Notes under the pieces: model-generated | Seen by the model: the letters and a program-made list of their open reading frames with translations, nothing else | What the model was told of the DNA's origin: nothing | Databases searched by the model: none | Shown here: in pieces, positions 1 to 64,000 of the stretch | How the letters are laid out: every line of letters begins with the position of its first letter | Numbering within the stretch: the first letter of the stretch is position 1 | Source: Calditrichales bacterium MX18-03 | GTDB taxonomy: Bacteria > Bacillota > Clostridia > Lutisporales > Lutisporaceae | NCBI GenBank assembly: GCA_021083345.1 | Contig: JAJGRE010000001.1 | Coordinates: forward strand, 868,001 to 932,000 | DNA length: 64,000 nt | Direction: 5' to 3' | Made by a program: the position numbers and the translations under genes

Positions 1-1605
1 CTTGATTACTTCTCCATCGAACTCGACGCCGCATGTATCAACCAGTCCTAAAATAAGCTGCGAATCCCTGGGCTGGTATTCCTTTAAAAATTTCACCAGG
101 ACTTTTCTATTATTGTCGTCTAGGTCTTGCTGGTGCGGTGAATCTATTACGATTGGAAAAAATGTTGAAGATGAATAGTCCCGCATGATGTGCAAAACGC
201 TAAAATAGTATGCCAGCAAAGCTCTTGGCAATTCGCTGCCGGTTTCGTAGATATTGGAGGCCAAAAACCTGTAGGTCTCCTCATCCAGTCTATTGACACC
301 CAAGTATTTTAAAAATGCCTTCATGTACCTTAAATACTTGCTTATGATTTCTGCTCTTCTCTCCTTATCTTTATGGCTCTCCAACTTCTTATTTAATCTC
401 TCTATGCTCACTTCTATGTTTCGGATGTCAACCATCTTCTCTGTAATATCGTTCTTTACAATACTTTTGAATTCCTTTTTTCCTTCATTTTTTATCAAAT
501 CCCTTAACTGAACATTCCCTTTCCTGGATTGCAGCAAGACCTCTATCTTTTGGATCTCCCGGTTGTTTGTGTCGTACTTTTTGGTTTCCTTGCTAATTGT
601 GGAGTTAAGCTCGGCCAGTTCTTTATTAAGCTGAAGCAGGAGTTCAACACACCGGTCCCTGTCTTTCGCAATTTCAAAGCGCTCAGCAAATGAATTCTCA
701 TAGGCTGCTCCACAGGTCGGACAATTTATATGATCCTCCAAAAGCGCATCAGTTGCATATAAATAATCATTTTGCAGCTCTTTGTGTGTCTTTTCAACAA
801 TTTCAACCTCATTCTCCAACCTGAGCTTTGAATTATGCAGGACCGTCAGCTTGTGCTTATAGGCTCCCTCCATCTTTTTCAGTTCTTCACAGCTCTGCAC
901 CAGCTCGTCTACTTCCTTCTTAAAGGCTTCCATATCAATATCAAAGTCAGCATGTCCAAACCGTTCGCTTGATTTTTTCAGTATATTTGAGAGCGTCTTT
1001 CTGTCATTCTCCAGCTCCTTGGCAGCCTCTCTGAGCTGATCAATCTGCCCCTTTATTTCATAATACTCATTGGTTTTTACTCCCATATGGTATTCGGCAA
1101 TGCTCATACGCCAATTATATAAATAATTCAATTTTCCGAATGAGTACCAATTCTTTTTCCAGCTGCTGTCCTGATCGATGTAGAAAGGCAGGAACAGGTA
1201 TTGAGGTGGCGGTGTTACCAGCCTGCTTTCATTATCCTTCAATTTTATTTTGAAATCAAAGAAATCGGCATAGAAAGCGCTCAATCCGTCCGTTATGCTG
1301 TCAAAGCTTTCAATCAACCTGTTGTCGCTGTCAAATATATCAAATGACCTTCCACGCCTTAGTATGGAATATCTGATGCCATCCAGTGAAAACTTGACCA
1401 GGGAAACGACGGCGCTTTTTCTCCAACTGCTATGCGAAACCAGCGGATCAGCTCCGAAAGTACTATAGATACTTTTCAGAACCGAGGATTTTCCCACGCT
1501 ATTCTCGCCTTTCAGTATCGTCGTCTTGGGATGGAAGCCTATCCGCCTTGCTTTCCGGCTCTGGTACGATATCATCAACAATTCGTTTAAAACTAACTTT
1601 CTCAT
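1..1605 (-). CDS. Zinc-hook SMC/Rad50-like ATPase, C-terminus cut by window edge
   Basis: The frame is open from an ATG at 1605 to the left edge, giving 535 residues with no stop. A Walker A motif GENSVGKS lies at residues 33-40. A long charged central region contains CPTC at residues 295-298, like the Rad50 zinc hook. Near residues 482-487 the motif IVIDSP, followed by HQQD, is a Walker B region. The layout is that of SMC-type ABC ATPases of defence systems (Lamassu LmuB/DdmC, ABC-three-component) or of RecN/Rad50-like repair. GAGG about 12 bases before the ATG is the likely ribosome site. It lies 45 bases downstream of the DUF4297 gene on the same strand, so the two are probably co-transcribed. 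A third gene could lie beyond the edge. The ATPase class is clear; the exact system is inferred. Confidence 0.85.
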   Translation of the reverse strand, partial: MRKLVLNELLMISYQSRKARRIGFHPKTTILKGENSVGKSSVLKSIYSTFGADPLVSHSSWRKSAVVSLVKFSLDGIRYSILRRGRSFDIFDSDNRLIESFDSITDGLSAFYADFFDFKIKLKDNESRLVTPPPQYLFLPFYIDQDSSWKKNWYSFGKLNYLYNWRMSIAEYHMGVKTNEYYEIKGQIDQLREAAKELENDRKTLSNILKKSSERFGHADFDIDMEAFKKEVDELVQSCEELKKMEGAYKHKLTVLHNSKLRLENEVEIVEKTHKELQNDYLYATDALLEDHINCPTCGAAYENSFAERFEIAKDRDRCVELLLQLNKELAELNSTISKETKKYDTNNREIQKIEVLLQSRKGNVQLRDLIKNEGKKEFKSIVKNDITEKMVDIRNIEVSIERLNKKLESHKDKERRAEIISKYLRYMKAFLKYLGVNRLDEETYRFLASNIYETGSELPRALLAYYFSVLHIMRDYSSSTFFPIVIDSPHQQDLDDNNRKVLVKFLKEYQPRDSQLILGLVDTCGVEFDGEVIK

Positions 1606-1650
1606 AACTCTTATACCTCAGATTCCTTATTAATCTTCGAAAATTGTCTT

Positions 1651-2754
1651 TTATTCGCATATCTCACAATACTCCATTAACACGATGGCTTTTATGTAGT
1701 CATCGTTAATAAACGGCTCTCTCACCGGCCTTAAAGCATTATATTCCTCAGATACGATTTTTATTAGCTCCCTGAGATTCTTGTCATAATCACACGCATC
1801 CACTCGATCCATGATCTCAACGACCGCATCCCGCATTTTCTGTATCAAGGTGTTTGTTTTGTCCATCCTTTGGACTTCATAGATGTTCCACGCCTCCTTG
1901 ATTCTTGATATGCATGGTATCGGTTCCCCTTCACTTCTCAGCTGGGGTCTGATCAGCTCCCAATTCCCGCTGACATCCGCGCTGCGGCATATTCCTTCAA
2001 GGATGCTTACAAACTGAGATTTGCTCATTGCTTTATTTCGCAGCAATTCCTCCGATTGGCCTATATCCCATTCGTAATTGTTTCTTCGCTTGATTTCATC
2101 GTGTAATGTTAAATAAATTGTCTCTATGTTCAGCTTCAAATATGGATTTTTCTCTTTTATGTAGTAATTCAGCTTACCCCGGGTATGTATACTATGGTCA
2201 TGAAGGCTTAAGTCAGTTACACTCAGAAAGCTTATTTTCTCGAATTCCGGCTCTGATGTTAATGCATGCTCCTTTTTCAGTGCTTCCCTAATTTTGCTTA
2301 ACTCTTTCTCATCCAGCTCAATAAAGCATATATTATTTTTGTTAAGGCTCTTTTCATCAGCATCTGACAATTTGATGTTGTAGCATTGATTTGAGACGAA
2401 ATTCAATGACTTTACACTACGATCAAACTTGATTTTGTGATCATACAGTTTTCCGATCTTTGAGTGCAATATACCCTTCTCGCCTTTGGAGTGAGCTATC
2501 AAATCCCTTAATGTCCAAGCGCCTGAATGTTGCGTCTTTACCTGGTAAAACGATGCATTATCAAGATCAATCTCCGAATCAAAAATCAGAACATCATCGT
2601 GATAATCAAACACTACAACAAAGTCTTGGTCGGAAGCATATAGCTCCAGTATTTTGCATAAAGCCCAATCCTGCTGATAATCAATCCGGTTACCCGTGAT
2701 TGGACCGCTTTTCTCTCTTGGTTTTATCTTTATAATCTTGTTTTTCAATTCCAT
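1651..2754 (-). CDS. DUF4297 / Cap4-type nuclease domain protein, probable defence effector
   Basis: This 367-residue protein has the DUF4297 (dsDNA-nuclease, Cap4-like) pattern at its N-terminus: an RIDYQQDWALCK segment at residues 23-34, DYHDD at 50-54 and FYQVKT at 69-74. The last two are the acidic and Q-x-K elements of a PD-(D/E)xK-like core. The C-terminal half is helical and not recognised; in this family it is usually the part that senses or binds a partner. It precedes the zinc-hook ATPase with a 45-base gap. In Lamassu-type systems a Cap4 nuclease effector is held inactive by an SMC complex until foreign DNA ends are sensed. That mechanism is known for the family and only inferred here. 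ABC-three-component membership is the main alternative. Confidence 0.8.
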   Translation of the reverse strand: MELKNKIIKIKPREKSGPITGNRIDYQQDWALCKILELYASDQDFVVVFDYHDDVLIFDSEIDLDNASFYQVKTQHSGAWTLRDLIAHSKGEKGILHSKIGKLYDHKIKFDRSVKSLNFVSNQCYNIKLSDADEKSLNKNNICFIELDEKELSKIREALKKEHALTSEPEFEKISFLSVTDLSLHDHSIHTRGKLNYYIKEKNPYLKLNIETIYLTLHDEIKRRNNYEWDIGQSEELLRNKAMSKSQFVSILEGICRSADVSGNWELIRPQLRSEGEPIPCISRIKEAWNIYEVQRMDKTNTLIQKMRDAVVEIMDRVDACDYDKNLRELIKIVSEEYNALRPVREPFINDDYIKAIVLMEYCEICE

Positions 2755-2833
2755 GTAAATTACCCCAAATTATTACAATATTACTTATATTATCAGGTAA
2801 AATTACATGAAAACCAAGAGATTTATATCGACA

Positions 2834-2856
2834 TTATGTTACACAATGCGACATAA
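2834..2856. promoter_or_regulatory. Inverted repeat upstream of the defence pair
   Basis: TTATGT and ACATAA flank an 11-base spacer about 80 bases upstream of the nuclease start. The surrounding gap (2755-2882) is AT-rich and holds no gene. It may be an operator for the defence pair, but no matching second copy was found in the window. Confidence 0.25.
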
Positions 2857-2882
2857 CGATACATTTTGAACCTGCATTTATA

Positions 2883-3158
2883 CTATTCCACTCCTCTCAA
2901 CAGCACCTGCGTCTGCACTAGACACTGCTCCCCTCCAACTGCAGCAACAGTCTCCACTATGCTCTTGCAGCTTCGGCATTTGCTTTCCCCAGCATACAGT
3001 CCCTGCACTTTGAACCGGTGCATAAACCGCTTGCACTGCGGGCAGTAGACGTCTATATACGCAGAGCGGGCAAGCTGCTCTGATATTTCCTCCACAATTG
3101 CCGACAGCTCAGGCTGGGCAACAGAATATTTGTCTGGGTCTAGGCAGGATCTCGCCAT
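2883..3158 (-). CDS. Small two-CxxC zinc-ribbon-like protein
   Basis: A 91-residue protein with CPQC and CRSC about 24 residues apart, the spacing of a zinc ribbon. The N-terminal third is helical and acidic. The ATG at 3158 has GGGAGG 8-9 bases upstream and lies 19 bases inside the end of the replication gene, so the two are translationally linked. No named family was recognised. Position beside replication and partition genes suggests an accessory protein of the plasmid or integrative element. Similar small Com-like zinc ribbons occur in phages and mobile elements, but a function cannot be assigned. Confidence 0.65.
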   Translation of the reverse strand: MARSCLDPDKYSVAQPELSAIVEEISEQLARSAYIDVYCPQCKRFMHRFKVQGLYAGESKCRSCKSIVETVAAVGGEQCLVQTQVLLRGVE

Positions 3159-4213
3159 GTGCCGCCCTCCCCGTCGTCAGAGTAGGTCCATTTGGGCAGA
3201 GTATCCCCCGGATTCCCTGCATTGTCATGGGTGAAGCTCCTCGGAGGATAGAGCGCCATCAAGGCCAAGTCCTCGTCGGCCAGCAGCTCGGAGGGGCAGT
3301 CGGCTATGGCGTTGTAGATGCAGCGCTGCAGGTATCTGGCGGGAGACTTGATGACGGTGCCGCCGGCTGCTGCCTGCCGCATGCTGCGCAGGGCGTAGTC
3401 GATCATATACAGGTTGAGGCACTTCAGGTTCCGCCTGATCAGGGGCAGAGGCAGCTGCAGGTTCTTCTCGGCAAAGGTCCGGTCATGGTACAGGCTTTGG
3501 ATCGCCATGGTGATGCTTTGAACCAGCTCGGGATCTCCCTTGCACAGGATGGGCAGCTCGCACTGCCGGATGATATCCTCCAGCTCCCGGGTATGCCTGT
3601 CCGATCCGGCGGCAGCCTTTCCGTCCGTCCTTCCGACTCCGGATTGACTGACAGACTGACTGACTATATCTGAGTTAGTCTCTGTAGTAGTCTCTGGTAA
3701 TGGTCCCCCCAAAATGACGAAGTCGCTTAGACAATTTGGGGGAGTGACTTCGTCATTTTGTCGGTATGGAAGGTGTAAATTTGCCTCTTCCATTCCGACA
3801 TTTTGTCCAAGTGAAAAATCTTCCGTATCTTCACCCGCGGCCACTGCTTCCTGCGGCTCTGCCAGGCCCAGGTATTCCTCAACCCGTTCGGACAATACAT
3901 CATAGTTAATGCTGTACCAGCGCGTATTGTCGCTTTTCTTCCTGTTGTGGTTTGCTACAAGGAGCAGCCCTTCCGCTATCAGCTCATTGAAAGCCCTTTC
4001 GATGGTTTTGTTACTCCAGAATGGAAACTGCTTGCCCCATTCCTTCATGGAGTTGTAGACCCATTTCCGGCCTCCGATGCTGTGCCTGCTGCTCTGCAAC
4101 CAATAATGGACCTGCTGCATGATGACCGCCTTGTTCAATCCGATGGCTGCCGCCAATGATGGTTGTATGACCAATGGATTCTCATCCAGTAAAAGTGTCC
4201 TACCGTTTGCCAT
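3140..4213 (-). CDS. Plasmid/phage-type replication initiation protein with winged-helix N-terminus
   Basis: This 357-residue protein begins with an N-terminal domain (about residues 10-115) typical of Firmicutes plasmid and phage replication-initiation or replisome-organiser proteins: LDENPLVIQPSLAAAIGLNK, then VHYWL, then WVYNSMKEW and the helix-turn-helix stretch SNKTIERAFNEL. The middle (about 125-215) is low-complexity and probably a linker. The C-terminal part is helical and may be a DnaD-like domain. The ATG at 4213 has GGGGAGGGG directly upstream. It lies downstream of the ParM/ParR-like genes on the same strand, which together make a replication-maintenance module. This supports a plasmid-like or integrative element origin for bases 1-8164. 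Confidence 0.7.
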   Translation of the reverse strand: MANGRTLLLDENPLVIQPSLAAAIGLNKAVIMQQVHYWLQSSRHSIGGRKWVYNSMKEWGKQFPFWSNKTIERAFNELIAEGLLLVANHNRKKSDNTRWYSINYDVLSERVEEYLGLAEPQEAVAAGEDTEDFSLGQNVGMEEANLHLPYRQNDEVTPPNCLSDFVILGGPLPETTTETNSDIVSQSVSQSGVGRTDGKAAAGSDRHTRELEDIIRQCELPILCKGDPELVQSITMAIQSLYHDRTFAEKNLQLPLPLIRRNLKCLNLYMIDYALRSMRQAAAGGTVIKSPARYLQRCIYNAIADCPSELLADEDLALMALYPPRSFTHDNAGNPGDTLPKWTYSDDGEGGTWRDPA

Positions 4214-4226
4214 TTTGACCCCTCCC

Positions 4227-4328
4227 CTATAATACTGAATTCAGTGTGTAGCCGTATCGTGCAAGCGCCGCCGCCAGCTCTTCCTTGATGACCGCCCTTC
4301 TCAGTTTCCTTATCTGCTTTTCCTGCAT
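4227..4328 (-). CDS. Possible 33-residue leader peptide or small protein
   Basis: An ATG at 4328 has AAGGGGGAT six bases upstream and opens 33 codons ending in TAG at 4227-4229, thirteen bases before the replication gene start. The peptide is basic at its N-terminus (QEKQIRKLRR) and then amphipathic (EELAAALARYGY). Good ribosome site, tight spacing and a plausible composition support translation, perhaps coupling the downstream initiator. No family was recognised. Confidence 0.45.
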   Translation of the reverse strand: MQEKQIRKLRRAVIKEELAAALARYGYTLNSVL

Positions 4329-4417
4329 GTTGATCCCCCTTTACCTTTTTATCCGGACATACCGGTCAAGAATCAAAACGAAAAGCAGCCTGCCTATTTC
4401 TTGACAGACTGCACCTT

Positions 4418-4738
4418 TCATTCATTGCTGTTTATCATGCTCAGCCAGGTCTGGGACTGGCTTGCATAGGATACGTTGCCGACTTCCCCGGCCTCCCAGG
4501 GAGCTGGCTCCCGGGGACGGCCCTCTGCCCAAGGCTTGCCGATCAGAAGTGTCCGGACGATGGATTCGTCCAGGTTGGCCTTGACGAATACCAAGGCCAG
4601 TGCGTTCAGGATGGCCTGGTTGCGGTTCGCCATCCGGTTCAAGGCGTCCATCAGCATGGGATCGGCGTCCTGGGGCAGGCGGATGGGGATGATATCCCCG
4701 GGGACTGCTTTCTTCTTCTTATTCTTCGTTCCTGCCAA
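4418..4738 (-). CDS. ParR-like DNA-binding partner of the actin-like protein
   Basis: About 106 residues: a lysine-rich N-terminus (KNKKKK), then IIPIRLPQDADPMLMDALNRM, which fits a ribbon-helix-helix strand and helix, then a tryptophan-containing tail. It follows the parM-like gene by 18 bases, the usual place for the ParR adaptor that binds the centromere and caps the filament. A TTG at 4738 with AGGGTGG five bases upstream is preferred over the GTG at 4747, which sits inside that ribosome site. Identification as ParR rests on size, composition and position; sequence similarity could not be tested. Confidence 0.6.
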   Translation of the reverse strand: MAGTKNKKKKAVPGDIIPIRLPQDADPMLMDALNRMANRNQAILNALALVFVKANLDESIVRTLLIGKPWAEGRPREPAPWEAGEVGNVSYASQSQTWLSMINSNE

Positions 4739-4756
4739 TGCACCCACCCTTTCCGG

Positions 4757-5893
4757 CTAGGCCATGTTCAGCGCTGCATCGTAGTATGCCTCGGCGTTCA
4801 GGAGCCTGGGGTTGCCCACATAGTCTCCGGCCCGCAGGATCCTGGGGATGTCATCCTTCAGCTGCTCGATGATGTAGTCCCCCAGCTCCAGGCTGGCACC
4901 GCCCAGCAGGAACAGCCCATGCACCATATTGAGGCTCATGCCCCGCTCGCTGAGCTTCTTGCGGAACTCAAAGGCGATGCTCTCCGCCTCGTTCCGGTAG
5001 AAGGGCTGCTTCTCCTTGTTCAGATCAAAGACGCCCTTGTTGGTCTCCAAGATGCCTTTCAGCTCCGGATCGAAGAGGTAGTTGTTCATGTCATAGCGCG
5101 TGAAGGAGGCCAGGTTGGCCCTGGTCTTCACCACTTCACAGGCCTTGTCCAGCGCTCTGTTGATCCCCTTGTCGATGCCGAACATGGCCTGCTCCACATA
5201 GTTGCCGTTGCAGATGCCGGACACGTCGGAGCTGCTGCCGCCTATGTCCAGTCCCAGGATGTTGGCGTTCTTCCTATACAGCTCGGGATGCATCTCCTTC
5301 ACTTTGGGGTCATTGAGAAGCCGGAATAGCGCAGCATGGCACTCTGGGTTGGGTATGACCTTGGCGATCTCCAGCGTCACCGTCTTTTTCCGCAGGAGGT
5401 TGGTGTTGAACTTGATCTTGTGGATACCGGTCAGCTTCTTCTGGAAGACCTTGACCTTCTCGAAGGAGAACCGGCCATCTTCGTTCCGGAAAAAGAACTC
5501 ATGGGTGGGCAGTCCGGTGCCCAGCTTGACGTTGAAGCTTGTCTGCTCCGGGAACTGGTCGGCAAGGGCGTAGGCCAGGCCGATGACCATCTCGGCAATC
5601 AGCATGTCGTTAGCGCTCTTGTAGCCGCCCAGGCTCTCGATGGTGCCGCTGCCCGCATTCCGCAGTGCCAGCTCTCCGGCGTAGAAGCTGCCGGTGATGC
5701 CGTTGGTCTCTATATCCACATCCAGGTAGTCGATGGCGCTGCCGTCATCACCTGTGCCAAAGACCAGGCGGGACTCGTAGGTTTTCTTCATGATGGTCTT
5801 GATAAAGTACGGGGCACCGTTGACGATGATCTTCAGTTCGTTGTTGCCGCCGTCCACGGCTGCCGGGATCAGTTCCAGGTTCTTGTTTTCCAT
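4757..5893 (-). CDS. parM: ParM/StbA-like actin-family plasmid segregation protein
   Basis: The 378-residue product has actin-superfamily nucleotide-binding motifs: AAVDGGNNELK near the N-terminus (phosphate 1), LGLDIGGSSSDVSG in the middle (phosphate 2) and LFLLGGAS near the C-terminus (adenosine motif). This matches ParM/Alp7A-type filament proteins of low-copy Firmicutes plasmids and phages. The ATG at 5893 has GGAGG eight bases upstream; an upstream in-frame extension to 6046 would run through the repeat array and lacks a good ribosome site. The downstream small basic protein is the likely ParR, and the repeats at 5916-6069 are the likely centromere. Its presence argues that the element replicates as, or derives from, a plasmid. 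Confidence 0.85.
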   Translation of the reverse strand: MENKNLELIPAAVDGGNNELKIIVNGAPYFIKTIMKKTYESRLVFGTGDDGSAIDYLDVDIETNGITGSFYAGELALRNAGSGTIESLGGYKSANDMLIAEMVIGLAYALADQFPEQTSFNVKLGTGLPTHEFFFRNEDGRFSFEKVKVFQKKLTGIHKIKFNTNLLRKKTVTLEIAKVIPNPECHAALFRLLNDPKVKEMHPELYRKNANILGLDIGGSSSDVSGICNGNYVEQAMFGIDKGINRALDKACEVVKTRANLASFTRYDMNNYLFDPELKGILETNKGVFDLNKEKQPFYRNEAESIAFEFRKKLSERGMSLNMVHGLFLLGGASLELGDYIIEQLKDDIPRILRAGDYVGNPRLLNAEAYYDAALNMA

Positions 5894-5915
5894 TGTTTTC
5901 TTCCTCCTTATATTT

Positions 5916-6069
5916 TGTAATACGTGGTAAAGCCTTGTGTTCCAAGCTTTCCGCAAGGTTTGAGCGTTCTTTGTGTAATACATGGGCATATAATCAGCTA
6001 AGCATGTAATACATTTTCGCTTATTAATTCCGTCAAACGGCTTCATATCAGCGTTAATGATGTATTACT
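5916..6069. repeat. Cluster of TGTAATACATGG repeats, candidate parC centromere/operator
   Basis: Four 12-base copies surround the parM leader: 5916-5927 (TGTAATACGTGG), 5974-5985 (TGTAATACATGG), 6005-6016 (TGTAATACATTT) and an inverted copy at 6058-6069 (AGTAATACATCA on the minus strand). A weaker copy (TCAGTAATACAG) lies at 6101-6112 inside the next gene. Spacing is irregular (58, 31 and 53 bases). Position directly upstream of parM is that of ParR-bound centromeres, which also autoregulate the operon. Confidence 0.6.
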
Positions 6070-6623
6070 CAGTGCAGCATCCTGACAGCCAGCAAGGTGC
6101 TCAGTAATACAGCTATGCCCTCGATCAGCATCCCGGGGATGCTCCTGCCGCTGAAGCCTATGGGCAGCCGGAAACGGTGGGGAAGAGGCCACAAAAGCTG
6201 CAGCCCCTTTGTGTTGACCATGTCGCAGAGCAGATGCAGCAGGTACGAGGCCAGGAACGCGGTAAAAAGCGCCTCGCTGCCTACCAGTGGCATTGAAAAA
6301 GCCATCACTGCCGCGATGCTGTGGGTAAAGCCCCGGTGCCCCGAGAAGAATATCAGCGCCGATATGCCTGCCGGAACCAGCAGGGCGGGCTGCCCCTTCG
6401 ATATCGCATGATAGATCAGCACTGAAGCTATGGCAGCATAGACGGCCTTCTTGCAATGCAGTGGGACGTATTTGTTGATCAGGCTGTGCTCCTCATCGAT
6501 GTCGGGCAGCAAGCCGCCCAGGACCGAGACGGCCACCACAGCCGGACCGGCATCCAGCCCCAGCTGCCGACACGCGGCGGTCGCCAGGGCCGATCCGATC
6601 AGGGCGTGAGAGATTCCTTTCAT
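6069..6623 (-). CDS. YdjM-like membrane-bound metal-dependent hydrolase
   Basis: A 184-residue membrane protein with the DUF457/YdjM pattern: GISHALIG at the N-terminus, GGLLPDIDEEHSLI near residue 36, SGHRGFTHS in the middle and LASYLLHLLCDMVNTKG toward the end. His and Asp residues in these segments are the expected metal ligands, set between several hydrophobic helices. The start at 6623 has GGAGGTG upstream and gives the usual N-terminus; an earlier start at 6668 would add 15 poorly fitting residues. In Escherichia coli ydjM is SOS-regulated, but nothing here shows how this copy is controlled. It lies upstream of parM on the same strand. Confidence 0.8.
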   Translation of the reverse strand: MKGISHALIGSALATAACRQLGLDAGPAVVAVSVLGGLLPDIDEEHSLINKYVPLHCKKAVYAAIASVLIYHAISKGQPALLVPAGISALIFFSGHRGFTHSIAAVMAFSMPLVGSEALFTAFLASYLLHLLCDMVNTKGLQLLWPLPHRFRLPIGFSGRSIPGMLIEGIAVLLSTLLAVRMLH

Positions 6624-6664
6624 ACACTCACCTCCGTTGATTTCATGCAATACTTGTACTGCGC

Positions 6665-6823
6665 TCACTTAGCTTCATAGGCGCACACCCTGAAAACCGG
6701 TATAAGACTGCCTCCCATGTGCTTGCACTTCTTGCCCTCGCGGGATTTGCACTTATAGAAGTAGGGGCACCGCAGCAGGCACTCGATCCTTTTTTGATGC
6801 AGGTCCTGTCTTTTTCTGGTCAT
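6665..6823 (-). CDS. Small Cys-rich basic protein
   Basis: A 52-residue protein starting at the ATG at 6823, preceded by GGAGG. It contains C-x3-C-x5-C-x7-C (CLLRCPYFYKCKSREGKKC) and a further Cys near the C-terminus, so it may bind zinc. It is strongly basic at the N-terminus. No family was recognised. It belongs to the run of small element genes upstream of the YdjM-like gene. Confidence 0.5.
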   Translation of the reverse strand: MTRKRQDLHQKRIECLLRCPYFYKCKSREGKKCKHMGGSLIPVFRVCAYEAK

Positions 6824-6850
6824 GGTTTTTCCTCCTTTTTTCTGTAAATT

Positions 6851-6891
6851 AAAAAAGCCCCCTTCAATACCTTGTCTTTTTGGTATTGAAG
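6851..6891 (-). terminator. Hairpin plus T-tract just upstream of the 52-residue gene
   Basis: A perfect 10-bp stem (6862-6871 with 6882-6891, 10-base loop) is followed on the minus strand by GGGGC and six Ts. It sits in the leader of the 52-residue gene, so it is either an attenuator or the end of an antisense transcript. Confidence 0.45.
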
Positions 6892-6922
6892 AGGACAAAA
6901 TCCACGATATAACTACGTTAAT

Positions 6923-6951
6923 TTGGATAATAAGGTATATCCTGGTATAAT
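6923..6951 (+). promoter_or_regulatory. Sigma-A-type promoter for the 80-residue gene
   Basis: TTGGAT (6923-6928), 17-base spacer, TATAAT (6946-6951), about 43 bases before the start codon at 6994. Confidence 0.65.
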
Positions 6952-6993
6952 CCGGGCAATAATGAAGGTGTACTAATTCATTGGAGGGTTCTT

Positions 6994-7236
6994 ATGAACA
7001 TTTATACAAAAGTCTACTACGGGTCAATTGCCTTGAGCACTTTATTATCGTTACTCTGGCTGAGCTCAAACCTGATGCAATATGGACTTTCCTTTTTTGT
7101 CAGTTCGAAGTTCAAGTCCGTCGTCGCTAATATTGTTGAAATAACTCTGGCACTCCTGCTTAGCCGTTTGGTGGAGTATTGGGATAGGACCGGGAAAATT
7201 CAGCGGCACAAAGATACTGGCGTATCGAATTCGTAA
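6994..7236 (+). CDS. Small two-helix membrane protein, unknown function
   Basis: An 80-residue protein with two hydrophobic segments (about residues 8-28 and 42-62) and a basic, polar tail. It has a strong promoter, TTGGAGGG seven bases before the ATG, and a terminator after it, so it is a self-contained single-gene unit. It is the only plus-strand gene in the first 10 kb. No family was recognised. Confidence 0.6.
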   Translation: MNIYTKVYYGSIALSTLLSLLWLSSNLMQYGLSFFVSSKFKSVVANIVEITLALLLSRLVEYWDRTGKIQRHKDTGVSNS

Positions 7237-7278
7237 ACCATAAGTCCAATTTCAGAGTGCACATTATCATGTGCTATT

Positions 7279-7320
7279 AAAGCGCCCCCTTGCTTATGCA
7301 TTATATGTGGAGCGCTTTTT
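7279..7320 (+). terminator. Terminator after the 80-residue gene
   Basis: AAAGCGC (7279-7285) pairs with GCGCTTT (7312-7318), with further pairing inside, followed by a short T-run. The loop is long, so strength is uncertain. Confidence 0.45.
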
Positions 7321-7329
7321 GCCTGTGTC

Positions 7330-7785
7330 TCAGCACAAGGGTACACATATCTCACAAAAGTGATTGTTCACCATTCCAACTGAATATCTTTCGATAATCG
7401 GTCTTGTTCCATCAAGCTGATATCCTTTTCTTGATAACTCTGGGAAAATGGCGATCCACGCTTCCTGCACGGCTTCTGCCGTATGCTTGATCTTGAAAAC
7501 TGCGTATTTCCCTCCAGCAATACTGCCTTCGTTTACTAGGCTGTCCTTTAACATGCAGCTGTCAGGAATACCAATGCATGTATCATAACGACAGTTTTCG
7601 GGCTTAGTCATTTCAGGATTATCTTGTGCAATCCCGAATATGATGGATTCGTCATTAAACAAGTGGTTTGATTTTGCCCATCCCTTCAGCTTTTCCATGG
7701 TTTCCACATTGTTGATTCCATAAGGTCCTATCCGTCTGATGTAGGCAATCCGATAAGCTGGCATCATTTCAATCGTCATTTCCAT
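7330..7785 (-). CDS. GyrI-like / AraC effector-binding domain protein
   Basis: A 151-residue stand-alone SRPBCC-like GyrI (SbmC, effector-binding) domain: it opens with VEIxxxPAxRxAYxRxxGPYG-type sequence (MMPAYRIAYIRRIGPYG), has YDTCIGIPD in the middle, GGKYAVFKIKH and an end like IERY. Such proteins bind small hydrophobic or cationic ligands and, in SbmC/GyrI, protect gyrase. GGAGGAACAAG lies upstream of the ATG at 7785. There is no DNA-binding domain. Whether it belongs to the accessory element or was picked up with it cannot be told. Confidence 0.75.
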   Translation of the reverse strand: MEMTIEMMPAYRIAYIRRIGPYGINNVETMEKLKGWAKSNHLFNDESIIFGIAQDNPEMTKPENCRYDTCIGIPDSCMLKDSLVNEGSIAGGKYAVFKIKHTAEAVQEAWIAIFPELSRKGYQLDGTRPIIERYSVGMVNNHFCEICVPLC

Positions 7786-7900
7786 AATACTTCTTGTTCC
7801 TCCTTTTAGGTATCATTCTTTTTTCACGATAAGGTTACTATGTATTAAAATATTAAGCAATGTATTTTTTAAAACACTCAGTCACCATTCGAATTAGCCC

Positions 7901-8134
7901 CTACCCAAATCTCACCTGCTCCAGCCTATAGCTGCCATACAGGATCTCTTTGATCAGATGCTCCTTCATCCTGGCGTCGGGTATACCCGATGTTGATCCC
8001 GGCTTGTCCAGGAAATAGAGGGAACTGCTGATCCCTACGACCTCTGCATAAAGTTTTTCCTCCTTGTAGAGCCTGTCCCCCACCTTCAGGTCAATGTCTT
8101 CCATGGAAAGCTGCTGATACTGCGCCTCCACCAT
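7901..8134 (-). CDS. Unknown 77-residue protein abutting the cotJC break
   Basis: The ATG at 8134 has an excellent ribosome site (AAGGAGGTGAGT), so translation very likely starts here although the frame continues upstream into the cotJC fragment. The product (VEAQYQQLSMEDIDLKVGD..., ending in LEQVRFG) looks like a small soluble alpha/beta protein and was not recognised. It begins about 30 bases inside the foreign side of the cotJC junction and is the outermost gene of the accessory block. Its position at the end of the element makes an excision or regulatory role possible but unproven. Confidence 0.6.
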   Translation of the reverse strand: MVEAQYQQLSMEDIDLKVGDRLYKEEKLYAEVVGISSSLYFLDKPGSTSGIPDARMKEHLIKEILYGSYRLEQVRFG

Positions 8135-8163
8135 ACTCACCTCCTTAGTGAAAATGATACATT

Positions 8164-8165
8164 TA
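8164..8165. other. Junction between cotJC and foreign sequence, candidate attachment site
   Basis: CotJC-family similarity runs through codons ending ...KAVLT and stops at this point. The following codons (KCIIFTKEVS) do not fit the family, where an acidic D-I-G-T-E-E-type segment is expected. This is the best estimate of the element boundary. The other attachment half would be left of the window. Confidence 0.5.
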
Positions 8166-8341
8166 GTCAACACTGCCTTTGCCTCCGGAATCGGCATGGT
8201 ATACCGCTGAGTCAAATATCTCAAGCCTGCGGAAAGTTCGCTGTCGGGTCCGCCATATTGCGCGAACAGCAGTCCTGCAATTTTCAGGTCGCAGCCTTCC
8301 ACCCAAGCCGGGAACTGCAATTTCTTCTCATAGATCCACAT
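8165..8341 (-). pseudogene. cotJC: 5' fragment of spore-coat manganese catalase gene cotJC
   Basis: The first 59 codons match CotJC: MWIYEKKLQFP, then QYGGPDSELSAGLRYLTQRY and PIPEAKAVLT. This includes the first metal-ligand Glu region but lacks all later ligands (the E-x2-H helices) of the roughly 190-residue family. The ATG at 8341 has GGAGGG within the end of cotJB. Translation would run on in frame into the 77-residue gene to 7901, giving a 146-residue hybrid. The intact upstream cotJB and cotJA argue that this was a working operon until an insertion or deletion at 8164. Confidence 0.8.
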
Positions 8342-8344
8342 CGC

Positions 8345-8617
8345 TTAATCCCTCCCCATTTCATAATCTATCTCCCAAGGCCATGGGTCACTGATCCATT
8401 CCCAAGGGCAATCGCTGATATGGCACGAGGTAAGAAGCGCGTATTTCTTCTGATAGTTCTCCTTCAGCCTGTCAATTTTCATCACATAGTCATTGTGCAG
8501 GTTTAATGCTCTCTGATCCATGGGATGCGTATCCAGATACAGGTTCAACTCAATCAGGGAAAAATCGATGGCCATGATTTCCTTGAGCATTTCCAGTCTC
8601 TCTCTGCCTATCTCCAT
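8345..8617 (-). CDS. cotJB: Spore coat protein CotJB
   Basis: A 90-residue protein with the CotJB hallmarks: LNLYLDTHPMDQRALNLHNDY in the middle and PWEWISDPWPWE at the C-terminus. In Bacillus the mother-cell-expressed cotJ operon encodes inner coat proteins that assemble together. The ATG at 8617, with GAAGG upstream, is chosen because it gives the family N-terminus and lies 19 bases after cotJA; an earlier start at 8668 would overlap cotJA. It precedes the broken cotJC by three bases. Confidence 0.9.
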   Translation of the reverse strand: MEIGRERLEMLKEIMAIDFSLIELNLYLDTHPMDQRALNLHNDYVMKIDRLKENYQKKYALLTSCHISDCPWEWISDPWPWEIDYEMGRD

Positions 8618-8636
8618 TCCAACTACCTTCTTTCTC

Positions 8637-8861
8637 TTAGTCTTCCCTATCCTTCTTGGTTTTGACATAAGGCCTGTAAAGCTCCGGAAATATGGTTCCC
8701 TTCATCAAGCCTTTCATGGGCTCGTAGACCTTGCAGAAAACCTGGTAGGGCACATAGGCTTCAGCCAGCTTGAACTCCGGCCCCATGACCGGTATTTTAT
8801 ACATTTCCTTTACCAGCATTTCCGGCTTATAGTTGCAGTCATATTCATAGTTTTTGACCAT
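8637..8861 (-). CDS. cotJA: Spore coat associated protein CotJA
   Basis: A 74-residue protein with the CotJA pattern LAEAYVPYQVFCKVYEP, then GTIFPELYRPY. The ATG at 8861 follows AAAGGGGGG at good distance; the in-frame TTG at 8867 overlaps that site. It is the first gene of the cotJ operon, normally transcribed in the mother cell under sigma-E. No convincing sigma-E promoter was identified in the 75 bases upstream. Confidence 0.9.
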   Translation of the reverse strand: MVKNYEYDCNYKPEMLVKEMYKIPVMGPEFKLAEAYVPYQVFCKVYEPMKGLMKGTIFPELYRPYVKTKKDRED

Positions 8862-8938
8862 TTTCAACCCCCCTTTAAAACGCTTTCATTTCATCATATT
8901 CAGGAAATGCCCCGGTTGTTACATTGATAATACAATAA

Positions 8939-8963
8939 AAACAGCTCCGAGTTGGAGCTGTTT
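8939..8963 (-). terminator. Terminator after the amidase gene
   Basis: A perfect 10-bp stem (8939-8948 with 8954-8963) with a five-base loop, followed on the minus strand by TTTTTATT. It ends the amidase transcript before cotJA. Confidence 0.85.
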
Positions 8964-8967
8964 CTGC

Positions 8968-9834
8968 TTATTCTGAAATCTTAACCCAGTATACCCTGAG
9001 CTTGTAATCCGGAGGATCTTTCATCAAGGTGCGGTATAAGGACCGGGTATTGGAATCCCTTGTATGGGATGCCAGTGCAATGTCCGTTATAGGATAATCG
9101 GCGTCCAGATTATAGCCCGTGATAACCAGGGTATGGTAAGGCACACCGCTGGAGTAACAGAACTGCACCACATCTCCGATATGTGTCTGCTGTGCCAGCA
9201 CGTTCATTTCCTCCATTGCCTTCGCATAGCTCAGCATCATGTGCCGCTCCACCCTGGTCTGCCAATAGGCTCTGAAGGAAGCTGATACCTTCCAGGATAA
9301 GGTGATCCGCTTGTCCCCATCTCTGTTTGTTGCACCGGGCTTGCAGTACCAGCTGCTACTGTTGAACGGTCCTTTCCCGGCATCTCCCCACGGCATCCCG
9401 CCTGCATAAAGTACTTGGGACACGAAGTTCGTGCAATCTCCCCCTCCTTTCTGAAAGGACGGGTATGCTGGGTTATAGTTCTTCCAGTACGTATCTATAT
9501 ATGCCTTCGCCTTAACGCGGTCGTAGAATGAGTTGTTCACTGGGGAGGGACTTGGGGAGTGCAAGGGCTTCATTGCTGCCCCTGCTTCACGTCCGGTCCA
9601 CTCATCCAGATAAATGCAGGCATCCTGAAGGATTTCACTATCCGCGGCATTCTCTTCCCGCACAAGCTGCGCCAACATCTCTGCCAATACCTGCTCATCC
9701 CGCATTATCGCTTCTTTGATACCCGTCCTGGCGCACAAATGCCGGATCAGCTTTTCAGTTCTGTCTATGCTTTCAATGAAAACAACATCGTGTATCAGTT
9801 CCTGCTCGGGCGTATTCAACGCATTTCGGGGCAT
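8968..9834 (-). CDS. Amidase_6-domain protein, putative cysteine amidase
   Basis: A 288-residue protein. Residues about 102-285 match the amidase_6 domain: YDRVKAKAYIDTYWKNYNP, then GGGDCTNFVSQ with Cys134 as likely nucleophile, GDVVQF, and HTLVITG supplying the His. The N-terminal 95 residues are helical and acidic and unrecognised. There is no signal peptide or membrane segment. Family members occur widely in sporulating Firmicutes and are thought to act on peptide or cell-wall amides, possibly in sporulation; the substrate is unknown. GGAGGGAAG precedes the ATG at 9834. Confidence 0.8.
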   Translation of the reverse strand: MPRNALNTPEQELIHDVVFIESIDRTEKLIRHLCARTGIKEAIMRDEQVLAEMLAQLVREENAADSEILQDACIYLDEWTGREAGAAMKPLHSPSPSPVNNSFYDRVKAKAYIDTYWKNYNPAYPSFQKGGGDCTNFVSQVLYAGGMPWGDAGKGPFNSSSWYCKPGATNRDGDKRITLSWKVSASFRAYWQTRVERHMMLSYAKAMEEMNVLAQQTHIGDVVQFCYSSGVPYHTLVITGYNLDADYPITDIALASHTRDSNTRSLYRTLMKDPPDYKLRVYWVKISE

Positions 9835-9937
9835 GCTCTTCCCTCCTGCCGGCCAAGCATCATTTTTCTGCGTTGGCGCTTGCTTGATCCCGCTACTTAA
9901 TTCTATGCCGCCCCATTATCTGCAATGCAAGGCACAA

Positions 9938-9972
9938 AAACAGAAAATCGGCAGCAGACAACTGCTACCGAT
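9938..9972 (-). terminator. Terminator of the small RNA
   Basis: Eleven-base arms (9947-9957 and 9962-9972) with one mismatch and a four-base loop, followed on the minus strand by TTTTCTGTTTTTG. Confidence 0.75.
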
Positions 9973-10159
9973 CTGAAACCCCAAAATGCCGTCAGCCATA
10001 ATCTTAAAACCTGCTGTCAAGCAGGTGGGTGCCCTGATGCATGCTTCAATCCCCCGGCTGCAGACCGGTCCGATTTCCCCAGCCATACGCAGGCTCCCCT
10101 TGGTTCTTTGCGGGTTAAGATTAATAAACCAACGCACATTTCAGGAATATTCTGACTAC
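9938..10159 (-). ncRNA. ssrS: Small RNA of about 220 nt, probably 6S RNA
   Basis: On the minus strand a consensus promoter (10166-10194) and an intrinsic terminator (9938-9972) delimit a transcript of about 220 nt. The RNA can form long-range pairing: CUGAAAU near the 5' end with GUUUCAG near the 3' end, and AAUCUUAA with UUAAGAUU inside, separated by a large internal bubble, as in 6S RNA. It carries AGGGCACCCACC before an ACCUGC/GCAGGU hairpin, which I recall from Firmicutes 6S RNAs. 6S RNA binds sigma-A RNA polymerase in stationary phase. The class is a judgement from shape and recalled sequence; the transcription unit itself is better supported. A 73-codon GTG frame overlaps it but has no ribosome site. 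Confidence 0.6.
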
Positions 10160-10165
10160 AAGTCA

Positions 10166-10194
10166 ATTATAATCGTATCCCTTTCAAAAATCAA
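10166..10194 (-). promoter_or_regulatory. Promoter of the small RNA
   Basis: On the minus strand TTGATT (10194-10189), 17-base spacer, TATAAT (10171-10166). Start of transcription is expected near 10159. Confidence 0.75.
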
Positions 10195-10299
10195 TGCCGA
10201 TATCACAGCCTGGGACAAGGCCTGCATGGATTTATCCCTATCAGCCCATTCATAACCAGAATACCTTAAAAATATACATATATAGGGAGATGATGAAAA

Positions 10300-10833
10300 G
10301 TGAAGAATATCGAAGAGCTGGTTGACAGTTTTATTGATCAGCTGCCATGTAAAGCGGATAGGCCTTATCCGGAGATGAAGGTGGAGCGGGAAAACCCCAG
10401 ATATGCAAAGCTCTTGATGGATGCTTATGCAGACGGCGGCAAAAGTGAGTTTACAGCTATAGGCCAGTATATGCACCACCATTTTACAATAGAAAACAAG
10501 GAAATAGCCGATACCGAGTTTTGCATCGCCCTGATCGAAATGAAGCACCTTGAAATGCTGGCAGATCTTATAACAAAACTTGGCGGAAATCCGAAATTCA
10601 AGCGGACCAATAATGCCTGGTGGGATGGCGGAGAGGTTTCTTACGGTGATACTACCTGTCTCAAGCTCAAGCTGGATATCGAAGCCGAAAAAGCGGCCAT
10701 TGAGGGGTACCGGCTGCTTCTCTCGGAAATACACGACAAATATGTTCAGCAGGCCTTATGCCGTATCCTGGAGGATGAGGAAGTGCACCTTCAGCTCCTT
10801 ACTGCACTTCTTCACAAGCACTGCAGGAAATGA
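10300..10833 (+). CDS. Ferritin-like metal-binding protein
   Basis: A 177-residue helical protein with ferritin-like metal motifs: EMKHLEML near residue 87 and EDEEVHLQLL near residue 158, each giving E-x2-H. This matches bacterioferritin/DUF892-like or ferritin-like proteins that bind di-iron or di-manganese and handle iron or peroxide. It starts at a GTG with GGGAGATG about ten bases upstream. It is a single-gene unit with its own terminator. The exact subfamily and activity are not resolved. Confidence 0.75.
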   Translation: MKNIEELVDSFIDQLPCKADRPYPEMKVERENPRYAKLLMDAYADGGKSEFTAIGQYMHHHFTIENKEIADTEFCIALIEMKHLEMLADLITKLGGNPKFKRTNNAWWDGGEVSYGDTTCLKLKLDIEAEKAAIEGYRLLLSEIHDKYVQQALCRILEDEEVHLQLLTALLHKHCRK

Positions 10834-10860
10834 AGCGTATACAGTCCATACAACAAAGCC

Positions 10861-10883
10861 GCCCGGGGCATCAAGCTCCGGGC
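10861..10883 (+). terminator. Terminator after the ferritin-like gene
   Basis: GCCCGGGG (10861-10868) pairs with CTCCGGGC (10876-10883) over a seven-base loop, followed by a modest T-run. Confidence 0.65.
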
Positions 10884-10892
10884 AGCTATTTT

Positions 10893-11140
10893 CAATCCAA
10901 AAAGTATTCCTTTATCACTCACCTTGCCGTCATTCCGCTGCCGGTCTATCTGCCGCAAGTCCGCCTTGCACTGCGCCAAGCCGTCCTCTTTATCATCCTG
11001 CTCTGCTGCACTGCGGTCCGGTAAACAAAGATCCTTCGATCCTGTATCACCTCCTGAGGGATGCTCTTACAGCCATATCTCTTGCTGCATTATAAATCTA
11101 TGCCGTTTATTGCTTATTTTATTCCATTATGATCATTCTA
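10893..11140. other. Gap without a recognisable gene
   Basis: A minus-strand AGGAGGTGAT lies near 11050 but no normal start codon follows at the right distance; the frame after it reads as a plausible but startless Asp/Lys-rich peptide. This could be a decayed small gene. No repeat, RNA or promoter stands out. Confidence 0.3.
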
Positions 11141-11359
11141 CTAGCTGGCTTTTTTGTGCTTCACATACCAGGCGGCAGACAAGATGTTTTGGCGTTTGAA
11201 GGTCCGGATCCCTTTGCTGCTGTAACAGTAAGCCTTGATGCTTTCTTCCTGCATTTCAAGCACTTTGATGTTTCTTTCTGAAATGCCCTTTTGCGACTGG
11301 TAAATGATGCAAATGATGCGGTTACGTTCCAATGATGCATTGAGAAAATGCTCAATCAT
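11141..11359 (-). CDS. Small WYL-domain-like protein
   Basis: A 72-residue protein resembling the core of a WYL domain: NRIICIIYQSQKGISERNIKV, then IKAYCYSSKGIRTFKRQNIL. WYL domains normally sense ligands or nucleic acid at the end of HTH regulators; here there is no HTH. The ATG at 11359 follows AAGGGTGATGG; an earlier start at 11410 adds 17 residues with no ribosome site. Short stand-alone WYL-like proteins are common in Clostridia. Function unknown. Confidence 0.6.
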   Translation of the reverse strand: MIEHFLNASLERNRIICIIYQSQKGISERNIKVLEMQEESIKAYCYSSKGIRTFKRQNILSAAWYVKHKKAS

Positions 11360-11490
11360 ACCATCACCCTTTTTCCTTGATAATTCTATTCTAATTCCGG
11401 CTGCACCCATTGTAAAACACGATATTGCAGCAGAATCTGCGAATTTGCCTGTTTATATCCTCCATACACCTTTATTTGAAATAAATCATA

Positions 11491-11504
11491 CGAACACACG
11501 TTCG
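11491..11504. promoter_or_regulatory. Palindrome upstream of the TetR-type gene
   Basis: CGAACACACGTTCG is a perfect inverted repeat (five-base arms, four-base centre) 87 bases before the regulator start. It is a candidate operator for the TetR-type repressor of the exporter operon. Confidence 0.45.
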
Positions 11505-11590
11505 CCTTGCACTATTTTAGATTTAAGCGTATAGTCTATCTATGAACATATAGTTTTTTCATTCATACATTCATACAAAGGAGGCAGTTT

Positions 11591-12202
11591 ATGCCCAAAG
11601 CTTTTAATAACAAGGAAAAAAGCCTGATCCGCAGCGCCTTGCTGGAGAAAGGCAAAGCGCTGTTCAGCACTTACGGTATCCGAAAGACGGGTATTGAAGA
11701 CCTGACACAAGCCGTCGGCATCGCCCAAGGCTCCTTTTATAATTTTTTTGAATCCAAGGAAGACTTGTACTTCGAAATAATGGAAGCCGAGGAAGAGGCT
11801 TTGAGGCGTAAGCTTCTGGCCCATGTCTCGGCCTGTCAGGGCAAGCCTAAGGATACTCTCAGGAATTTATTGGTGCTGGCTTTCCGTGAAATCGATAATC
11901 ATCCGATCATCAAGCAGCTTTATACCCACAATGAATATGAGCAGCTGATGAGAAAGCTGCCGCAGGAAAAACTGGACGCACATCTGAACCGGGACAGCGA
12001 TATGCTGCTGCCTTTGATCAAAGAGCTTCAAGACAACGGCAGGATGATGAAAAAGGATCCGGAGATCATTTCCGGCATGCTGCGATCACTTTTCCTGATG
12101 CCGCTGCACCGGAAAGAGATCGGTGAAAGCATATTTGAGGAAGTCCTGGCACTATTGATAGACGTGGTGGCAAAAGGGCTTAGCAAGGAGGAGTTATCTT
12201 GA
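11591..12202 (+). CDS. TetR-family transcriptional regulator of the ABC exporter operon
   Basis: A 203-residue protein. The N-terminal helix-turn-helix region (about residues 10-58) reads ALLEKGKALFSTYGIRKTGI, then AVGIAQGSFYNFFESKEDLY, typical of TetR. The ligand-binding C-terminal domain is variable, as usual. AAAGGAGG precedes the ATG. Its stop overlaps the TTG start of the ABC ATPase by the TTGA sequence, so regulator and exporter form one operon, as in autoregulated drug-efflux units. The ligand is unknown. Confidence 0.88.
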   Translation: MPKAFNNKEKSLIRSALLEKGKALFSTYGIRKTGIEDLTQAVGIAQGSFYNFFESKEDLYFEIMEAEEEALRRKLLAHVSACQGKPKDTLRNLLVLAFREIDNHPIIKQLYTHNEYEQLMRKLPQEKLDAHLNRDSDMLLPLIKELQDNGRMMKKDPEIISGMLRSLFLMPLHRKEIGESIFEEVLALLIDVVAKGLSKEELS

Positions 12203-13053
12203 TTGAAGTAAACGGTTTGCGTTTTACCTATCCGGGGAATGCATCTGAAACGATAAAGGGGATTGACTTTCAAATCCGGCGGGGAGAAATTTTCGGATTA
12301 TTGGGTCCTTCCGGAGCCGGAAAAAGTACCATACAAAAGATCGTCATCGGCATCCTGAAAGGCTATAAAGGCAGCGCAAAGATCAAGGGGACCGAGCTCC
12401 AGCGGATACGGCCCGATTTCTACGAAAAAATAGGTGTGGGCTTTGAGCTTCCCAATCTATATGCCAAATTTACAGCCGTAGAAAACCTGGACTTCTTCCG
12501 CTCACTTTACTCAGGGGACACTGAAAACCCAATGGTCCTCTTGGAACAGGTAGGCCTTGAAAAGGATGCCAAAACCCGTGTGTCTGATTTTTCCAAAGGC
12601 ATGAAAATGCGGCTTAATTTCTGCAGGGCCTTTGTCAACAAGCCGGACCTTGTTTTCCTGGATGAGCCTACCTCCGGTCTGGATCCGGTCAATGCAAAAA
12701 AAATAAAGGATATCATCCTGAAGAAAAAGCAGGAAGGGAAGACCATTTTCATCACGACGCACAATATGACAGTGGCAGAGGAAATCTGTGACAGGGTTGC
12801 ATTTATCATTGACGGTCAAATCAAGTTGATTGATTCACCTCGGAATCTGAAAATCAGCCGGGGTAAAAAACAGCTGCAAGTAGAGTATGCAGAAGCCGGC
12901 GGTATCAGACAGGCTGATTTTGAGTTGGCCGGACTGGGATCAAACCCGGCATTTTTGAAGCTCCTCAAAGAAAAGGAAGTTCAGACCATGCATACCCAGG
13001 AAGCAAGCCTGGAAGATATTTTCATTCAGGTTACAGGGAGGAGTCTTGCATGA
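12199..13053 (+). CDS. ABC exporter ATP-binding subunit
   Basis: A 284-residue ATPase with Walker A GPSGAGKST near residue 39, the signature VSDFSKGMKMRL, Walker B LVFLDEPTSGLDP and the switch His in ITTHNM. Its C-terminal extension is like CcmA/DrrA-type subunits of ABC-2 exporters. Translation starts at TTG with AAGGAGGAG upstream. It works with the next two membrane proteins and resembles fluoroquinolone- or multidrug-type exporters, but the substrate cannot be read. Confidence 0.9.
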   Translation: MIEVNGLRFTYPGNASETIKGIDFQIRRGEIFGLLGPSGAGKSTIQKIVIGILKGYKGSAKIKGTELQRIRPDFYEKIGVGFELPNLYAKFTAVENLDFFRSLYSGDTENPMVLLEQVGLEKDAKTRVSDFSKGMKMRLNFCRAFVNKPDLVFLDEPTSGLDPVNAKKIKDIILKKKQEGKTIFITTHNMTVAEEICDRVAFIIDGQIKLIDSPRNLKISRGKKQLQVEYAEAGGIRQADFELAGLGSNPAFLKLLKEKEVQTMHTQEASLEDIFIQVTGRSLA

Positions 13054-13754
13054 GAACGCTTTCAGCCCTTCTGTTCGATATCCGGTTCCAGTTCCGGCAC
13101 GGCTTCTACTATGCATATTTGCTGGTCACGCTGCTCTATGTTGTCATGCTGAAATCGATCCCTGCAGAGGCAGGAAGATTCGTGACGGTGCTGATTGTGT
13201 TCTCCGATCCGGCGGTACTGGGATTTTTCTTTATCGGCGGCATCATCCTGATGGAAAAAAGTCAGAACACCTTGGAGAGTTTATTCGTTACACCCTTCAG
13301 CATCCATGAATATATTGCGGCAAAAGTCCTGTCCCTGACACTGATCGCTCTGGCTGCCTGCTTCGGCATCCTGACGGTGGCTTTTGGCAAGGGTTTCAAT
13401 CCGGTACCCCTGTTCCTGGGTGTATTGCTGAGCTCATTTTTGTTTACACTGCTGGGACTGGTGCTTGCCGTCCGTTCAAGAACGCTGAATGGTTTCCTTC
13501 TGACGTCACCCTTATACACCATCGTCTTTTTTCTCCCGGCGTTGGATTATCTGGGGATTTACAGTTCTGCCTTCCTCTCTCTGATCCCCAGCAGTGCCGC
13601 AATTATGCTCATAAAATCGTCATTTGTTCCAACTCAGGCTTCCAGTCTGCTGACTTCAACCATTGTGTTATGCGCTTGGACTGCCTTGGCCTATTTATGG
13701 GCCTATCGCTCCTTTTACAGGCATATCATATTGAGAATAGGAGGACATCGATGA
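13050..13754 (+). CDS. ABC-2 exporter permease subunit 1
   Basis: A 234-residue protein with about six hydrophobic segments and an ABC-2 permease layout (short cytoplasmic start LLFDIRFQFRHGFYYAY, then helices). Its ATG overlaps the ATPase stop (ATGA), and its own stop overlaps the next gene, so the three are translationally coupled. Two different permeases with one ATPase suggest a heterodimeric membrane part. Confidence 0.85.
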   Translation: MRTLSALLFDIRFQFRHGFYYAYLLVTLLYVVMLKSIPAEAGRFVTVLIVFSDPAVLGFFFIGGIILMEKSQNTLESLFVTPFSIHEYIAAKVLSLTLIALAACFGILTVAFGKGFNPVPLFLGVLLSSFLFTLLGLVLAVRSRTLNGFLLTSPLYTIVFFLPALDYLGIYSSAFLSLIPSSAAIMLIKSSFVPTQASSLLTSTIVLCAWTALAYLWAYRSFYRHIILRIGGHR

Positions 13755-14476
13755 AAAAAACAGCCGCCCTCCTGAGGGGGGATATCATAAACATCCGCCG
13801 GGACGCACTGCTTCTGGTCAACATCGTGGCCCCCTTGCTGCTGGCCTTGTTCCTGCGTTTCGTACTGCCGCAGATATCAGCCTTGCTTCTCAGCCGGCTC
13901 CAATTTGACCTGACGGTGCATTATCCCTTCATTCTCAGCTTCATGACACTGTTCACACCGTTTATGATGGGTGCTTTGGCAGGCTTCATCCTACTTGACG
14001 ACCGGGACGACAACCTACTGGCCTATTTCTCCGTCACACCGCTGACTAAACAAGGTTATCTGGCATACCGTACGGTAGTCCCCAGCGTATTAAGCTTTGC
14101 CCTTACTTTTGCCGTACTGGCCTTTGCAAAGCTTGCAGCGGTCAATTATCTCAGCCTGATTCCTGTCATCCTGATGGCTTCCATAGAAACGCCCATAGCG
14201 GCTTTATTCCTTGGCACCTATGCTTCAAATAAAGTGGAGGGTCTGGCTCTGATGAAGGCCATGGGCATTCTGTTTTTTGCACCTGCCGTCGGTTATTTTG
14301 TCAAATCCAGGCTGCAGCTTCTTGCCGGTATCTTTCCGACTTACTGGGTTACACAGAGCTTCCTGGAAAGCACCCGGCCCACCCCTGCCTATTGGTGCTA
14401 TCTGCTTGCAGGGTTGGCAGTGCATGCCTTGTATTTCAGCTATCTCCTCAAAAAGTTCAAAGTGAAGGCCGAATAG
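13751..14476 (+). CDS. ABC-2 exporter permease subunit 2
   Basis: A 241-residue membrane protein with about six helices, beginning MKKTAALLRGDIINIRRDALL. The start at 13751 overlaps the previous stop (ATGA) and follows AGGAGG; a longer frame from 13670 would overlap the first permease. It is the last gene of the TetR-regulated operon, and its stop lies in a bidirectional terminator. Confidence 0.85.
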   Translation: MKKTAALLRGDIINIRRDALLLVNIVAPLLLALFLRFVLPQISALLLSRLQFDLTVHYPFILSFMTLFTPFMMGALAGFILLDDRDDNLLAYFSVTPLTKQGYLAYRTVVPSVLSFALTFAVLAFAKLAAVNYLSLIPVILMASIETPIAALFLGTYASNKVEGLALMKAMGILFFAPAVGYFVKSRLQLLAGIFPTYWVTQSFLESTRPTPAYWCYLLAGLAVHALYFSYLLKKFKVKAE

Positions 14477-14488
14477 CCTTCACTTTTT
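14460..14488. terminator. Bidirectional terminator holding both convergent stop codons
   Basis: A perfect 10-bp stem (14460-14469 with 14476-14485) and six-base loop. It has a T-run on the plus strand and an A-run before it that serves the minus strand. The TAG of the exporter gene and the TGA of the cyclase gene both lie within it. Confidence 0.8.
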
Positions 14489-15775
14489 ACAACTTGTCCA
14501 TACCCTGTCCCTGCCCTGAGCTTTGGCTTTATACATGGATGCGTCTGCCAGTTCAATAAGCTGCTCTACACTGCTGTCCGGCGCGCTTAGCAGAGATACA
14601 ACGCCGAAGCTGGCGGTGATATGTATGGGTCCCTCATGATTCTCCATCCGTATTTCATGGCGCCGGACTGCTTCACACATGCGCAAAGCAATAATTTCAG
14701 ACTGGTCGCAGGCCGTTTCAGGAAGGCAGACGATAAATTCCTCGCCTCCAAACCTGCCGACAAAATCATAGGGCCTGCATACGCGGGAGATAGCAGCTGC
14801 GAATTCCTGGAGTACAAAATCCCCTGACAGATGGCCGTATGTATCGTTGATCCGCTTGAAAAAATCCAGATCTGCAATGATCAAACCCAGGTCGGTACCA
14901 CTCCTCCTGGAACGGTCCAGCTCACCTACCAGCCGCTGCATAAAAGCCCTCCGGTTCAAGAGGCCGGTCAGATAATCGGTATTCGCCAGCTTTTCTGCAT
15001 GCTCCCTGGCTTTTTCGGCCTCCAGCTTGGATTGCCTGAGGATTTTCTCAGCCTGCATCCGGTCGGTAATATCCAAGGATGATATGGCTAGCTTGACGGT
15101 ACGTCCATTGTCATCCTCAATGGGGTAAATGCAGTTCTGAAGGTAGAGTCCCTGCCTTTCATCAACAAAACACACGGCCTGTCCGTTCTCGAACACAGCA
15201 TCGGTTCTCTTCTTTCTGTTTGCCGATACGTCTTCCGGGAAAAAGTCATAAATATTGCGCCCTACCATCTGTTCAGCCGGAATGCTCAAGCGCTCCTCCA
15301 CCGTCTTATTGACAGCCAGCACCGTATCATGCCTGTCAATCAGGAAAATCGCTTCTGCCATAGCGTTAAAAAAGCCCCTGATGATTTTCTCGTCCTCTCT
15401 CAGCTTCTCTTCGGTTTGCTTGCTGGTCGTTACATCCAGGAATATATAAACCGCACCGATGACCTTTCTCTCTGCGTCAAGCACAGGGCTTCCTGACACC
15501 AGGAGCCGGTATTCCCCTTGCTCTCCGGGTACCCTGATTTCCATATCCTTAATGATAACGCCGTTTTGCAAAACAGGCAGCAGGCCATCACCGGCTCCAC
15601 AGCACCAATGCCGGGTATCCATGTTTTCACCCAGGATTTTGCGGATAACGGCATTTGAGTAAGCTGCGTTCCCTTGAGCATCGGTAATGACGACCCCTGC
15701 CGACACAACCTCCAGCAGTGCATTGAGAGCTTGCCCCCCAAATATTGAGCTGATTTCGGGCATAAAGCTTGTCAT
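14480..15775 (-). CDS. PAS-PAS-GGDEF diguanylate cyclase
   Basis: A 431-residue soluble protein: two PAS domains (about residues 10-125 and 135-250, with DITDR at the end of the second), a short coiled coil and a GGDEF domain. The active-site motif is GGEEF, preceded by GRF, and the nucleotide-binding DFFKRINDTYGH is present, so it should make cyclic di-GMP. No RxxD inhibitory site was evident just upstream of GGEEF. AAGGAG before the ATG at 15775 decides the start over in-frame ATGs at 15814-15817. It is divergent from the sensor kinase gene. The signal seen by the PAS domains is unknown. Confidence 0.88.
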   Translation of the reverse strand: MTSFMPEISSIFGGQALNALLEVVSAGVVITDAQGNAAYSNAVIRKILGENMDTRHWCCGAGDGLLPVLQNGVIIKDMEIRVPGEQGEYRLLVSGSPVLDAERKVIGAVYIFLDVTTSKQTEEKLREDEKIIRGFFNAMAEAIFLIDRHDTVLAVNKTVEERLSIPAEQMVGRNIYDFFPEDVSANRKKRTDAVFENGQAVCFVDERQGLYLQNCIYPIEDDNGRTVKLAISSLDITDRMQAEKILRQSKLEAEKAREHAEKLANTDYLTGLLNRRAFMQRLVGELDRSRRSGTDLGLIIADLDFFKRINDTYGHLSGDFVLQEFAAAISRVCRPYDFVGRFGGEEFIVCLPETACDQSEIIALRMCEAVRRHEIRMENHEGPIHITASFGVVSLLSAPDSSVEQLIELADASMYKAKAQGRDRVWTSCKK

Positions 15776-15990
15776 TACCAACACGCTCCTTCTATAAAAT
15801 GTAGTTTCTGTCATCATCTGTTAATAATTACTATTAATTAAGTGTATTTATTCCATTCTATCCCTTATTTAAACACTTTTCAATTGTTTATAAAAATTTT
15901 AACTTTATTTTATCACAGCTTAATGATTTTAACCTATGATGAGGAATGATATAATTTATTGAAATGAAAGAAAAGGACGGTGGAGAATGA

Positions 15991-17121
15991 ATGGGCGTAC
16001 ATGAGGCATTTCGTAAACAGCATGATGAATTGCAGCAGTGTGTTGCAGGCTTATGCCGCAATAAGAATGAATTCCATATATACCACCGGCATATAAGACA
16101 CTCCCGGTCTGCCATTATCCTGTTCAACCTCCTGATTTGGTACATGCTTTTCCGGTTTGCCGGTGTAAAGACCCTCAGTGTATTTTTTGCACTGCTCATC
16201 GGTATGGGGGGGTTGTATGAATTTTTCTTCCTGCGCCGCATTGAGGACCGGATATTGAAGCCAATTGCCAAGCTGAAAAATGGTGTAGAGGAGATCGCAA
16301 AGGGAAACTACCATGTCAGTATCGAAAGCGATGTCAGAAATGAAATCGGTTTGCTGATCGACTCCTTTAATGAGATGGCTCAAAAACTGCAGGAAGGTGA
16401 AAGGATACAGGCGGAATATGAGAACAACCGTAAAACATTGGTTGCCAACATCTCTCATGATCTGAAGACACCCATCACCGCCATCCAGGGTTATATTGAA
16501 GCCCTGACGGATGAAAAACAGGTATCTCCCGAAGACAGAAGCAAGTATCTTAAAATTATCTATAATAACGCGGCTTATATGAACAAGCTCATCAATGATC
16601 TGTTTCTTTTTTCCAGATTGGATATGCAAAAGCTGACGCTTCAATTTTCCCGGGTCCTGGCGCGGTCTTTTTTCAGCGATTTGATGGAAGAATTTGCTCT
16701 GGAATTGAAAGAGACCGGGGCCGAATTCATTTATACCGATGAAAAAGCACCTGACTGCAGTATCAATGTGGACAGAAAAAGGCTGCACCAGGTGTTCCGG
16801 AATATAATCGACAATGCTGTCAAGTATGGATCGGCGGAAAGCCTGTCGCTCCGGATTGCCTTATACAGTCTGGACGATTTTGTCTGTTTGGATATCCGGG
16901 ACAACGGACCAGGCATCCATCCGGATAAGCTGCCCCATGTCTTTGAAAGGTTTTACCGCATTGATGCTGAAAGAACCAAAGACTTTACCAGCACCGGTCT
17001 GGGTCTTGCCATTGCTAAAGAACTTGTTGAAGCCCACGGCGGAAAAATCAGTGTCGCTAGCGCCGCCAATGCGGGAACCTGCTTTACTGTCATGCTGCCT
17101 GCGGCTCCCCATATTGTTTAA
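15991..17121 (+). CDS. Membrane sensor histidine kinase, OmpR-partner type
   Basis: A 376-residue protein: two hydrophobic segments (about residues 41-55 and 60-80) with almost no loop between them, a HAMP-like linker (about 85-137), HisKA with NISHDLKTPI (His156) and an HATPase_c domain with NIIDNAVKYG, DIRDNGPGI and TGLGLAIAK. The lack of an external domain suggests it senses the membrane or a partner protein. The response regulator follows by 15 bases. TATAAT at 15950-15955 is a likely -10 element, but the -35 is weak. Confidence 0.88.
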   Translation: MGVHEAFRKQHDELQQCVAGLCRNKNEFHIYHRHIRHSRSAIILFNLLIWYMLFRFAGVKTLSVFFALLIGMGGLYEFFFLRRIEDRILKPIAKLKNGVEEIAKGNYHVSIESDVRNEIGLLIDSFNEMAQKLQEGERIQAEYENNRKTLVANISHDLKTPITAIQGYIEALTDEKQVSPEDRSKYLKIIYNNAAYMNKLINDLFLFSRLDMQKLTLQFSRVLARSFFSDLMEEFALELKETGAEFIYTDEKAPDCSINVDRKRLHQVFRNIIDNAVKYGSAESLSLRIALYSLDDFVCLDIRDNGPGIHPDKLPHVFERFYRIDAERTKDFTSTGLGLAIAKELVEAHGGKISVASAANAGTCFTVMLPAAPHIV

Positions 17122-17136
17122 TAAGGAAGTGTATTT

Positions 17137-17823
17137 ATGAAGGGTATTCTGATCATCGAAGACGATTTAAATATTGCCGAACTGGAACGGGATTATCTGA
17201 AACTGAACGGCTTCAAGGCCGACATCGCTCAGGATGGAACGGTGGGTCTGGAGAAGGCCATTTCCGGCAAGTATGACGTCGTTATCGTGGATTTGATGCT
17301 TCCCGGAAAAAGCGGGTTTGAAATCATTCAGGAAGTCAGAAAGAAACAGGAAATTCCCATTATCGTGGTTTCGGCCAGAAGTGAGGACATTGATAAAATC
17401 AGAGGGTTGGAGTACGGTGCGGACGATTACCTGACCAAGCCCTTCAGTCCTGCTGAGCTGGTGGCAAGGGTCAAATCCCATATGAATCGGTATCAGCGGC
17501 TCAAGGGCAGCCTTCCAGCTTGCGGGGTCATACAGCACAAAGGGCTGGAAATCAATACATCCTCACACAAGGTTTTTGTGAACGGCAAAGAAGTTCAACT
17601 GACGGCAAAAGAATATGAGCTTCTGGTCTTTTTGGCGTCCAATCCCAATATCGTGTTCAGCAAGGATCACCTTTTTGACACCATATGGGGCAACGATTAC
17701 TATGGCGAGACCGCCACGGTTCCTGTTCACATTCAGAAGATCCGGAAAAAAATAGAAAAGGATCCGGCAAACCCTGAGTTGATAGAAACCCTATGGGGTG
17801 CCGGATACCGTTTTAACGCCTGA
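17137..17823 (+). CDS. OmpR/PhoB-family response regulator
   Basis: A 228-residue regulator: receiver domain with IIEDD at residues 6-10, phospho-acceptor Asp52 in VIVDLMLPG and Lys in YLTKPF, followed by a winged-helix DNA-binding domain ending in GAGYRF. AAGGAAG precedes the ATG. It is the cognate partner of the upstream kinase. Target genes are not apparent; neither neighbour is obviously regulated by it. Confidence 0.92.
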   Translation: MKGILIIEDDLNIAELERDYLKLNGFKADIAQDGTVGLEKAISGKYDVVIVDLMLPGKSGFEIIQEVRKKQEIPIIVVSARSEDIDKIRGLEYGADDYLTKPFSPAELVARVKSHMNRYQRLKGSLPACGVIQHKGLEINTSSHKVFVNGKEVQLTAKEYELLVFLASNPNIVFSKDHLFDTIWGNDYYGETATVPVHIQKIRKKIEKDPANPELIETLWGAGYRFNA

Positions 17824-17836
17824 TCCTTTTGTTTTC

Positions 17837-18427
17837 TTACCGCAGCAGGCTCAGTTCGGCCTGAAACGCCAAAGTGCAGGCTTCGCTGCCTTCACTCTTT
17901 TTTTCACCCGTCACATCAACCAGAACCTTCTCCACTTCATATTGCTTGTTAAGCTGCAAATCAATTTTCAGCCTGGGATTTTCAATCTCATGGAGTTCTT
18001 TTATGCAGTGGAAATGCTCATGGCCCATGCAAGACTCCTCAACACATCCTGGCTGATCCAGGTGCTGCTTCTTCTCCTGCATAAGCTTCTGCCATTCTTC
18101 AGGGATTTCTTTCAAATCCAATGTCAGGAGGTAACCTGCTTCACCCTTTTCCTCAACCTGCAAATTGTTCAGAATATGAAGCGCAATTGCCAGGTGGCTT
18201 AATTTGCCTTTCACGCCGCAGCATTTCATCTGATGATGGCCGTGCCGATGCCCATGGTGCATACCTTGACCGCAGCATTGCATATCGAACTCGGTATTGC
18301 TCTCATGTTTTACACGCTTTCCGCCGCAATCCACCTGGGTGTTGAGCTTTACGCTTACGGTCCCCTGTGCTGCCTCCTTCGCACGCATAGTCATCACCAC
18401 ATCATAAAGCAGTTTAATTTTGTTCAT
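17837..18427 (-). CDS. Unrecognised His/Cys-cluster protein, possible metal binder
   Basis: A 196-residue soluble protein of no family I recognise. Two clusters stand out: CC at 51-52, then MHHGHRHGHHQ and CC at 69-70; and at 128-141 a C-V-E-E-S-C-M-G-H-E-H-F-H-C stretch. Both could bind several transition-metal ions. The rest alternates strand-like and helix-like stretches with many Glu and Lys. AAGGAGG precedes the ATG, and TATAAT lies about 40 bases upstream. It is a single gene, convergent with the response regulator. A metal store, chaperone or sensor is possible. Confidence 0.6.
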   Translation of the reverse strand: MNKIKLLYDVVMTMRAKEAAQGTVSVKLNTQVDCGGKRVKHESNTEFDMQCCGQGMHHGHRHGHHQMKCCGVKGKLSHLAIALHILNNLQVEEKGEAGYLLTLDLKEIPEEWQKLMQEKKQHLDQPGCVEESCMGHEHFHCIKELHEIENPRLKIDLQLNKQYEVEKVLVDVTGEKKSEGSEACTLAFQAELSLLR

Positions 18428-18527
18428 TTATGAGCCTCCTTCATTTTGTTTATGAGGTCATTATACAGAACGCTTTTAAACTGCTCTTAATGAAAGTATA
18501 AAAATTCTATTAAACTGTTTAAAACCT

Positions 18528-19451
18528 TTATAAATAGCGGCACAGCATACTTTCGATCTGTACTTCATCCACAGCCGGCTTTTCCACACCGTCATAGAGC
18601 AGCCACTGCTCTTCATGCTCTGCCGCTTCCCCAGGCTTCAGCTCCTTCAGCTCACCCAGGGTTTCCATTTCCAAAAAGTGCTGGTTGGTATACGTTTCAT
18701 AAGAAACGCCGAAGTCCGGATAGGTACCGTTTTCTACCGGCGCATAACGCTTGATGAATAATGCATTAAAGTTGAAGTAGGCTGCCCAGCCTGCCTCATT
18801 GTTGATGCCCAGCTTGAAGGCTTCCTGCTTTCCCGGATCCTGATCCAGTACGATGTATTTATCTCCCCAGTAGACCCTGCTGTCGGTCATTCTGGCATAA
18901 GGCCAAAGGGCCAGGATCCGGTTGCCCAAGAGTCCTGTTTCCTTTGCAGGCTGCGGAATGACTTCCCTTCCCCCTGCCGCCATGCAGGTCAGCGCCCAGG
19001 GCGCAAACTTGACGTTCCATGCGTTCTGATTGACAACGCGGTGTATGATGGACAGCTTGGCGGAATCCGGCTCCAACCGGATATCCATTTCCTTTTGGAT
19101 CTGTGTCCAGGCTTCTTCTGCAGGCCAAACGCTTACCCCATTCTCTATCTGTTCCCAAGCCACCTTTTCATTGTCCGGGCAATAGGTCCTTGGCATTTCT
19201 TCCGGACTGGTCCACAACCTGTGCCCGCCGCCTATCCGGAATACCCCTTTATCAAAACGGTGTGTTTCCGTCTCTAAGGCAACGGCGCCTGCCCGGTCCT
19301 CCCACAGCATGTTCTCCTTTCCGGCCATACCGAACCGGATGATCCTTGGTCCGAAATCCAGTGTTACCAGAACTTCTGCAATTCCGTTTGACAAGCTGAT
19401 ACAGTGACCCCACGTCTCATTTTGAATGGCTTTGACCTCAACCTTTCCCAT
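18528..19451 (-). CDS. Aldose-epimerase-superfamily (DUF4380-like) protein
   Basis: A 307-residue protein with a galactose-mutarotase-like beta-sandwich pattern: LDFGPRIIRFG near residue 36, GGGHRLWTSPE near 80, and later NQNAWNVKFAPWALT and DFGVSYETYT. Such proteins bind and may epimerise the anomeric carbon of sugars. It follows araM by 18 bases on the same strand, so a role with arabinose or glycerol-phosphate-linked sugars is plausible. The ATG at 19451 with AAGGGG upstream is chosen over 19469. Confidence 0.7.
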   Translation of the reverse strand: MGKVEVKAIQNETWGHCISLSNGIAEVLVTLDFGPRIIRFGMAGKENMLWEDRAGAVALETETHRFDKGVFRIGGGHRLWTSPEEMPRTYCPDNEKVAWEQIENGVSVWPAEEAWTQIQKEMDIRLEPDSAKLSIIHRVVNQNAWNVKFAPWALTCMAAGGREVIPQPAKETGLLGNRILALWPYARMTDSRVYWGDKYIVLDQDPGKQEAFKLGINNEAGWAAYFNFNALFIKRYAPVENGTYPDFGVSYETYTNQHFLEMETLGELKELKPGEAAEHEEQWLLYDGVEKPAVDEVQIESMLCRYL

Positions 19452-19469
19452 AAAGGCACCCCTTTTCAT

Positions 19470-20825
19470 TTATTCATAATAGCTCTTTGCGAGCATTTCT
19501 GCCGCTTCTTCCAACATACCCATGTCTTCCAGCAGCTGCAGGACACCATAGCGTTTGCGTATATCCTTGGCAGCAATCATACTCTTCTTGAAGCGCTCCC
19601 TGCTCAACCCCAATTCAGCAGGCTTCGTGGCGGCACCCGCTGCCTTTAAAGCACCGATAACCTGCTCCGGCTCCGGTAGATATGCTCGGCTTATTTTTAC
19701 GATGCTGTCCCAATTGGCGGTAATCTGCGCTATTCTTTTCCTTCTGTCCTCTGGTGCAAAAACCATGCTTTCCTTTTTATAATCAATAATATTCTGCGCC
19801 TTTTCTCCGAAGATTTCAACCAGGTTATCCGCCCATTTCTGCTCATCCAGCTTCAAATACGAACCCGATTGGCATATTTCTCCAATATCCAGGCCTGCCA
19901 GGTATTTGTAGGCTTTCAGGATGATGCAGCTTCCCACGCCCACATAGTTGCCGTGCAGCCGGGCATCTGGCCTTCCCCCGTTCAAGGACATGGCTTCCCA
20001 GCAGTGGGAAAGATGATGTTCCTCTCCTGAAGCCGGCCTAGAGCTTCCAACCATCCCAATAGCCAAACCCGTATAGAGAAGCGCTTCGATCATAGACTCA
20101 ACTGCTTGCTCATTCCGGTCAAGAATATGGGGGGATAACGATGCGCATCTGTCAGCCATCTTCATAACCATGGCTTCAGTGCCCTGGCAGAAATATTCGC
20201 CGTTCACGATTTTTGAGAGCTGCCAGTCCGCCAAAGCCGTATACTTGCCCAGGACATCTCCCATCCCTGCTTGCAGCATCCCCATCGGTGCTTCCTTCAG
20301 CAAGTCGGTGTCTGCAATGATTCCATAGGGATATACTGCAGTGTAGGTTGTTTTGATCCCGTTAACCACCAGCGGCGATACGGTGGAGGCATACCCATCC
20401 ATGGACGGGGCTGTTGCCACCATGACGTAAGGTATCCTCAGCTTACAGCTAAGAAACCTGCAGATATCGCTGATGGTCCCTGAGCCTACCCCTAGTATGA
20501 CGCCGGTATCCTGAGGAATTTCTACCAGTAGTCTCCCCAAAGCCCATGCATCCGGAACCAGTAGTGGATCCTCGAATACAAAGCGGACCAGCTCGTGCTC
20601 CGGCTTCAGCATCGCTTCGACTTTGATTCCTGCTGCTTCGTCGGTATTGATATCGGAAACCATAAAAACCTTACCGCCAACGAAGGCAGCCATGATGGCC
20701 GGAAGCCTGTACAAAGCCCCGCTGCCTGTTTCAATATTCTTTATTTCCACCCGGTGCACCCGCCCGCAGCGGCAATCCAGTACCATTCCGGCCAGGTCGC
20801 CGACACAACCGCTTTTCCGCGCCAT
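19470..20825 (-). CDS. araM: sn-Glycerol-1-phosphate dehydrogenase, AraM type
   Basis: A 451-residue protein of the iron-containing/G1PDH superfamily: ILGVGSGTISDICRF for NAD binding, APSMDGYASTVSPL, and HLSHCWEAM and H-x-G-N-Y metal-site segments. In Bacillus subtilis AraM (EgsA) reduces dihydroxyacetone phosphate to sn-glycerol-1-phosphate and sits in the ara operon. Here it is divergent from araR-araBDA, with an AraR-type box about 35 bases upstream, so it is probably co-regulated with arabinose use. AAGGGGTG precedes the ATG. The C-terminal 100 residues extend past the catalytic core. Confidence 0.88.
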   Translation of the reverse strand: MARKSGCVGDLAGMVLDCRCGRVHRVEIKNIETGSGALYRLPAIMAAFVGGKVFMVSDINTDEAAGIKVEAMLKPEHELVRFVFEDPLLVPDAWALGRLLVEIPQDTGVILGVGSGTISDICRFLSCKLRIPYVMVATAPSMDGYASTVSPLVVNGIKTTYTAVYPYGIIADTDLLKEAPMGMLQAGMGDVLGKYTALADWQLSKIVNGEYFCQGTEAMVMKMADRCASLSPHILDRNEQAVESMIEALLYTGLAIGMVGSSRPASGEEHHLSHCWEAMSLNGGRPDARLHGNYVGVGSCIILKAYKYLAGLDIGEICQSGSYLKLDEQKWADNLVEIFGEKAQNIIDYKKESMVFAPEDRRKRIAQITANWDSIVKISRAYLPEPEQVIGALKAAGAATKPAELGLSRERFKKSMIAAKDIRKRYGVLQLLEDMGMLEEAAEMLAKSYYE

Positions 20826-20858
20826 CCAATCACCCCTTCTAAGGATTTCTCCTGTCAG

Positions 20859-20874
20859 CTTATACGTACAACTT
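20859..20874. promoter_or_regulatory. AraR-type box 1
   Basis: Minus-strand AAGTTGTACGTATAAG, about 35 bases before the araM start, matching boxes 2 and 3 at AAGTTGT and the following alternating purine-pyrimidine half. Confidence 0.65.
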
Positions 20875-21003
20875 ATTCAGCCTTACAGCTTGGAATTCCG
20901 CTTTCTTTATATGCGGCATCACTTCTATTTTATGTCATAGTCGTTTGATTTTCAATACACTATCTTCACTAGCACCCTTTTTTATCTCCTTTTGGCTGGT
21001 TAA

Positions 21004-21019
21004 AAGTTGTGCATACATA
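21004..21019. promoter_or_regulatory. AraR-type box 2
   Basis: AAGTTGTGCATACATA on the plus strand, between the divergent ara promoters and 63 bases from box 3, suitable for looping or cooperative binding. Confidence 0.55.
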
Positions 21020-21066
21020 TACATATAAAAAGAGTCAATCAAGATGTAAAAAAACTGTAACGCTCA

Positions 21067-21082
21067 CTTGTGCGTACAACTT
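21067..21082. promoter_or_regulatory. AraR-type box 3 over the araR-araBDA promoter
   Basis: CTTGTGCGTACAACTT, nearly palindromic, covers the -35 element of the araR promoter, the expected place for autorepression relieved by L-arabinose. Confidence 0.7.
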
Positions 21083-21096
21083 GAGGATGCTATAAT
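21068..21096 (+). promoter_or_regulatory. Promoter of araR-araB-araD-araA
   Basis: TTGTGC (21068-21073), 17-base spacer, TATAAT (21091-21096). No separate strong promoter is seen before araB, so the genes are probably one transcript. Confidence 0.7.
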
Positions 21097-21178
21097 GGCA
21101 TTATAAGGATTCTGGTTTAATGGAGCCGCAGCGCTTTACCGATTGATCCAAAAAATGCATAAGTAGGTGTGAATTCTC

Positions 21179-22282
21179 ATGCTGCAAACAGAAAAACCCA
21201 AGTATCAGAAGCTAAAGGAATATATTATCCAGATGATCCAGGCCAAGGAGTTGAATGCCGGTGACAAGATCTTCTCGGAGAACGAACTGGCCGAGAGGTT
21301 TGATATCAGCCGGCATACCATCCGTCAGGCATTCAGCGAACTGGTGAACGAAGGCTGGCTGTACAAGGTGCAAGGCAAAGGCACCTTTGTCAACAGAGAG
21401 CCCGGGGTCAGGGTCAAAGGTGCAAAAACCATCGGTGTCATCACCACATACCTGAATGATTATATCTTTCCCGCCATCATCAGAGGCGTTTACGACGTAC
21501 TTTCTGAAAAAGGGTACAACATTGCTCTGAACTGTACTTACAACCGTCACGAGAAGGAGCGGCTATGCCTCGAGAACCTGCTAGAACAGAACATCGCAGG
21601 ACTCATTGTGGAACCCACCAAAAGCGCGCTTCCCAACCCCAACATCGATCTCTACAAGAGATTCAGCACCCAAGGCATACCGATTCTTTTTATTCACGGC
21701 TGCTATAGGGAGCTGGAATACTCCTATATTGTGGAAGACGATACCGAAGCCGGCTACATGGCAACGAAGCACCTGATCGACCTAGGGCATGAAAGAATTG
21801 CGGGTATCTTCAAAATTGACGATATTCAGGGGCACTACCGGTTCTCCGGTTTCCAAAAAGCCCATCTTGAGGCTGGACTGTCCATATCGGACTCCAGGAT
21901 CATCTGGTTTGAAACCGATGATCAGGATATCAAATTCAAGATCGGCGGAACCCATATCCAGGACCTTTTAGCCCAGTGCTCCGCCGTCGTCTGCTACAAT
22001 GATCAGATTGCCTTGAAAGTAATGGATATCTTGAGGGAAAAGGGACTCAGTATACCGGACACCCTGTCCCTTGTGAGCTTTGACGACTCCCAGCTGGCCC
22101 AGGCCTCCGAAGTCAAGCTGACGACGGTTGCGCACCCCAAGGAAAGGCTTGGAGAGGAAGCCGGAAGATCCATTCTCAACATGATTGACCGGGTCCAGGA
22201 TTATTACGATATCAAAATGCAGCCTGAGCTGATTATCAGAGGAAGTACAGAAAATTGGATAGGGGGTATAAAAAATGAGTAA
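21179..22282 (+). CDS. araR: Arabinose repressor AraR, GntR-LacI fusion type
   Basis: A 367-residue protein with a GntR-type winged helix (about residues 8-75; [20 protein letters not shown], then VQGKGTFV) fused to a LacI/GalR-type periplasmic-binding effector domain ([17 protein letters not shown], then [10 protein letters not shown]). This is the AraR architecture, which responds to L-arabinose. It overlaps araB by eight bases and lies under a promoter that carries an AraR-type box, so it should be autoregulated. AGTAGGTG precedes the ATG. Confidence 0.92.
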
Positions 22283-23945
22283 AAAGTATACCATCGGCGT
22301 TGACTACGGCACACAATCCGGCAGAACCGTGCTGGTTGAGGTTGACAGCGGCAGGGAAGTCGCCACAGCTGTCAAGGCTTATCCTCACGGTGTTATGGAT
22401 GAATATTTGCCGGACGGCAGGACAAAACTGGCCCATGACTGGGCGCTGCAGCATCCCCAGGATTATCTGGACGTATTGCGCGAGACTGTTCCCGCTGTTC
22501 TGGAAGAAGCCGGCATCACAGCTGAAGATATCATTGGCGTTGGAATCGACTTTACGGCTTGCACCATGCTGCCCACCGACAAAGCCGGTACTCCCCTCTG
22601 CTTCATGCAGGAACATGCCGGCAACCCGCATGCTTATGTAAAGCTTTGGAAGCACCATGCCGCGCAGGATGAAGCCAACAAATTGAACCGGATTGCTGCA
22701 GAACGGGGTGAGGACTTCCTGAAACGGTACGGCGGAAAAATCTCCTCCGAGTGGCTTATCCCAAAGATCTGGCAGATCCTGGACGAGGCTCCGGAGATTT
22801 ATGAGAAAGCAGACCGTATTATGGAAGCAGCTGACTGGGTGATTCTGCAGCTTACAGGAAAAGAAATGCGGAATAGCTGTACCGCAGGATATAAAGCGAT
22901 ATGGCATAAACAGCAAGGCTACCCTTCCAAAGATTTCTTCAAAGCCTTGGATCCCAGACTGGAAAACCTTGTAGAAGAAAAACTGAGCACAGAAATTCAC
23001 CCCATCGGAGCCAAAGCAGGAGAAATCACTAAGGAAGCTGCTGCATTGACAGGCCTTAAGGCAGGTACTGCCGTAGCAGTGGCCAATGTGGATGCCCATG
23101 TTGCCGTTCCTGCCGTGGGCATCACCGACGAAGGAAAGCTCCTGATGATTATGGGCACCTCCACCTGCCACATTCTGCTGGGCACCCAGGAAAAGCTGGT
23201 ACCGGGCATGTGCGGTGTGGTGGAAGACGGCGTTATCCCGGGTTATCTGGGTTACGAGGCCGGCCAGTCCTGTGTGGGAGACCATTTTGAATGGTTCGTT
23301 GATAACTGTGTTCCTGCGCACTATATAAAAGAGGCTGAAGAACAAGGCGTCGATATCCATCGGCTGCTTACTGAAAAAGCCGGCCGGCTGGCCATCGGCG
23401 AAAGCGGGCTCATCGCTTTGGATTGGTGGAACGGAAACCGCTCAGTACTGGTGGATGTAGACTTGACCGGCTTGCTGCTGGGCTGTACGTTGCTGACCAA
23501 GCCCGAGGAAATATACAGGGCTTTGATAGAGGCGACGGCATACGGAACCAGAATGATCATTGAAACCTTCCGGGAAAACGGTGTTCCCATAAACGATCTG
23601 TATGCTGCCGGCGGTATTGCTGAAAAGAACAAGCTGATGATGCAGATATATGCAGATGTAACCGGCATGGAGATCCGGATCTCTGCTTCACCGCAGGCAC
23701 CTGCACTGGGTTCGGCCATGTTCGGAGCCCTTGCGGCAGGCAAAGATAAAGGCGGATATGACGACATCGTGGAGGCTGCAAAGCATATGGCCAAGGTCAG
23801 AGAGGACTACTACAAACCGGTACCCGAAAATGTAGAGGCCTATAATAAGCTGTATGCTGAATATAAAACCCTGCATGACTACTTCGGCCGCGGTGTCAAT
23901 GACGTCATGAAGCGCCTTAAGAAGATCAAGGCGGAGAGTAAATAA
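22275..23945 (+). CDS. araB: Ribulokinase
   Basis: A 556-residue FGGY-family kinase: [15 protein letters not shown] at the N-terminus, [46 protein letters not shown] and [10 protein letters not shown]. These are diagnostic of AraB, which phosphorylates L-ribulose at O5. The ATG overlaps the end of araR, with GGGGG-type ribosome sequence inside araR. Length is normal for the family. Confidence 0.95.
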
Positions 23946-24019
23946 GACGTACACAGGTTTCCTGAATAAATTATATTTTCAGAGTTTACCCGTTAACGCT
24001 ACTAGAGAGGAGGATTAAA

Positions 24020-24712
24020 ATGTTGAAGGAGCTTAAGGAGAAGGTGCTGGAAGCAAACCTTGAATTGCCGAGAAAAGGGCTGGTCACCTATACCTGGGGA
24101 AATGTCAGCGGGATAGACCGTGAAAACAAGCTGGTCGTGATCAAGCCCAGCGGGATACCCTACGAGGCACTCCGTCTGGAGCATCTTGTGGTGTTGGACC
24201 TGGATGGCGGCATCATTGAAGGAAAGCTGAACCCCTCCTCCGATACACCTACACACCTCATGCTTTACAAAAGCTTTGCAAACATCGGCGGTATCGTTCA
24301 CACCCATTCACGATGGGCAACCATCTGGGCACAGGCAGGCAAGGGCATTCCTGCGTACGGTACCACTCATGCAGATTATTTTTATGGGAAGATCCCCTGT
24401 ACCAGAAAGTTAACGGCTGATGAAATACAAGGAGATTATGAAAAAGAAACCGGCAAGGTTATCGCAGAGACCTTTGAAGCTCATAATCCCGTTTTCATAC
24501 CCGGCATTATCGTCAATAACCACGGACCATTTTCCTGGGGTAAAGACCCCAATGAGGCAGTACACAATGCGGTGGTGCTGGAGGAAGTTGCCATGATGGC
24601 CTATCATACCTGCCAGCTTGCCACCGGAATCGGCCCCATTGACCAGGCGCTGCTTGACAAGCATTTTCTGAGAAAACACGGCGCCAACGCCTATTACGGA
24701 CAAAAACCATAG
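24020..24712 (+). CDS. araD: L-ribulose-5-phosphate 4-epimerase
   Basis: A 230-residue class II aldolase/adducin family protein: [37 protein letters not shown] with two zinc-ligand His, [10 protein letters not shown], and the later N-N-H-G-P third zinc ligand. It converts L-ribulose-5-phosphate to D-xylulose-5-phosphate, completing entry into the pentose phosphate pathway. GAGGAGG precedes the ATG; it lies 74 bases after araB. Confidence 0.95.
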
Positions 24713-24735
24713 AGTTAATATTGGAGGAATGGATC

Positions 24736-26226
24736 ATGTTGAAAGTAAAACCCTTTGAATTCTGGTTTGTTACCGGAAGCCAGCACCTTTACGGACCCGA
24801 AACCCTGAGACAGGTTGCAGAGGATTCCATGGAAATTGCAGCCGGGCTGGATCAAGCTGCCGCTGCACCTTATAAGATCGTTTTCAAGCCGGTGCTGACA
24901 ACGCCCGAAGCCATCCGCCAGCTGTGCATCGAAGCAAACTCCGATGACCTCTGTGCCGGCATCATCACGTGGATGCATACCTTCTCCCCGTCAAAAATGT
25001 GGATAGCCGGGCTCTCCCAGCTCAATAAACCCATGCTGCACCTGCATACGCAGTTTAACCGCGACATTCCCTGGGACAGTATCGATATGGATTTCATGAA
25101 CCTGAACCAGTCCGCCCACGGCGACCGTGAGCACGGCTTCATCGGCGCCAGGATGCGGCTTGCCCGCAAAGTGGTGGTCGGTTACTGGCAGGACCCTGAA
25201 GTGCTGAGCCGCATCGGTGCGTGGATGCGCGCCGCTGCAGCGGTTATGGAAGGTCGAAGCCTCAAGGTTGCAAGGTTTGGAGATAACATGCGGGAAGTGG
25301 CCGTTACCGAGGGTGATAAGGTGGAAGCCCAAATCAAATTTGGCTGGTCGGTAAACGGATACGGCATTGGAGATCTTGTAAAGCGCATAGACCAGGTTAC
25401 TGAAGCTGAGGTTGATAAGCTTATGGAAGAGTACCACCGGCTTTATGAAATGGCTCCCGAGGCTTGCGTGCCCGGAGCGGCCAGAGATGCGGTACGCGAG
25501 CAGGCCCGTATCGAACTGGGTATGAAGGCGTTCCTGGAAGAAGGCGGCTTCAGCGCCTTTACCACAACCTTCGAGGACCTGCATGGTATGAAACAGCTCC
25601 CCGGACTTGCGGTACAGCGGCTTATGGAAGCCGGCTACGGCTTCGGCGGGGAAGGCGACTGGAAGACAGCCGCACTGGTCCGGACCATGAAGATCATGGC
25701 ATCAGGCGAAGGCACCTCTTTCATGGAGGATTATACCTACCATCTGGAGCCCGGCAATGAAATGATACTGGGTGCCCATATGCTGGAGGTATGCCCGACA
25801 CTGGCAGCCGGCAAACCCAGGATCGAGGTCCATCCGCTGGGCATCGGCGGCAAAGCCGATCCTGCCCGCATCGTATTCAACGGTGGAAAAGGCGCCGCCA
25901 TCTGCGCTTCGGTTATCGATATGGGCGAACGCTTCCGCTTGCTTGTGAATGACGTGGACACCGTGGAAGTGGAAAAAGAAATGCCCAAACTTCCCGTAGC
26001 AAGGCTGCTCTGGAAGCCGCAGCCCTCCCTGAAGGTTTCTGCTGAAGCCTGGATACTGGCCGGCGGCGCACACCATACCAGCTTCTCCTATAAGCTGACC
26101 TCGGAGCATATGACGGACTGGGCAGAGATGGTTGGTATCGAATGCCTGTTGATCAACAAAGACATGAATCTGCACGCTTTCCGCAACGAAATCAGGTGGA
26201 ATGACTTGGTTTGGAAGCTGAGATAA
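24736..26226 (+). CDS. araA: L-arabinose isomerase
   Basis: A 496-residue protein, the exact usual AraA length. It contains [28 protein letters not shown], the catalytic [12 protein letters not shown]-type segment and [10 protein letters not shown] with the metal-ligand His residues. It converts L-arabinose to L-ribulose. GGAGGAATGG before the ATG at 24736 decides the start; an in-frame TTG at 24721 is inside that site. Last gene of the araRBDA unit. Confidence 0.95.
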
Positions 26227-26239
26227 ACAATAAAAATAC

Positions 26240-26314
26240 AGTGCCAGGTACAGAATATAAGAACATATAGCGATAGTTACTATGAATAAGTTCTTAAGTG
26301 CTGTACCTGGTACT
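26240..26314. repeat. REP-like extragenic palindrome
   Basis: AGTGCCAGGTACAG (26240-26253) and CTGTACCTGGTACT (26301-26314) are inverted with one mismatch, and AAGAAC/GTTCTT pairs inside, giving a long cruciform. The GTGCCAGG...CCTGGYAC style resembles REP elements that accompany RAYT transposases in Firmicutes. No transposase is nearby. Confidence 0.55.
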
Positions 26315-26319
26315 ATATT

Positions 26320-26352
26320 CCCGATACCGCGAAGGTACCGGGATTTTTTTTT
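26320..26352 (+). terminator. Terminator of the ara operon
   Basis: CCCGATACC (26320-26328) pairs with GGTACCGGG (26334-26342), one mismatch, followed by a nine-base T-run. Confidence 0.85.
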
Positions 26353-26424
26353 ACTTTTAGGATTTATGCATAATTATTGTTAACTGCCTAAAGATAAATA
26401 CAAAAGTAATTTCGGAGGTGTATA

Positions 26425-26934
26425 GTGAATATCAACAATGTTATTACAAACAACAATCAAGAAAAGATGCATTGGGGTGATGGTTTAGGTTTATGGGATG
26501 TTGCACGGAATAAGATTATCGGATTGGCTACCTTGGCAATCTATTATTCCCAAGCCCAGGATGCCGACTTGAAAAAGCTGATCGAGGATGGTGTCAATAA
26601 CATTGTATTGCCGCATATTAAGCAGGTTCAGAATAAGCTTCAGGCTGAAGGGTTCAATATCCCCAACGAACCGGAGTTAAGCCGGAAGCTCTATGACCAG
26701 CCTGCTTCTGCAGCACCCAATACCATGATAAAAGATGATGAAATTGCAATGTCCCTGAGAGAGCTTTCCCGTTTGACCATGTCTCTGGAAACCGAAGCAT
26801 TGAGGAATGCCACCAGACCTGATATAAGAGAAATGCTGCACAACATTTTCGAAGCCGATAACAAGGCTTATGGCAAGGTTGTAAAATTGCAGAAAGACAA
26901 AGGATGGGTCGACATTCCACCTTATTTTCATTAA
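26425..26934 (+). CDS. DUF3231-like / CotF-like ferritin-fold protein
   Basis: A 169-residue helical protein beginning at GTG with GGAGGTG upstream. Features: MHWGDGLGLWDVARNKI, FNIPNEPELSRKLY and a C-terminal DIPPYFH. This resembles the DUF3231 and spore-coat CotF-like four-helix proteins found in sporulating Firmicutes. It is a single gene between two terminators. Function unknown; a spore or storage role is only suggested by the family. Confidence 0.6.
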   Translation: MNINNVITNNNQEKMHWGDGLGLWDVARNKIIGLATLAIYYSQAQDADLKKLIEDGVNNIVLPHIKQVQNKLQAEGFNIPNEPELSRKLYDQPASAAPNTMIKDDEIAMSLRELSRLTMSLETEALRNATRPDIREMLHNIFEADNKAYGKVVKLQKDKGWVDIPPYFH

Positions 26935-26939
26935 AGACA

Positions 26940-26992
26940 AGCATAAAAAAGTCGGAGCATATCAAACTGATATGCTCCGACTTTTTTATGCT
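26940..26992. terminator. Strong bidirectional terminator
   Basis: A perfect 25-bp stem (26940-26964 with 26968-26992) and three-base loop, with A- and T-runs built into the arms. It separates the plus-strand DUF3231-like gene from the minus-strand sugar transporter operon. Confidence 0.9.
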
Positions 26993-27036
26993 GTAGCAAA
27001 ACAGGGGGGAACCTGTTATCTGTATTCTGCCTTTAT

Positions 27037-28200
27037 CTATGCATTTTTAGACTTGGTATAAACGTCAAAGGCAACTGCAAGGAGCAGCACAAGGCCTTTT
27101 ATCGCATACTGCCAGTCAATGCCCAGGCCTACGATGGACATGCCGTTGTTCATGACGCCCATGACCAGGCCTCCGATGATTGCCCCCATGACAGTACCTA
27201 TACCGCCGCTGGCTGAAGCGCCGCCTATATAACATGCCGCGATGGCATCCAGTTCAAAGTTCACACCGGCTTTCGGCGTGGCCGCATTCAATCTGGCAGC
27301 AAAGACAAGACCAGAAAGTGCAGCCAGAACACCCATATTTACATAGACCCAGAACATGACCTTTTGTGTCTTTACGCCGGATAGCTTTGCAGCTTTTTCG
27401 TTTCCTCCCAGTGCATAGATATGCCGCCCTGCCACTGTTTTGCTGGTAACGAAAGTATAAATGACGATCAGTATAAACAGCAGGATTAAAACATTGGGAA
27501 CACCTTTATAAGCAGCAAGGAAATACATAAACGCATTGATTGCGGCAGTTACGGCAACCATTTTAGCAATAAGGAAAGGCATGGGAATAACATCAAAGTT
27601 GTACTTTATTTGGGTATTCCGGTTTCTTAATTCGAAAAGTACATATACGACGGAAAACAGGATCCCTACTAGGACAGTGGTCGTATGAAAGCCCGAACCA
27701 CCCAGGAAATTGGGAATAAAGCCGGAGCTGATCTTTTGAAAAGCAACCGGGAAAGGCGATAAGGACATTCCCTTCAGGGTCACCATTGTCAGGCCTCTGA
27801 ATATCAACATACCTGCTAAAGTCACTATAAAAGCGGGAATTTTGACATATGCGATCCAGAACCCTTGCCAGGCACCGATAAGGCCGCCTATAAGCAATGA
27901 GATGATCACAGCCGGAATAAACGGCATCTTATGTGTCACCATCAGGACTGCCGACACAGATCCTACAAATGCGGCTACAGAACCAACGGACAAATCGACA
28001 TTCCCGGTGATAATAACCAGCAGCATGCCGACTGCCAGAACCAGAATGTAGCTGTTCTGGAGTATGACATTGGTAATGTTCAACGGCTGAAGCAAGACAC
28101 CGTTCGTTACGATTTGAAAAAACATCATAATGGTTATTAATGCAATAACCATGCCGTACTGTCTTATATTACTTCTGAACATTGATTTCAACGTTTCCAT
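27037..28200 (-). CDS. mmsB: Multiple-monosaccharide ABC transporter permease (MmsB/GguB type)
   Basis: A 387-residue membrane protein of the RbsC/AraH/XylH family, with about ten helices and the long form typical of MmsB/GguB. Segments: VGMLLVIITGNVDLSVGSV near residue 57 and IAACYIGGASASGGIGTVMG near the end, the conserved family loops. The ATG shares one base with the stop of the ATPase gene, with GGAGG inside that gene. It forms the membrane channel for the sugar importer. Confidence 0.9.
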   Translation of the reverse strand: METLKSMFRSNIRQYGMVIALITIMMFFQIVTNGVLLQPLNITNVILQNSYILVLAVGMLLVIITGNVDLSVGSVAAFVGSVSAVLMVTHKMPFIPAVIISLLIGGLIGAWQGFWIAYVKIPAFIVTLAGMLIFRGLTMVTLKGMSLSPFPVAFQKISSGFIPNFLGGSGFHTTTVLVGILFSVVYVLFELRNRNTQIKYNFDVIPMPFLIAKMVAVTAAINAFMYFLAAYKGVPNVLILLFILIVIYTFVTSKTVAGRHIYALGGNEKAAKLSGVKTQKVMFWVYVNMGVLAALSGLVFAARLNAATPKAGVNFELDAIAACYIGGASASGGIGTVMGAIIGGLVMGVMNNGMSIVGLGIDWQYAIKGLVLLLAVAFDVYTKSKNA

Positions 28201-29738
28201 TATTGTACCTCCTGCTGTTGGTTAATTACATATTTCATGATCTTTTCCTGAGACGCTTCCTGACCGCTCAACTCACCTGTAATCTTGCCTTCACTCATAA
28301 CATAGATCCGGTCGCACATCCCCAGGATTTCAGGAAGCTCTGAAGAAATAAGCAGGATGCCTTTCCCCTCCGCAGCCAATTGATGAATGATGGTATAAAT
28401 CTCATACTTTGCGCCTACATCTATTCCCCTGGTCGGTTCATCCAAGATCAGAATATCCGGTTCCGAGTATATCCACTTGCTCAAGACCACCTTTTGCTGA
28501 TTTCCTCCGCTCAAATTCACCGTCTTTTGAAGAATGCTGGATGCTTTAATGTTCAGCTTCTTACGGTAATCCTCAGCATCCAGGATTTCCTGGTTTTCAT
28601 TCACGACGAAGCGTTGTGTAATCTTGTCCAAATTCGCAATGGTGGTATTCCGCTTAACATCATCTATTAGAATCAAACCATAATTTTTTCGGTCTTCTGT
28701 GACATAAGCCAAACCGCCGTCTATTGCCTTATTGATGCTGCCGAACTGAACTTCTTTTCCATCTTTATACAACCGGCCGCTGATCCTCGTTCCATAGGAT
28801 TTCCCGAAAATGCTCATGGCAAGCTCTGTCCGGCCCGCGCCCATCAAACCTGCTATCCCTACGATCTCTCCCCGGCGTATGTTCAAATTGACATTATCGA
28901 TGACTTTTCGGTTCTCATGTTGGGGGTGATAGACTGTCCAGTCCCTGACCTCAAAAATCAGATCTCCGATTTTGGGTTCCCGCTTCGGAAAGCGGTGTAC
29001 CAGGTCTCTTCCTACCATCCCTTTAATAATCCGGTCTTCGGTAATCTGATCCTTTTCCATATCAAGGGTCTCGATGGTCTTACCATCCCGCAGGATGGTT
29101 ATGGTATCCGCCACCTTGGAAACTTCGTTCAATTTATGTGAAATCAATATGGATGATATGCCTTCTTTCTTTAGTTCCAGCAATAGCTTCAAAAGGTTTT
29201 CACTATCGTTCTCATTCAATGCTGCCGTAGGTTCATCCAGTATGAGCAGCTTTACCTTCTTTGATAATGCTTTGGCGATTTCAACCAGCTGCTGCTTACC
29301 GACACCGATGTTGGTAATCAGCGTATTGGGTGATTCAACCAATCCGACCTTTTTCAGCAATTCCCTTGTGTGGGTTATGGTGTCGTTCCAATTAATGATG
29401 CCATTTTTTGCTTGCTCATTACCCAAGAATATGTTCTCTGCGATTGAAAGGTAAGGGATCAGCGCCAATTCCTGATGGATGATGACTATGCCCAAGCTTT
29501 CGCTTTGCTTGATATCCTTGAATGAACACACACTGCCTTGGAAGAGGATGTTTCCGGTATATGTTCCATGGGGGTATACACCGCTTAGAACCTTCATAAG
29601 TGTTGATTTCCCCGCACCGTTTTCACCGACCAGCGCATGGATTTCGCCTTCCTTCACCTGGAGGTTGACGTTGTCCAGCGCTTTCACACCGGGAAATGTC
29701 TTGGTAATATTCTGCATCTCCAAAATAAATGCTGACAT
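28200..29738 (-). CDS. mmsA: Multiple-monosaccharide ABC transporter ATPase (MmsA/GguA type)
   Basis: A 512-residue tandem-ABC protein. Domain one has Walker A GENGAGKS at residues 38-45 and [11 protein letters not shown]; domain two has [14 protein letters not shown] and [14 protein letters not shown]. It powers the monosaccharide importer. The ATG at 29738 with AGGAG upstream is chosen over an earlier start at 29756. It follows the binding-protein gene after a hairpin. Confidence 0.92.
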
Positions 29739-29782
29739 CTGATCACTTCTCCTCACGATGTTACATTGTTATATAAACAATA

Positions 29783-29820
29783 AACAATCTAGCGGTGGCG
29801 GGTGCCACCACTAAATTGTT
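29783..29820 (-). terminator. Hairpin between binding-protein and ATPase genes
   Basis: A 17-bp stem (29783-29799 with 29804-29820) with two G-U pairs in the minus-strand RNA and a four-base loop, followed by TATTGTTT. Probably partial termination or 3'-end protection that favours the binding protein. Confidence 0.7.
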
Positions 29821-29840
29821 CATGTCACAGTAATCCGATA

Positions 29841-30953
29841 CTATTTTGTAACCTGATCCTTTGTGTAATACCCGCTGCCTACCAGTATGGATTCCCAGTT
29901 GCTTACATCAACCGAAACAGGCTCAAGCAAGTATGAAGGAACAACCTTGACACCATTGTCATATGTCTTTGTATCATTAACTTCCGGCTGCTTGCCGTTC
30001 AGAACTGCATCTGCCATGCCGACAGCCTTCTTTGCCAATTCTCTCGTATCCTTAAATACGGTCTGTGTCTGTTCGCCTGCAATGATGGATTTTACTGAGG
30101 GCAGTTCTGCATCCTGTCCTGTAACTACAGGCATCGGTTGTGCAGGTGTTCCGTATCCGACACCCTTCAAAGAAGAGAGTATTCCGATACTGATTCCGTC
30201 GTAGGGTGACAATACGGCATGTATTTTCTCTGTTCCGTAGTGGGCTGAGAGAAGATTATCCATTCTGGCCTGTGCAGTTGCACCGTCCCATCTCAATGTA
30301 GCAACCTTGTCCATCCCCATCTGGCCGCTCTTAACAACCAATTTGCCTGAATCGATATACTGTTGAAGTACTGACATAGCGCCATCATAGAAGAAGTACG
30401 CGTTATTGTCATCAGGTGATCCACCAAATAATTCGATATTGAAGGGGCCTTTTCCTTCTTTCAGACCAAGAGCTTTTTCGATATATGCAGCTTGCTGCAC
30501 GCCTACTTTGAAATTATCGAAGGTCGCATAATAGTCAACAAATTCACTCTTCTTGATCAAACGGTCATAAGCGATTACAGGGATCTTTGCATCATGTGCC
30601 TTCTGTAGCACATCCGTCAGGGATTCTCCGTCGATGGATGCGATAACCAGAACACTGACTCCCTTAGTGATCATGTTTTCAAGCTGGGACAATTGGTTTT
30701 CTACGACATCCTCAGCGTACTGCAGGTCACATTGATAACCTAACTTTTCAAATTCCTTGACCATGTTGTTTCCGTCATCGATCCACCTCTGGGATGATTT
30801 TGTAGGCATCGCAATCCCTACAATTTTCTTTCCTCCCTGGGCTTCTGCAGCAGCAGCGTTTGATGTCTCTGCTCCTGTTTCAGTTTTGGCTCCACATGCC
30901 GTCAAACCAAATGCAAGGACAACCACCAGCAGCAATGATAATACCTTTTTCAT
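29841..30953 (-). CDS. Multiple-monosaccharide binding lipoprotein (ChvE-like)
   Basis: A 370-residue lipoprotein: signal [20 protein letters not shown] with lipobox LTAC, then a periplasmic-binding type 1 fold ([56 protein letters not shown]). These are ChvE/MmsE-type features; homologues bind arabinose, galactose, glucose or xylose. AAGGGGAA precedes the ATG at 30953, which decides against 30998. With araBDA next door, L-arabinose is a likely ligand. Confidence 0.9.
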
Positions 30954-30985
30954 TTGACTTTCCCCTTTCCATTCGATAAAAATTT

Positions 30986-31014
30986 GATATACCCACACGC
31001 AATTAGCACGTTAA
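30986..31014 (-). promoter_or_regulatory. Promoter of the monosaccharide transporter operon
   Basis: On the minus strand TTAACG (31014-31009), 17-base spacer, TATATC (30991-30986). The -35 lies in TTAACGTGCTAA, an imperfect palindrome that could be a LacI-type operator. Confidence 0.5.
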
Positions 31015-31026
31015 CATCAGCATAAC

Positions 31027-31071
31027 AAATATTTAGTAATTTTTCAAGCATTTATTATAAATATTTACTGA
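31027..31071. repeat. Two AAATATTTA direct repeats between divergent promoters
   Basis: AAATATTTAGTAA at 31027-31039 and AAATATTTACTGA at 31059-31071, 32 bases apart (three helical turns). Possible regulator or UP-element sites. Confidence 0.35.
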
Positions 31072-31108
31072 ATTTCCTTGAAAATTTTCCTACTATATAG
31101 TAAACTTA

Positions 31109-31138
31109 TTGTGTAAGGTATGGTTTTTGTTATATAAT
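31109..31138 (+). promoter_or_regulatory. Promoter of the LacI-type gene
   Basis: TTGTGT (31109-31114), 18-base spacer, TATAAT (31133-31138), 32 bases before the start codon. Confidence 0.65.
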
Positions 31139-31163
31139 CGTATAATAATGAGTTAAAGGATGA

Positions 31164-32189
<1,026 letters not shown>

Positions 32190-32199
32190 ATACGATACA

Positions 32200-32248
32200 A
32201 AAGGAAAGCAGCTTCTTCCGTTATAATCGGAAGAAGCTGCTTTCCTTT
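32200..32248. terminator. Bidirectional terminator
   Basis: A perfect 18-bp stem (32203-32220 with 32228-32245) extended by A/T pairs on both sides, separating the LacI-type gene from the convergent second transporter. Confidence 0.9.
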
Positions 32249-32255
32249 GCTGCTG

Positions 32256-33263
32256 CTAGGTGTGGGATATATCTGATTTAAGAACTTGCGACTTTTTCCT
32301 GATCCTTCTGGCCGTGAGCAAGCTCTGCATTACAATAAACAGGCAGAGCAGAATTGCAACGGCAATCTTGGTCCACCAAGAGCTCAGAGTCCCCTGGAAC
32401 ATCACCAGGGTCTGTATGGTTCCCTGAATCAGTACCCCGAAGAGCGTCCCGAACACCGAGCCGACCCCTCCGGTTAAAAGGGTGCCGCCGATAACGGCCG
32501 AAGCGATGGATTCCATTTCCATGCCCAGGCCATGGAGGGTAAAGCCGGATCGCATATAAAAGCTGAACACGATTCCCGACAAGGTGGAGCATATGCCGCC
32601 CAGCATATAAATGCCGATTTTGGTCCGACCCACAGACAGGCCCATCAGGACTGCCGATTGCTCATTACCACCGATGGCATAGGCTGTACGGCCGAATTTG
32701 GTAAAGTGTGCAATGTACGCTGCGATCAGCAGTGCTATGACCGCTATGACGACGCTGATGGATATGAATGCGCCGCCAAATACCGGTATTCTGTAGTTGG
32801 CTATCAACTCATAGGTCTTATCCGTTATATCTATGGTATCGATACTGATGACGGCTGTCATCCCTCTGGCAAAGAACATGCCTGCCAATGTCACGATAAA
32901 GGGCTGCATCTTGAAGAAATGGATCAACGCACCCTGTATCAGCCCGAAGGCTGCACCCATCAGAAGCATCAGAGCCATCACAAGGAAGGGGTTTAAATGT
33001 TTCATTTCCAGCAGGTAGGCTGAAAGCATGCAGGTCAGTGAAAGCACTGCACCTACGGAAATATCGATGCCTCCTGCTATGAGGATAAAGGTTGTGCCGA
33101 TGGCCATGATAATAAGGTAAGCATTATCGATAAAAAGGTTGAGAAAATTCTGCAGCGAAAAGAAGCCGGTAAACTTTAAAGAACCCAGGGCAAATAATAA
33201 AAAGAACAGGAAGATGGTTACAATCAGTGATAAATACTTAGAGCTTAACTGCAACTTGTTCAT
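32256..33263 (-). CDS. yjfF: Sugar ABC transporter permease, YjfF type
   Basis: A 335-residue RbsC-family permease with about nine helices and the signature IAGGIDISVGAVLSLTCM and VIGGTLLTGGVGSVFGTL. In Escherichia coli YjfF pairs with YtfT in the galactofuranose importer. The ATG at 33263 has GGGAGG upstream and overlaps ytfT by 26 bases; an earlier start at 33317 is unlikely. Last gene of the ytfQRT-yjfF-like operon. Confidence 0.85.
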   Translation of the reverse strand: MNKLQLSSKYLSLIVTIFLFFLLFALGSLKFTGFFSLQNFLNLFIDNAYLIIMAIGTTFILIAGGIDISVGAVLSLTCMLSAYLLEMKHLNPFLVMALMLLMGAAFGLIQGALIHFFKMQPFIVTLAGMFFARGMTAVISIDTIDITDKTYELIANYRIPVFGGAFISISVVIAVIALLIAAYIAHFTKFGRTAYAIGGNEQSAVLMGLSVGRTKIGIYMLGGICSTLSGIVFSFYMRSGFTLHGLGMEMESIASAVIGGTLLTGGVGSVFGTLFGVLIQGTIQTLVMFQGTLSSWWTKIAVAILLCLFIVMQSLLTARRIRKKSQVLKSDISHT

Positions 33264-34299
33264 GCTGCGACCTCCCATCCTTTTTGAATAAATCCGCCAG
33301 AACGCGACGGAAGTCATCGGACTGAATCAGGCAGATCGAGATAACAACAACAGCCTTTACAACCGGCAGAACCTGCGGCGATACACCCAGTGCATACATG
33401 GTAGTTGTAATGCTCTGTATGATCAGTGCCCCTATAATACTTCCCATGATTGAGAATCTTCCGCCGTTCATAGAATTTCCGCCTAATGCCACTGCCAGAA
33501 TGGCATCCATTTCGTAGCCCAGACCTGCGTTATTTCCGTCTGCAGCCTTCACCATGGAGGATATCACCAAGCCTGCTACGCCGGCGCATAGTCCACAGAA
33601 ACCGTAAACCATGTAAATCAGCTTTTTAACGTTGATGCCCGAATAGCGTGTGGCAGTCCGGTTGATTCCGGCAGATTGTATGAATAAACCCAGGGAGGTT
33701 TTCTTGACCGCTACCAGTGCCATAGTCAATACAATTGCCACGATGAATATGGATGTGGGCAGTATCAAGCCCGGTGTAAAGCTTCCCAAGTAAGCGTACG
33801 GCTTATAATACACCGTAATGATCTGGCCCTGTGTCACCAGCTGTGCAATCCCCCTGCCTGCAACCATCAGGATCAGCGTCGCAACGACAGGCTGTATTTC
33901 CAGCTTCGCCACAAGAAAACCGTTCCAAAGCCCCAGGACCACGGATACAGCCAATGCAGCTGCAATGGCAATCCCATAAGAATGGTGAGGTATTCCGCTT
34001 AATTCCCCTCCAACCAGTGCTGCCATGACTGCTCCTGAAATAGCACACATGGAACCTACCGAAATGTCGATGCCGCCTGTAGCCACGACCAGGGTCATGC
34101 CTATTGCCAGCAGCATGTAACAGCCTGCATTCTTCACGATGTCGATGATCCGGCCGTAAAGATGGCCATCCTTCATCTCAATGCTGAAAAATCCTTCTAC
34201 AAAGATCAGGTTAAAGAAAAGCACCAGCACCAGCCCTACAAGAGGCCAGAACAATCTTGAGCCTGACCAGCGCTTTAAACGATCCTTAAGCCCCTGCAT
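33238..34299 (-). CDS. ytfT: Sugar ABC transporter permease, YtfT type
   Basis: A 353-residue RbsC-family permease with VVATGGIDISVGSMCAISGA and ILAVALGGNSMNGGRFSI, the YtfT variants of the family loops. AGGAGGTG precedes the ATG at 34299, which lies 14 bases inside the ATPase gene. Together with YjfF it forms a heterodimeric channel. Confidence 0.88.
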   Translation of the reverse strand: MQGLKDRLKRWSGSRLFWPLVGLVLVLFFNLIFVEGFFSIEMKDGHLYGRIIDIVKNAGCYMLLAIGMTLVVATGGIDISVGSMCAISGAVMAALVGGELSGIPHHSYGIAIAAALAVSVVLGLWNGFLVAKLEIQPVVATLILMVAGRGIAQLVTQGQIITVYYKPYAYLGSFTPGLILPTSIFIVAIVLTMALVAVKKTSLGLFIQSAGINRTATRYSGINVKKLIYMVYGFCGLCAGVAGLVISSMVKAADGNNAGLGYEMDAILAVALGGNSMNGGRFSIMGSIIGALIIQSITTTMYALGVSPQVLPVVKAVVVISICLIQSDDFRRVLADLFKKDGRSQHEQVAVKL

Positions 34300-35815
34300 T
34301 ATTTTCACCTCCTGCAATGGTGTGCATGACAACCTCTTCATTCAGTTCTCCGCCGGTCAGCTCCGCGATTTTGTTCCGATCACGGATAACGGCCAGCCTG
34401 TCGCAGCACCTCAGCAATTCATCCAGCTCGGAGGAGATGAACATGACTGCCATGCCTTCGTCTGCCAGCCTGACAATCAGCTTCTGAATCTCAGCCTTGG
34501 TGCCTACATCGATGCCCCGGGTGGGCTCATCCAGGATTAAGAGGTCCGGCTGCGTCACCAGCCACCTGGCCAATATGACCTTCTGCTGGTTGCCGCCGCT
34601 CAGGTTCCTGATCAGCTGCTCTTTTCCAGAGGTCTTGATGTTCAGGAGCCTGATATAGTCATCTGCAATCTTCTCCTGTTCCTTACGCTTGATATATTTC
34701 CGGACCCCGCGTTTTGCCTGCAGAGCCAGGATGATATTCTCCCTGACGGAAAGCTCGGATATGATTCCTTCTGTTTTTCTGTTTTCCGGACAGAACGCCA
34801 TGGAATGCTTCATGGCATCACCGGCTGATGCGATCACTGTCTTATTGCCTTGAACATGCATTTCTCCGCAATCAGCCTTGTCTATCCCAAAGATGACCCT
34901 GGCTGTCTCAGTCCGCCCGGAACCCAGCAGCCCAACCAGCCCCAAGACTTCTCCCTTATGAATATCCAAATCGAAGGGATTGATGCTGCCCAGGTGACCG
35001 ACGCCCTTTGCGCTGACATAAGGCGTTTCACGGCGTGCATCCTCTGTCGTTTTTTTGTCTTTATTGAAGCTGGACAGGTCATCCAGCACCTTCCCGATCA
35101 TTTTTGAGACCAGCTGCACTTTTGGAAGCAGCGCCGTCTCATATTCCCCTACCAGTTCGCCATTCCTCAGCACCGTGATCCTGTCGCTGATTTCATATAC
35201 TTGATCCAGGAAATGGGTCACAAATATGATTCCCAGGCCTTCCGATTGAAGCTTTCTCATCACCTCAAACAACTTTTTGACCTCATGGGCATCCAAGCTG
35301 GAGGTAGGCTCATCCAGTATCAGCACTTTGGAGGATATGTCCAGCGCCCTGGCTATAGCCACCATCTGCTGGACGGCAACAGAGTACGTATCCAGCGTCT
35401 GTGTCACGTCGATCTCTATGTCAAGTCTCTCAAGGACTTTTTTTGCTCGCTTGTTGATTTCCTTCCAATCGATTTTTCCGGCACGCACCGGTTCACGTCC
35501 AATAAAAATGTTCTCAGCTACCGTAAGATTGGCACACAGGTTGACCTCCTGGTAAACTGTACTGATGCCCAGTTCCTGAGCATGCTGCGGGGACTTGGCC
35601 AGTATGCTGCGGCTATCCAGCAGGATTTCTCCGGCATCCAGCTTATCAACACCGGTCAAAACCTTGATCAGCGTCGATTTTCCAGCTCCGTTTTCTCCCA
35701 TGAGTGCATGTATCTCTCCGGCTCTCAGTTTGAAATCCACATTGGAAAGCGCCCTGACGCCGGGAAAGGTCTTGCAGATTCCGGTCATTGTCAAGATTGG
35801 GCTGGTTTCAGACAT
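34286..35815 (-). CDS. ytfR: Sugar ABC transporter ATPase, YtfR type
   Basis: A 509-residue tandem-ABC ATPase: GENGAGKST near residue 40, VLILDEPTSSLDAHE, then [14 protein letters not shown] and [14 protein letters not shown] in the second half. Closest in style to YtfR of the galactofuranose importer. GGAGGGAGGAG precedes the ATG at 35815. It is separated from the binding protein by a branched terminator-like structure. Confidence 0.9.
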   Translation of the reverse strand: MSETSPILTMTGICKTFPGVRALSNVDFKLRAGEIHALMGENGAGKSTLIKVLTGVDKLDAGEILLDSRSILAKSPQHAQELGISTVYQEVNLCANLTVAENIFIGREPVRAGKIDWKEINKRAKKVLERLDIEIDVTQTLDTYSVAVQQMVAIARALDISSKVLILDEPTSSLDAHEVKKLFEVMRKLQSEGLGIIFVTHFLDQVYEISDRITVLRNGELVGEYETALLPKVQLVSKMIGKVLDDLSSFNKDKKTTEDARRETPYVSAKGVGHLGSINPFDLDIHKGEVLGLVGLLGSGRTETARVIFGIDKADCGEMHVQGNKTVIASAGDAMKHSMAFCPENRKTEGIISELSVRENIILALQAKRGVRKYIKRKEQEKIADDYIRLLNIKTSGKEQLIRNLSGGNQQKVILARWLVTQPDLLILDEPTRGIDVGTKAEIQKLIVRLADEGMAVMFISSELDELLRCCDRLAVIRDRNKIAELTGGELNEEVVMHTIAGGENNAGA

Positions 35816-35848
35816 AACGCACTCCTCCCTCCTAATCACCTGATATAT

Positions 35849-35920
35849 AAAAAAATCTACTCCGTAGGAGCCCCTTTTGCAAGGGGCTCCCTACCGCCGC
35901 TGTTTAGCGGAACGGAGTAG
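35849..35920 (-). terminator. Three-way-junction hairpin between ytfQ- and ytfR-like genes
   Basis: Outer stem 35857-35865 with 35912-35920 (9 bp) encloses a 10-bp hairpin (35867-35876 with 35881-35890) and a 5-bp hairpin (35897-35901 with 35906-35910). A T-run follows on the minus strand. Probably a partial terminator that lets the binding protein outnumber the transporter. Confidence 0.65.
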
Positions 35921-35929
35921 TTGTTTTTT

Positions 35930-36961
35930 CTAGTACTGTCTGTTCGGCAGTTCCTTTGCTGCAGTCTCTGCAGGGAAAACGCCTTCGTTGGTCACGATCC
36001 GCTTCTCAACCGGCTTGCCTGCAAGAACATCCTTTGCAATTTGCATCAGCTGAGCACCCAGCAGCGGGCTGCACTCTACGGAGCAGTTGAGCTTGCCGGC
36101 AATCATGGCTTCAAAAGCACCCTTAACAGCGTCTATGGAAATGATGATGATATCCTTGCCCGGTACTAAACCGGCTTCCTCTATGGCCTGGATTGCGCCA
36201 AGCGCCATGTCATCGTTGTGGGCATACAGGACATCGATATTATCCTTGTCTGACTTCAGCCAGGATTCCATAACCTGTTTACCTTCCGCACGGGTGAAGT
36301 TTCCGGTCTGAGATTTGACGATCTTCCAACCCGGGTATTTTTTCATAACCTCTTCAAAGCCTGTTTTCCGGTCGATGGCCGGAGCCGAACCCACGGTTCC
36401 CTGAAGCTCAAATATGTTGATATTCTCTTTCAAGCCGAGTCTGGCAGCATTTTCTCCCAGCCAGTTTGCAGCTCTTCTGCCTTCCTCAACGAAGTCTGAG
36501 CCTATGAAAGTCACATATAAGGATTCATCTTTGGTATCAACGGCTCTGTCTGTCAGAATAACAGGTATTCCGGCAGCCTTTGCTTCCTGCAATACGGTAT
36601 CCCAACCTGTTTCAACTTTTGGTGAGAAAGCAATGACATCCACTTTCTGAGCGATAAATGACCGGATTGCCTTTATTTGAACTTCCTGCTTCTGCTGCCC
36701 ATCTACAAACTTCAATTCAATACCAGCTTTTGCAGCTTCTTCCTGAATACTCTTTGTGTTGGCTGTTCTCCACTCGCTCTCAGCGCCGACCTGAGCAAAT
36801 CCCAAAACAATCTTCTTCTCGGCAGGGGCTGTGTTCTCAGCAGCAGTGCTTTGAGTCGGCTCAGTCTGGGTAGCCGCAGGCTGAGGTTTAGCGCAGGCTG
36901 CCAGTGAAAACACCAGTAAGAGGGATACGAAAAGGGCAATGGCTCTTGACATTTTTTTCAT
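35930..36961 (-). CDS. ytfQ: Galactofuranose-type binding lipoprotein, YtfQ family
   Basis: A 343-residue lipoprotein: signal ending in lipobox SLAAC, a low-complexity Thr/Ala linker, then the YtfQ pattern LGFAQVGAESEWRTANTKSI, DGQQKQEVQIKAIRSFI, VIAFSPKVETGWDTVL, ILTDRAVDTKDESLYVTFIG. YtfQ binds galactofuranose in Escherichia coli; related proteins bind other furanoses. GAGGAGG precedes the ATG. It is highly similar to the sensor lipoprotein at 40419-41399. Confidence 0.9.
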   Translation of the reverse strand: MKKMSRAIALFVSLLLVFSLAACAKPQPAATQTEPTQSTAAENTAPAEKKIVLGFAQVGAESEWRTANTKSIQEEAAKAGIELKFVDGQQKQEVQIKAIRSFIAQKVDVIAFSPKVETGWDTVLQEAKAAGIPVILTDRAVDTKDESLYVTFIGSDFVEEGRRAANWLGENAARLGLKENINIFELQGTVGSAPAIDRKTGFEEVMKKYPGWKIVKSQTGNFTRAEGKQVMESWLKSDKDNIDVLYAHNDDMALGAIQAIEEAGLVPGKDIIIISIDAVKGAFEAMIAGKLNCSVECSPLLGAQLMQIAKDVLAGKPVEKRIVTNEGVFPAETAAKELPNRQY

Positions 36962-37282
36962 GGATCTTCCTCCTCAAATTTTCTTTGAAAATAAAGCGTG
37001 CTGCATGTTGTGCCGTGACCATTGGGTATGACCGTTCCTCCCGGGAAGAGGTCCTCTGCTTTATATACTTTGATTATAGAGGGAGGCGGATAAAATGACG
37101 ATGGATTATATTATGGGAAAGGTTTAGATTTTTTCCGAATATTTTCATTCCTTTCCTTGAAGAATTAATCAAAAGTTAAATAATTTACTAAATAAAGTGA
37201 ATTATTTACGAAAAATACAAAAACAGTGGTTTTCCCACTGCTTTTGTTTAAAATATTTCTGATCTGTGCCGAACAGCAAATC
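36962..37282. other. Regulatory gap upstream of the ytfQ-like gene
   Basis: AT-rich, no gene. On the minus strand TATAAT near 37074-37079 lacks a good -35, as expected for an activated promoter, and the repeated GGTCA motif near 37015-37035 could be an AraC-type site. The YesN-type regulator encoded next door is the likely activator. The terminator at 37216-37247 closes the regulator transcript. Confidence 0.4.
37216..37247 (-). terminator. Terminator after the YesN-type regulator
   Basis: CAGTGG (37224-37229) pairs with CCACTG (37235-37240), extended by A/T pairs, with TTTTTGTATTTTT following on the minus strand. Confidence 0.7.
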
Positions 37283-38884
37283 TCACTGCCCTTCACTTCT
37301 GTATTCCTTGGGGGTCAGGCCGGTAACCCTTTTGAATAGATAGCTGAAGTAATGGGGGTCGTTATATCCTACCTTATAGGCTATTTCCGAAGATTTCTGA
37401 TTGGTCGTCTTCAGGAATTCCATGGCCTTCCTGATTCTTGTGGCGGTCAGGTACTCGATGAAGGTATCCCCGGTCTCCTGACTGAAAATGGTGCTGAAAT
37501 GGCTGGGGCTGATGCTGACATAGGCCGCCAGGGAATTCAGGGAAGTTTCGGGATTGGCGTAATTGTGTTCAATAAAGTCCTTTGCTTTACTAATCAAACT
37601 GCCGTACCGGTTCTCAACCTTGCTGTCTCTGAACTCAAACACCTTCATCAGGATTTTTTCGGCATATGCATTAAAGCTGCTGACGGAGTCCATGTTCTCC
37701 AGGATTTTTTCCAGATGGGTAATCTCCGGCACCAGCACCTCGATATCGCCTCCCAGCTCCTGTACAAAGCGGGCGGAAGTCAATGCGATGTCCATAAAGG
37801 CGTAGTACGTATAAATCAGGGATTTCAGGTTGGGCTCGCTGAGGCACCGTATGTAACAGGACAGGTATTCCTGAATATTGGATTTGACACCGCATTTCAA
37901 ATAGTTCACAATGCTCATTTTATCCAGTTTCAGAAGCTCGCTCTTGCCGGTATCTTCCATCCGGATGTCCTTGATCCCGATTATTTTATTCCTTCCGAAG
38001 ACATATTTGTAATTCTTGGCTTTATCCGCGTCGGAGAAAGACTCGCTGATGCCCTGTATCCGCTCTCTTGCGCTTCCAATCCCGATGGTCAGAAAATTGC
38101 CGGTATTCCGCTCAACCTCATACTTGATGGCCTGCGCGAAGCTGTATGCGTTTTCTTCCAGGTCTGCCGCTGCATCCCCTTTGAAAATCAGCACCGTTTC
38201 TTCCATACCCCTCTTAAACTTGATGATATCCTGATTTCCTTCCACGATACCCGAGATGACGGACTCGATTCTATAATAACCGGAGGACAGCCTGGGGTTT
38301 CCGGCTGCTTCTTTCAGCTCTGCTTCAACAATTACTGCCAGATAATATTTGGAAATCAGATTGACATGATACTGCGAGCACTTCTCTATGGCCTCCACCG
38401 GCTGTATCATGCCCAGGGAAAGCTCGTTCAGAAATTGGTCCCTCATCAGCACCGCATTATTATCCAACTGGCACTTCAGCTTCTCGTAATTTTCCCTTTC
38501 CTGCTTTTCCTTCTCGATCTGGCCGGCTATTTTTTTCAGGGATTTGATCAGTTCACCGGAATTTATTGGCTTTAGGATATATTCAGTTACACCGATACTG
38601 ATGGCTTCCTTGGCAAAGTTGAATTCATCATGGCCGCTGAGTATCATGATTTTGATCCAGGGCATGTTCCTTTTGATGATGCGGCTGAGCTGAAGGCCAT
38701 CCATAAAAGGCATCTTGATATCGGTTATCAATATATCGGGCTTGATTTCCTGAATCAACGGAAGAGCCATTTCTCCGTCCGGCGCTTCTCCTGCCAGGGA
38801 AAAATCGGTCAGATCCCAATTGACGTTGTCCCTTATGCCTTCCCTAACGACGATCTCATCATCCACAAGAAAAACCTTATACAA
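37283..38884 (-). CDS. YesN-type AraC-family response regulator
   Basis: A 533-residue protein: receiver domain with FLVDDE and phospho-acceptor Asp55 in ILITDIKMPFMDG, a long helical middle region, and a C-terminal double AraC HTH (LAAYVSISPSHFSTIFSQET, then VGYNDPHYFSYLFKRVTG). A TTG at 38884 with GGAGGTGATA upstream is the likely start; the GTG at 38893 lies inside that site. It follows the kinase by five bases. It probably activates the ytfQ-like transporter operon just downstream. Confidence 0.9.
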   Translation of the reverse strand: MYKVFLVDDEIVVREGIRDNVNWDLTDFSLAGEAPDGEMALPLIQEIKPDILITDIKMPFMDGLQLSRIIKRNMPWIKIMILSGHDEFNFAKEAISIGVTEYILKPINSGELIKSLKKIAGQIEKEKQERENYEKLKCQLDNNAVLMRDQFLNELSLGMIQPVEAIEKCSQYHVNLISKYYLAVIVEAELKEAAGNPRLSSGYYRIESVISGIVEGNQDIIKFKRGMEETVLIFKGDAAADLEENAYSFAQAIKYEVERNTGNFLTIGIGSARERIQGISESFSDADKAKNYKYVFGRNKIIGIKDIRMEDTGKSELLKLDKMSIVNYLKCGVKSNIQEYLSCYIRCLSEPNLKSLIYTYYAFMDIALTSARFVQELGGDIEVLVPEITHLEKILENMDSVSSFNAYAEKILMKVFEFRDSKVENRYGSLISKAKDFIEHNYANPETSLNSLAAYVSISPSHFSTIFSQETGDTFIEYLTATRIRKAMEFLKTTNQKSSEIAYKVGYNDPHYFSYLFKRVTGLTPKEYRSEGQ

Positions 38885-38889
38885 TTGTA

Positions 38890-40377
38890 TCACCTCCCGC
38901 AGGGGAAAGATAACGAGATACGGGTGCCTTTATTATATTCACTCTTCAGCATCAAACCATAATCCTTTCCATAATACAGCTTGATCCGCTTATGTACATT
39001 GGATAGGCCGAAGCCGCTTTCTTTCATGGCAGGCAGGATGTCGTCATTCTCCAGCTCCGACTGGAGCTCCGCCAGCTTCTCTTCCGTCATTCCGATTCCA
39101 TTGTCGATGATCTCAAAAAGCACCCTGTCATCTTCGGTCTTGGAGCCTTTAATGATGATCGTTCCTCCGAAGCGCCTGTTCTTGATGCCGTGATAAAGCG
39201 CGTTTTCTACCAGGGGCTGCAGCGTCAGCTTCAGAATCTTATAGCCCAGTATGGCTTCATCCACCTCAATGCTGAAATCAAGGATATCCCTGTACCTGAT
39301 TTTTTGGATGATCAGGTAGCTGCGGATATGCTCCACCTCATCCCGTATGTCAATCCAGTCACGCCCCTTGCTGAGTGTGATTCTGAAGAAGTTGGACAGG
39401 GCACTGACGATTTCGATGACCTGCTCGCTTTTGTTGGCTTCTGCCATCCATACAATGGTATCCAGCGTGTTGTATAAAAAGTGAGGGTTGATCTGGGCTT
39501 GCAGCGCCTTCAATTCGGACTTTTTCAGGTTCTCCTGCTCCTGAATGCTTTTCTGGATCAGTTCCTCCAGTTCTCCGGCCATCATGTTGAGGCTGATGCC
39601 CAGACTGGCAATCTCATCGTGATTCTTGTGCTCCACACGGACGTTCAGATTGCCTTCCGCGATGGAAGCTGCCATTTGCCTCAGTTCTTTGATGGGATTG
39701 GAAATGCTGCCGGATATGATCCAGGCTGCACTGACCGAAAAGACCAGTACAATGAACAATACGAATACATTCGTTGCCATCCATCGGCTGACATTTTGCT
39801 TGATCTGCTGCTTGACTGCCTCAGCGCTTTTCACTTCATAAAGGATGAATTCCTGGATATCTTCTTCCACCAACGCTGAAACACTGCGAATTTCTTCCAG
39901 CACTTTTTCGTTTTCGGCTACCTTCTTTTTCTGTTTGATCTGCTCTCCCATCACATCAACATAATGCTTCAGCGTCTTCATGGTCCGCAGCGTTACATCC
40001 AGGCGGATCCGGCTATCCCTGGAGCTGACGTTGTTCATGATCTTGCGGATGCTTTCATTGGTCTCGTTGATGATCTCATATTGCCTGCCATCCTCAAAAT
40101 TGATTTTGCCGGCCACGATATCCCACATTTCTGCATCGATGCTGCTCTTAACGACTCCGTTGATGCTGTTTGCGTCCGTGATGTTGGTAACGATGGTATC
40201 ATACTGAGCGTTATACTTCAATGAGCTGAACATCAGCACGATATTCAGGCAGCTCATCATCAGAATGACTGTGGCGAAGGATATGACGATTTTGCTCCTG
40301 ATCGTCATATTCCGGTTCGGTATCATTTTTTTCAGGTTTTGATATAGCCGGGAAGCAGCTTGCTGAACATTTTTCAT
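38890..40377 (-). CDS. YesM-type sensor histidine kinase
   Basis: About 495 residues: membrane helix near residue 28, an external helical region of about 140 residues, a second helix (FVLFIVLVFSVSAAWIISG), HAMP (ISNPIKELRQMAASIAEGN), the His-kinase motif LQAQINPHFLYNTLDTI, and an HATPase_c with GFGLSNVHKRI. It phosphorylates the YesN-type regulator. The upstream gene encodes a lipoprotein sugar binder, probably its ligand-sensing partner. The start is uncertain between 40377 and 40392; neither ribosome site is ideal. Confidence 0.88.
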   Translation of the reverse strand: MKNVQQAASRLYQNLKKMIPNRNMTIRSKIVISFATVILMMSCLNIVLMFSSLKYNAQYDTIVTNITDANSINGVVKSSIDAEMWDIVAGKINFEDGRQYEIINETNESIRKIMNNVSSRDSRIRLDVTLRTMKTLKHYVDVMGEQIKQKKKVAENEKVLEEIRSVSALVEEDIQEFILYEVKSAEAVKQQIKQNVSRWMATNVFVLFIVLVFSVSAAWIISGSISNPIKELRQMAASIAEGNLNVRVEHKNHDEIASLGISLNMMAGELEELIQKSIQEQENLKKSELKALQAQINPHFLYNTLDTIVWMAEANKSEQVIEIVSALSNFFRITLSKGRDWIDIRDEVEHIRSYLIIQKIRYRDILDFSIEVDEAILGYKILKLTLQPLVENALYHGIKNRRFGGTIIIKGSKTEDDRVLFEIIDNGIGMTEEKLAELQSELENDDILPAMKESGFGLSNVHKRIKLYYGKDYGLMLKSEYNKGTRISLSFPCGR

Positions 40378-40418
40378 CCTATACAATCCCATCCTTCACT
40401 ATCATGATGACTTGCATG

Positions 40419-41399
40419 TCAATACTTTCGGTTCTCTAACTCCTGCGCCGCTACTTCCTCAGGGAATACGGACCCTGGAATGATGATCCGCTTGGGAATA
40501 GCAATGCCTGCTACTACATCCCGCACCGCCTGCATCAGCATCGGTCCAAGCAAAGGATTGCACTCCACAGTACAATTCAGTTTTCCTTCGATCATTTTCT
40601 CGAAAGCACCCCGGTTAGCATCGATGGAAACGATAATGATATCCTTGCCAGGCTTCAATCCGTATTCCTCTATCGCTTTGATGGCACCAATTGCCATATC
40701 GTCATTATGGGCGTATAGCACATCAATCTTGTCGCCCTCCAGTTTGAGCAGCTCTTCCATGGCTTCATACCCTTTGGATTTCATAAAATCCGCACATACC
40801 GACTGTATGATCTGTATATTGGGGCGTTCCTTGATAATCTCCTCAAAACCTTCTTTTCGCAGTATGGTAGGTGAGGAACCCATATTCCCCTGCAATTCCA
40901 CAACGTTGATATCCCTTTTGGTCTCCTGCAGCTTTTCCACCAGCCATTTTCCGGCTTTTTTTCCCTCTTCCCTGAAATCGGAGCACATAAGCGCCACATA
41001 CAGGGAATCGTCCTCGGTCTTGATGGCTCGGTCGGTTATGATGACTGGAATACCTGCATCCTTGGCTTCCTTCAGCACCGTATCCCAGCCGGATTCCACC
41101 AACGGTGAAAAAGCGATGACATCTACCTGATTGGCAATGAAGGAGCGGATGGCCTTAATTTGGTTCTCCTGCTTCTGCTGTCCATCTGAAAACATCAGCT
41201 GGATGCCGGCATCCCTGGCAGCCGTCTTGATGGATTCGGAGTTGGCCGTACGCCAGTCACTTTCAGCACCTAGCTGGGAAAACCCCAGTACAATGCTTTC
41301 CGGATAGGGTTCATTGCCGGAAACAGGCTCTTTTTTTTCACAGGTTGTCAGAAAGAGAAGGGTGGTGGATAGGATCACAAACAATAGAAGCCTTTTCAT
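40419..41399 (-). CDS. YtfQ-like sugar-binding lipoprotein, probable sensor component
   Basis: A 326-residue lipoprotein with lipobox LTTC and the YtfQ fold: LGFSQLGAESDWRTANSESI, DGQQKQENQIKAIRSFI, VIAFSPLVESGWDTVLKEA. It is a close paralogue of the transport protein at 35930-36961 but lies at the head of the kinase-regulator operon with no permease. This matches three-component sugar sensors such as XylFII-LytS-YesN described in Clostridium, where the lipoprotein hands the sugar signal to the kinase. GGGGAGA precedes the ATG. Confidence 0.85.
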   Translation of the reverse strand: MKRLLLFVILSTTLLFLTTCEKKEPVSGNEPYPESIVLGFSQLGAESDWRTANSESIKTAARDAGIQLMFSDGQQKQENQIKAIRSFIANQVDVIAFSPLVESGWDTVLKEAKDAGIPVIITDRAIKTEDDSLYVALMCSDFREEGKKAGKWLVEKLQETKRDINVVELQGNMGSSPTILRKEGFEEIIKERPNIQIIQSVCADFMKSKGYEAMEELLKLEGDKIDVLYAHNDDMAIGAIKAIEEYGLKPGKDIIIVSIDANRGAFEKMIEGKLNCTVECNPLLGPMLMQAVRDVVAGIAIPKRIIIPGSVFPEEVAAQELENRKY

Positions 41400-41456
41400 A
41401 CAAATATCTCCCCATCCTACAAATCAAGTTTTTAAGCCGCAGGCCGGCTCATTTCC

Positions 41457-41485
41457 ATTATAAGCCAACCCGGCCGGCCGGGCAA
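41457..41485 (-). promoter_or_regulatory. Promoter of the sensor operon, with GC palindrome in the spacer
   Basis: On the minus strand TTGCCC (41485-41480), 17-base spacer, TATAAT (41462-41457). The spacer contains most of CCCGGCCGGCCGGG, a perfect palindrome that stands out in AT-rich surroundings and may be an operator. Confidence 0.55.
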
Positions 41486-41597
41486 TCGATCCGCCGGCCT
41501 GATGTTCGAGCAAGAAGTCTCAGTATAGTTTGAGTATAGAGGTTGAACCCGGGAAAGTAAATTGAATATTATACTGAAAAGGTTTGATTTTTTCGAG

Positions 41598-41627
41598 AAA
41601 AAAGACCACGCTGCCTGCCGCATGGTC
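41598..41627 (-). terminator. Terminator after tdh
   Basis: An 8-bp stem with one G-U pair (41604-41611 with 41620-41627), followed on the minus strand by six Ts. Confidence 0.75.
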
Positions 41628-41650
41628 CTTTAATACAATATGCTATGCGT

Positions 41651-42697
41651 TTATACCCAATTCAGTACAACCTTGCCCGAGTTGCCGGATGCCATCACCT
41701 CAAACCCCTTCTGGAATTCGGTGTAATGGTAGCGGTGCGTGATGACCGGAGAAATATCCAGGCCTGACTGCAGCATGGCCGTCATCTTGTACCAGGTTTC
41801 ATACATTTCTCTGCCGTAAATGCCTTTCAGTACCAGACCGTTGAACACAACCTTATCCCAGTCGATCGTAGTACCCGGCTTCTGGATGCCCAGCAGCGCT
41901 ATTTTGCCGCCATGGCACATCAGATCCACCATATCGTTGAAGGCTCTGTCGTTGCCCGACATTTCAAGGCCCACATCGAAACCCTCTTTCATGTCGAGAA
42001 TTTTCATCGCATCGGAAAGCTTCTGTTCTTTTATGTTGATGGCAAGGGTTGCCCCCATTTTTTTTGCCAATTCCAGCCGGTACGGATTCATATCACTGAT
42101 GACGACATGCCGCGCACCTGCATGCTTGGCGATGGCTACGGCCATGATTCCGATAGGGCCGGCACCGGTTATCAGAACATCTTCACCCAGCAGATCAAAG
42201 GATAATGCCGTGTGGGTCGCATTTCCAAAGGGATCGAAGCAGCTGATGACATCCATGGGAATCTTGGGATCACAATGCCATACATTGGTAACCGGAATGG
42301 CCAGGTACTCTGCAAATGCACCGGTCCGGTTGACGCCTACCCCTTTTGTATTGGCACAAAGGTGCCTTCTGCCGGCAAGACAGTTTCTGCAGCGCCCGCA
42401 TACCAGATGGCCTTCCCCTGAAACGATGTCGCCGACTTTGAAATCCTGGACGTTGCTTCCCATGGCTTCAATGGTTCCTACGAATTCATGCCCGATGGTC
42501 ATGGGTATGGGGATCGTCTTCTGCGACCATTCATCCCAGTTGTATATGTGTATATCGGTACCGCAGATTGAAGTTTTATGAATCTTTATCAGTACATCGT
42601 TGATGCCGATTTCCGGTATCGGCACCTCCTCCAGCCAGATTCCCTTCTCCGGGAATTTTTTGACCAAGGCCTTCATTGTCTTCTTGTTCGGATCCAT
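41651..42697 (-). CDS. tdh: L-threonine 3-dehydrogenase-type zinc dehydrogenase
   Basis: A 348-residue medium-chain dehydrogenase very close to Tdh: [26 protein letters not shown] catalytic zinc, the structural zinc lobe [35 protein letters not shown] for [13 protein letters not shown] and [14 protein letters not shown]. Tdh oxidises L-threonine to 2-amino-3-ketobutyrate. The usual partner kbl is absent, and the neighbours concern hydroxy acids and sugars, so another vicinal hydroxyl substrate is possible. AAGGAGG precedes the ATG at 42697. A promoter with a regulator box lies upstream. Confidence 0.88.
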
Positions 42698-42773
42698 ACC
42701 GTTCCTCCTTAAAGCATAACTTATTGAACTGGTGGTGTTTTTGACTCTGCAGTCGATCATTTCCTCTATAATC

Positions 42774-42802
42774 AGAGTATCTCATTCAGATGACAAAGTC
42801 AA
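42774..42802 (-). promoter_or_regulatory. Promoter of tdh
   Basis: On the minus strand TTGACT (42802-42797), 17-base spacer, TACTCT (42779-42774). The -35 overlaps the regulator box at 42801-42812. Confidence 0.65.
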
Positions 42803-42829
42803 TGATTTGTATGCTAGTGACGCACAAAT
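42801..42829. promoter_or_regulatory. Candidate operator of the FadR-type regulator at tdh
   Basis: AATGATTTGTAT (42801-42812) recurs exactly at 44753-44764. Here it is part of an inverted repeat ATTTGT...ACAAAT spanning 42805-42829, and overlaps the -35 of tdh. Confidence 0.55.
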
Positions 42830-42911
42830 TATACGTCTGCCACTATGCTTCCTATTGGTCTTAGTATGGATTCCCATTGCTCAGATATATACGCGGGCTG
42901 CCATGCAGGAT

Positions 42912-43886
42912 TCACATCAGCCTTGTGAGGAGGTAAAGCATCGGGACGACGGCAATAAGCGATCCGGTGCAAAACAGCCAGCAGGAGTTTGCCAGGTCGG
43001 CATCCAAGTCGTAGATTTGCGGCGGTATGAGGGAATTGAATGCCGGAGGCATCGCTGACAGGACTGTGATGACTTTGAGTATCAAGCCGTCTTGAAGCGT
43101 TCCGATTCCCAGAAAATAAGCTGAGGAGGCAATGACAGCCGGAATGACCGCAAACTTGATGATGGCAATGGAAAAACACTCTTTTAAATAGCCGCCGACT
43201 GCATTAAACCGCATATTGTAACCGACCGAAACCACCAGCAGAAAAGACGAGAGCGGGATCAGCACCTCATTTGCATCCCTATAAAAACCGGGCCTCGCCA
43301 TTCCTGAAGCGTTAAGTGCCACTCCCAGCAGGATACTGACCAGATATGTCATGATGAACGGATCCGTCAGAATTCTAACCAGCGGGTTTTGTTTCCTGAC
43401 ATCCTCCACCACCCGGCCGTGGAGCTTTGCTATGGGATAACCCACCAGAAAATACGAAACATCTTCAAACAGTTTATACATGGATACAAAGGCATAGCTG
43501 CTTTCACCGAAAAATGCAAAGCAAATGAGGCCTCCAAAATTCCCTATATTGGTGAAGGAACCAGACACAAACATGGATCCGGCCTGTCTTCTGTCATGCT
43601 TCAACAGCTTGGACGCCCCAAACCCCAGTATGCCGCCCAGTGCCAGGGCGCTGATGCCAAGGACCGGCAGCGCGATATACTTGGCGTCATCCAGTTTTGC
43701 AACCCAGAATGCGCCCATGGCGATGAACGGATTGATCCCCAGCAAGGCTGTTACTTGTACTATTCTTATGTACTTGCCTACAGGTATCGTATCTTTTATC
43801 CTGTTTTCCTTAACCTGCTTCCTAAGCAGCTGGCCTGCTGCCAACCCAATCAATATAATGCCTATGGACAATAAAAACTTGCCCAA
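42912..43886 (-). CDS. AEC-family (auxin-efflux-carrier-like) transporter
   Basis: A 324-residue membrane protein with about ten helices in the two-bundle AEC pattern, including LGFGASKLL, GSFTNIGNFGGLICFAFFGE and PPAFNSLIPPQIYDLD. Family members move organic anions such as malate or amino-acid-like acids. It starts at TTG with GGGGGTGA upstream. It lies between the FadR-type regulator and tdh, so it may export or import the acid handled by these enzymes. Confidence 0.8.
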   Translation of the reverse strand: MGKFLLSIGIILIGLAAGQLLRKQVKENRIKDTIPVGKYIRIVQVTALLGINPFIAMGAFWVAKLDDAKYIALPVLGISALALGGILGFGASKLLKHDRRQAGSMFVSGSFTNIGNFGGLICFAFFGESSYAFVSMYKLFEDVSYFLVGYPIAKLHGRVVEDVRKQNPLVRILTDPFIMTYLVSILLGVALNASGMARPGFYRDANEVLIPLSSFLLVVSVGYNMRFNAVGGYLKECFSIAIIKFAVIPAVIASSAYFLGIGTLQDGLILKVITVLSAMPPAFNSLIPPQIYDLDADLANSCWLFCTGSLIAVVPMLYLLTRLM

Positions 43887-43929
43887 TCTTTCACCCCCGC
43901 TTACACCGGATAATGATGCCGGACAATAG

Positions 43930-43973
43930 AAAAAGCTTCAATGAAGCATTTCTTACCATCAAAGAAGCTTTTT
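43930..43973. terminator. Terminator-like inverted repeat after the FadR-type gene
   Basis: AAAAAGCTTC (43930-43939) and GAAGCTTTTT (43964-43973) pair over a 24-base loop that holds a smaller hairpin. It works in either direction. Confidence 0.5.
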
Positions 43974-43985
43974 GATAGGACGCGA

Positions 43986-44684
43986 TTACTCCTGCCACTT
44001 GTTTTTCCATTCCGTCAGAGAAGTCTCCGTAATGCTGAACACCTTGTCTTTTTCCTTGTTCCTGACGACCTCCAGGATCTTGTAATGGTTGCTGATGCTC
44101 CTGTTCAAGCCGTTCTTCTGTGACAGGGACATCTTGATATACTTGGGAAAAAGCTCCACGATCGTTTTGCCGATCCGCTCAATCAGCGGGTTGTGGGTAG
44201 CCTTTAAAAACTCCACGTGGAAGGCCATATCTTTCTTGACAAATGCGTCGATATCCCGAATACCGCTGTCATACATGGCTTTTGCTTCATCCAGCACCTG
44301 CCCGATGGCTTCAAGATCCTCCTGACTGGCTTTATCAATGGCCAGCTGTAAAACCATGCTTTCATACATGGTTCTCAGCTCATAGAGGTCATCTATGGAC
44401 TTGGGCTCAAGAATCAGGCTGAAAACCAACGGATTGAAAATGTCCGGTGAAACCTTCGTTGCCACATAGGTGCCGTTGCCGCGTCTGACCTCCAGTACAC
44501 CCATGGCACAGAGCATCTTGATGGCTTCCCGGATGGAGTTTCTTCCGACACCAAGCTTTTCAATGAATTCCACCTCGGTAGGCAGTTTATCTCCCGGCTT
44601 GATTTCTCCATTAGCGATAGAATCGGTGATTCTTTTTAATACGCCATTCACAATCGATTCATTATTTATCGGCTCCAGATTCAT
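43986..44684 (-). CDS. FadR/GntR-family transcriptional regulator with FCD domain
   Basis: A 232-residue regulator: GntR winged helix (KPGDKLPTEVEFIEKLGVGR, then SIREAIKMLCAMG) followed by an all-helical FCD ligand domain with ELRTMYESMVLQLA and metal-site-like His residues (FHVEFLKATHNPLI). FCD regulators sense small carboxylates. The ATG at 44684 is placed best relative to AAGGGG. Its own promoter carries a copy of the box at the tdh promoter, so it probably represses both. Confidence 0.88.
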   Translation of the reverse strand: MNLEPINNESIVNGVLKRITDSIANGEIKPGDKLPTEVEFIEKLGVGRNSIREAIKMLCAMGVLEVRRGNGTYVATKVSPDIFNPLVFSLILEPKSIDDLYELRTMYESMVLQLAIDKASQEDLEAIGQVLDEAKAMYDSGIRDIDAFVKKDMAFHVEFLKATHNPLIERIGKTIVELFPKYIKMSLSQKNGLNRSISNHYKILEVVRNKEKDKVFSITETSLTEWKNKWQE

Positions 44685-44752
44685 TTTCATACCCCTTCTT
44701 CAGCACGACACGCCGTTACTCTCTATTATGACAGTACATGCTCTTTTTCAAC

Positions 44753-44764
44753 AATGATTTGTAT
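44753..44764. promoter_or_regulatory. Second copy of the AATGATTTGTAT box
   Basis: Lies just downstream of the -10 of the FadR-type gene, the place for autorepression; identical to 42801-42812. Confidence 0.55.
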
Positions 44765-44767
44765 CTC

Positions 44768-44796
44768 ATTATACCTTTTTTTAATATGCATGACAA
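44768..44796 (-). promoter_or_regulatory. Promoter of the FadR-type gene
   Basis: On the minus strand TTGTCA (44796-44791), 17-base spacer, TATAAT (44773-44768), starting upstream within the end region of the dehydrogenase transcript. Confidence 0.75.
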
Positions 44797-44819
44797 GCCG
44801 CGTCAGCGTCAAGAAAACA

Positions 44820-45797
44820 CTATCGCAATACCTCAGGATTGACACAGGATTCCGGTGCTTTTCCGCTCAGAACATTGACGATGTTCCGTGCCGCAATCAG
44901 ACCCATGTTCGTCCTTGTTTCGATAGTGGCAGAGGCAATATGAGGGACGATGACCACATTGTCCAGTTCTGCCAGGCCAGGCTCCAGCTCCGGTTCATTC
45001 TCAAAAACGTCCAGCCCCGCCGCCCAGATATCCCCTTCCTTCAAGGCTTTTATCAGAGCCTTTTCGTCTACCACCGGGCCTCTTGAGGTGTTGATCAGTA
45101 CGGCTGTATTTTTCATCTGCTTGAATTCCTTCTCACTGATCAGATGTTTGGTTGACGGCAGCAGCGGTACGTGCAGCGATACAAAATCCGCTTCGGCCAG
45201 AAGTTTATCCTTATCGACGAATACCCCTCCGGTTTCCTTCTCAAAATTCGGATCGGGCTTAATATCGTTATACAGGATCCGCATACCGAAGCCTACCGCC
45301 TTCCGGGCAAAGTTGGTTCCAATGCGCCCTGTGCCGATGATGCCCAACGTCTTTCCGGTGATATCCCTGCCCAGAAGCAGCATGGGCCCCCAGCCTTTGA
45401 ACCTGCCTTCCCTCAGGTAGCGGTCGGATTCTACGACCCTTCTGGATGCCGCAAAAAGCAGCGTCCAGGCTAAATCCGCCGTTGCGTTGTCCAGTACGCC
45501 GGGTGTATTGGTGATGATAATGCCTCTCCTGGTTGCCGCTTCCACATCAATATTGTTGTAGCCCACGGCATAATTCGCAAAAATCCTGCACTGGGGCCCT
45601 GCCGCTTCAAGGACGGCGTCGTCAATGGCATCGGTTAAGAGCGGCAATATGGCATCCATGCCCTTTACCTTCTCAAGCAGCTCACTTCTCTCCAATACCC
45701 GGTCATCAGGATTCACTTCTACCTGGCAATATTGTCTCAAAAGCTCGATTGCCGGCTCCGGAATCATTCTGGTTACATAAACTTTCGGCTTATTCAT
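44820..45797 (-). CDS. D-2-hydroxyacid dehydrogenase (glyoxylate/hydroxypyruvate reductase type)
   Basis: A 325-residue NAD(P)-dependent reductase: FANYAVGYNNIDVEAATRRG, TLGIIGTGRIGTNFARKAVG for the Rossmann fold, LINTSRGPVVDEKAL with the catalytic Arg, DVFENEPELE with Glu, and VVIVPHIASAT with the catalytic His. It interconverts glyoxylate or hydroxypyruvate and the D-2-hydroxy acid. AGGAGAA precedes the ATG. It follows the racemase-type gene closely and ends the transcript that starts near the transketolase genes. Confidence 0.88.
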   Translation of the reverse strand: MNKPKVYVTRMIPEPAIELLRQYCQVEVNPDDRVLERSELLEKVKGMDAILPLLTDAIDDAVLEAAGPQCRIFANYAVGYNNIDVEAATRRGIIITNTPGVLDNATADLAWTLLFAASRRVVESDRYLREGRFKGWGPMLLLGRDITGKTLGIIGTGRIGTNFARKAVGFGMRILYNDIKPDPNFEKETGGVFVDKDKLLAEADFVSLHVPLLPSTKHLISEKEFKQMKNTAVLINTSRGPVVDEKALIKALKEGDIWAAGLDVFENEPELEPGLAELDNVVIVPHIASATIETRTNMGLIAARNIVNVLSGKAPESCVNPEVLR

Positions 45798-45826
45798 CGC
45801 ATTATTCTCCTAATCAAGTTATTTTC

Positions 45827-46489
45827 CTACGCACCGTACAGGATTTTCTCAGCTTCAGCATAGCCTGACTTACCTACCTGGAATACCGGTTTGCCGGGAT
45901 CATGCTGGATCCTTGCCAGTGAAATCTGGCCCAAAACGATTGCATCCACTTCGGGTGCCAGCTTATCCATTTCTTCCTGTATGATCCGGTTATGGGTCTC
46001 GGTATCGCCTGCCATCAGTGCCGTATATGCGCTTTCATTGATAACGACCTTCAGCTCGATTTCCTTGCCCGCTTCTTTCGCTGCCTCGTACAACAGCCTT
46101 TTGGTCCCATTGGGACTGGTGGGCACCGAAGCGATGACACCGATTTTTGTTCCGGCCTTTACGGCTGCTTTTGCCATAGGCTCATCAATATTGAACATGG
46201 GCGTCTTGATCAGCTGCCTGGCTAAAGCTGAGGCTTTGTTTACCGATGTGCAGGTCAGCATGATGGCATCTGCGCCGGCCAGCTCAGCATTGAAGGCATA
46301 ATTGACGATGCGTCTGGCAACCGCTTCCGGCATGTCGCCTTCCTTCAGCGTATCCTCCAATAGGCTGTCATCCAGTATATTGATGATCTCCAAGTCGGGA
46401 TGCCTTTCCAGCAGGGAACCCGTAAAGGGCTTAACGATCAGATCCATGAACCAGTTGACGGTGTGTATTAAAACGAGTCTCTTTCCCAT
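45827..46489 (-). CDS. Asp/Glu/hydantoin racemase-superfamily protein
   Basis: A 220-residue protein. It has the two catalytic Cys positions of the superfamily: ADAIMLTCTSVNKASA holds one near residue 80, but the second half shows VDAIVLGQISLARI where a Cys is usual. Loss of the second Cys would suit a decarboxylase- or isomerase-like member (arylmalonate decarboxylase has one Cys) rather than a true racemase. AAGGAG precedes the ATG. It sits between the TctA-type and dehydrogenase genes, implying a dicarboxylic or hydroxy-acid substrate. Confidence 0.75.
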   Translation of the reverse strand: MGKRLVLIHTVNWFMDLIVKPFTGSLLERHPDLEIINILDDSLLEDTLKEGDMPEAVARRIVNYAFNAELAGADAIMLTCTSVNKASALARQLIKTPMFNIDEPMAKAAVKAGTKIGVIASVPTSPNGTKRLLYEAAKEAGKEIELKVVINESAYTALMAGDTETHNRIIQEEMDKLAPEVDAIVLGQISLARIQHDPGKPVFQVGKSGYAEAEKILYGA

Positions 46490-46540
46490 AATTATCTTCT
46501 CCTTTATTATAGCATAAATTCCAAAGGGCTAGCATGCCTG

Positions 46541-48043
46541 CTAAGCCGCTGTTTCCTTGGATGCCGCTCTGGCAGCCATGATCTGCTTAACAATGGTGAA
46601 TAGGATCACGGCCAGGAAAATGGCTGAGATCGGACGCACGACAAAAGGTAAAAAGCTGCCGTTATTGGTGATTAAAGCGGTCCTGAATTTTACGTCGATC
46701 ATATTCCCCAATATCAAACCCAGCACGATAGGTGCGGGAGAGTAGTCCATTTTATCAAGAAGATAGCCCAGGACACCAAATATGAACACAATAAACAGGT
46801 CGAAGGCAGACAGGTTGATGGCAAAGCCTCCGATGACGGAAAGCGCTGCAACAATTGGCATCAGATAGACTGTCGGCACTTTCAGTATTTTCGACATAGG
46901 GTTCGCAAGCAGTGTACCGGCCGCCCACAGCATGATGACGGACAGCATCAGCAGTGCAGCCATTTTCCCGATAAAACCTGGAGATTCAATTCCGATCATC
47001 GGCCCCGGCCTGATGCCATGAAGCGTCAAGGCGCCCAGCAAAACAGCAGCAGGAGGGCTTCCAGGCACTGCCAACGTCAGCATCGGTATCAGTGCGCCTC
47101 CGATGGCGGCATTGTTGCCGACTTCCGGCGCAATAGCCCCTTCATAGATCCCAGTTCCGAATTTTTCCTTATTCTTACTGGTTCGCTTTGCAGTATCATA
47201 GGAGACCCATGCCGCTACATCCTCACCGACACCGGGAAGTGCACCGATTCCTATACCGATCAGTGAGGACTGTATCACTGTTTTGAGATGCTTTATGGTT
47301 ATCTTGAGGACGCTTACTTTCTCTTTGACTTTGTCTCTTGCAGCATTCACCGTAAATTTATCATTGCCTGTAAAAGCTTTGATGACCTCCGGAATGGCAT
47401 AAAAGCCGATCATTGCAGGTATGACCGAAATCCCGCTGAGCAGGTTGGTATTGCCGAAGGTAAAACGTGAGGTGCTTTCTATATCATCCAGCCTGACAAA
47501 GGCGAGGAGCAAGCCGATCATGCCGGCAATCCAGCCCTTGATGGTCAGGTCTTTTGCCCCGATGGAGCCGCAGATCAGCACGCCGAAAAAGGCAAGCATG
47601 AAAAACTCCGGAGACTGAAAGGACAATGCTATTTTGGTCAGGGGAGGTGCCAAGAGTGCCAAGGCAATCACACCGATAAAGGTGCCGATGATGGAGGCGA
47701 ACCGTGTCACCTTGATGGCTGTTTCGGCTTTGCCCTGAAGTGCCAATTGATGGCCGTCCAGCGCTGTAGCAGCCGCCGATGCCGTCCCGGGTATATTGAG
47801 GAGTATTGCTGAAATACTGCCGCCGTAGATTGCACCGACATAAACACCCATGAGTATTGTAAAGGTGTACTCAAGGGGTACATTATAAGTCAGGCCTGTC
47901 AGGAGCGCTATTCCCATCGTGGCGGTCAGTCCCGGCAAAGCACCGATGATGACACCCAGACCGGTAGAAAAAAACATCAGGATCAATATTTTTATATCCA
48001 TCAGCTCAATGAATGAGCTTATAAAGCTTTGTATATCCGGCAT
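46541..48043 (-). CDS. tctA: Tripartite tricarboxylate transporter large membrane subunit TctA
   Basis: A 500-residue protein with about twelve helices. Family motifs: GLGVIIGALPGLTATMGIAL near the N-terminus, YGGSISAILLNIPGTASAA near residue 75, and GIGALPGVGEDVAAWVSYD in the second half. GGGAGGAATA precedes the ATG. It is the secondary-transport channel for a carboxylate delivered by the TctC-type binding protein. Confidence 0.92.
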   Translation of the reverse strand: MPDIQSFISSFIELMDIKILILMFFSTGLGVIIGALPGLTATMGIALLTGLTYNVPLEYTFTILMGVYVGAIYGGSISAILLNIPGTASAAATALDGHQLALQGKAETAIKVTRFASIIGTFIGVIALALLAPPLTKIALSFQSPEFFMLAFFGVLICGSIGAKDLTIKGWIAGMIGLLLAFVRLDDIESTSRFTFGNTNLLSGISVIPAMIGFYAIPEVIKAFTGNDKFTVNAARDKVKEKVSVLKITIKHLKTVIQSSLIGIGIGALPGVGEDVAAWVSYDTAKRTSKNKEKFGTGIYEGAIAPEVGNNAAIGGALIPMLTLAVPGSPPAAVLLGALTLHGIRPGPMIGIESPGFIGKMAALLMLSVIMLWAAGTLLANPMSKILKVPTVYLMPIVAALSVIGGFAINLSAFDLFIVFIFGVLGYLLDKMDYSPAPIVLGLILGNMIDVKFRTALITNNGSFLPFVVRPISAIFLAVILFTIVKQIMAARAASKETAA

Positions 48044-48059
48044 ATTATTCCTCCCTCCC

Positions 48060-48560
48060 TTACGGCAGCGGGATCATGGCCAGCTTGCCGAAACCGAATG
48101 CCAATACTGCCGTTGCAACTGCAGCAATGATGATAGAATGAATGACGCTTTTTTTTGTTTTTTTCTGGAATACCAGCATGGAAGTAAGGAGGTAAACAAA
48201 GGTCACGACTGCATAAAGCCGTCCGGGAAGCATCAGCAGCATGATGTATGCCGCCAGCAGGCCTATAACGATGCAGGCTACTTTGAATTCTCTTGTTTTC
48301 GTCATAAACAGCATGTTTTCCTTGGTGATAAAGTCAAGCCTTGCGCCGGCTCTTCTGGCGGTGAGAAATAAGGAATAGGCGCATAAGCCCAGGAAAAAGG
48401 TCACAATCATTGGAAAAAGCCCGGAAGATTCAAACCATTCTTTTCCTCTGCTTATTGTCCTGATGACCAGTTGAAGCGACATGATGAAGCCTGTAATGGA
48501 TATGCCCATTAATATCATGCTTGTTACCAGGTCTGCTTTCCTTAATGCTTTCTTTTCCAA
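48060..48560 (-). CDS. tctB: Tripartite tricarboxylate transporter small membrane subunit TctB
   Basis: About 166 residues with four hydrophobic segments, the TctB layout. A TTG at 48560 with GAGGG seven bases upstream is the best start; the ATG at 48578 has no ribosome site and the frame to 48608 runs into the hairpin. TctB sequences are poorly conserved, so the call rests on size, topology and position between TctC- and TctA-type genes. Confidence 0.82.
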   Translation of the reverse strand: MEKKALRKADLVTSMILMGISITGFIMSLQLVIRTISRGKEWFESSGLFPMIVTFFLGLCAYSLFLTARRAGARLDFITKENMLFMTKTREFKVACIVIGLLAAYIMLLMLPGRLYAVVTFVYLLTSMLVFQKKTKKSVIHSIIIAAVATAVLAFGFGKLAMIPLP

Positions 48561-48586
48561 AATCCTTCCCTCTTTCATTTTAATAG

Positions 48587-48618
48587 TGCATAAGGTGCGC
48601 AAGTGCACACCTTATGCA
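48587..48618 (-). terminator. Hairpin between tctC- and tctB-type genes
   Basis: A perfect 11-bp stem (48587-48597 with 48608-48618), ten-base loop, no long T-run. Likely an mRNA 3'-end stabiliser for the binding-protein message. Confidence 0.6.
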
Positions 48619-48642
48619 GGGCTGTTTCAGATATTATATACT

Positions 48643-49674
48643 TTACGGCTTTGGTATACCAGTATCTTCCGGACTACGCTCGGTCTTCTTCATCTCATAA
48701 AGCATCCAGCACATGGTGCTTTGCGCTTTTGAAGCAAGGGCTCTGGCCTCGTCCCCGGTCAGGTTGATGATGATGGCATACTGGGATTCTGCAAATTTCT
48801 TGATATCTTCGCTTTTCATGGCTGCATCGAAGGCTTCTTTCAGCTTGGCCTTGATATTATCCGGCGTATCCTTTGGAACCATGAAGCCTATAAACTGCTT
48901 GAGCGGCAGATATTTTTCCACGGAAGGTGCCTTCACCGTTACGGACTCAATTTTTCCTGCTCCGGGGAAATCATATCCTTCCTTGTCCATAACCGCCAGC
49001 GGAATCAGATCGCCTGACTTGATAAAGTCGGCAACTTCGCCTGCAGATGCAACCACCGCAGCCGTTTCACCTGAAACACAGGCCGTGATGGCCGGGCGGC
49101 TTCCGTCGTAAGTGGCTACACCCAGCGGAATGTTGCCATATGCCGGCAACAGATTGGCAAGCAGGAACCACAAGCCGCCATTGGTGCTGGCGATCTTGAT
49201 TTCGTTGGGCTTTGCACCTGCTGCATCGATCAGGCTCTGGAAATCCTTGTAGCCTGCATTCTTATTCACGAGAAGAAGTCCTGGTGAACCGCCGGCAATG
49301 TAGTATTCCCAATCCTTGGCAGTTTGGTTCATATCTTTTGTCATGACCGGAATCGTCAAGGGCGTTTCCGAGGTGCCTGCCAGTGCATATCCGTCATGAG
49401 GCTGTGTCCAGACATAATTGGTTCCGGTACCGCCAGGTCCTCCGCCGGTCATATTGTTTGCCAGAACCTTGACACCCAGTGTTTTTTCCATTTCGGCCGC
49501 AAGTGCACGGTTCCATACGTCTGTGCCGCCGCCTGCCCCGAAGGGGATGATCAGGTTGATAGGTCTTGACGGGTATTGCTCCACTTTTGCTCCTCCGGTG
49601 CTGCATGCCGAAAACACCATTGCTGCGCACAGGATCAATGCCACTACTGTCATAAGCCGAGTTTTTCTCATCAT
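48643..49674 (-). CDS. tctC: Tripartite tricarboxylate transporter binding lipoprotein TctC
   Basis: A 343-residue lipoprotein with lipobox VFSAC, then the TctC/Bug fold: YPSRPINLIIPFGAGGGTDV, NNMTGGGPGGTGTNYV, ALAGTSETPL. Bug proteins bind carboxylates through two conserved loops, the second of which is the GAGGGTD-type region. GGAGGAG precedes the ATG. It captures the substrate for the TctAB channel. Substrate unknown. Confidence 0.92.
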   Translation of the reverse strand: MMRKTRLMTVVALILCAAMVFSACSTGGAKVEQYPSRPINLIIPFGAGGGTDVWNRALAAEMEKTLGVKVLANNMTGGGPGGTGTNYVWTQPHDGYALAGTSETPLTIPVMTKDMNQTAKDWEYYIAGGSPGLLLVNKNAGYKDFQSLIDAAGAKPNEIKIASTNGGLWFLLANLLPAYGNIPLGVATYDGSRPAITACVSGETAAVVASAGEVADFIKSGDLIPLAVMDKEGYDFPGAGKIESVTVKAPSVEKYLPLKQFIGFMVPKDTPDNIKAKLKEAFDAAMKSEDIKKFAESQYAIIINLTGDEARALASKAQSTMCWMLYEMKKTERSPEDTGIPKP

Positions 49675-49729
49675 ACTTACTCCTCCTTCATCTTAACTCC
49701 ATAATACTGCATTTTGCAGATTATTTCAT

Positions 49730-50659
49730 TCAAAGAATTTCTGCCGCCATTTTCAGGATCTGGGCGCTGTCCATTTCATACTTTTCCAACAGCTTGTAAT
49801 AGTCTCCCGATTCAGCAAACCGATCCCTCAAGCCGACCTTGCGCAGTACGCCGGCGCCCTTTTCGGCCACCACATCAGCCACTGCACTCCCAAGTCCGTT
49901 CAGGATGTTGTGATCTTCCACCGTAATGACCTTCCCCGTCTTGTTCAATGTCTTTTCCACCAGTTCGGTATCCAGCGGCTTCAGGGTATGCATATCGATC
50001 AGCTCCACGCTCACGCCGGCCTTTTCCAGTTTATCGGCGGCTTCCAGCGCCTGATGCAGCATATCCCCGATTGCAATGATGGAAATATCCCTCCCTTCTT
50101 TTATCAGCTTTCCTTTTCCGATTTCAAATGCTTCGTCTTCCCCGTAAAAAACCGGAATCGGGTCCCGGGTGAACCTTAAGTAAACCGGTCCATCATACGC
50201 TGCTGCTCTATCAACGAGCTTCATTGTTGCATTATAGTCTGCAGGCATAACCACTGTCATACCCGGTATACTTCTATAGATGCCCATATCTTCGATGGCC
50301 TGGTGGGTCACACCGTCGTTTCCCGGCGTCAGTCCCCCGTGACTGCAGGCAATCTTGACATTGAGATGTGGGTAGCATATGGATGTCCTGACCTGTTCAC
50401 ACATCCTCATGCTGCCGAAAACAGCATAGGTGCTGACAAATGGTATCTTGCCCATTGTAGCCAGCCCTGCAGCAAAGGTTGCCGCATTTTGCTCCGCAAT
50501 GCCGACATTGATATGCCGCTCCGGAAAGAGGGCCGAGAATTTCTTCGTTTTACAGGACTTGGATATATCGCAATCGATGACAAAAACCCTATCGTCTTTC
50601 TTTGCCAACTCGATGATGCCGTCTCCGAATCCGTCCCGTGTTGCAATCATTTTGCCCAT
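49730..50659 (-). CDS. Transketolase-like protein, C-terminal subunit
   Basis: A 309-residue protein containing the pyrimidine-binding and C-terminal transketolase domains: GIAEQNAATFAAGLATMGKI with the catalytic Glu, FVSTYAVF and SVELIDMHTLKPLD. It pairs with the N-terminal subunit one base upstream. Split transketolases often act on unusual substrates; AptAB, which cleaves apulose-4-phosphate, is one known pair. GGGAGGTGC precedes the ATG at 50659. Confidence 0.88.
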   Translation of the reverse strand: MGKMIATRDGFGDGIIELAKKDDRVFVIDCDISKSCKTKKFSALFPERHINVGIAEQNAATFAAGLATMGKIPFVSTYAVFGSMRMCEQVRTSICYPHLNVKIACSHGGLTPGNDGVTHQAIEDMGIYRSIPGMTVVMPADYNATMKLVDRAAAYDGPVYLRFTRDPIPVFYGEDEAFEIGKGKLIKEGRDISIIAIGDMLHQALEAADKLEKAGVSVELIDMHTLKPLDTELVEKTLNKTGKVITVEDHNILNGLGSAVADVVAEKGAGVLRKVGLRDRFAESGDYYKLLEKYEMDSAQILKMAAEIL

Positions 50660-50660
50660 C

Positions 50661-51488
50661 CTATGCACCTCCCAGTTCTTCCATGGCAGTAGTGTACTGA
50701 CATGCATCCGGGCATGCTCCATGCCAGTCGCATGCGTTTTCCATATAAGAGACCCCTTTGCCTTTGACTGTATTGGCTATGATGCACTTGGGTTTTCCGG
50801 AAGCATGCTTGACGTCTTCCAGTACCTTCAGTATTTCCCCGATGTTGTGACCGTCTATGCTGTAGACTTCCCAACCGAAGGCCAGGAATTTGTCGGCAAT
50901 GGGATGCACCGGCATGATCTCACAGGTATTGCCGTCAACCTGCAGGTTGTTGTCGTCAACAAATGCAATCAGATTATCCAACTTGTATTTGGCGGCCGTC
51001 ATGGCGGCTTCCCATACCTGTCCCTCCTGAAGCTCACCGTCTCCCAAAATGACATAAACCTTGCTGTCCAGACCGTCATATTTGGCACCGAATGCCATGC
51101 CGGCACCAGCCGATAAGCCTTGTCCCAGGGAACCGGACGTCATATCCAATCCCGGTACTTTCTTCATATCCGGATGGCCCTGCAAGATCGAACCCATCTT
51201 TCTCAAGGTATGGATTTCACTGAGATCATAAAAGCCTTTCATGGCCAACGCAGCATAGATCACCGGACAGGTATGCCCCTTTGACAGGATCACCCTGTCT
51301 CTTTCATTCCACTTCGGCTCACTTGGCCGGATGCGGAGCGCATCAAAATACAACACTGCAACAAAATCTGCCGCGGAAAGCGAGCCCCCCGGATGCCCCG
51401 ACTGTGCTTCGTGGATCATTGTGATGATATGCCGTCTTAATTCCCTGGCCTTATCCTCCAGGTACTTTACCTTTTCCAGGTATTCCAT
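50661..51488 (-). CDS. Transketolase-like protein, N-terminal subunit
   Basis: A 275-residue thiamine-diphosphate-binding subunit: AQSGHPGGSLSAAD, SKGHTCPVIYAALA, GSLGQGLSAGAGMAFGAKY and the TPP/Mg motif GDGELQEGQVWEAAM ending near VDDNN. It forms the active site with the following C-terminal subunit. GAAGGG precedes the tandem ATGs; 51488 is chosen. First gene of a transcript that likely includes the TctABC-type genes. Confidence 0.88.
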   Translation of the reverse strand: MEYLEKVKYLEDKARELRRHIITMIHEAQSGHPGGSLSAADFVAVLYFDALRIRPSEPKWNERDRVILSKGHTCPVIYAALAMKGFYDLSEIHTLRKMGSILQGHPDMKKVPGLDMTSGSLGQGLSAGAGMAFGAKYDGLDSKVYVILGDGELQEGQVWEAAMTAAKYKLDNLIAFVDDNNLQVDGNTCEIMPVHPIADKFLAFGWEVYSIDGHNIGEILKVLEDVKHASGKPKCIIANTVKGKGVSYMENACDWHGACPDACQYTTAMEELGGA

Positions 51489-51543
51489 CATAATCCCTTC
51501 TTTCACATCACATGTAATACGTAGGATGTCTTATGTATGATTA

Positions 51544-51549
51544 ATTATA
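51544..51549 (-). promoter_or_regulatory. Possible -10 of the transketolase transcript
   Basis: TATAAT on the minus strand (51549-51544) about 55 bases upstream of the first subunit. The expected -35 position reads GGAATT, so an activator may be needed. Confidence 0.35.
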
Positions 51550-51604
51550 TTCTCTATCCTTTTAAAAATTCCTTCTTCATGAAAAAATATTTTTGAAAAA
51601 TCGG

Positions 51605-51657
51605 AAAAAAATAAAACCGCATTGCACATCACAATACGGTGTATACACAATACGGTT
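51605..51657 (-). terminator. Terminator after the M24-like gene
   Basis: A 10-bp stem with one G-U pair (51615-51624 with 51648-51657), long loop holding a second ACAATACGGT copy, and TTTTATTTTTTT on the minus strand. Confidence 0.7.
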
Positions 51658-51672
51658 ACTATTCCATAAGGT

Positions 51673-52776
51673 CTACAAAACCATGATTTTCGGCAGCTTC
51701 ACATCCATGCCGTTGGCCCTGTACGTTTCACAAGGCCATATGCCGGATACCGACGGTACCTCGATTTCTCCGCCGGTGTTTAGTGTCAGTTCTTCTCCCT
51801 TTGCCCCTGAAATGGTTATAAACCAGTCAAAGGCTTGATTCTCCGTCACCACTTTGGATGCATCCATGCACAGCGTGGGATCGGATACCATATATCCCGT
51901 TATGCCGCCCTGGAAATGCTTGTGCCACTCGTTCTCATACCCCAGTTCCTTATACAGACGCTTCTGCTCCGACAGAATATCGGCGAACCTGATGCCGGGC
52001 TTTGACATGGCTATGGCAGCAGCCTCAATGCGGCAAACGGCATCATAACGCTTGGCAAGCTCAGCCGGCACAGCCCCGAAACACACCATGCGGGCCAGGT
52101 TTGAATGCAGGCCCCATTTCTTTACTGCCGGACTGATCAGGACGGTTTTCTCTATTCTCTTGCCGGTGGGACAGCAGTGCCTATATGCGGCTATCCGCTC
52201 GTCGCTGCCGATGATCATAACGGATACCGATACATTATGGCGTCCGTACTTCTCCCACAGCATACCCTGTACATCATATTCACGCATGCCCGGGTGCAGA
52301 CACGCTGCAGTTTCTGCAATAATCTGCTCCGACAGGACCGCCGCCTCACGATATCTCTCAATCTCATATCGGGTAAGCGGATAATGCAGCTTATAAAACA
52401 GATCCGGGGAATAATCCGCACCGGCTATCGGAATATCCGAAACGACACGCATACCGCGAACCAGCTCCAATACCTTCGCTTCTGCGCCGCCTTCAAACCA
52501 TTTTGTCACAACCGGCGTATAGCCCAGGTCTGCAGCCTCTTCATCCATCACTTTACACAAATCGGCCACCAAGGCCACCATAAACTTCTCACTTTTTGTC
52601 AGTACGATATAGCTGAATCCTGCCTCCGAGGAAAGAATCACTCTGTTTTCTCCGCCGCAGGTAAGCCAGGCAAAGTTATCTGCCCGGCCAATGACGGCTG
52701 CGTCCCAGTGGTTTTCTTCCAGACAAGCCAGGATCCTTTGTTCCTTGATCAGCGCTTCCGCTTTTCTGTCCTGCAT
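51673..52776 (-). CDS. M24-family (creatinase/prolidase-fold) protein lacking usual metal ligands
   Basis: A 367-residue protein with the creatinase N-terminal domain and an M24 'pita-bread' C-terminal domain. Where family members have the two metal-ligand Asp residues this one has LISP and SNLAR, and the F-x-I-E-P-type Glu is replaced in FDWFITISG; the HKHFQGGITGY segment replaces the usual GHGIG region. It should therefore not be a metal aminopeptidase; a creatinase-like metal-free hydrolase or a binding protein is more likely. AGGGTGAT precedes the ATG at 52776. It follows the RbsC-type gene and may act on the imported compound. Confidence 0.75.
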   Translation of the reverse strand: MQDRKAEALIKEQRILACLEENHWDAAVIGRADNFAWLTCGGENRVILSSEAGFSYIVLTKSEKFMVALVADLCKVMDEEAADLGYTPVVTKWFEGGAEAKVLELVRGMRVVSDIPIAGADYSPDLFYKLHYPLTRYEIERYREAAVLSEQIIAETAACLHPGMREYDVQGMLWEKYGRHNVSVSVMIIGSDERIAAYRHCCPTGKRIEKTVLISPAVKKWGLHSNLARMVCFGAVPAELAKRYDAVCRIEAAAIAMSKPGIRFADILSEQKRLYKELGYENEWHKHFQGGITGYMVSDPTLCMDASKVVTENQAFDWFITISGAKGEELTLNTGGEIEVPSVSGIWPCETYRANGMDVKLPKIMVL

Positions 52777-52786
52777 GCACATCACC

Positions 52787-53791
52787 CTATTCACAGCTTT
52801 TTGTAATATTGCGGCGCTCCAGCCGCTTTTCCAGCATGGTCCGGAGACTGTCGAGCAAAATGGCCAGCAGAATGATGCCCGCCGTAATAATAGGCTGCAT
52901 GTAGATATCTACCTGCAGATAGACAAGTCCTGCCTGGACTACCTGTATGAGCAGCGTCCCAATGACAACGCCGGGGAATACGCTTCCCACACCGCCGCTG
53001 AGGCTTGTGCCCCCTAGTACGGCAGCGGCTATTGCTTTGAACTCTTCTCCCTCGCCATAACCTGCATTGACAATGCCCAGCTGCGTTACCGAGATAATGC
53101 CGCCTATGGCAGCAAGTACACTGCACAGTATGTAGACAACTGCTATAATCTTTATATGGTCAATCCCTGCTTTGGCAGCAACCTCGCTATTGTAGCCTAC
53201 AGCATAGATATGCCGTCCCAGGGGGGTGCTCTTCAGCATCAGCTGAACCAGAATGATGATCACGATAAAGATGAAAACCGGAAGCGGTATGAACCCCAAA
53301 AGTCTCCGGGAAGCCATACCTGTAATGGCGGAAGGCCATTCAACAGCAACCGACTTCGTCAGCATCAGCGTCAGGCCCTTGAGCGCCACAAGGGTACTCA
53401 AGGTAACAATAAACGGCACCAGCTTCAGCTTGTTGATGCAGAAGGCGTGGAATGCACCCACCAATAAGCCGATGACAATGGCGCTGACGATTGCCAGCCA
53501 GATGGGAAACCCGAAGTTCCGTATCAAAAGCCCGGCACTGGAAGCGGACAGGAACATCAGTGAGCCTACCGAGAGGTCTATCCCGCCTGTCAGCAGCACC
53601 AGGGTCATACCGATAGCTACGATGCCGATGTAGGAGCTGGATGTGAGGATGTTCTCAATATTATCCCATTCAAAAAACACCGGCGTAATCAACCCGAATA
53701 CCACAAATACGAGGATGAAGAGCAGCAACGGTATGTTTTTCAGCAGTTTAAGCGCAAAGGCGCTCATATTGGCCTTATTATTGTTGTTCAC
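52787..53791 (-). CDS. RbsC-family sugar ABC permease, second copy
   Basis: A 334-residue permease with about nine helices, VLLTGGIDLSVGSLMFLSAS and AAVLGGTSLSGGVGSVFPG. It starts at GTG overlapping the ATPase stop (GTGA), with GAGGTG upstream. It is one of two RbsC-type permeases flanking a single ATPase gene, suggesting a heterodimeric channel. Confidence 0.88.
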   Translation of the reverse strand: MNNNNKANMSAFALKLLKNIPLLLFILVFVVFGLITPVFFEWDNIENILTSSSYIGIVAIGMTLVLLTGGIDLSVGSLMFLSASSAGLLIRNFGFPIWLAIVSAIVIGLLVGAFHAFCINKLKLVPFIVTLSTLVALKGLTLMLTKSVAVEWPSAITGMASRRLLGFIPLPVFIFIVIIILVQLMLKSTPLGRHIYAVGYNSEVAAKAGIDHIKIIAVVYILCSVLAAIGGIISVTQLGIVNAGYGEGEEFKAIAAAVLGGTSLSGGVGSVFPGVVIGTLLIQVVQAGLVYLQVDIYMQPIITAGIILLAILLDSLRTMLEKRLERRNITKSCE

Positions 53792-55335
53792 TGCTGCACC
53801 TCACTTTCATGACTTGCATTTTTGTTGAAGGCACACTGCCCGAAGGCATATCTCAAAATGGTCTCCCTGTCGAACTCATCCTGACCGACACAGCCAGTTA
53901 TTTCGCCCCTGCTCATGACATAGATCCTGTCACAGATACCCATCAGTTCCTCGATTTCGGAGGATACCACCAGTACGGCAGCCCCGTCGCATGCCAGATT
54001 GTTGATAACGGAGTACACCTCAAACTTTGCGCCTACATCTATCCCTCTGGTCGGTTCATCCACGATAAAAATCTCCGGGCTTGTCATCAACCACTTGCCG
54101 ATGACCACCTTCTGCTGGTTTCCCCCGCTGAGGCTTTTGGCTGCGCTTTTTTCGATAGCACCTGATTTGATCCTGAGCCGCTGTGAAATGGCTGCTGCTT
54201 TGTCGGCTATCCTGCTCTTGTCAATAAATCGGAGGAATCTGGAAGCCAGATTCGGCATGGCAACAAAGCTGAGGTTCTCCAGCACTGTCATTTCCAGCAT
54301 CAGGCCTTCTTCCCGCCGGTTCTCCGTAACAAAGGCCACGCCTTGCTTTATGGACTGTACAGCCGTATTTTTTGACTTTAACTTTCCTTTGATTTTGATT
54401 TCTCCGGACTCAAAGGAATCCAGCCCGAAAAATATGTGCATCAGCTCAGTACGGCCCGATCCCATCAATCCGAAGATACCCACCACCTCGCCCTCATGGG
54501 CGTGCAGGTTGATATTGCTGACGATTCCTTTTTTTGTTATGTTGACCAGTTCTACTTTTTTCTCATCGGATACGACGTTTTTACGTTCCGGATAAATATG
54601 CTTCATATCCCGTCCAATCATGTTAAAAATCATGGAATCGATGTTAAAGCTGGACGTAGTACCTTCCGCCGTAACGTTTCCATCCCTCAGGACCACGATT
54701 CTGTCGGTTAATTTCTGAATATCGGACAAGATATGGGAAATATAGATGATCGACCGACCTTTCTGCTTCAGATCCCCGATGATCTTGAAAAGCCGTTCTG
54801 TTTCTCTCGCTGTAAGCGATGTCGTGGGTTCATCGAAAATGATAACTTGTGCATCCATGCTGAAGGCTTTTGCAATCTCCACAAGCTGGCGTTCGCCCTG
54901 GGAAAGCTTTTCTATTAGCGTATCCGGCGGACATTGCAGCCCTACTGCCTTTATAGCCTCGTGTGCCAGGCGGTTCATTTCCCTCTTGTTGATGTATGGA
55001 ATTTTGTTGATTTTCGGAAAGTCAATCAAAAAGATATTTTCAGCCACTGTCAGGTTGTTGCAAAGGTTAAGCTCCTGATGGATGAATGCGATTTTGCTGG
55101 CGTTGGCATCCATGGTGTTTTTGGGTTTGTACGGCTGATCGTACAAAAGCATGTCACCGCTGTCCGGCTGCAAAACCCCTCCGACAATGTTCATCAAAGT
55201 AGACTTTCCTGCGCCGTTTTCTCCGATGATTCCCAGGACCTCGCCTTTTTCAACACGGATAGACACGTCGGAAAGAGCTTTGATGCCGTAAAATGCCTTA
55301 GATATGTTTCTAAGTGCGAGTATGTTCTCCCCCAT
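53788..55335 (-). CDS. RbsA-family sugar ABC ATPase
   Basis: A 515-residue tandem-ABC protein: [16 protein letters not shown] in domain one, VIIFDEPTTSLTARE, then [16 protein letters not shown] and [14 protein letters not shown] in domain two. It energises import with the two flanking permeases. CGGAGGCG precedes the ATG at 55335. Confidence 0.92.
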   Translation of the reverse strand: MGENILALRNISKAFYGIKALSDVSIRVEKGEVLGIIGENGAGKSTLMNIVGGVLQPDSGDMLLYDQPYKPKNTMDANASKIAFIHQELNLCNNLTVAENIFLIDFPKINKIPYINKREMNRLAHEAIKAVGLQCPPDTLIEKLSQGERQLVEIAKAFSMDAQVIIFDEPTTSLTARETERLFKIIGDLKQKGRSIIYISHILSDIQKLTDRIVVLRDGNVTAEGTTSSFNIDSMIFNMIGRDMKHIYPERKNVVSDEKKVELVNITKKGIVSNINLHAHEGEVVGIFGLMGSGRTELMHIFFGLDSFESGEIKIKGKLKSKNTAVQSIKQGVAFVTENRREEGLMLEMTVLENLSFVAMPNLASRFLRFIDKSRIADKAAAISQRLRIKSGAIEKSAAKSLSGGNQQKVVIGKWLMTSPEIFIVDEPTRGIDVGAKFEVYSVINNLACDGAAVLVVSSEIEELMGICDRIYVMSRGEITGCVGQDEFDRETILRYAFGQCAFNKNASHESEVQQ

Positions 55336-55358
55336 ATAAAACGCCTCCGTTTCTTTCT

Positions 55359-56444
55359 CTACATGACGTTTGTCCGGCGTTTGATCTCAATTCTGAGTAC
55401 GTCAAACGCAACAGCGATGATAATGACAATCCCCTTTGCCATATCAACGACATAAAAGGGAAGCTTCATCATATTCAGCGCATTTGCCAGTATGACAAAA
55501 AACAGGGCGCCGAACAGTGTCCACGAAACTTTTCCTTTACCTCCGAACAGTGAAGTGCCACCGATGACAGCTGCGCCTACTACATCCATCAGCATGGTTT
55601 GCCCCAGTGTAGGCCTGCCGGCGATCAACCTGGCAGAAAGCAGGACAGAACCCATCGCCGCACAAAAACCGCTGAAGGCATATGCGAATATGATGACCTT
55701 CCCAGTCGGGACGCCTATCACCGCTGAAGCTTTCGGATTGGAGCCGACGAGGTACAGCCACTTCCCCAGAACCGTCTTGTTCAGCAGTATGGCGGCCAGG
55801 ACAGCAACGACAATGGCAAAAATCATGGAATAGGGAATAATCTTCATGATGCTGCCGCTTCCGATGGCCTTGAAGTTTTTGGGAAGTCCTATGATGTTTT
55901 CCGACTTGGTCAGATAAATCGCCAGTGCACTGAACAGCATCTGGCTTACCAGCGTGACCATGAACGGCGGCATCTTGAACTTGTGTATGAAGAAGCCGTT
56001 GAAGCAGCCAATGCCGACACCAATGAGGATCATCACGAATATAGCGGCGTAAATAGCTGCAGGCTCTCCTGCCAGCGGCCCCCCGGATTCCGTCAGGAAC
56101 CAGCCCCATAAAGGACTTTTCTCAAAAAGAGTGGGATCCGCTTTGCTGGTCATGATGGCTGCCCCCACGACACTGGTTATGGCTATGATGGAAGTTTGGG
56201 AAAGGTCTATCCCGGCTACGATCAGGACCACCGTTTGTCCGATGGCGATGATGAAAAGCGGCCACAAATTGGACATGATATTGTTGATATTGGCCCGGGA
56301 TGCGATATGCGGCGTAACCGGCATAAGCGATACGAAAATCAGCAGACAGAAAAAAACAATAAAATACTCTGATAATAACACTTTCACAAAGAGATCTTTT
56401 ACATCGGATTTGTTCCTCTCGGTAGGCGAGCCCTTTAAAAACAC
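55359..56444 (-). CDS. RbsC-family sugar ABC permease, first copy
   Basis: A 361-residue permease with IGQTVVLIVAGIDLSQTS and VGAAVIGGTSLFGGKGKV loops. Compared with its partner it has an extra segment after the second helices (about residues 100-130). A GTG at 56444 with GGGGGAG six bases upstream is the likely start; a GTG at 56495 has no ribosome site. Confidence 0.85.
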   Translation of the reverse strand: MFLKGSPTERNKSDVKDLFVKVLLSEYFIVFFCLLIFVSLMPVTPHIASRANINNIMSNLWPLFIIAIGQTVVLIVAGIDLSQTSIIAITSVVGAAIMTSKADPTLFEKSPLWGWFLTESGGPLAGEPAAIYAAIFVMILIGVGIGCFNGFFIHKFKMPPFMVTLVSQMLFSALAIYLTKSENIIGLPKNFKAIGSGSIMKIIPYSMIFAIVVAVLAAILLNKTVLGKWLYLVGSNPKASAVIGVPTGKVIIFAYAFSGFCAAMGSVLLSARLIAGRPTLGQTMLMDVVGAAVIGGTSLFGGKGKVSWTLFGALFFVILANALNMMKLPFYVVDMAKGIVIIIAVAFDVLRIEIKRRTNVM

Positions 56445-56534
56445 TTGATTCTCCCCCGTTCCTTTTTTACATTCAGAAAATACACCCTGCGGCACGGTGA
56501 GCCTTATGGAATTCTGCCGAACCGGTATTTATTT

Positions 56535-56569
56535 ATTCGGGGAAGGAACTCAGAATTCCTTCCCCGAAT
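56535..56569 (-). terminator. Hairpin after the sugar-binding protein gene
   Basis: A perfect 14-bp stem (56535-56548 with 56556-56569) and seven-base loop; short AT-rich tail but no long T-run. Likely partial terminator or RNA stabiliser. Confidence 0.65.
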
Positions 56570-56610
56570 ATTGATACTGCTATTCAATTAATATCTGAAC
56601 CGATTGCTTC

Positions 56611-57687
56611 TTAGAGTTCTCCCTTTTCCTGTCTCAGCTTGTTGCCCCACATTCTCATCTTCATTTCGCCCATGTTGGCCTGAGTCAGAGCGAAGCCCGG
56701 GTCATCCATCCACTTTTCCGGTGTCTTTTCGCCTTTTTCTATGGCTTCCAGCATACCGGTCAGGATCAGCTCAGCTTCATAATAAAGGTCCTGTACGGCT
56801 GTGGCATCGACATAACCTTCGTCCATCAGCTTGCCGGCCGTCATATCGCCGTCGACAGCGCCCATGATGATATGGTTGGGATCACCGATCTTCTGCCATT
56901 TGCCCAAGGGTTCGAGAACACTTTTTATAACCGGATAGAGGAAGTCGGAACCGCAGAAGAGAAGTCCTACATCTTTATTGGCTGCCATTGCACTCTTCAG
57001 ATTGGCAAGGGCGGTGTTGGAGTCCCATTTGGTGGGTACTTCGATATACTCGGTGAAGATGTCCTTGTTCTTTTCATAGACATTCTTGAAGCCCTGGTAT
57101 CTGCCGACTGCATTGGGATCGCCGAGGTCTCCCACCATGACAAGGGGTTTTACCTTCTTGCCGGTCTTCTCGAATACCTTGCGCGCTTCCAGAGCCATAT
57201 GCTCCATCGCCTTCGCGGAAATGGTCACATTGTCTGCTACTGCGACAAGGGCCTTGGCATCTTTATTGGAAGGAGGTCTGTTGAATACGCCGAAGGGAAT
57301 ACCGGCGCTGTTGCAGGCTTCACCGATTGCAACGGCACTTTCCCCGTCCTGAGGAATAATGATGATTCCATCAACCTTCTGAGCTATGGCATCGTTAACC
57401 TGTTCAAGCTGCTTGTTGGCGTCCTCATTGGCATTGAATTCGATTACTTCGATCCCTTTTGCCTTAAGAGTCTCTACGATAGCCTTATGTCCTGCCACCC
57501 AGAATTCTGTTTCCAAGTCCTGGTAAGCAAAAGCAATCTTGAGTTTCTTTTCAGCTGCCGGCTGCTCGGCTGCCGCGGGTGTCGCTTCAGGTGCCGGAGC
57601 TGCTGCCGGTTCCGGTTTCGGCGCGCATGCTGTTACCAACACCGCAAACATAACGACAAGCATAACAATTGATAGTGCTCTCTTCAT
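56611..57687 (-). CDS. Sugar-binding lipoprotein of the RbsABC-like transporter
   Basis: A 358-residue lipoprotein: signal with lipobox LVTAC, a Pro/Ala-rich linker (PAAAPAPEATPAAAEQPAAE), then a type 1 periplasmic-binding fold (KIAFAYQDLETEFWVAGHKA, VDGIIIIPQDGESAVAIGEA, GIPFGVFNRPPSN). AGGAGGAG precedes the ATG. It opens the transporter operon behind a good promoter. The ligand may be any pentose-like sugar or polyol. Confidence 0.9.
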   Translation of the reverse strand: MKRALSIVMLVVMFAVLVTACAPKPEPAAAPAPEATPAAAEQPAAEKKLKIAFAYQDLETEFWVAGHKAIVETLKAKGIEVIEFNANEDANKQLEQVNDAIAQKVDGIIIIPQDGESAVAIGEACNSAGIPFGVFNRPPSNKDAKALVAVADNVTISAKAMEHMALEARKVFEKTGKKVKPLVMVGDLGDPNAVGRYQGFKNVYEKNKDIFTEYIEVPTKWDSNTALANLKSAMAANKDVGLLFCGSDFLYPVIKSVLEPLGKWQKIGDPNHIIMGAVDGDMTAGKLMDEGYVDATAVQDLYYEAELILTGMLEAIEKGEKTPEKWMDDPGFALTQANMGEMKMRMWGNKLRQEKGEL

Positions 57688-57719
57688 TTTCTCTCCTCCT
57701 AATTATAATAAGTAATCTG

Positions 57720-57734
57720 AACACATAATGTGTT
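57720..57734. promoter_or_regulatory. Palindrome downstream of the transporter promoter
   Basis: AACACATAATGTGTT, a perfect 15-base palindrome between the -10 and the start codon. It is a good candidate for RpiR-regulator binding; no second copy was found in the window. Confidence 0.5.
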
Positions 57735-57744
57735 TTCATATTTT

Positions 57745-57773
57745 ATTATATATTATAAAAACTGAAAATGCAA
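57745..57773 (-). promoter_or_regulatory. Promoter of the RbsABC-like transporter operon
   Basis: On the minus strand TTGCAT (57773-57768), 17-base spacer, TATAAT (57750-57745). The rest of the gap up to the RpiR-type gene (57774-57966) holds nothing recognised. Confidence 0.7.
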
Positions 57774-57966
57774 TACTGATTTATGAGTTTTTTTCCAATA
57801 CACCCATTCAAAACCTACCAGGTCTTGCCACATGCGCGTCCAGCCATTGCGTTCGTTCATTCGAGCTTATTCTGTGTTTTTTTACTATTTTCCTTCGCCT
57901 TTTTTGCTTAAAGCCTTTACTTTAATTATCATTTTCATTGTTTAATGTTGAAAACGATAGTGTTTT

Positions 57967-58851
57967 TTACAGTTTATTGTTCTCCAAGGCCGCATTAGCC
58001 AGATGCATCGGTTTGGTCATGATTTCGGCTTTCGCCAGTATCAGGCTGACAAAAAGGCATTCCACAATACACAGTTCCGTCACCCGTTTAGACATAACCT
58101 CCCCTACGATATGCTCAGTGAAAGCTGCCGTCAGCAATACGATATCTGAGTTTTTTGCCAAGGGAGACACCGGGTAGTTTGTAATACAGATGACAGTAAT
58201 GCCGGCCTTCTTGGAGTATTTAACCAGCTCAACCATGTTCTTTGTCCTGCCCGAGTGGGAAATGACCAGCAGCACATCGCCTGCACGCATCTGTGATACA
58301 GCTATGAGAAGCTGATCGATATCGTCAGAGGTGTGCGCTCTGATACCGGCCCGGAAGAGCTTCTGGAAACCCGACTTGGCTACATTGGCAGCGTCGCCCG
58401 CACCGGCCAGCACGATCATGCCCGCATTGCAAAGCGCTTCAACCGCAAGCTGGTATTGCTCCCGGTCCAGTATCCTGAGGGTATCGGAAAGTGCCCGCAA
58501 TGATGCGTCAAACACTTTTTGGATAACCGTATCATAGCTGTCCTCAGAAGTCAGCCCTGAATAAAGCTGCGTCGTATGCAGCCCGCTGTTTTCTTTGCCG
58601 ATCATCGCTTTAAGCTCCTGGAATCCTGCATAACCCAGCCTTTTTGAAAGCCTGACGTAAGTAGCCTCGCTGCAGTCCGCCTCCCTTGCAGCATCCACAA
58701 TGGACGCAGTCCCTATGAACTCCGGCCTGTTTATCAGCAGATCGGCAGCTTTTTTTTCGGCTGTCTTCAGCGAGTCATATACAGCCTGAAGCCGTACAAG
58801 GCATTCTCTAGACAAGCTCTCTGTGTTTCTGCTCTCAATGTCGAGCGGCAT
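57967..58851 (-). CDS. RpiR/MurR-family transcriptional regulator
   Basis: A 294-residue protein: N-terminal HTH_6 (AADLLINRPEFIGTASIVDA, ATYVRLSKRLGYAGFQELK) and a C-terminal SIS phosphosugar-binding domain (MIVLAGAGDAANVAKSGFQK, VISHSGRTKNMVELVKYSKK). Such regulators respond to sugar phosphates, fitting the kinase gene just upstream. The ATG at 58851 with GGGGTG upstream is chosen over a GTG at 58860. Confidence 0.88.
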   Translation of the reverse strand: MPLDIESRNTESLSRECLVRLQAVYDSLKTAEKKAADLLINRPEFIGTASIVDAAREADCSEATYVRLSKRLGYAGFQELKAMIGKENSGLHTTQLYSGLTSEDSYDTVIQKVFDASLRALSDTLRILDREQYQLAVEALCNAGMIVLAGAGDAANVAKSGFQKLFRAGIRAHTSDDIDQLLIAVSQMRAGDVLLVISHSGRTKNMVELVKYSKKAGITVICITNYPVSPLAKNSDIVLLTAAFTEHIVGEVMSKRVTELCIVECLFVSLILAKAEIMTKPMHLANAALENNKL

Positions 58852-58864
58852 TTCAATCACCCCA

Positions 58865-60370
58865 TCACAATTTCTTGTTTATAGCTTTAAGTGTATCATA
58901 TACATCTCTGTAAATGAAATACTTTTCCTCGTACAAGGTCTTCATGACCGGATCAGGCAGGTATTCGTCCTTAATGGACACCGAACAGCCGACCCCCTCG
59001 TCTACCGAGGAATAAGCCCCCGCTGCAGTACCGGCAAGGATTGCCGCACCCAGGCATGCCGCTTCCCTGACCTTCAGGGTGGAGACCTTGCAGCCGGTCA
59101 CATCGGCTTTGATCTGCAGCCAGACGGGTGAACGGGCACCACCGCCTACGCATCGAAGGTCATGGATGGCGATGCCAGCCTCCTTCATCCGCTCGATGTT
59201 GATCCGCAGCTCATAAGTCAGGCTGTCCAAAATGCCCTTTGCGATATCATGCCGTGTGGTTGCCATGGTCAACCCCAGCATGGCGCCTTTGGATTCCAGG
59301 TCGCACCAAGGTGTACCGCTGCCGTTGAAATGGGGCAGCACCAGCACCGGAGATGGTCCGGGCGCCGTTTTGCCCACGATGAGGTCATAAGCGCTGATCT
59401 CCTTTTCTTCAGCCTGTAATAGCTCCGCCGTTCCCAGATTGTCCCGGTACCACTTCAAAAGCAGACCGCCGATATGGTTCAGTGAAAAGGTGAAATACAT
59501 GTCTCGCTTTGTATGGCAATAGCAAGGGTAAAAGCTATGATACATCAGATCGGACAGCCTTGGTTCATTGAAAGCTGACGAGACCACCTCCGCCGTACCA
59601 TGGGAATCGATGGCTATATTCTCTCGGATAACGCCTGCTCCCAGTGCCGCACAGGTCTGGTCATGCCCCCCCGCTACCAGCAGCATTCCCTTTGGCAGTC
59701 CAAGCTCCTCAGCAAGGCTGGGGTTTATTTCGCCCACCACTTCGCCGGATTGAACAGGTATTGAGAGGCTTTCTTCCGCGATCCCCACCGTCTCAAGTAT
59801 TTTGCCGGACCATTTCTTTTTCGCCAGCTCAAAGGCCATGGTGCGGGATGCCATGGTGTAATCAATAACCGGCGGCGCACCGAGCTTGGAAAGTATGAAA
59901 TCGGCATAGGTCATGAACTTGTAGGTTTTGCCGAAAATCTCAGGTTCATTGTCCTTGAGCCACATGATCTTCATCAATGAATTAAGCGGATGCGGCCTCA
60001 TTCCGGTCATTTCAAAAAGCCGCTTCCCGCCGAACAGTGCTTCGCAGCGTTCAGCCTGGCTGAAGGGGCGGTAATCCATACCCAGGAGCGCATGGTACAA
60101 CGGTCTGCAGTTCCCGTCTACCGGAATAATGGCATCGCCTTGCACCGAAAGGCTCAGCGCCTTTATATCACCGGTACCGCTTTCCGACACCGCCTGTCGG
60201 ATAACCTCCCTTGTCAGCTGCCATACCAGCCGGGAATCCTGTTCCGCCTGCCCCGGGCTTTCACAAATCATGCCGTATTCCCGAAAGCCGTATCCTTTGA
60301 TATTTCCCTCCAAATCGAAAACCACCGCTTTTGTACCGGTCGTTCCCACATCAAGACCCAATAGGTGCAC
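58865..60370 (-). CDS. FGGY-family carbohydrate kinase
   Basis: A 501-residue kinase: HLLGLDVGTTGTKAVVFD (phosphate 1), NSLMKIMWLKDNEPEIF, VAGGHDQTCAALGAG, DSHGTAEVVSS, and CVGGGARSPVWLQIKADVTG at the end (adenosine region). It is nearer the xylulokinase branch than to glycerol kinase, but specificity cannot be assigned. A GTG at 60370 with GGGAGG nine bases upstream is favoured over 60379. With the isomerase-like and split transketolase genes it could make a ketose phosphate. Confidence 0.85.
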   Translation of the reverse strand: MHLLGLDVGTTGTKAVVFDLEGNIKGYGFREYGMICESPGQAEQDSRLVWQLTREVIRQAVSESGTGDIKALSLSVQGDAIIPVDGNCRPLYHALLGMDYRPFSQAERCEALFGGKRLFEMTGMRPHPLNSLMKIMWLKDNEPEIFGKTYKFMTYADFILSKLGAPPVIDYTMASRTMAFELAKKKWSGKILETVGIAEESLSIPVQSGEVVGEINPSLAEELGLPKGMLLVAGGHDQTCAALGAGVIRENIAIDSHGTAEVVSSAFNEPRLSDLMYHSFYPCYCHTKRDMYFTFSLNHIGGLLLKWYRDNLGTAELLQAEEKEISAYDLIVGKTAPGPSPVLVLPHFNGSGTPWCDLESKGAMLGLTMATTRHDIAKGILDSLTYELRINIERMKEAGIAIHDLRCVGGGARSPVWLQIKADVTGCKVSTLKVREAACLGAAILAGTAAGAYSSVDEGVGCSVSIKDEYLPDPVMKTLYEEKYFIYRDVYDTLKAINKKL

Positions 60371-60536
60371 GTAAGCCACCCTCCCTCATGCATCTGTAGA
60401 TTTCCCATGAAAGTATGGGATATAAAACCGACAAAGGCGGCACGGCTTTCTTCCGGTATTGCACCGCCAAGAACCGCCGCGTCGCCTGGTTTGCCATTTT
60501 TTTATCAAATCCGCCCGGTCATTTTGAGCCTGGAGA

Positions 60537-61952
60537 CTATTCCCCACGGATCCACGCTTTGACATCCGCTTCGATATCGTCGTAGAAATCAGGCTTTAAG
60601 CCGGGAATGTACTTGCAAGCCTCATAGATTGCAGGCAGCACATTACCGTGGATTCCCACACAGTGATGGACATAGGGTCCTGTTACCAGTTTATCCTCCA
60701 GCCTGGTCCAGTTATCTACCTCGATCCAGAGATAGGTGCCTATGGTCTGGGGACCTTCAATGCCCTTTGCAGTACCCAAAAGGATGGAATAATTACCGTT
60801 GTCCCCGTCAAAGCGCAGGAGTGAAATCTCACCGCCCCTGATCTCGGCAATAACGGAACCCGGACAATGCTCTTCAAAGGCAAAGGGTCTCCCGAATTTG
60901 GCCTTTCCCTTAGCCAGGGATATAGGCCAGGGACCGCAGTGCTGCAGCAGTTCTCCGTTTTCGTTTTCCGGGTGCCGCACCGACCAGTCCGCAAAGAAGG
61001 GAGGTGTCTTCCCCATGGCTGCTGCCTGTGCCATTACAGCGGTTATAGCGCCATGTATGTCGGTCTCGCATACCACAGGAATCCCCTCGTCGGTCAGGAG
61101 CGAGTTGGCCATACAGGGCATGACATGCAGTGCCTGCTGAAGAGCGCTCCAGCACTGTATCGCTACTGCGCTGCAGCCCAACTCCTGAGCATAGCGTTTC
61201 ATAGCGGTCTTAAGTGCAGCAAGGCGCTTTACCGCATCAGCCGGAACGCAGATCTCGGTATTTTCCTCCAAAAACTTCACGGTTGACTGGACTTCCGCAT
61301 CGTTCTCGGCTTCCAGCTTCAGGATCCTGTCGGTAAACTCCGTCATGGTAATGGGACGCAGCTGGATTCCAAACCGCTCCAGCAGCTCACCCTCATTGCA
61401 CATCATGGTCCAGAAGTCAGCCGGACGGGTGGATATCTGCAAAATGCGGAGCTTCTTGAATTCTTTGACGACATTGGCTGCAGCCAGGAAATTCATAAGT
61501 CCACGCTCAAAAGCCTCATCCTCCAGACGGCAGTTAGGCAGGTAAGTAAAGGGCAGGTTGAAGCGCCGGAAAACCTTCCCGGTAGCAAACAGGCCGCACT
61601 GCGTATCCCGCAGCCTCGACCCGTCTGCCAGGGGCGCCTCGTCCCGGGGTCCCCAGAGAAGGATGGGCAGTTTCAACTCATTTGCCACTTTGCAGACCAA
61701 GTCTTCAGTGCCGAAATTGCAGTGGGGGAAAAATACTGCATTGACCTTCGCCGCCTTGAACTTCTCCACGACCTTCTCAACATCACTTTCCGCATGAAGC
61801 AGGCCTTCCTCGTTTATATCATCCATATCAACAAAATCAATACCCAGTGCCTTAAGCTTCTCCTGTGTAAGCTTCTTGTACTTCAGTGCATCCTCCTTGC
61901 TGAAAATGAATCTTCTCGTTGGTGCCAGTCCGAGTTTGATCTTATGATCCAT
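60537..61952 (-). CDS. L-fucose/L-arabinose isomerase-family protein
   Basis: A 471-residue protein of the FucI/AraA fold: NAVFFPHCNFGTEDLVCKVA early, LPILLWGPRDEAPLADGSRL, AIQCWSALQQALHVMPCMAN, VVCETDIHGAITAVMAQAAA with a likely catalytic Glu, and LTxx-HH segments near the end. The divergent family, often called fucose-isomerase-like, includes enzymes of unknown substrate. AAGGAGGGG precedes the ATG. A 166-base gap to the kinase gene holds only a small TCCCAT/ATGGGA hairpin. Confidence 0.8.
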   Translation of the reverse strand: MDHKIKLGLAPTRRFIFSKEDALKYKKLTQEKLKALGIDFVDMDDINEEGLLHAESDVEKVVEKFKAAKVNAVFFPHCNFGTEDLVCKVANELKLPILLWGPRDEAPLADGSRLRDTQCGLFATGKVFRRFNLPFTYLPNCRLEDEAFERGLMNFLAAANVVKEFKKLRILQISTRPADFWTMMCNEGELLERFGIQLRPITMTEFTDRILKLEAENDAEVQSTVKFLEENTEICVPADAVKRLAALKTAMKRYAQELGCSAVAIQCWSALQQALHVMPCMANSLLTDEGIPVVCETDIHGAITAVMAQAAAMGKTPPFFADWSVRHPENENGELLQHCGPWPISLAKGKAKFGRPFAFEEHCPGSVIAEIRGGEISLLRFDGDNGNYSILLGTAKGIEGPQTIGTYLWIEVDNWTRLEDKLVTGPYVHHCVGIHGNVLPAIYEACKYIPGLKPDFYDDIEADVKAWIRGE

Positions 61953-62000
61953 TTTACCCCTCCTTACATACTTTCAAATTAGCCTACATGTCTATTATAG

Positions 62001-63287
62001 TTAACAGGTCATATCCTGCATACGTCTAAGCTGCAGCAAAACTGAATTATTATCAAGTTCCACCATATCATAAGTGATGATCTCATCCTTCTTCACATCA
62101 CAGAGGAGCTTCGCTCCCTTTGCAAGGCCTACCGGAAGCATTTTTCCTTCCTTGGCGACTTCATAAAGGTCGATGCTGGCACGGTAGCAGAATTCGCCAA
62201 TGCTGTCCAGCACCTCTCCGGCCTTGAGGTCGCGCTTAGCCACGGTGATGCATTCAGAGGTGAGTCTCTTTTTGGGGTGTGCGGTGGATTCGCCGTATAA
62301 AACCGCTTGGGCTACCGTTATTGGTGTTTCTATACTGCAAAGATGATAAGGTCTCAGCAGGAGGTAATTGGGTCCGGGACCCATATCCCGCTGCAGAAGG
62401 CCGTCCTTGAGCCGCTCCTGGTCTGTGGAAACGATAACAAACACGCCGGGGTTTATGTCCCCTATGCCGTAATCCACAACACCCTCACGGTTGAGTATGC
62501 CGCCCTGATCCTTCCGGCAGAATACCTTGGTCAAGTCTTTTATATTGCATTTGGGGCCATGCATGCCGCGTATGTCCGGCACCAAACCCGTGGCGTTGGA
62601 AACGGCAGCCATCTCAATCATGGTCTTTGAGCCGTCCACAAACTCACAAAGCATCTTGGCGCTCATTTGACGGGCATCCGCCTTTGCCTGCAGGTCTGCA
62701 GGCGTGGCATAGATGTCAAGGGGGTTATTCTTTCCCTTGCCTACCGCTACGACCTTCAAGCCCAGTGCGGTAGCAAAACGGTAAACTTCTACGATGGACC
62801 CAGGTTCATCGCCGGCCGTCAGGGAGTATACCACACCGGCATTCTCAGCCATCTGCCGCAGTATAGGTCCCACCGTTACATCGCACTCCACATTCATCAT
62901 GACAATATGCTTTTTGTTGTTGATGCAATCAAGGCTGATTCTGGCTCCCATTTCAGGAGCTCCGGTGGCATCTATAACGACCTGGATGGTACTGGTCAGG
63001 ACTGCCAGCTTATAGTTGGTCGTCGCCACTTTCCTGCCTGCACGGACAGCTTCTTCCGCCACAGCAAGATCGTTGGTCTCAACGATTTCGCCTTCATAAC
63101 CCGAAAGCTTGTAGGCGCTGACTGCGGTTTCGGTTCTCAGGTCAACGACGACGTCGACCTCCATACCTGCCATGCCTGCAATCTGAGCCACAATATCTGT
63201 ACCCATCTGTCCGGCTCCCACCAAGCCTACACGGATCGGCTTGCCCTCATCCTGCAATTTTTTCAGCTTCATATCTATTTCATACAT
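62001..63287 (-). CDS. Rossmann-fold oxidoreductase with C-terminal SAF domain
   Basis: A 428-residue protein: N-terminal NAD(P) fold with IRVGLVGAGQMGTDIVAQIA, a homoserine-dehydrogenase-like middle (VVIDATGAPEMGARISLD, GDEPGSIVEVYRFATALG), and a C-terminal SAF-like domain (TVAKRDLKAGEVLDSIGEFC). Such proteins occur in operons for sugar acids and tetritols; the reaction is not established for most. AGGAGGG precedes the ATG. It lies between the isomerase-like and alcohol-dehydrogenase genes. Confidence 0.82.
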   Translation of the reverse strand: MYEIDMKLKKLQDEGKPIRVGLVGAGQMGTDIVAQIAGMAGMEVDVVVDLRTETAVSAYKLSGYEGEIVETNDLAVAEEAVRAGRKVATTNYKLAVLTSTIQVVIDATGAPEMGARISLDCINNKKHIVMMNVECDVTVGPILRQMAENAGVVYSLTAGDEPGSIVEVYRFATALGLKVVAVGKGKNNPLDIYATPADLQAKADARQMSAKMLCEFVDGSKTMIEMAAVSNATGLVPDIRGMHGPKCNIKDLTKVFCRKDQGGILNREGVVDYGIGDINPGVFVIVSTDQERLKDGLLQRDMGPGPNYLLLRPYHLCSIETPITVAQAVLYGESTAHPKKRLTSECITVAKRDLKAGEVLDSIGEFCYRASIDLYEVAKEGKMLPVGLAKGAKLLCDVKKDEIITYDMVELDNNSVLLQLRRMQDMTC

Positions 63288-63316
63288 CTAAGACACCCTC
63301 CTGTTTTCATATCTGT

Positions 63317-64000
63317 TTATGCCCATGGCTTAACAACGACGCGCAGTGCCTTCCGCTGCTCGGCATACGCTATTCCCTCCGGAATCCCATCAAGCCCCAC
63401 AGCTTTGGTCACATATTTCTTTGCGGCGATTTTTCCTTCGGCAATCATCTGCACGGCCCGCTTCAAGCCTGCTGCCGGATAAGAAAATGCACCTGTTACC
63501 GATATTTCATTATAATGGATGAGATTGCTGTCCAGAGTCGTCATGGGATTGTTTCTGTTGACACCGCCGAACAGGATCACTTTTCCCCGTTTTCTGACCA
63601 TCTCGACTGCCTGCTGCTGGATGGTGGTGACCGGAGCGGCACATATGACAATATCGGCGCCAATTCCCTCGGTTGCCTGCAGCACGGCTTTGACCGGATC
63701 CTCCTTGTAAGCATCGATCATGATGTCTGGCGCAAAGGTTGCAGCCATCTCCAAGCGGGAGTGTCCGCTCAGGATAATTTTGGAGGCACCTCTTGCACGG
63801 GCAACCTCTATATGAAGACAGCCGATGGGCCCGTCGCCCATGATGACCACCGTATCTCCCGGGCTGACATTGTTTTGCTCCTGGCATGCTATAACCGAGG
63901 ATGCCGGTTCTGCCATCGCAGCTTCATCAAAACTTAAATGCCCGGGGATGGGCTCTATAAACCCGTGCTGCACCACTTCGGGCGGCAGGTAGATATATTG
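63317..64000 (-). CDS. Zinc-type alcohol/polyol dehydrogenase, N-terminus outside the window
   Basis: The frame is open through the right edge; 227 residues are visible. They include SFDEAAMAEPASSVIACQ, GDTVVIMGDGPIGCLHIEVA for NAD binding, and GKVILFGGVNRNN, as in sorbitol- or threonine-dehydrogenase-like MDRs. The catalytic zinc site would lie in the missing N-terminal part. Transcribed first in the operon leading to the SAF oxidoreductase, with a 29-base gap. It probably oxidises a secondary hydroxyl of the sugar or polyol. Confidence 0.85.
   Translation of the reverse strand, partial: QYIYLPPEVVQHGFIEPIPGHLSFDEAAMAEPASSVIACQEQNNVSPGDTVVIMGDGPIGCLHIEVARARGASKIILSGHSRLEMAATFAPDIMIDAYKEDPVKAVLQATEGIGADIVICAAPVTTIQQQAVEMVRKRGKVILFGGVNRNNPMTTLDSNLIHYNEISVTGAFSYPAAGLKRAVQMIAEGKIAAKKYVTKAVGLDGIPEGIAYAEQRKALRVVVKPWA

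Follow-up and report, generated by a model that had tools for sequence, protein, structure and literature searches.

Why a bacterium should keep two closely similar sugar-binding proteins in adjoining operons, one beside transporter genes and one beside a sensor kinase, is the question raised by the 64,000-nucleotide stretch of DNA analysed here (the window). The two genes lie where the original prediction had placed two lipoproteins, as open reading frames on the minus strand at 40419..41399 (S, sensor-side) and 35930..36961 (T, transporter-side). Both are identified as GafA/YtfQ-type sugar-binding lipoproteins by gene order and by similarity to GafA/YtfQ, and both have a lipobox-like motif near the N-terminus (pattern match only). 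Downstream of S by 26 nt starts a gene for a YesM/LytS-type histidine kinase (38890..40392, minus strand; Pfam domains HAMP, His_kinase and HATPase_c), overlapped by 4 nt by that for a YesN-type response regulator with receiver and AraC-type HTH domains (37283..38893, minus strand; Pfam). The 321-bp gap between YesN and T holds a terminator-like hairpin of 13 pairs with a T tail (37217..37247, minus strand; consensus match); terminator-like sites in the region number 10, which is not above shuffled sequences (mean 8.8, sd 3.2). Behind T, also on the minus strand, follow a YtfR-like sugar ABC ATPase (34286..35839; Pfam; YtfR is the best model, at 718 bits against a cut-off of 850), a YtfT-like permease (33238..34341; Pfam; 320 bits, below the cut-off of 535) and a YjfF permease (32256..33317; profile score 417 bits (416.9), above the cut-off of 363). 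Rfam at gathering scores gave no match between 28000 and 43000. Gene order (S-kinase-YesN, then T-ATPase-permease-permease) and Pfam thus agree with the earlier assignment of T to the head of a transporter operon and of S to the head of a YesM/YesN operon, and the predicted gene set for a three-component sensor built on the YtfQ family is present, with docking of S on the kinase as its conjectural part.

The whole locus is best, and probably correctly, explained as an S-kinase-YesN sensor controlling the T importer, the two binding proteins (SBPs) having separated long ago within the GafA family. S, the kinase and YesN would form a three-component sugar sensor, and T, the ATPase and both permeases a matching GafABCD-type importer. 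Lipid-anchored S would catch an extracellular furanose, most likely L-arabinofuranose, and dock onto the kinase at its predicted helix-bundle input domain; the kinase would phosphorylate YesN, which would activate the transporter promoter and, as feedback, the sensor operon itself, acting at a 72-bp element that the two operons share.

Of this reading, the sequences show the genes, their family, the equal pocket residues, the age of the split, the shared upstream element and the araBDA neighbourhood. BLASTP aligns S and T with 191/340 identical residues (56%; E 4e-136), and their mature parts are 62% identical; within their genome only these two have GafA-level similarity, the next paralogue being at 33%. 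The best five PDB matches of both are 6hyh, 6hb0, 6hbd, 5ocp and 2vk2 (E 2.4e-77 or better), and the sixth is far weaker (3e-33 for T, P0001; 1.2e-31 for S, P0002). Against the YtfQ equivalog model NF041827 of NCBIfam, T scores 353.9 and S 331.6 bits, both below the cut-off of 510. On these sequence comparisons S and T are confirmed as GafA/YtfQ-family paralogues. S scores 263-314 bits against GafA structures in the PDB, its best 60 matches there (weakest ~34 bits) include no XylFII entry, and the xylF model gives it 68 bits versus 332 for the YtfQ model. Judged from these PDB and profile scores rather than by direct comparison with XylFII, S would not belong to the XylFII subfamily.

The ligand sites, whose comparison had been proposed with the original prediction, are the same in S and T: 12/12 pocket positions are identical in both and in the M. 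smegmatis GafA structure. Some of these positions we take to be pocket residues by homology. Those named in the available text of PMC10191376 include Trp, Phe, Arg38, Asp105 and Glu28, and the Glu28-Asp105 spacing of 77 agrees with the numbering given there. Residue 40, the selectivity position, is Ala in both proteins, whereas Shewanella GafA, an arabinose-only type, has a bulky Phe there according to the same text; with Ala, galactofuranose is possible and neither protein can be called selective for arabinose against galactose. L-arabinofuranose is nevertheless the most likely ligand, inferred from the presence in the window of araB (L-ribulokinase, 22275..23945), araD (L-ribulose-5-phosphate 4-epimerase, 24020..24712) and araA (L-arabinose isomerase, 24721..26226), all on the plus strand with profile scores above cut-off. 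These genes lie on the strand opposite to the sensor and transporter operons, 10-15 kb away, with their own regulator gene adjacent; it encodes a GntR-LacI type protein (21179..22282, plus strand; partial profile matches, none above cut-off), presumably AraR-like. A second sugar importer, a ChvE-GguA-GguB multiple monosaccharide transporter (27037..30998, minus strand; ChvE and GguB above cut-offs, GguA by position only), stands beside the furanose-type one.

Could the two proteins be specific for different furanoses, T perhaps taking up L-arabinofuranose and S sensing galactofuranose or an arabino-oligosaccharide? Equal GafA pockets can differ in selectivity via second-shell changes, as the accessible part of PMC10191376 indicates, and S does differ from T near the pocket: for example, Leu replaces Asp before one pocket Arg, and Lys replaces Arg after one pocket Phe. 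The agreement at all pocket positions and at residue 40 argues against such a division, which we regard as unlikely.

How S would reach the kinase is suggested by the kinase's N-terminal part, in which two membrane helices (read from sequence) flank an input domain at about residues 58-203. The AlphaFold model of this domain is a helix bundle, a fold that resembles many proteins. A Foldseek search with the model placed the LytSN chain of XylFII-LytSN (5xsj_L) at rank 2 (TM 0.84 by target length, 2.4 A over 121 columns; VIA Z 13.6), in a list with a best E of 0.011 and none <0.001, where chemoreceptors and a designed bundle tie with LytSN. The 25 matches listed by phmmer for the kinase against the PDB include no LytSN. 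From the model, the kinase input domain is predicted to be a helix bundle, possibly LytS-like. The domain also occurs on other outputs: directly after a GafA SBP on a chemoreceptor (L098; 46% identity over 258 aa), 35 bp after a GafA SBP on another kinase type (L116) and after a ChvE-type importer on a chemoreceptor (L121). A sugar SBP gene or importer thus precedes it in 3/6 other carriers examined; the other three (L120, on a short contig, L122 and L123) have no SBP gene beside it.

A regulatory tie between the operons is suggested by a 72-bp element common to their upstream regions. The copy upstream of T (37064..37135, minus strand), a candidate YesN site and promoter, comprises AAACCTTT...TCCAT half-sites and the -10-like CTATAATCAAAGTATA; the one upstream of S (41524..41594, minus strand) is a putative autoregulatory site. 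Pairwise alignment revealed the element (local score 55 versus a mean of 21.7 and a maximum of 39 over 1000 shuffle pairs), and a repeat search inside each upstream region did not. Allowing <=3 mismatches, its 29-nt core matches the 4.69-Mb genome at exactly 2 places, with 0 for the reversed control and no copy at araBDA. From its presence in both regions, and of its core nowhere else in the genome, we infer autoregulation together with transporter control: YesN would govern its own operon and the transporter through the shared element, as judged from sequence. With the window copies alone as query, a relative of the element stands upstream of the transporter genes in L102 (score 43, z 7.7), T of L099 gives z 3.5 and T of L001 z 1.2. 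A weak element lies upstream of S in L100 (z 2.5), and S of L098 is absent from the best 30 matches listed. S has no promoter region to itself in two close relatives, L001 and L099, where its gene runs into that of the last permease. Scored with a weight matrix built on four sites (T and S of the window plus a pair from L102), L101 comes out high; its sequence, however, is almost the same as that of one training row. Matches in the remaining rows are weak (L077, z 4.1; L099, z 3.7, away from the part matched by eye).

Comparative evidence came from loci picked for their resemblance to S or to the kinase of the window. The gene neighbourhood was extracted for 36/41, 18/21, 15/17 and 10/10 other genomes in four search sets; six genomes of the 15/17 set also belong to the 18/21 set, as equal coordinates suggest, and genomes left out of these two sets match only the kinase output half. 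L093, L094 and the cut L096_2 were dropped before tree building. Hand-assigned labels include those of L088 and L112 (S), of the second SBP of L114 (T) and of L101 and L102 (B, single). Among the 35 S-labelled rows, 24 lie within 50 bp of a kinase gene or overlap it, and some overlaps may be start-codon artefacts since ORF starts were set at the first ATG/GTG/TTG; nine lie at 99-219 bp, and L088 and L112 are labelled by position, without an adjacent kinase. Chloroflexota have related loci, and so does Pseudobacteroides, where AraR-, AraB- and AraD-like genes accompany them. A short tether from lipobox Cys to domain was dropped as a sensor mark, S having the shorter one in only 14/27 loci (Wilcoxon p 0.036 for the 27 loci with both values, in a direction inconsistent between lineages).

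These loci bear on the possibility that S is a second transport SBP for the same permease, the kinase sensing something else or being triggered by T. GafA SBPs are normally parts of transporters, which speaks for this role, as does the retention of every pocket residue by S. S lies between kinase and T in one gene run in 19 of 33 two-SBP loci, where position cannot separate a sensor from a second transport SBP, and for 13 tree rows the source stretch holds a kinase and a single GafA SBP, so that such a kinase may work without a dedicated SBP. Against it, the window and 11 further loci have S set apart from T and linked with genes for kinase and regulator (the remaining 2 being L088 and L112), window S falls in a clade with kinase-adjacent sensor SBPs of other genomes (support 96/90), and the input domain follows sugar SBP genes or importers in half of the carriers with other outputs. 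On balance a purely transporting S seems quite improbable.

A recent tandem duplication, which the original prediction had read from the long shared motifs and for which the 56% identity and the adjoining operons would also speak, is hardly credible. Fourfold-degenerate sites are saturated (16/61 equal, 25% expected), trees and AU tests reject a sister pairing of S with T (p 0.025 for the tree of 99 rows; AU p 0.0009 for that of 33 rows), and the motifs, though real, do not mark a recent copy since they are family-wide pocket motifs also present in 6hyh. By these sequence-based tests the pair goes back to an early divergence among GafA proteins. A single origin of all sensors was rejected (35 S rows as one clade, AU p 0.001), as was one group of window-type and Chloroflexota S; the kinases of window-type and Chloroflexota loci do group together. 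Long branches call for caution with these sensor-origin tests.

The arrangement of paired SBPs, one for an importer and one for a sensor kinase, is already known from XylFII-LytS-YesN and CuaDSR. XylFII-LytS-YesN of Clostridium beijerinckii senses xylose; next to it lies a sugar ABC importer that has an SBP to itself. The present locus likewise sets an SBP beside a LytS-type kinase and YesN, next to an importer with its own SBP, and its modelled input domain resembles LytSN (PDB 5xsj, 5xsd) among other helix bundles; unlike that system, its SBP is of GafA/YtfQ type, its sugar would differ and it is known from genes rather than as a complex. Geobacillus-type bacteria have the arabinose loci AraPST/AraEGH. 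A YesM-YesN pair and a second SBP near arabinose genes are shared with such loci, to judge from the available text of PMC13068155, which gives for Parageobacillus thermoglucosidasius a YesM-YesN pair with a ChvE-like SBP importer (AOT13_11420-11435) and, close to arabinose genes, another putative arabinose-binding protein; a two-SBP carbohydrate system of G. stearothermophilus is mentioned in the accessible part of PMC10384115. In CuaDSR/CuaABC of Ruminiclostridium cellulolyticum, as described in that part, cellobiose is the sugar, CuaD and not CuaA binds the kinase, and sensor SBP, kinase and YesN-type regulator lie adjacent to an importer with its own SBP, as here; the SBP family differs, the kinase ectodomain is larger and has beta sheets, and cuaDSR is reported constitutive, whereas here the upstream element of T also precedes S. 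This locus has its transporter family, pocket residues and araBAD linkage in common with GafABCD (Shewanella sp. ANA-3) and YtfQRT-YjfF (E. coli), for which the available description (PMC10191376) has no sensor SBP or kinase, unlike here. A literature search, with subscription journals largely outside it, gave no GafA-type kinase sensor among the matches listed.

The furanose-binding GafA family and the Chloroflexota would thereby join the known range of two-SBP three-component sensing, and an input domain common to kinases and chemoreceptors is named. A pair with equal pockets lets one ask what makes a transport protein a kinase trigger. Across the 33 two-SBP loci the furanose pocket is better kept in S than in T in 26, equally in 7 and worse in 0 (14, 7 and 0 in the 21 kinase-reached loci, window included), where picking loci by similarity to S favours pocket-keeping sensors. 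Judged by eye, the tree places the transporter pocket changes in some three lineages, hence few independent events; one large clostridial clade has 5/12 transporter pocket positions altered, including the stacking Trp and both candidate Phe. A pattern in which the sensor keeps and the transporter drifts is checkable across many genomes. Quite tentatively, and with low confidence, we suggest that in Clostridia and Chloroflexota the sensor guards the furanose pocket and that, where the pair differs, the transporter's is the one remodelled; cells may then sense freshly released arabinofuranose as a signal of plant-fibre breakdown and import another form or sugar.

Two adjoining operons lie on the minus strand of the window, one led by the sensor-side GafA/YtfQ-type sugar-binding protein (SBP) S (40419-41399) and the other by its transporter-side paralogue T (35930-36961), an arrangement that had been read correctly in the original prediction. 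After a 26-nt gap, S is followed by a histidine kinase (38890-40392) that overlaps a YesN-type regulator (37283-38893) by 4 nt. The 321-bp spacer between regulator and T contains a terminator-like hairpin, and a YtfR-like ATPase, a YtfT-like permease and a YjfF permease follow 3' of T. An AraR-like regulator, araB, araD and araA occur 10-15 kb away on the plus strand, with each enzyme above its NCBIfam cut-off, and a ChvE-GguAB importer is placed between this set and the S/T operons. C. beijerinckii, according to passages of Drousiotis et al. (PMC10191376), likewise has both furanose- and pyranose-type importers near arabinose genes. Elsewhere in the window (60537-61952), an isomerase-like protein matches sulfoquinovose isomerase weakly (122 bits, cut-off 700) and has as neighbours an FGGY kinase and a further sugar ABC importer.

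The best structure matches of both S and T are GafA/YtfQ, although neither is a YtfQ equivalog by NCBIfam, and no other protein of GafA level was found in their genome. Comparison of their ligand sites, as originally proposed, reveals identity at all 12 pocket positions, six of which we presume to be pocket residues by homology to other sugar SBPs. The others are Trp, Arg38, Asp105, Glu28 and two candidates for the stacking Phe, after passages of PMC10191376. Residue 40 is Ala in S and T, unlike in a Shewanella GafA-type protein that the same passages describe as taking arabinose only, so galactofuranose is still a possible ligand. The evidence is best read as a three-component sensor of GafA type whose ligand is most probably L-arabinofuranose. 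It is known in kind: its presumed mode of working resembles those of CuaDSR and, as originally proposed, XylFII-LytS-YesN. By sequence, S is not an XylFII-type SBP.

The S/T duplication is old, not recent as had been supposed. The long motifs common to S and T (56% identical) are real, but the prominent ones also occur in M. smegmatis GafA and are thus a family mark. Fourfold-degenerate sites at identical amino acids agree in 16/61 cases against 25% expected from composition, so no neutral similarity remains. A bootstrapped tree of 33 rows places S with four sensors from other genomes (96/90) and, once three further members are included, in a clade of eight (98/97) that excludes T, which has no firm partner in that tree; in a 99-row quick tree, T joins the single SBPs of loci L101 and L102 from other genomes (SH-aLRT 90). 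Forcing S and T together is rejected in both trees (p 0.0009 and 0.025, respectively).

Pairwise alignment of upstream regions reveals a shared minus-strand element 5' of T (37064-37135) and S (41524-41594), with a local score of 55 versus a mean of 21.7 and maximum of 39 for 1000 shuffle pairs. Because the genes themselves are saturated at synonymous positions, this likeness is either kept by selection or arose after them. The element's 29-nt core has exactly two genome sites at up to 3 mismatches (reversed control, 0), and a relative occurs 5' of the L102 transporter genes (z 7.7), with other relatives weaker. We infer a putative YesN site that would control T with feedback on S, whereas cuaDSR is constitutive according to passages of PMC10384115 and PMC3656788. 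The last permease gene and S overlap in both L001 and L099, so sensor and transporter would be on one message there.

Gene content was read in the window and 63 fetched stretches. In none of 33 two-SBP loci is T closer to the GafA pocket than S: S is the better match in 26, and the two are level in 7, the window pair among them. For the 21 kinase-reached loci, the counts of S better, equal and worse are 14, 7 and 0. A clostridial clade of 19 T rows has pocket Trp replaced by Tyr (15/19), two Phe by Ile or Val (16/19) and Trp (19/19), Gln by Asn (15/19) and Glu by Gln (15/19). Changes in T arose in about three lineages, which makes this a trend and not 26 independent cases; judged from sequence, sensors appear to keep the pocket while transporters drift, an unusual pattern. 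S lies apart from T in 12 of these loci and between kinase and T in 19; no kinase adjoins S in L088 and L112, and in L112 (5250-9653) about 3.4 kb separates the sensor-like SBP from the kinase versus 0.1-0.2 kb in close relatives. Thirteen stretches (L059, L070, L073-L078, L101-L104, L113) have one GafA SBP and a kinase, possibly a dual-use binding protein, with some contigs ending nearby (e.g., L101).

With an E cut-off of 1e-80, matches to the kinase, in some cases just to its output half, occur in 22/391 genomes of the window's class, 17/58 of the order of Pseudobacteroides and 10/150 of the class of Oscillochloris; genome sets of the window's class and Pseudobacteroides' class have members in common, as judged from equal coordinates, so we take this class to be Clostridia. 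At E up to 1e-60, the window's own genome is the sole carrier among 22 of its family, and S-like SBPs occur in 42/391 genomes of its class. One kinase match (L017; genome G130, contig C3:34106-35587) lies in a 1019-aa open frame with one internal TAG. L079 (7548-9458) and L080 (7417-9327) each encode a protein of 637 aa that follows a response regulator and a kinase of dCache type, with a GafABCD-like operon nearby; Pfam, run on the L079 copy, shows two Peripla_BP_4 stretches in it. A single clade of all S rows is rejected (AU p 0.001) in the SBP tree (99 rows, including 35 S, 41 T and 13 single SBPs) and the window's kinase clusters with Chloroflexota kinases, which suggests, provisionally given long branches, that there was probably more than one event of sensor SBP recruitment or replacement.

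Pfam identifies HAMP and YesM-type domains in the kinase, with 4HB_MCP under its cut-off. Its input domain, between two membrane helices, is modelled as a helix bundle (four rows, mean pLDDT 74, pTM 0.55, with confidence blocks of 87-95 across model residues 41-160); LytSN of XylFII-LytSN is its second-ranked Foldseek match, with which chemoreceptors tie. Searching with the input domain plus HAMP gives hits with E no higher than 1e-15 in 15/290 genomes. Among six carriers with other outputs, L120, L122 and L123 lack a neighbouring monosaccharide SBP or importer and three have one. In L116, a GafA SBP is followed by a kinase of a different type; L121 (1343-7342) encodes a ChvE-like SBP (82% to the window's ChvE), ATPase, permease and then a chemoreceptor with this input domain. 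In L098 (11943-14744), a GafA-type SBP directly precedes a chemoreceptor that resembles the window kinase's input domain and HAMP in its N-terminal part (46% over 258 aa); here a single input module would serve both gene control and chemotaxis.

Follow-up and report, generated by a model that had tools for sequence, protein, structure and literature searches.

Results

Gene content and limits of the operon

The genes from the split transketolase through the zinc-dependent alcohol dehydrogenase (ADH) were all found on the minus strand of the window (the whole stretch of DNA analyzed, 64,000 nucleotides). All were full-length open reading frames except the ADH, which is cut by the window edge and whose remainder was located in the genome (L004:1318-2364, 348 aa). 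The ORF calls confirmed that the genes listed in the preliminary description are all present and on one strand. They are presented in Table 1 with a SIS isomerase gene which lies beyond the window. The CUT2/Rbs-type importer genes span 52787-57687, and the two permeases differ from each other.

Table 1. Genes of the sugar operon and the evidence for their assignment.
Feature	Position	Strand	Evidence or remark
Zn-dependent MDR dehydrogenase (ADH)	63317..64000	-	PF08240/PF00107
Oxidoisomerase of the DXR-II (DRL) family, carrying a SAF domain	62001..63287	-	PF21135, 213 bits
Aldose-ketose isomerase, L-arabinose/L-fucose isomerase fold, candidate apiose-type	60537..61952	-	AlphaFold + Foldseek
FGGY carbohydrate kinase, xylulokinase-like	58865..60379	-	PF00370/PF02782
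RpiR-type phosphosugar-sensing regulator	57967..58860	-	PF01418 + PF01380
CUT2 sugar-binding lipoprotein	56611..57687	-	PF13407
CUT2 permease A	55359..56495	-	PF02653
CUT2 double ATPase	53788..55335	-	PF00005 x2
CUT2 permease B	52787..53791	-	PF02653
M24 "pita-bread" protein	51673..52794	-	PF00557, 61 bits
Split transketolase, N-terminal (ThDP) half	50661..51506	-	PF00456
Split transketolase, C-terminal half	49730..50722	-	PF02779 + PF02780
SIS (KpsF/GutQ-like) isomerase	L004:2374-3012 (beyond window)		Cassette member, 9 bp upstream of ADH

The genomic neighborhoods of the SAF-domain protein (DRL) and the isomerase were compared, as had been suggested in the preliminary description. The gene order SIS-ADH-DRL-isomerase-FGGY(-RpiR) recurred, whole or in part, in seven other Clostridia loci (L120-L124, L127, and L186), which argues that the grouping is more than chance. 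ADH adjoined DRL and SIS in the kin loci too, and the RpiR gene adjoined FGGY. No AptAB was present within 9 kb of the kin cassettes. An apiosidase-family gene was located beside the DRL cassette of Eisenbergiella tayi (L127), and no apiosidase was found in the host. Commensals which bear the cassette include Blautia schinkii DSM 10518 and E. tayi DSM 26961. The cassette of genome G479 was close to E1/E2 genes, and at L086 and L087 the cassette had no isomerase beside it.

The tricarboxylate-type transporter and hydroxyacid enzymes which had been described as following the sugar genes are indeed present (41651-49674), but they lie outside the conserved system, with none like them in related loci. 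The transporter, racemase, and hydroxyacid dehydrogenase were rejected as pathway members, as they were not seen in the kin loci and are adjoined by a GntR gene, and the block is probably separate from the sugar operon. The 55 bp gap following the transketolase held no clear terminator, so transcription could read through into this block.

DRL and the DXR-II family

The label of Rossmann-SAF oxidoreductase given earlier to DRL described a protein which is present but missed the key point, namely that it is an oxidoisomerase of DXR-II type. DRL scored 398 bits against Brucella DXR-II (3upl/3upy) using phmmer, and formed a clade with the Brucella enzyme (3upy) with support of 99/92. The substrate-site residues K191, K193, T229, H250, R320, and Y322, chosen after PMC3847144, were all conserved (6/6). 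By clade and site residues, the sequence of the window protein identifies it as a member of the DXR-II (DRL) family. DXR-I was found in 9/9 cassette genomes, the host among them; as these genomes also have DXR-I, DRL should not be needed for isoprenoids, and the host copy is probably not there for that purpose.

Elsewhere in the Bacillota, many DXR-IIs sit in glucitol-PTS operons, often alongside E1/E2 genes, company which suggests methylerythritol catabolism. A literature search found no report of bacterial growth on methylerythritol. In some Bacillota with DRL, IspG was present and DXR-I was not found, and for this reason DRL is probably the DXR of those organisms.

Isomerase

The isomerase had no Pfam match and no match to a PDB sequence. 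Its AlphaFold model (pLDDT 87.8) matched L-arabinose isomerase by Foldseek with an E of 4e-25 and a TM of about 0.8, and this predicted structure, with an L-arabinose/L-fucose isomerase fold, supports the earlier view of the protein as fucose/arabinose-isomerase-like. Residues E296, D322, H338, and H430 were invariant in 20 sequences and fit the spacing of the metal ligands (Glu, Glu/Asp, His, His), a tentative correspondence mapped by spacing only.

The nearest kin of the isomerase (59-78% identity) were located in operons with a split transketolase and an AplK-type kinase, sometimes with an apiosidase, and in the isomerase tree the window copy fell on the AptAB-operon side with support of 100 (78% identity to C. 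magnum). Split transketolase and AplK-type kinase occurred together in 56 of the 75 readable loci with isomerase homologs; a binding protein of the E. coli apiose type was also present in 30 of these 56, and apiosidase in some. Because they combine these genes, we take the kin operons to be D-apiose operons. The window isomerase shows kinship to D-apiose metabolism and, by the company of its kin, is a candidate apiose-type isomerase. A second isomerase copy, of apiose-operon type, was present in five large cassette-bearing genomes. In the close kin G024 (isomerase 82% identical), the contig breaks off within the isomerase, and the assembly yielded no DRL. A sulfoquinovose isomerase (SftI) and sulfo-transketolase route was rejected, with a score of 122 bits to the SftI model against a cut-off of 700.

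Kinase, transketolase, and dehydrogenase

The FGGY kinase scored 299 bits with TIGR01312, not reaching the cut-off of 380. It was 44-73% identical to the cassette kinases and 25% identical to E. coli AplK, and identity to the GlpK-like kinases of Clostridia apiose-type operons, themselves ~40% identical to AplK, was likewise 25%. With this low identity and a XylB-like kinase in the window, assignment as an AplK-type apulose kinase was rejected. In the transketolase tree the N-terminal half from the window grouped (100/100) with generic non-Apt split transketolases, including the second pair of the host, and AptAB identity was ruled out; the C-terminal half was 48% identical to the L102 partner and 33% to E. 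coli AptB. The analogy to AptAB drawn in the preliminary description therefore failed, the transketolase lying outside the AptA groups and the kinase being XylB-like, not AplK-like. A transketolase of generic type is as would be expected if the enzyme handles xylulose 5-phosphate. The best NCBIfam models for ADH were IolM/Tdh, well under cut-off.

Importer and M24 protein

The binding protein was 46% identical to that of L122 and 21-24% identical to those of apiose-type operons. Permease A and the double ATPase were 45% and 53% identical to their L122 counterparts, and permease B was 41-51% identical to those of L120, L122, and L123. The binding-protein pocket, whose residues presumably have the roles assigned in RbsB, read ..ETEFW.., ..NR.., and ..CGSD.. 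in the window versus ..NPFF.. (NPAF in two), ..DR.., and ..CGND.. in apiose operons, and judged from these motifs is unlike the apiose-operon type. The fold of the binding protein was uninformative as to ligand, with 17-26% identity to many sugar-binding proteins. In the M24 protein the two Asp metal ligands of PepQ were replaced by Ser and Asn with the His kept, as also in L120, L121, and L123, and in the L122 genome the M24 gene was beside the transporter.

Discussion

Apiose, a sugar with a branched carbon chain, occurs in plant cell walls (rhamnogalacturonan-II) and in flavonoid glycosides. The locus is probably an uncharacterized operon by which a host of gut-type Clostridia consumes a five-carbon plant sugar with a branched chain, either apiose or something closely related to it. 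That it is an unusual-sugar operon, as first proposed, is very probably right, with the isomerase showing kinship to D-apiose metabolism and the enzyme set being non-standard. The further proposal, that the set differs and the substrate may be new, stands as to the difference from the characterized apiose route.

The non-oxidative D-apiose pathway employs the ApsI isomerase, AplK kinase, and AptAB split transketolase (Carter et al. 2018, as cited in PMC13001218). The present operon shares with it an AptAB-operon-type isomerase, an FGGY-family kinase, a split transketolase, and a CUT2 importer, but differs in its XylB-like kinase, a transketolase not orthologous to AptAB, a changed binding-protein pocket, and the presence of two permeases together with DRL, Zn-ADH, SIS, and M24. 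As the transketolase is non-AptAB, the kinase non-AplK, and the pocket different, the operon does not encode the apiose pathway as known. The D-apiose cluster of E. coli ST131/STc14 (PMC13001218) likewise has an FGGY kinase, split transketolase, CUT2 importer, and oxidoreductases, but these last are two SDRs with no isomerase, whereas here DXR-II and Zn-ADH occur with an isomerase. DRL resembles Brucella DXR-II (3upl/3upy; PMC3847144) in clade, SAF domain, and all checked substrate-site residues; unlike the Brucella enzyme, it sits in a sugar-import operon and its host has DXR-I.

The explanation we tentatively prefer, though with real doubt, is that the operon catabolizes an apiose-class compound, a C5 sugar or polyol with a branched chain, via DRL. 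On this view, the straightening of the branched carbon chain seems to have been taken over by an enzyme hitherto known only for its part in making isoprenoids. From the observed gene content, families, folds, clades, and linkage we infer a scheme in which every substrate and each reaction direction is to be read as conditional. The substrate taken up by the ABC importer would be apiitol, apiose, or a derivative of apiose; the isomerase would interconvert a branched aldose and a branched ketose (D-apiose and apulose); and Zn-ADH would reduce apulose to the branched pentitol apiitol and, as apulose is achiral, could set the needed configuration. The FGGY kinase would phosphorylate apiitol, giving 2-C-(hydroxymethyl)-D-erythritol 4-phosphate, a MEP analog in which CH3 is replaced by CH2OH. 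By analogy with the known DXR reaction, run in reverse, DRL would oxidize and rearrange this compound, forming an unbranched ketopentose phosphate, D-xylulose 5-phosphate, which the SIS isomerase and split transketolase would pass into the pentose phosphate pathway, with RpiR as the sensor of a phosphosugar. D-apiitol 1-phosphate formed by direct reduction of D-apiose was rejected by reasoning, its configuration being wrong for a DXR-type enzyme, and the route was therefore drawn through achiral apulose. The idea that an oxidoisomerase shifts the branching carbon as apiose is broken down recalls the D-apionate oxidoisomerase route, in which the enzyme reportedly acts on the acid and is not of the DXR-II family; in contrast to that route, no RuBisCO-like protein was among the annotated genes here. 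The exact new route, from apiose through apulose, apiitol, and apiitol phosphate to xylulose 5-phosphate with DXR-II performing the last step, is possible but rather unlikely; the class-level claim, of an apiose-like branched sugar and a catabolic DRL, is much firmer.

Counting against this preferred explanation, the second isomerase copy in five cassette genomes would give these two means of handling plain D-apiose. The changed binding-protein pocket, a host without apiosidase, an FGGY kinase which is xylulokinase-like and not polyol-kinase-like, and the L086 and L087 cassettes without an adjacent isomerase weigh the same way. The DXR equilibrium lies toward the branched product, and catabolism would hence need downstream pull.

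A variant of the D-apiose transketolase pathway, in which the isomerase yields apulose, the XylB-like FGGY phosphorylates it, and the transketolase cleaves apulose 4-phosphate while DRL, ADH, and SIS serve another substrate, would account for isomerase kin in apiose-type operons and for FGGY and split transketolase sharing the isomerase locus. We consider it unlikely, given a transketolase outside the AptA groups, a kinase so distant from AplK, and a DRL which accompanies the isomerase in kin cassettes having no AptAB nearby. Were the substrate instead 2-C-methyl-D-erythritol (or 1-deoxy-D-xylulose), FGGY would form MEP, DRL would form DXP, and a ThDP enzyme would split DXP, with the isomerase and ADH kept for side substrates. 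The true DXR-II residues of DRL and its grouping with the Brucella enzyme agree with this; the glucitol PTS and E1/E2 near other Bacillota DRLs could give MEP to DXP to acetyl-CoA and GAP, the G479 cassette is itself near E1/E2 genes, and PDH E1 mutants are able to make DXP (PMC3424233). Methylerythritol catabolism nevertheless leaves the apiose-type isomerase and ADH unexplained, the split transketolase of the window is of generic type and E1/E2 is lacking there, and acetyl-unit transfer from DXP by transketolase is no useful catabolic step, making it distinctly unlikely.

If anything less probable still is an unusual, linear-chain aldose or deoxy sugar, converted by the isomerase and XylB-like kinase to a ketose 5-phosphate for the transketolase, with DRL a plain dehydrogenase: xylulokinase is the best match of FGGY and the isomerase has an arabinose/fucose isomerase fold, but DRL keeps DXR-II-specific residues and the nearest kin of the isomerase are in apiose-type operons. 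That DRL is a spare isoprenoid DXR lying by chance in a sugar operon is very improbable; some Bacillota DRLs probably do serve as DXR where IspG is present and no DXR-I is shown, but all cassette genomes have DXR-I and DRL is conserved within the sugar cassette.

If the preferred explanation is true, gut Clostridia possess a second route for using apiose or related compounds, one which depends on a rearrangement of the carbon skeleton until now linked to isoprenoid synthesis. Taken with the glucitol-PTS and E1/E2 operons, this would make DXR-II of the Bacillota largely a catabolic enzyme which straightens the chains of branched polyols (apiitol, methylerythritol), besides its role in making isoprenoids. 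Functional DXR-II occurs in bacteria without an MEP or MVA pathway, namely Finegoldia (PMC3847144). The Finegoldia enzyme would then be catabolic, which bears on its presence in the absence of both pathways.

Gene order in the window

Every gene named in the preliminary description was recovered in the locus. On the minus strand, from high to low coordinates, a SIS isomerase (beyond the window), a zinc alcohol dehydrogenase (ADH), the DXR-II-type oxidoisomerase (DRL), an isomerase, an FGGY kinase and RpiR are followed, after a 279-bp gap, by a CUT2 importer (binding protein, first permease, double ATPase, second permease), an M24-like protein and a split transketolase. Intergenic gaps in both halves are at most 166 bp and several genes overlap; the ADH is truncated by the window edge, and its remainder and the SIS gene were read from the host genome. 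Genes for the tricarboxylate transporter, a racemase-like protein and a hydroxyacid dehydrogenase start 55 bp past the transketolase. As no counterpart of these was seen in related loci and a GntR gene lies close by, the block is probably a unit of its own, acting on hydroxyacids or amino acids.

Features of the window and of related loci
Feature	Location	Content
DRL	window 62001-63287 (-)	SAF domain
Isomerase	window 60537-61952 (-)	
M24-fold protein	window 51673-52794	both Asp metal ligands replaced (Ser, Asn), His kept
Tricarboxylate block	window 41651-49674	TctCBA transporter, Asp/Glu-racemase-like, glyoxylate-reductase-like dehydrogenase, GntR, Mem_trans permease, L-threonine dehydrogenase
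Cassette locus	L120	Ruminococcus MAG
Cassette locus	L121	Lachnospiraceae CE91-St61
Cassette locus	L122	Blautia schinkii
Cassette locus	L123	Dorea sp. D27
Cassette locus	L124	Oscillospiraceae MAG
Cassette locus	L127	Eisenbergiella tayi
Cassette locus	L186	Clostridiales MAG
Cassette flank	L121:13901-18698	class II aldolase, second FGGY kinase (also flanking L120, L122, L123)
DXR-II operon	L113:6828-15069	glucitol PTS, SorC-type regulator, E1alpha/E1beta/E2
Second split transketolase	L203:2832-10744 (host contig C12)	with LipA-like gene, E2, E3, fused E1 (823 aa)

DRL within and outside the cassette

The "Rossmann-SAF" protein matched PF21135 (DRL) and Brucella DXR-II (398 bits). A tree of 36 sequences places it together with DRLs from related cassettes in a single clade, connected to Brucella DXR-II with 99/92 support. 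Residues G121, Y161, E174, F178, K191, K193, T229, H250, R320 and Y322 are conserved, among them the substrate-binding residues and both functional-divergence positions named for DXR-II (PMC3847144). All nine cassette genomes tested, the host among them, also contain ordinary DXR (DXR-I), which makes the DRL gene dispensable for isoprenoids there.

Glucitol-type PTS genes were present in 19 of 26 non-cassette DRL loci, and E1 alpha and beta (PDH/acetoin-dehydrogenase family) in 13, 12 of these with E2. Operons like that of L113 also occur at L088-L090, L095, L096, L098, L099, L101, L103 and L108; the L113 genome (G631) gave no match to DXR-I or IspG. PDH E1 mutants enable DXP formation (PMC3424233), and the gene content of these operons suggests 2-C-methylerythritol catabolism, from MEP through DXP to acetyl-CoA and GAP. 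DXR-I was not found in 10 of 20 cassette-free DRL genomes scanned; since nine of the ten have IspG, DRL probably also serves isoprenoids in those nine.

Isomerase, kinase and transketolase

The window isomerase had no Pfam or PDB sequence match; its AlphaFold model (pLDDT 87.8) matched L-arabinose isomerase (Foldseek E 4e-25, TM about 0.8) and, more weakly, L-fucose isomerase. A genome-collection scan gave 80 isomerase-related loci, 75 with a readable isomerase. Among these 75, a split transketolase occurred in 61, with an AplK-like FGGY kinase in 56, and with both that kinase and a binding protein resembling its counterpart in the E. coli D-apiose cluster in 30; several loci contain apiosidase-family genes (PF13204). 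Together with the growth on D-apiose of E. coli strains carrying the aplK-aptAB cluster (PMC13001218), these neighbours make D-apiose the likely substrate of this isomerase family. Kin of the isomerase (51-53%) also lie in another uncharacterised sugar cluster (L044, L045, L046), beside a XylB-like FGGY kinase, a class II fructose-bisphosphate-type aldolase, a xylose-isomerase-like TIM barrel and a GFO/IDH oxidoreductase.

Despite its location in a DRL cassette, the window isomerase groups on the side of apiose-type-operon sequences, apart from DRL-cassette isomerases. The two types are therefore read as interchangeable, although separate histories may be an alternative.

The N-half of the window transketolase belongs to a group (support 100/100) that also contains the L102 pair, the second pair of L183 and the second pair of the host, with AptA outside; the host's second pair, at L203, is its closest host kin. 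The FGGY kinase is xylulokinase-like (25% to AplK). By orthology the window operon thus falls outside the known D-apiose transketolase pathway, its transketolase not grouping with AptA and its kinase not being AplK-type. The interpretation in the preliminary description is therefore partly right: its AptAB analogy is not supported, whereas its reading of the locus as an unusual-sugar operon is very probably correct.

The cassette in other Clostridia

SIS-ADH-DRL-isomerase-FGGY(-RpiR) was found, complete or partial, in seven named loci, none with AptAB or an AplK-type kinase within 9 kb. In B. schinkii it is preceded by the same importer as in the window, with an M24 gene immediately before the importer, and in E. 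tayi it adjoins an apiosidase-family gene; two further loci, L086 and L087, carry it without the isomerase. M24-fold proteins with replaced metal ligands are conserved alongside the cassette in several Clostridia, and at several loci the gene has a module for carbon-carbon cleavage close by: a split transketolase in the window, a class II aldolase in L121 and E1/E2 in L202. The L120-L123 flanks, which also hold a Fucose_iso_C-type isomerase (L121, L123) and M24 (L120, L121, L123), are perhaps a second sugar branch.

Five large cassette-bearing genomes have a second, apiose-operon-type isomerase copy elsewhere, so the cassette substrate may be related to, yet different from, that of apiose operons; the binding-protein pocket motifs in the window, unlike those of apiose-operon binding proteins, agree.

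Proposed route

In the DXR reaction, DXP is rearranged and reduced to MEP. With CH2OH in place of methyl, this pair would become xylulose 5-phosphate and 2-C-(hydroxymethyl)-D-erythritol 4-phosphate (an apiitol phosphate), the latter being converted to the former by DRL in reverse. The isomerase would turn apiose into apulose, the ADH apulose into apiitol, and the kinase apiitol into the phosphate for DRL, whose product SIS and transketolase would carry onward. Judged from gene position and homology, every cassette enzyme would thereby gain a sensible step. Methylerythritol catabolism would account for DRL equally well, but leaves the isomerase without explanation. The window operon, read as serving a branched C5 sugar or polyol of the apiose class, is likely a new variant of branched-sugar catabolism.
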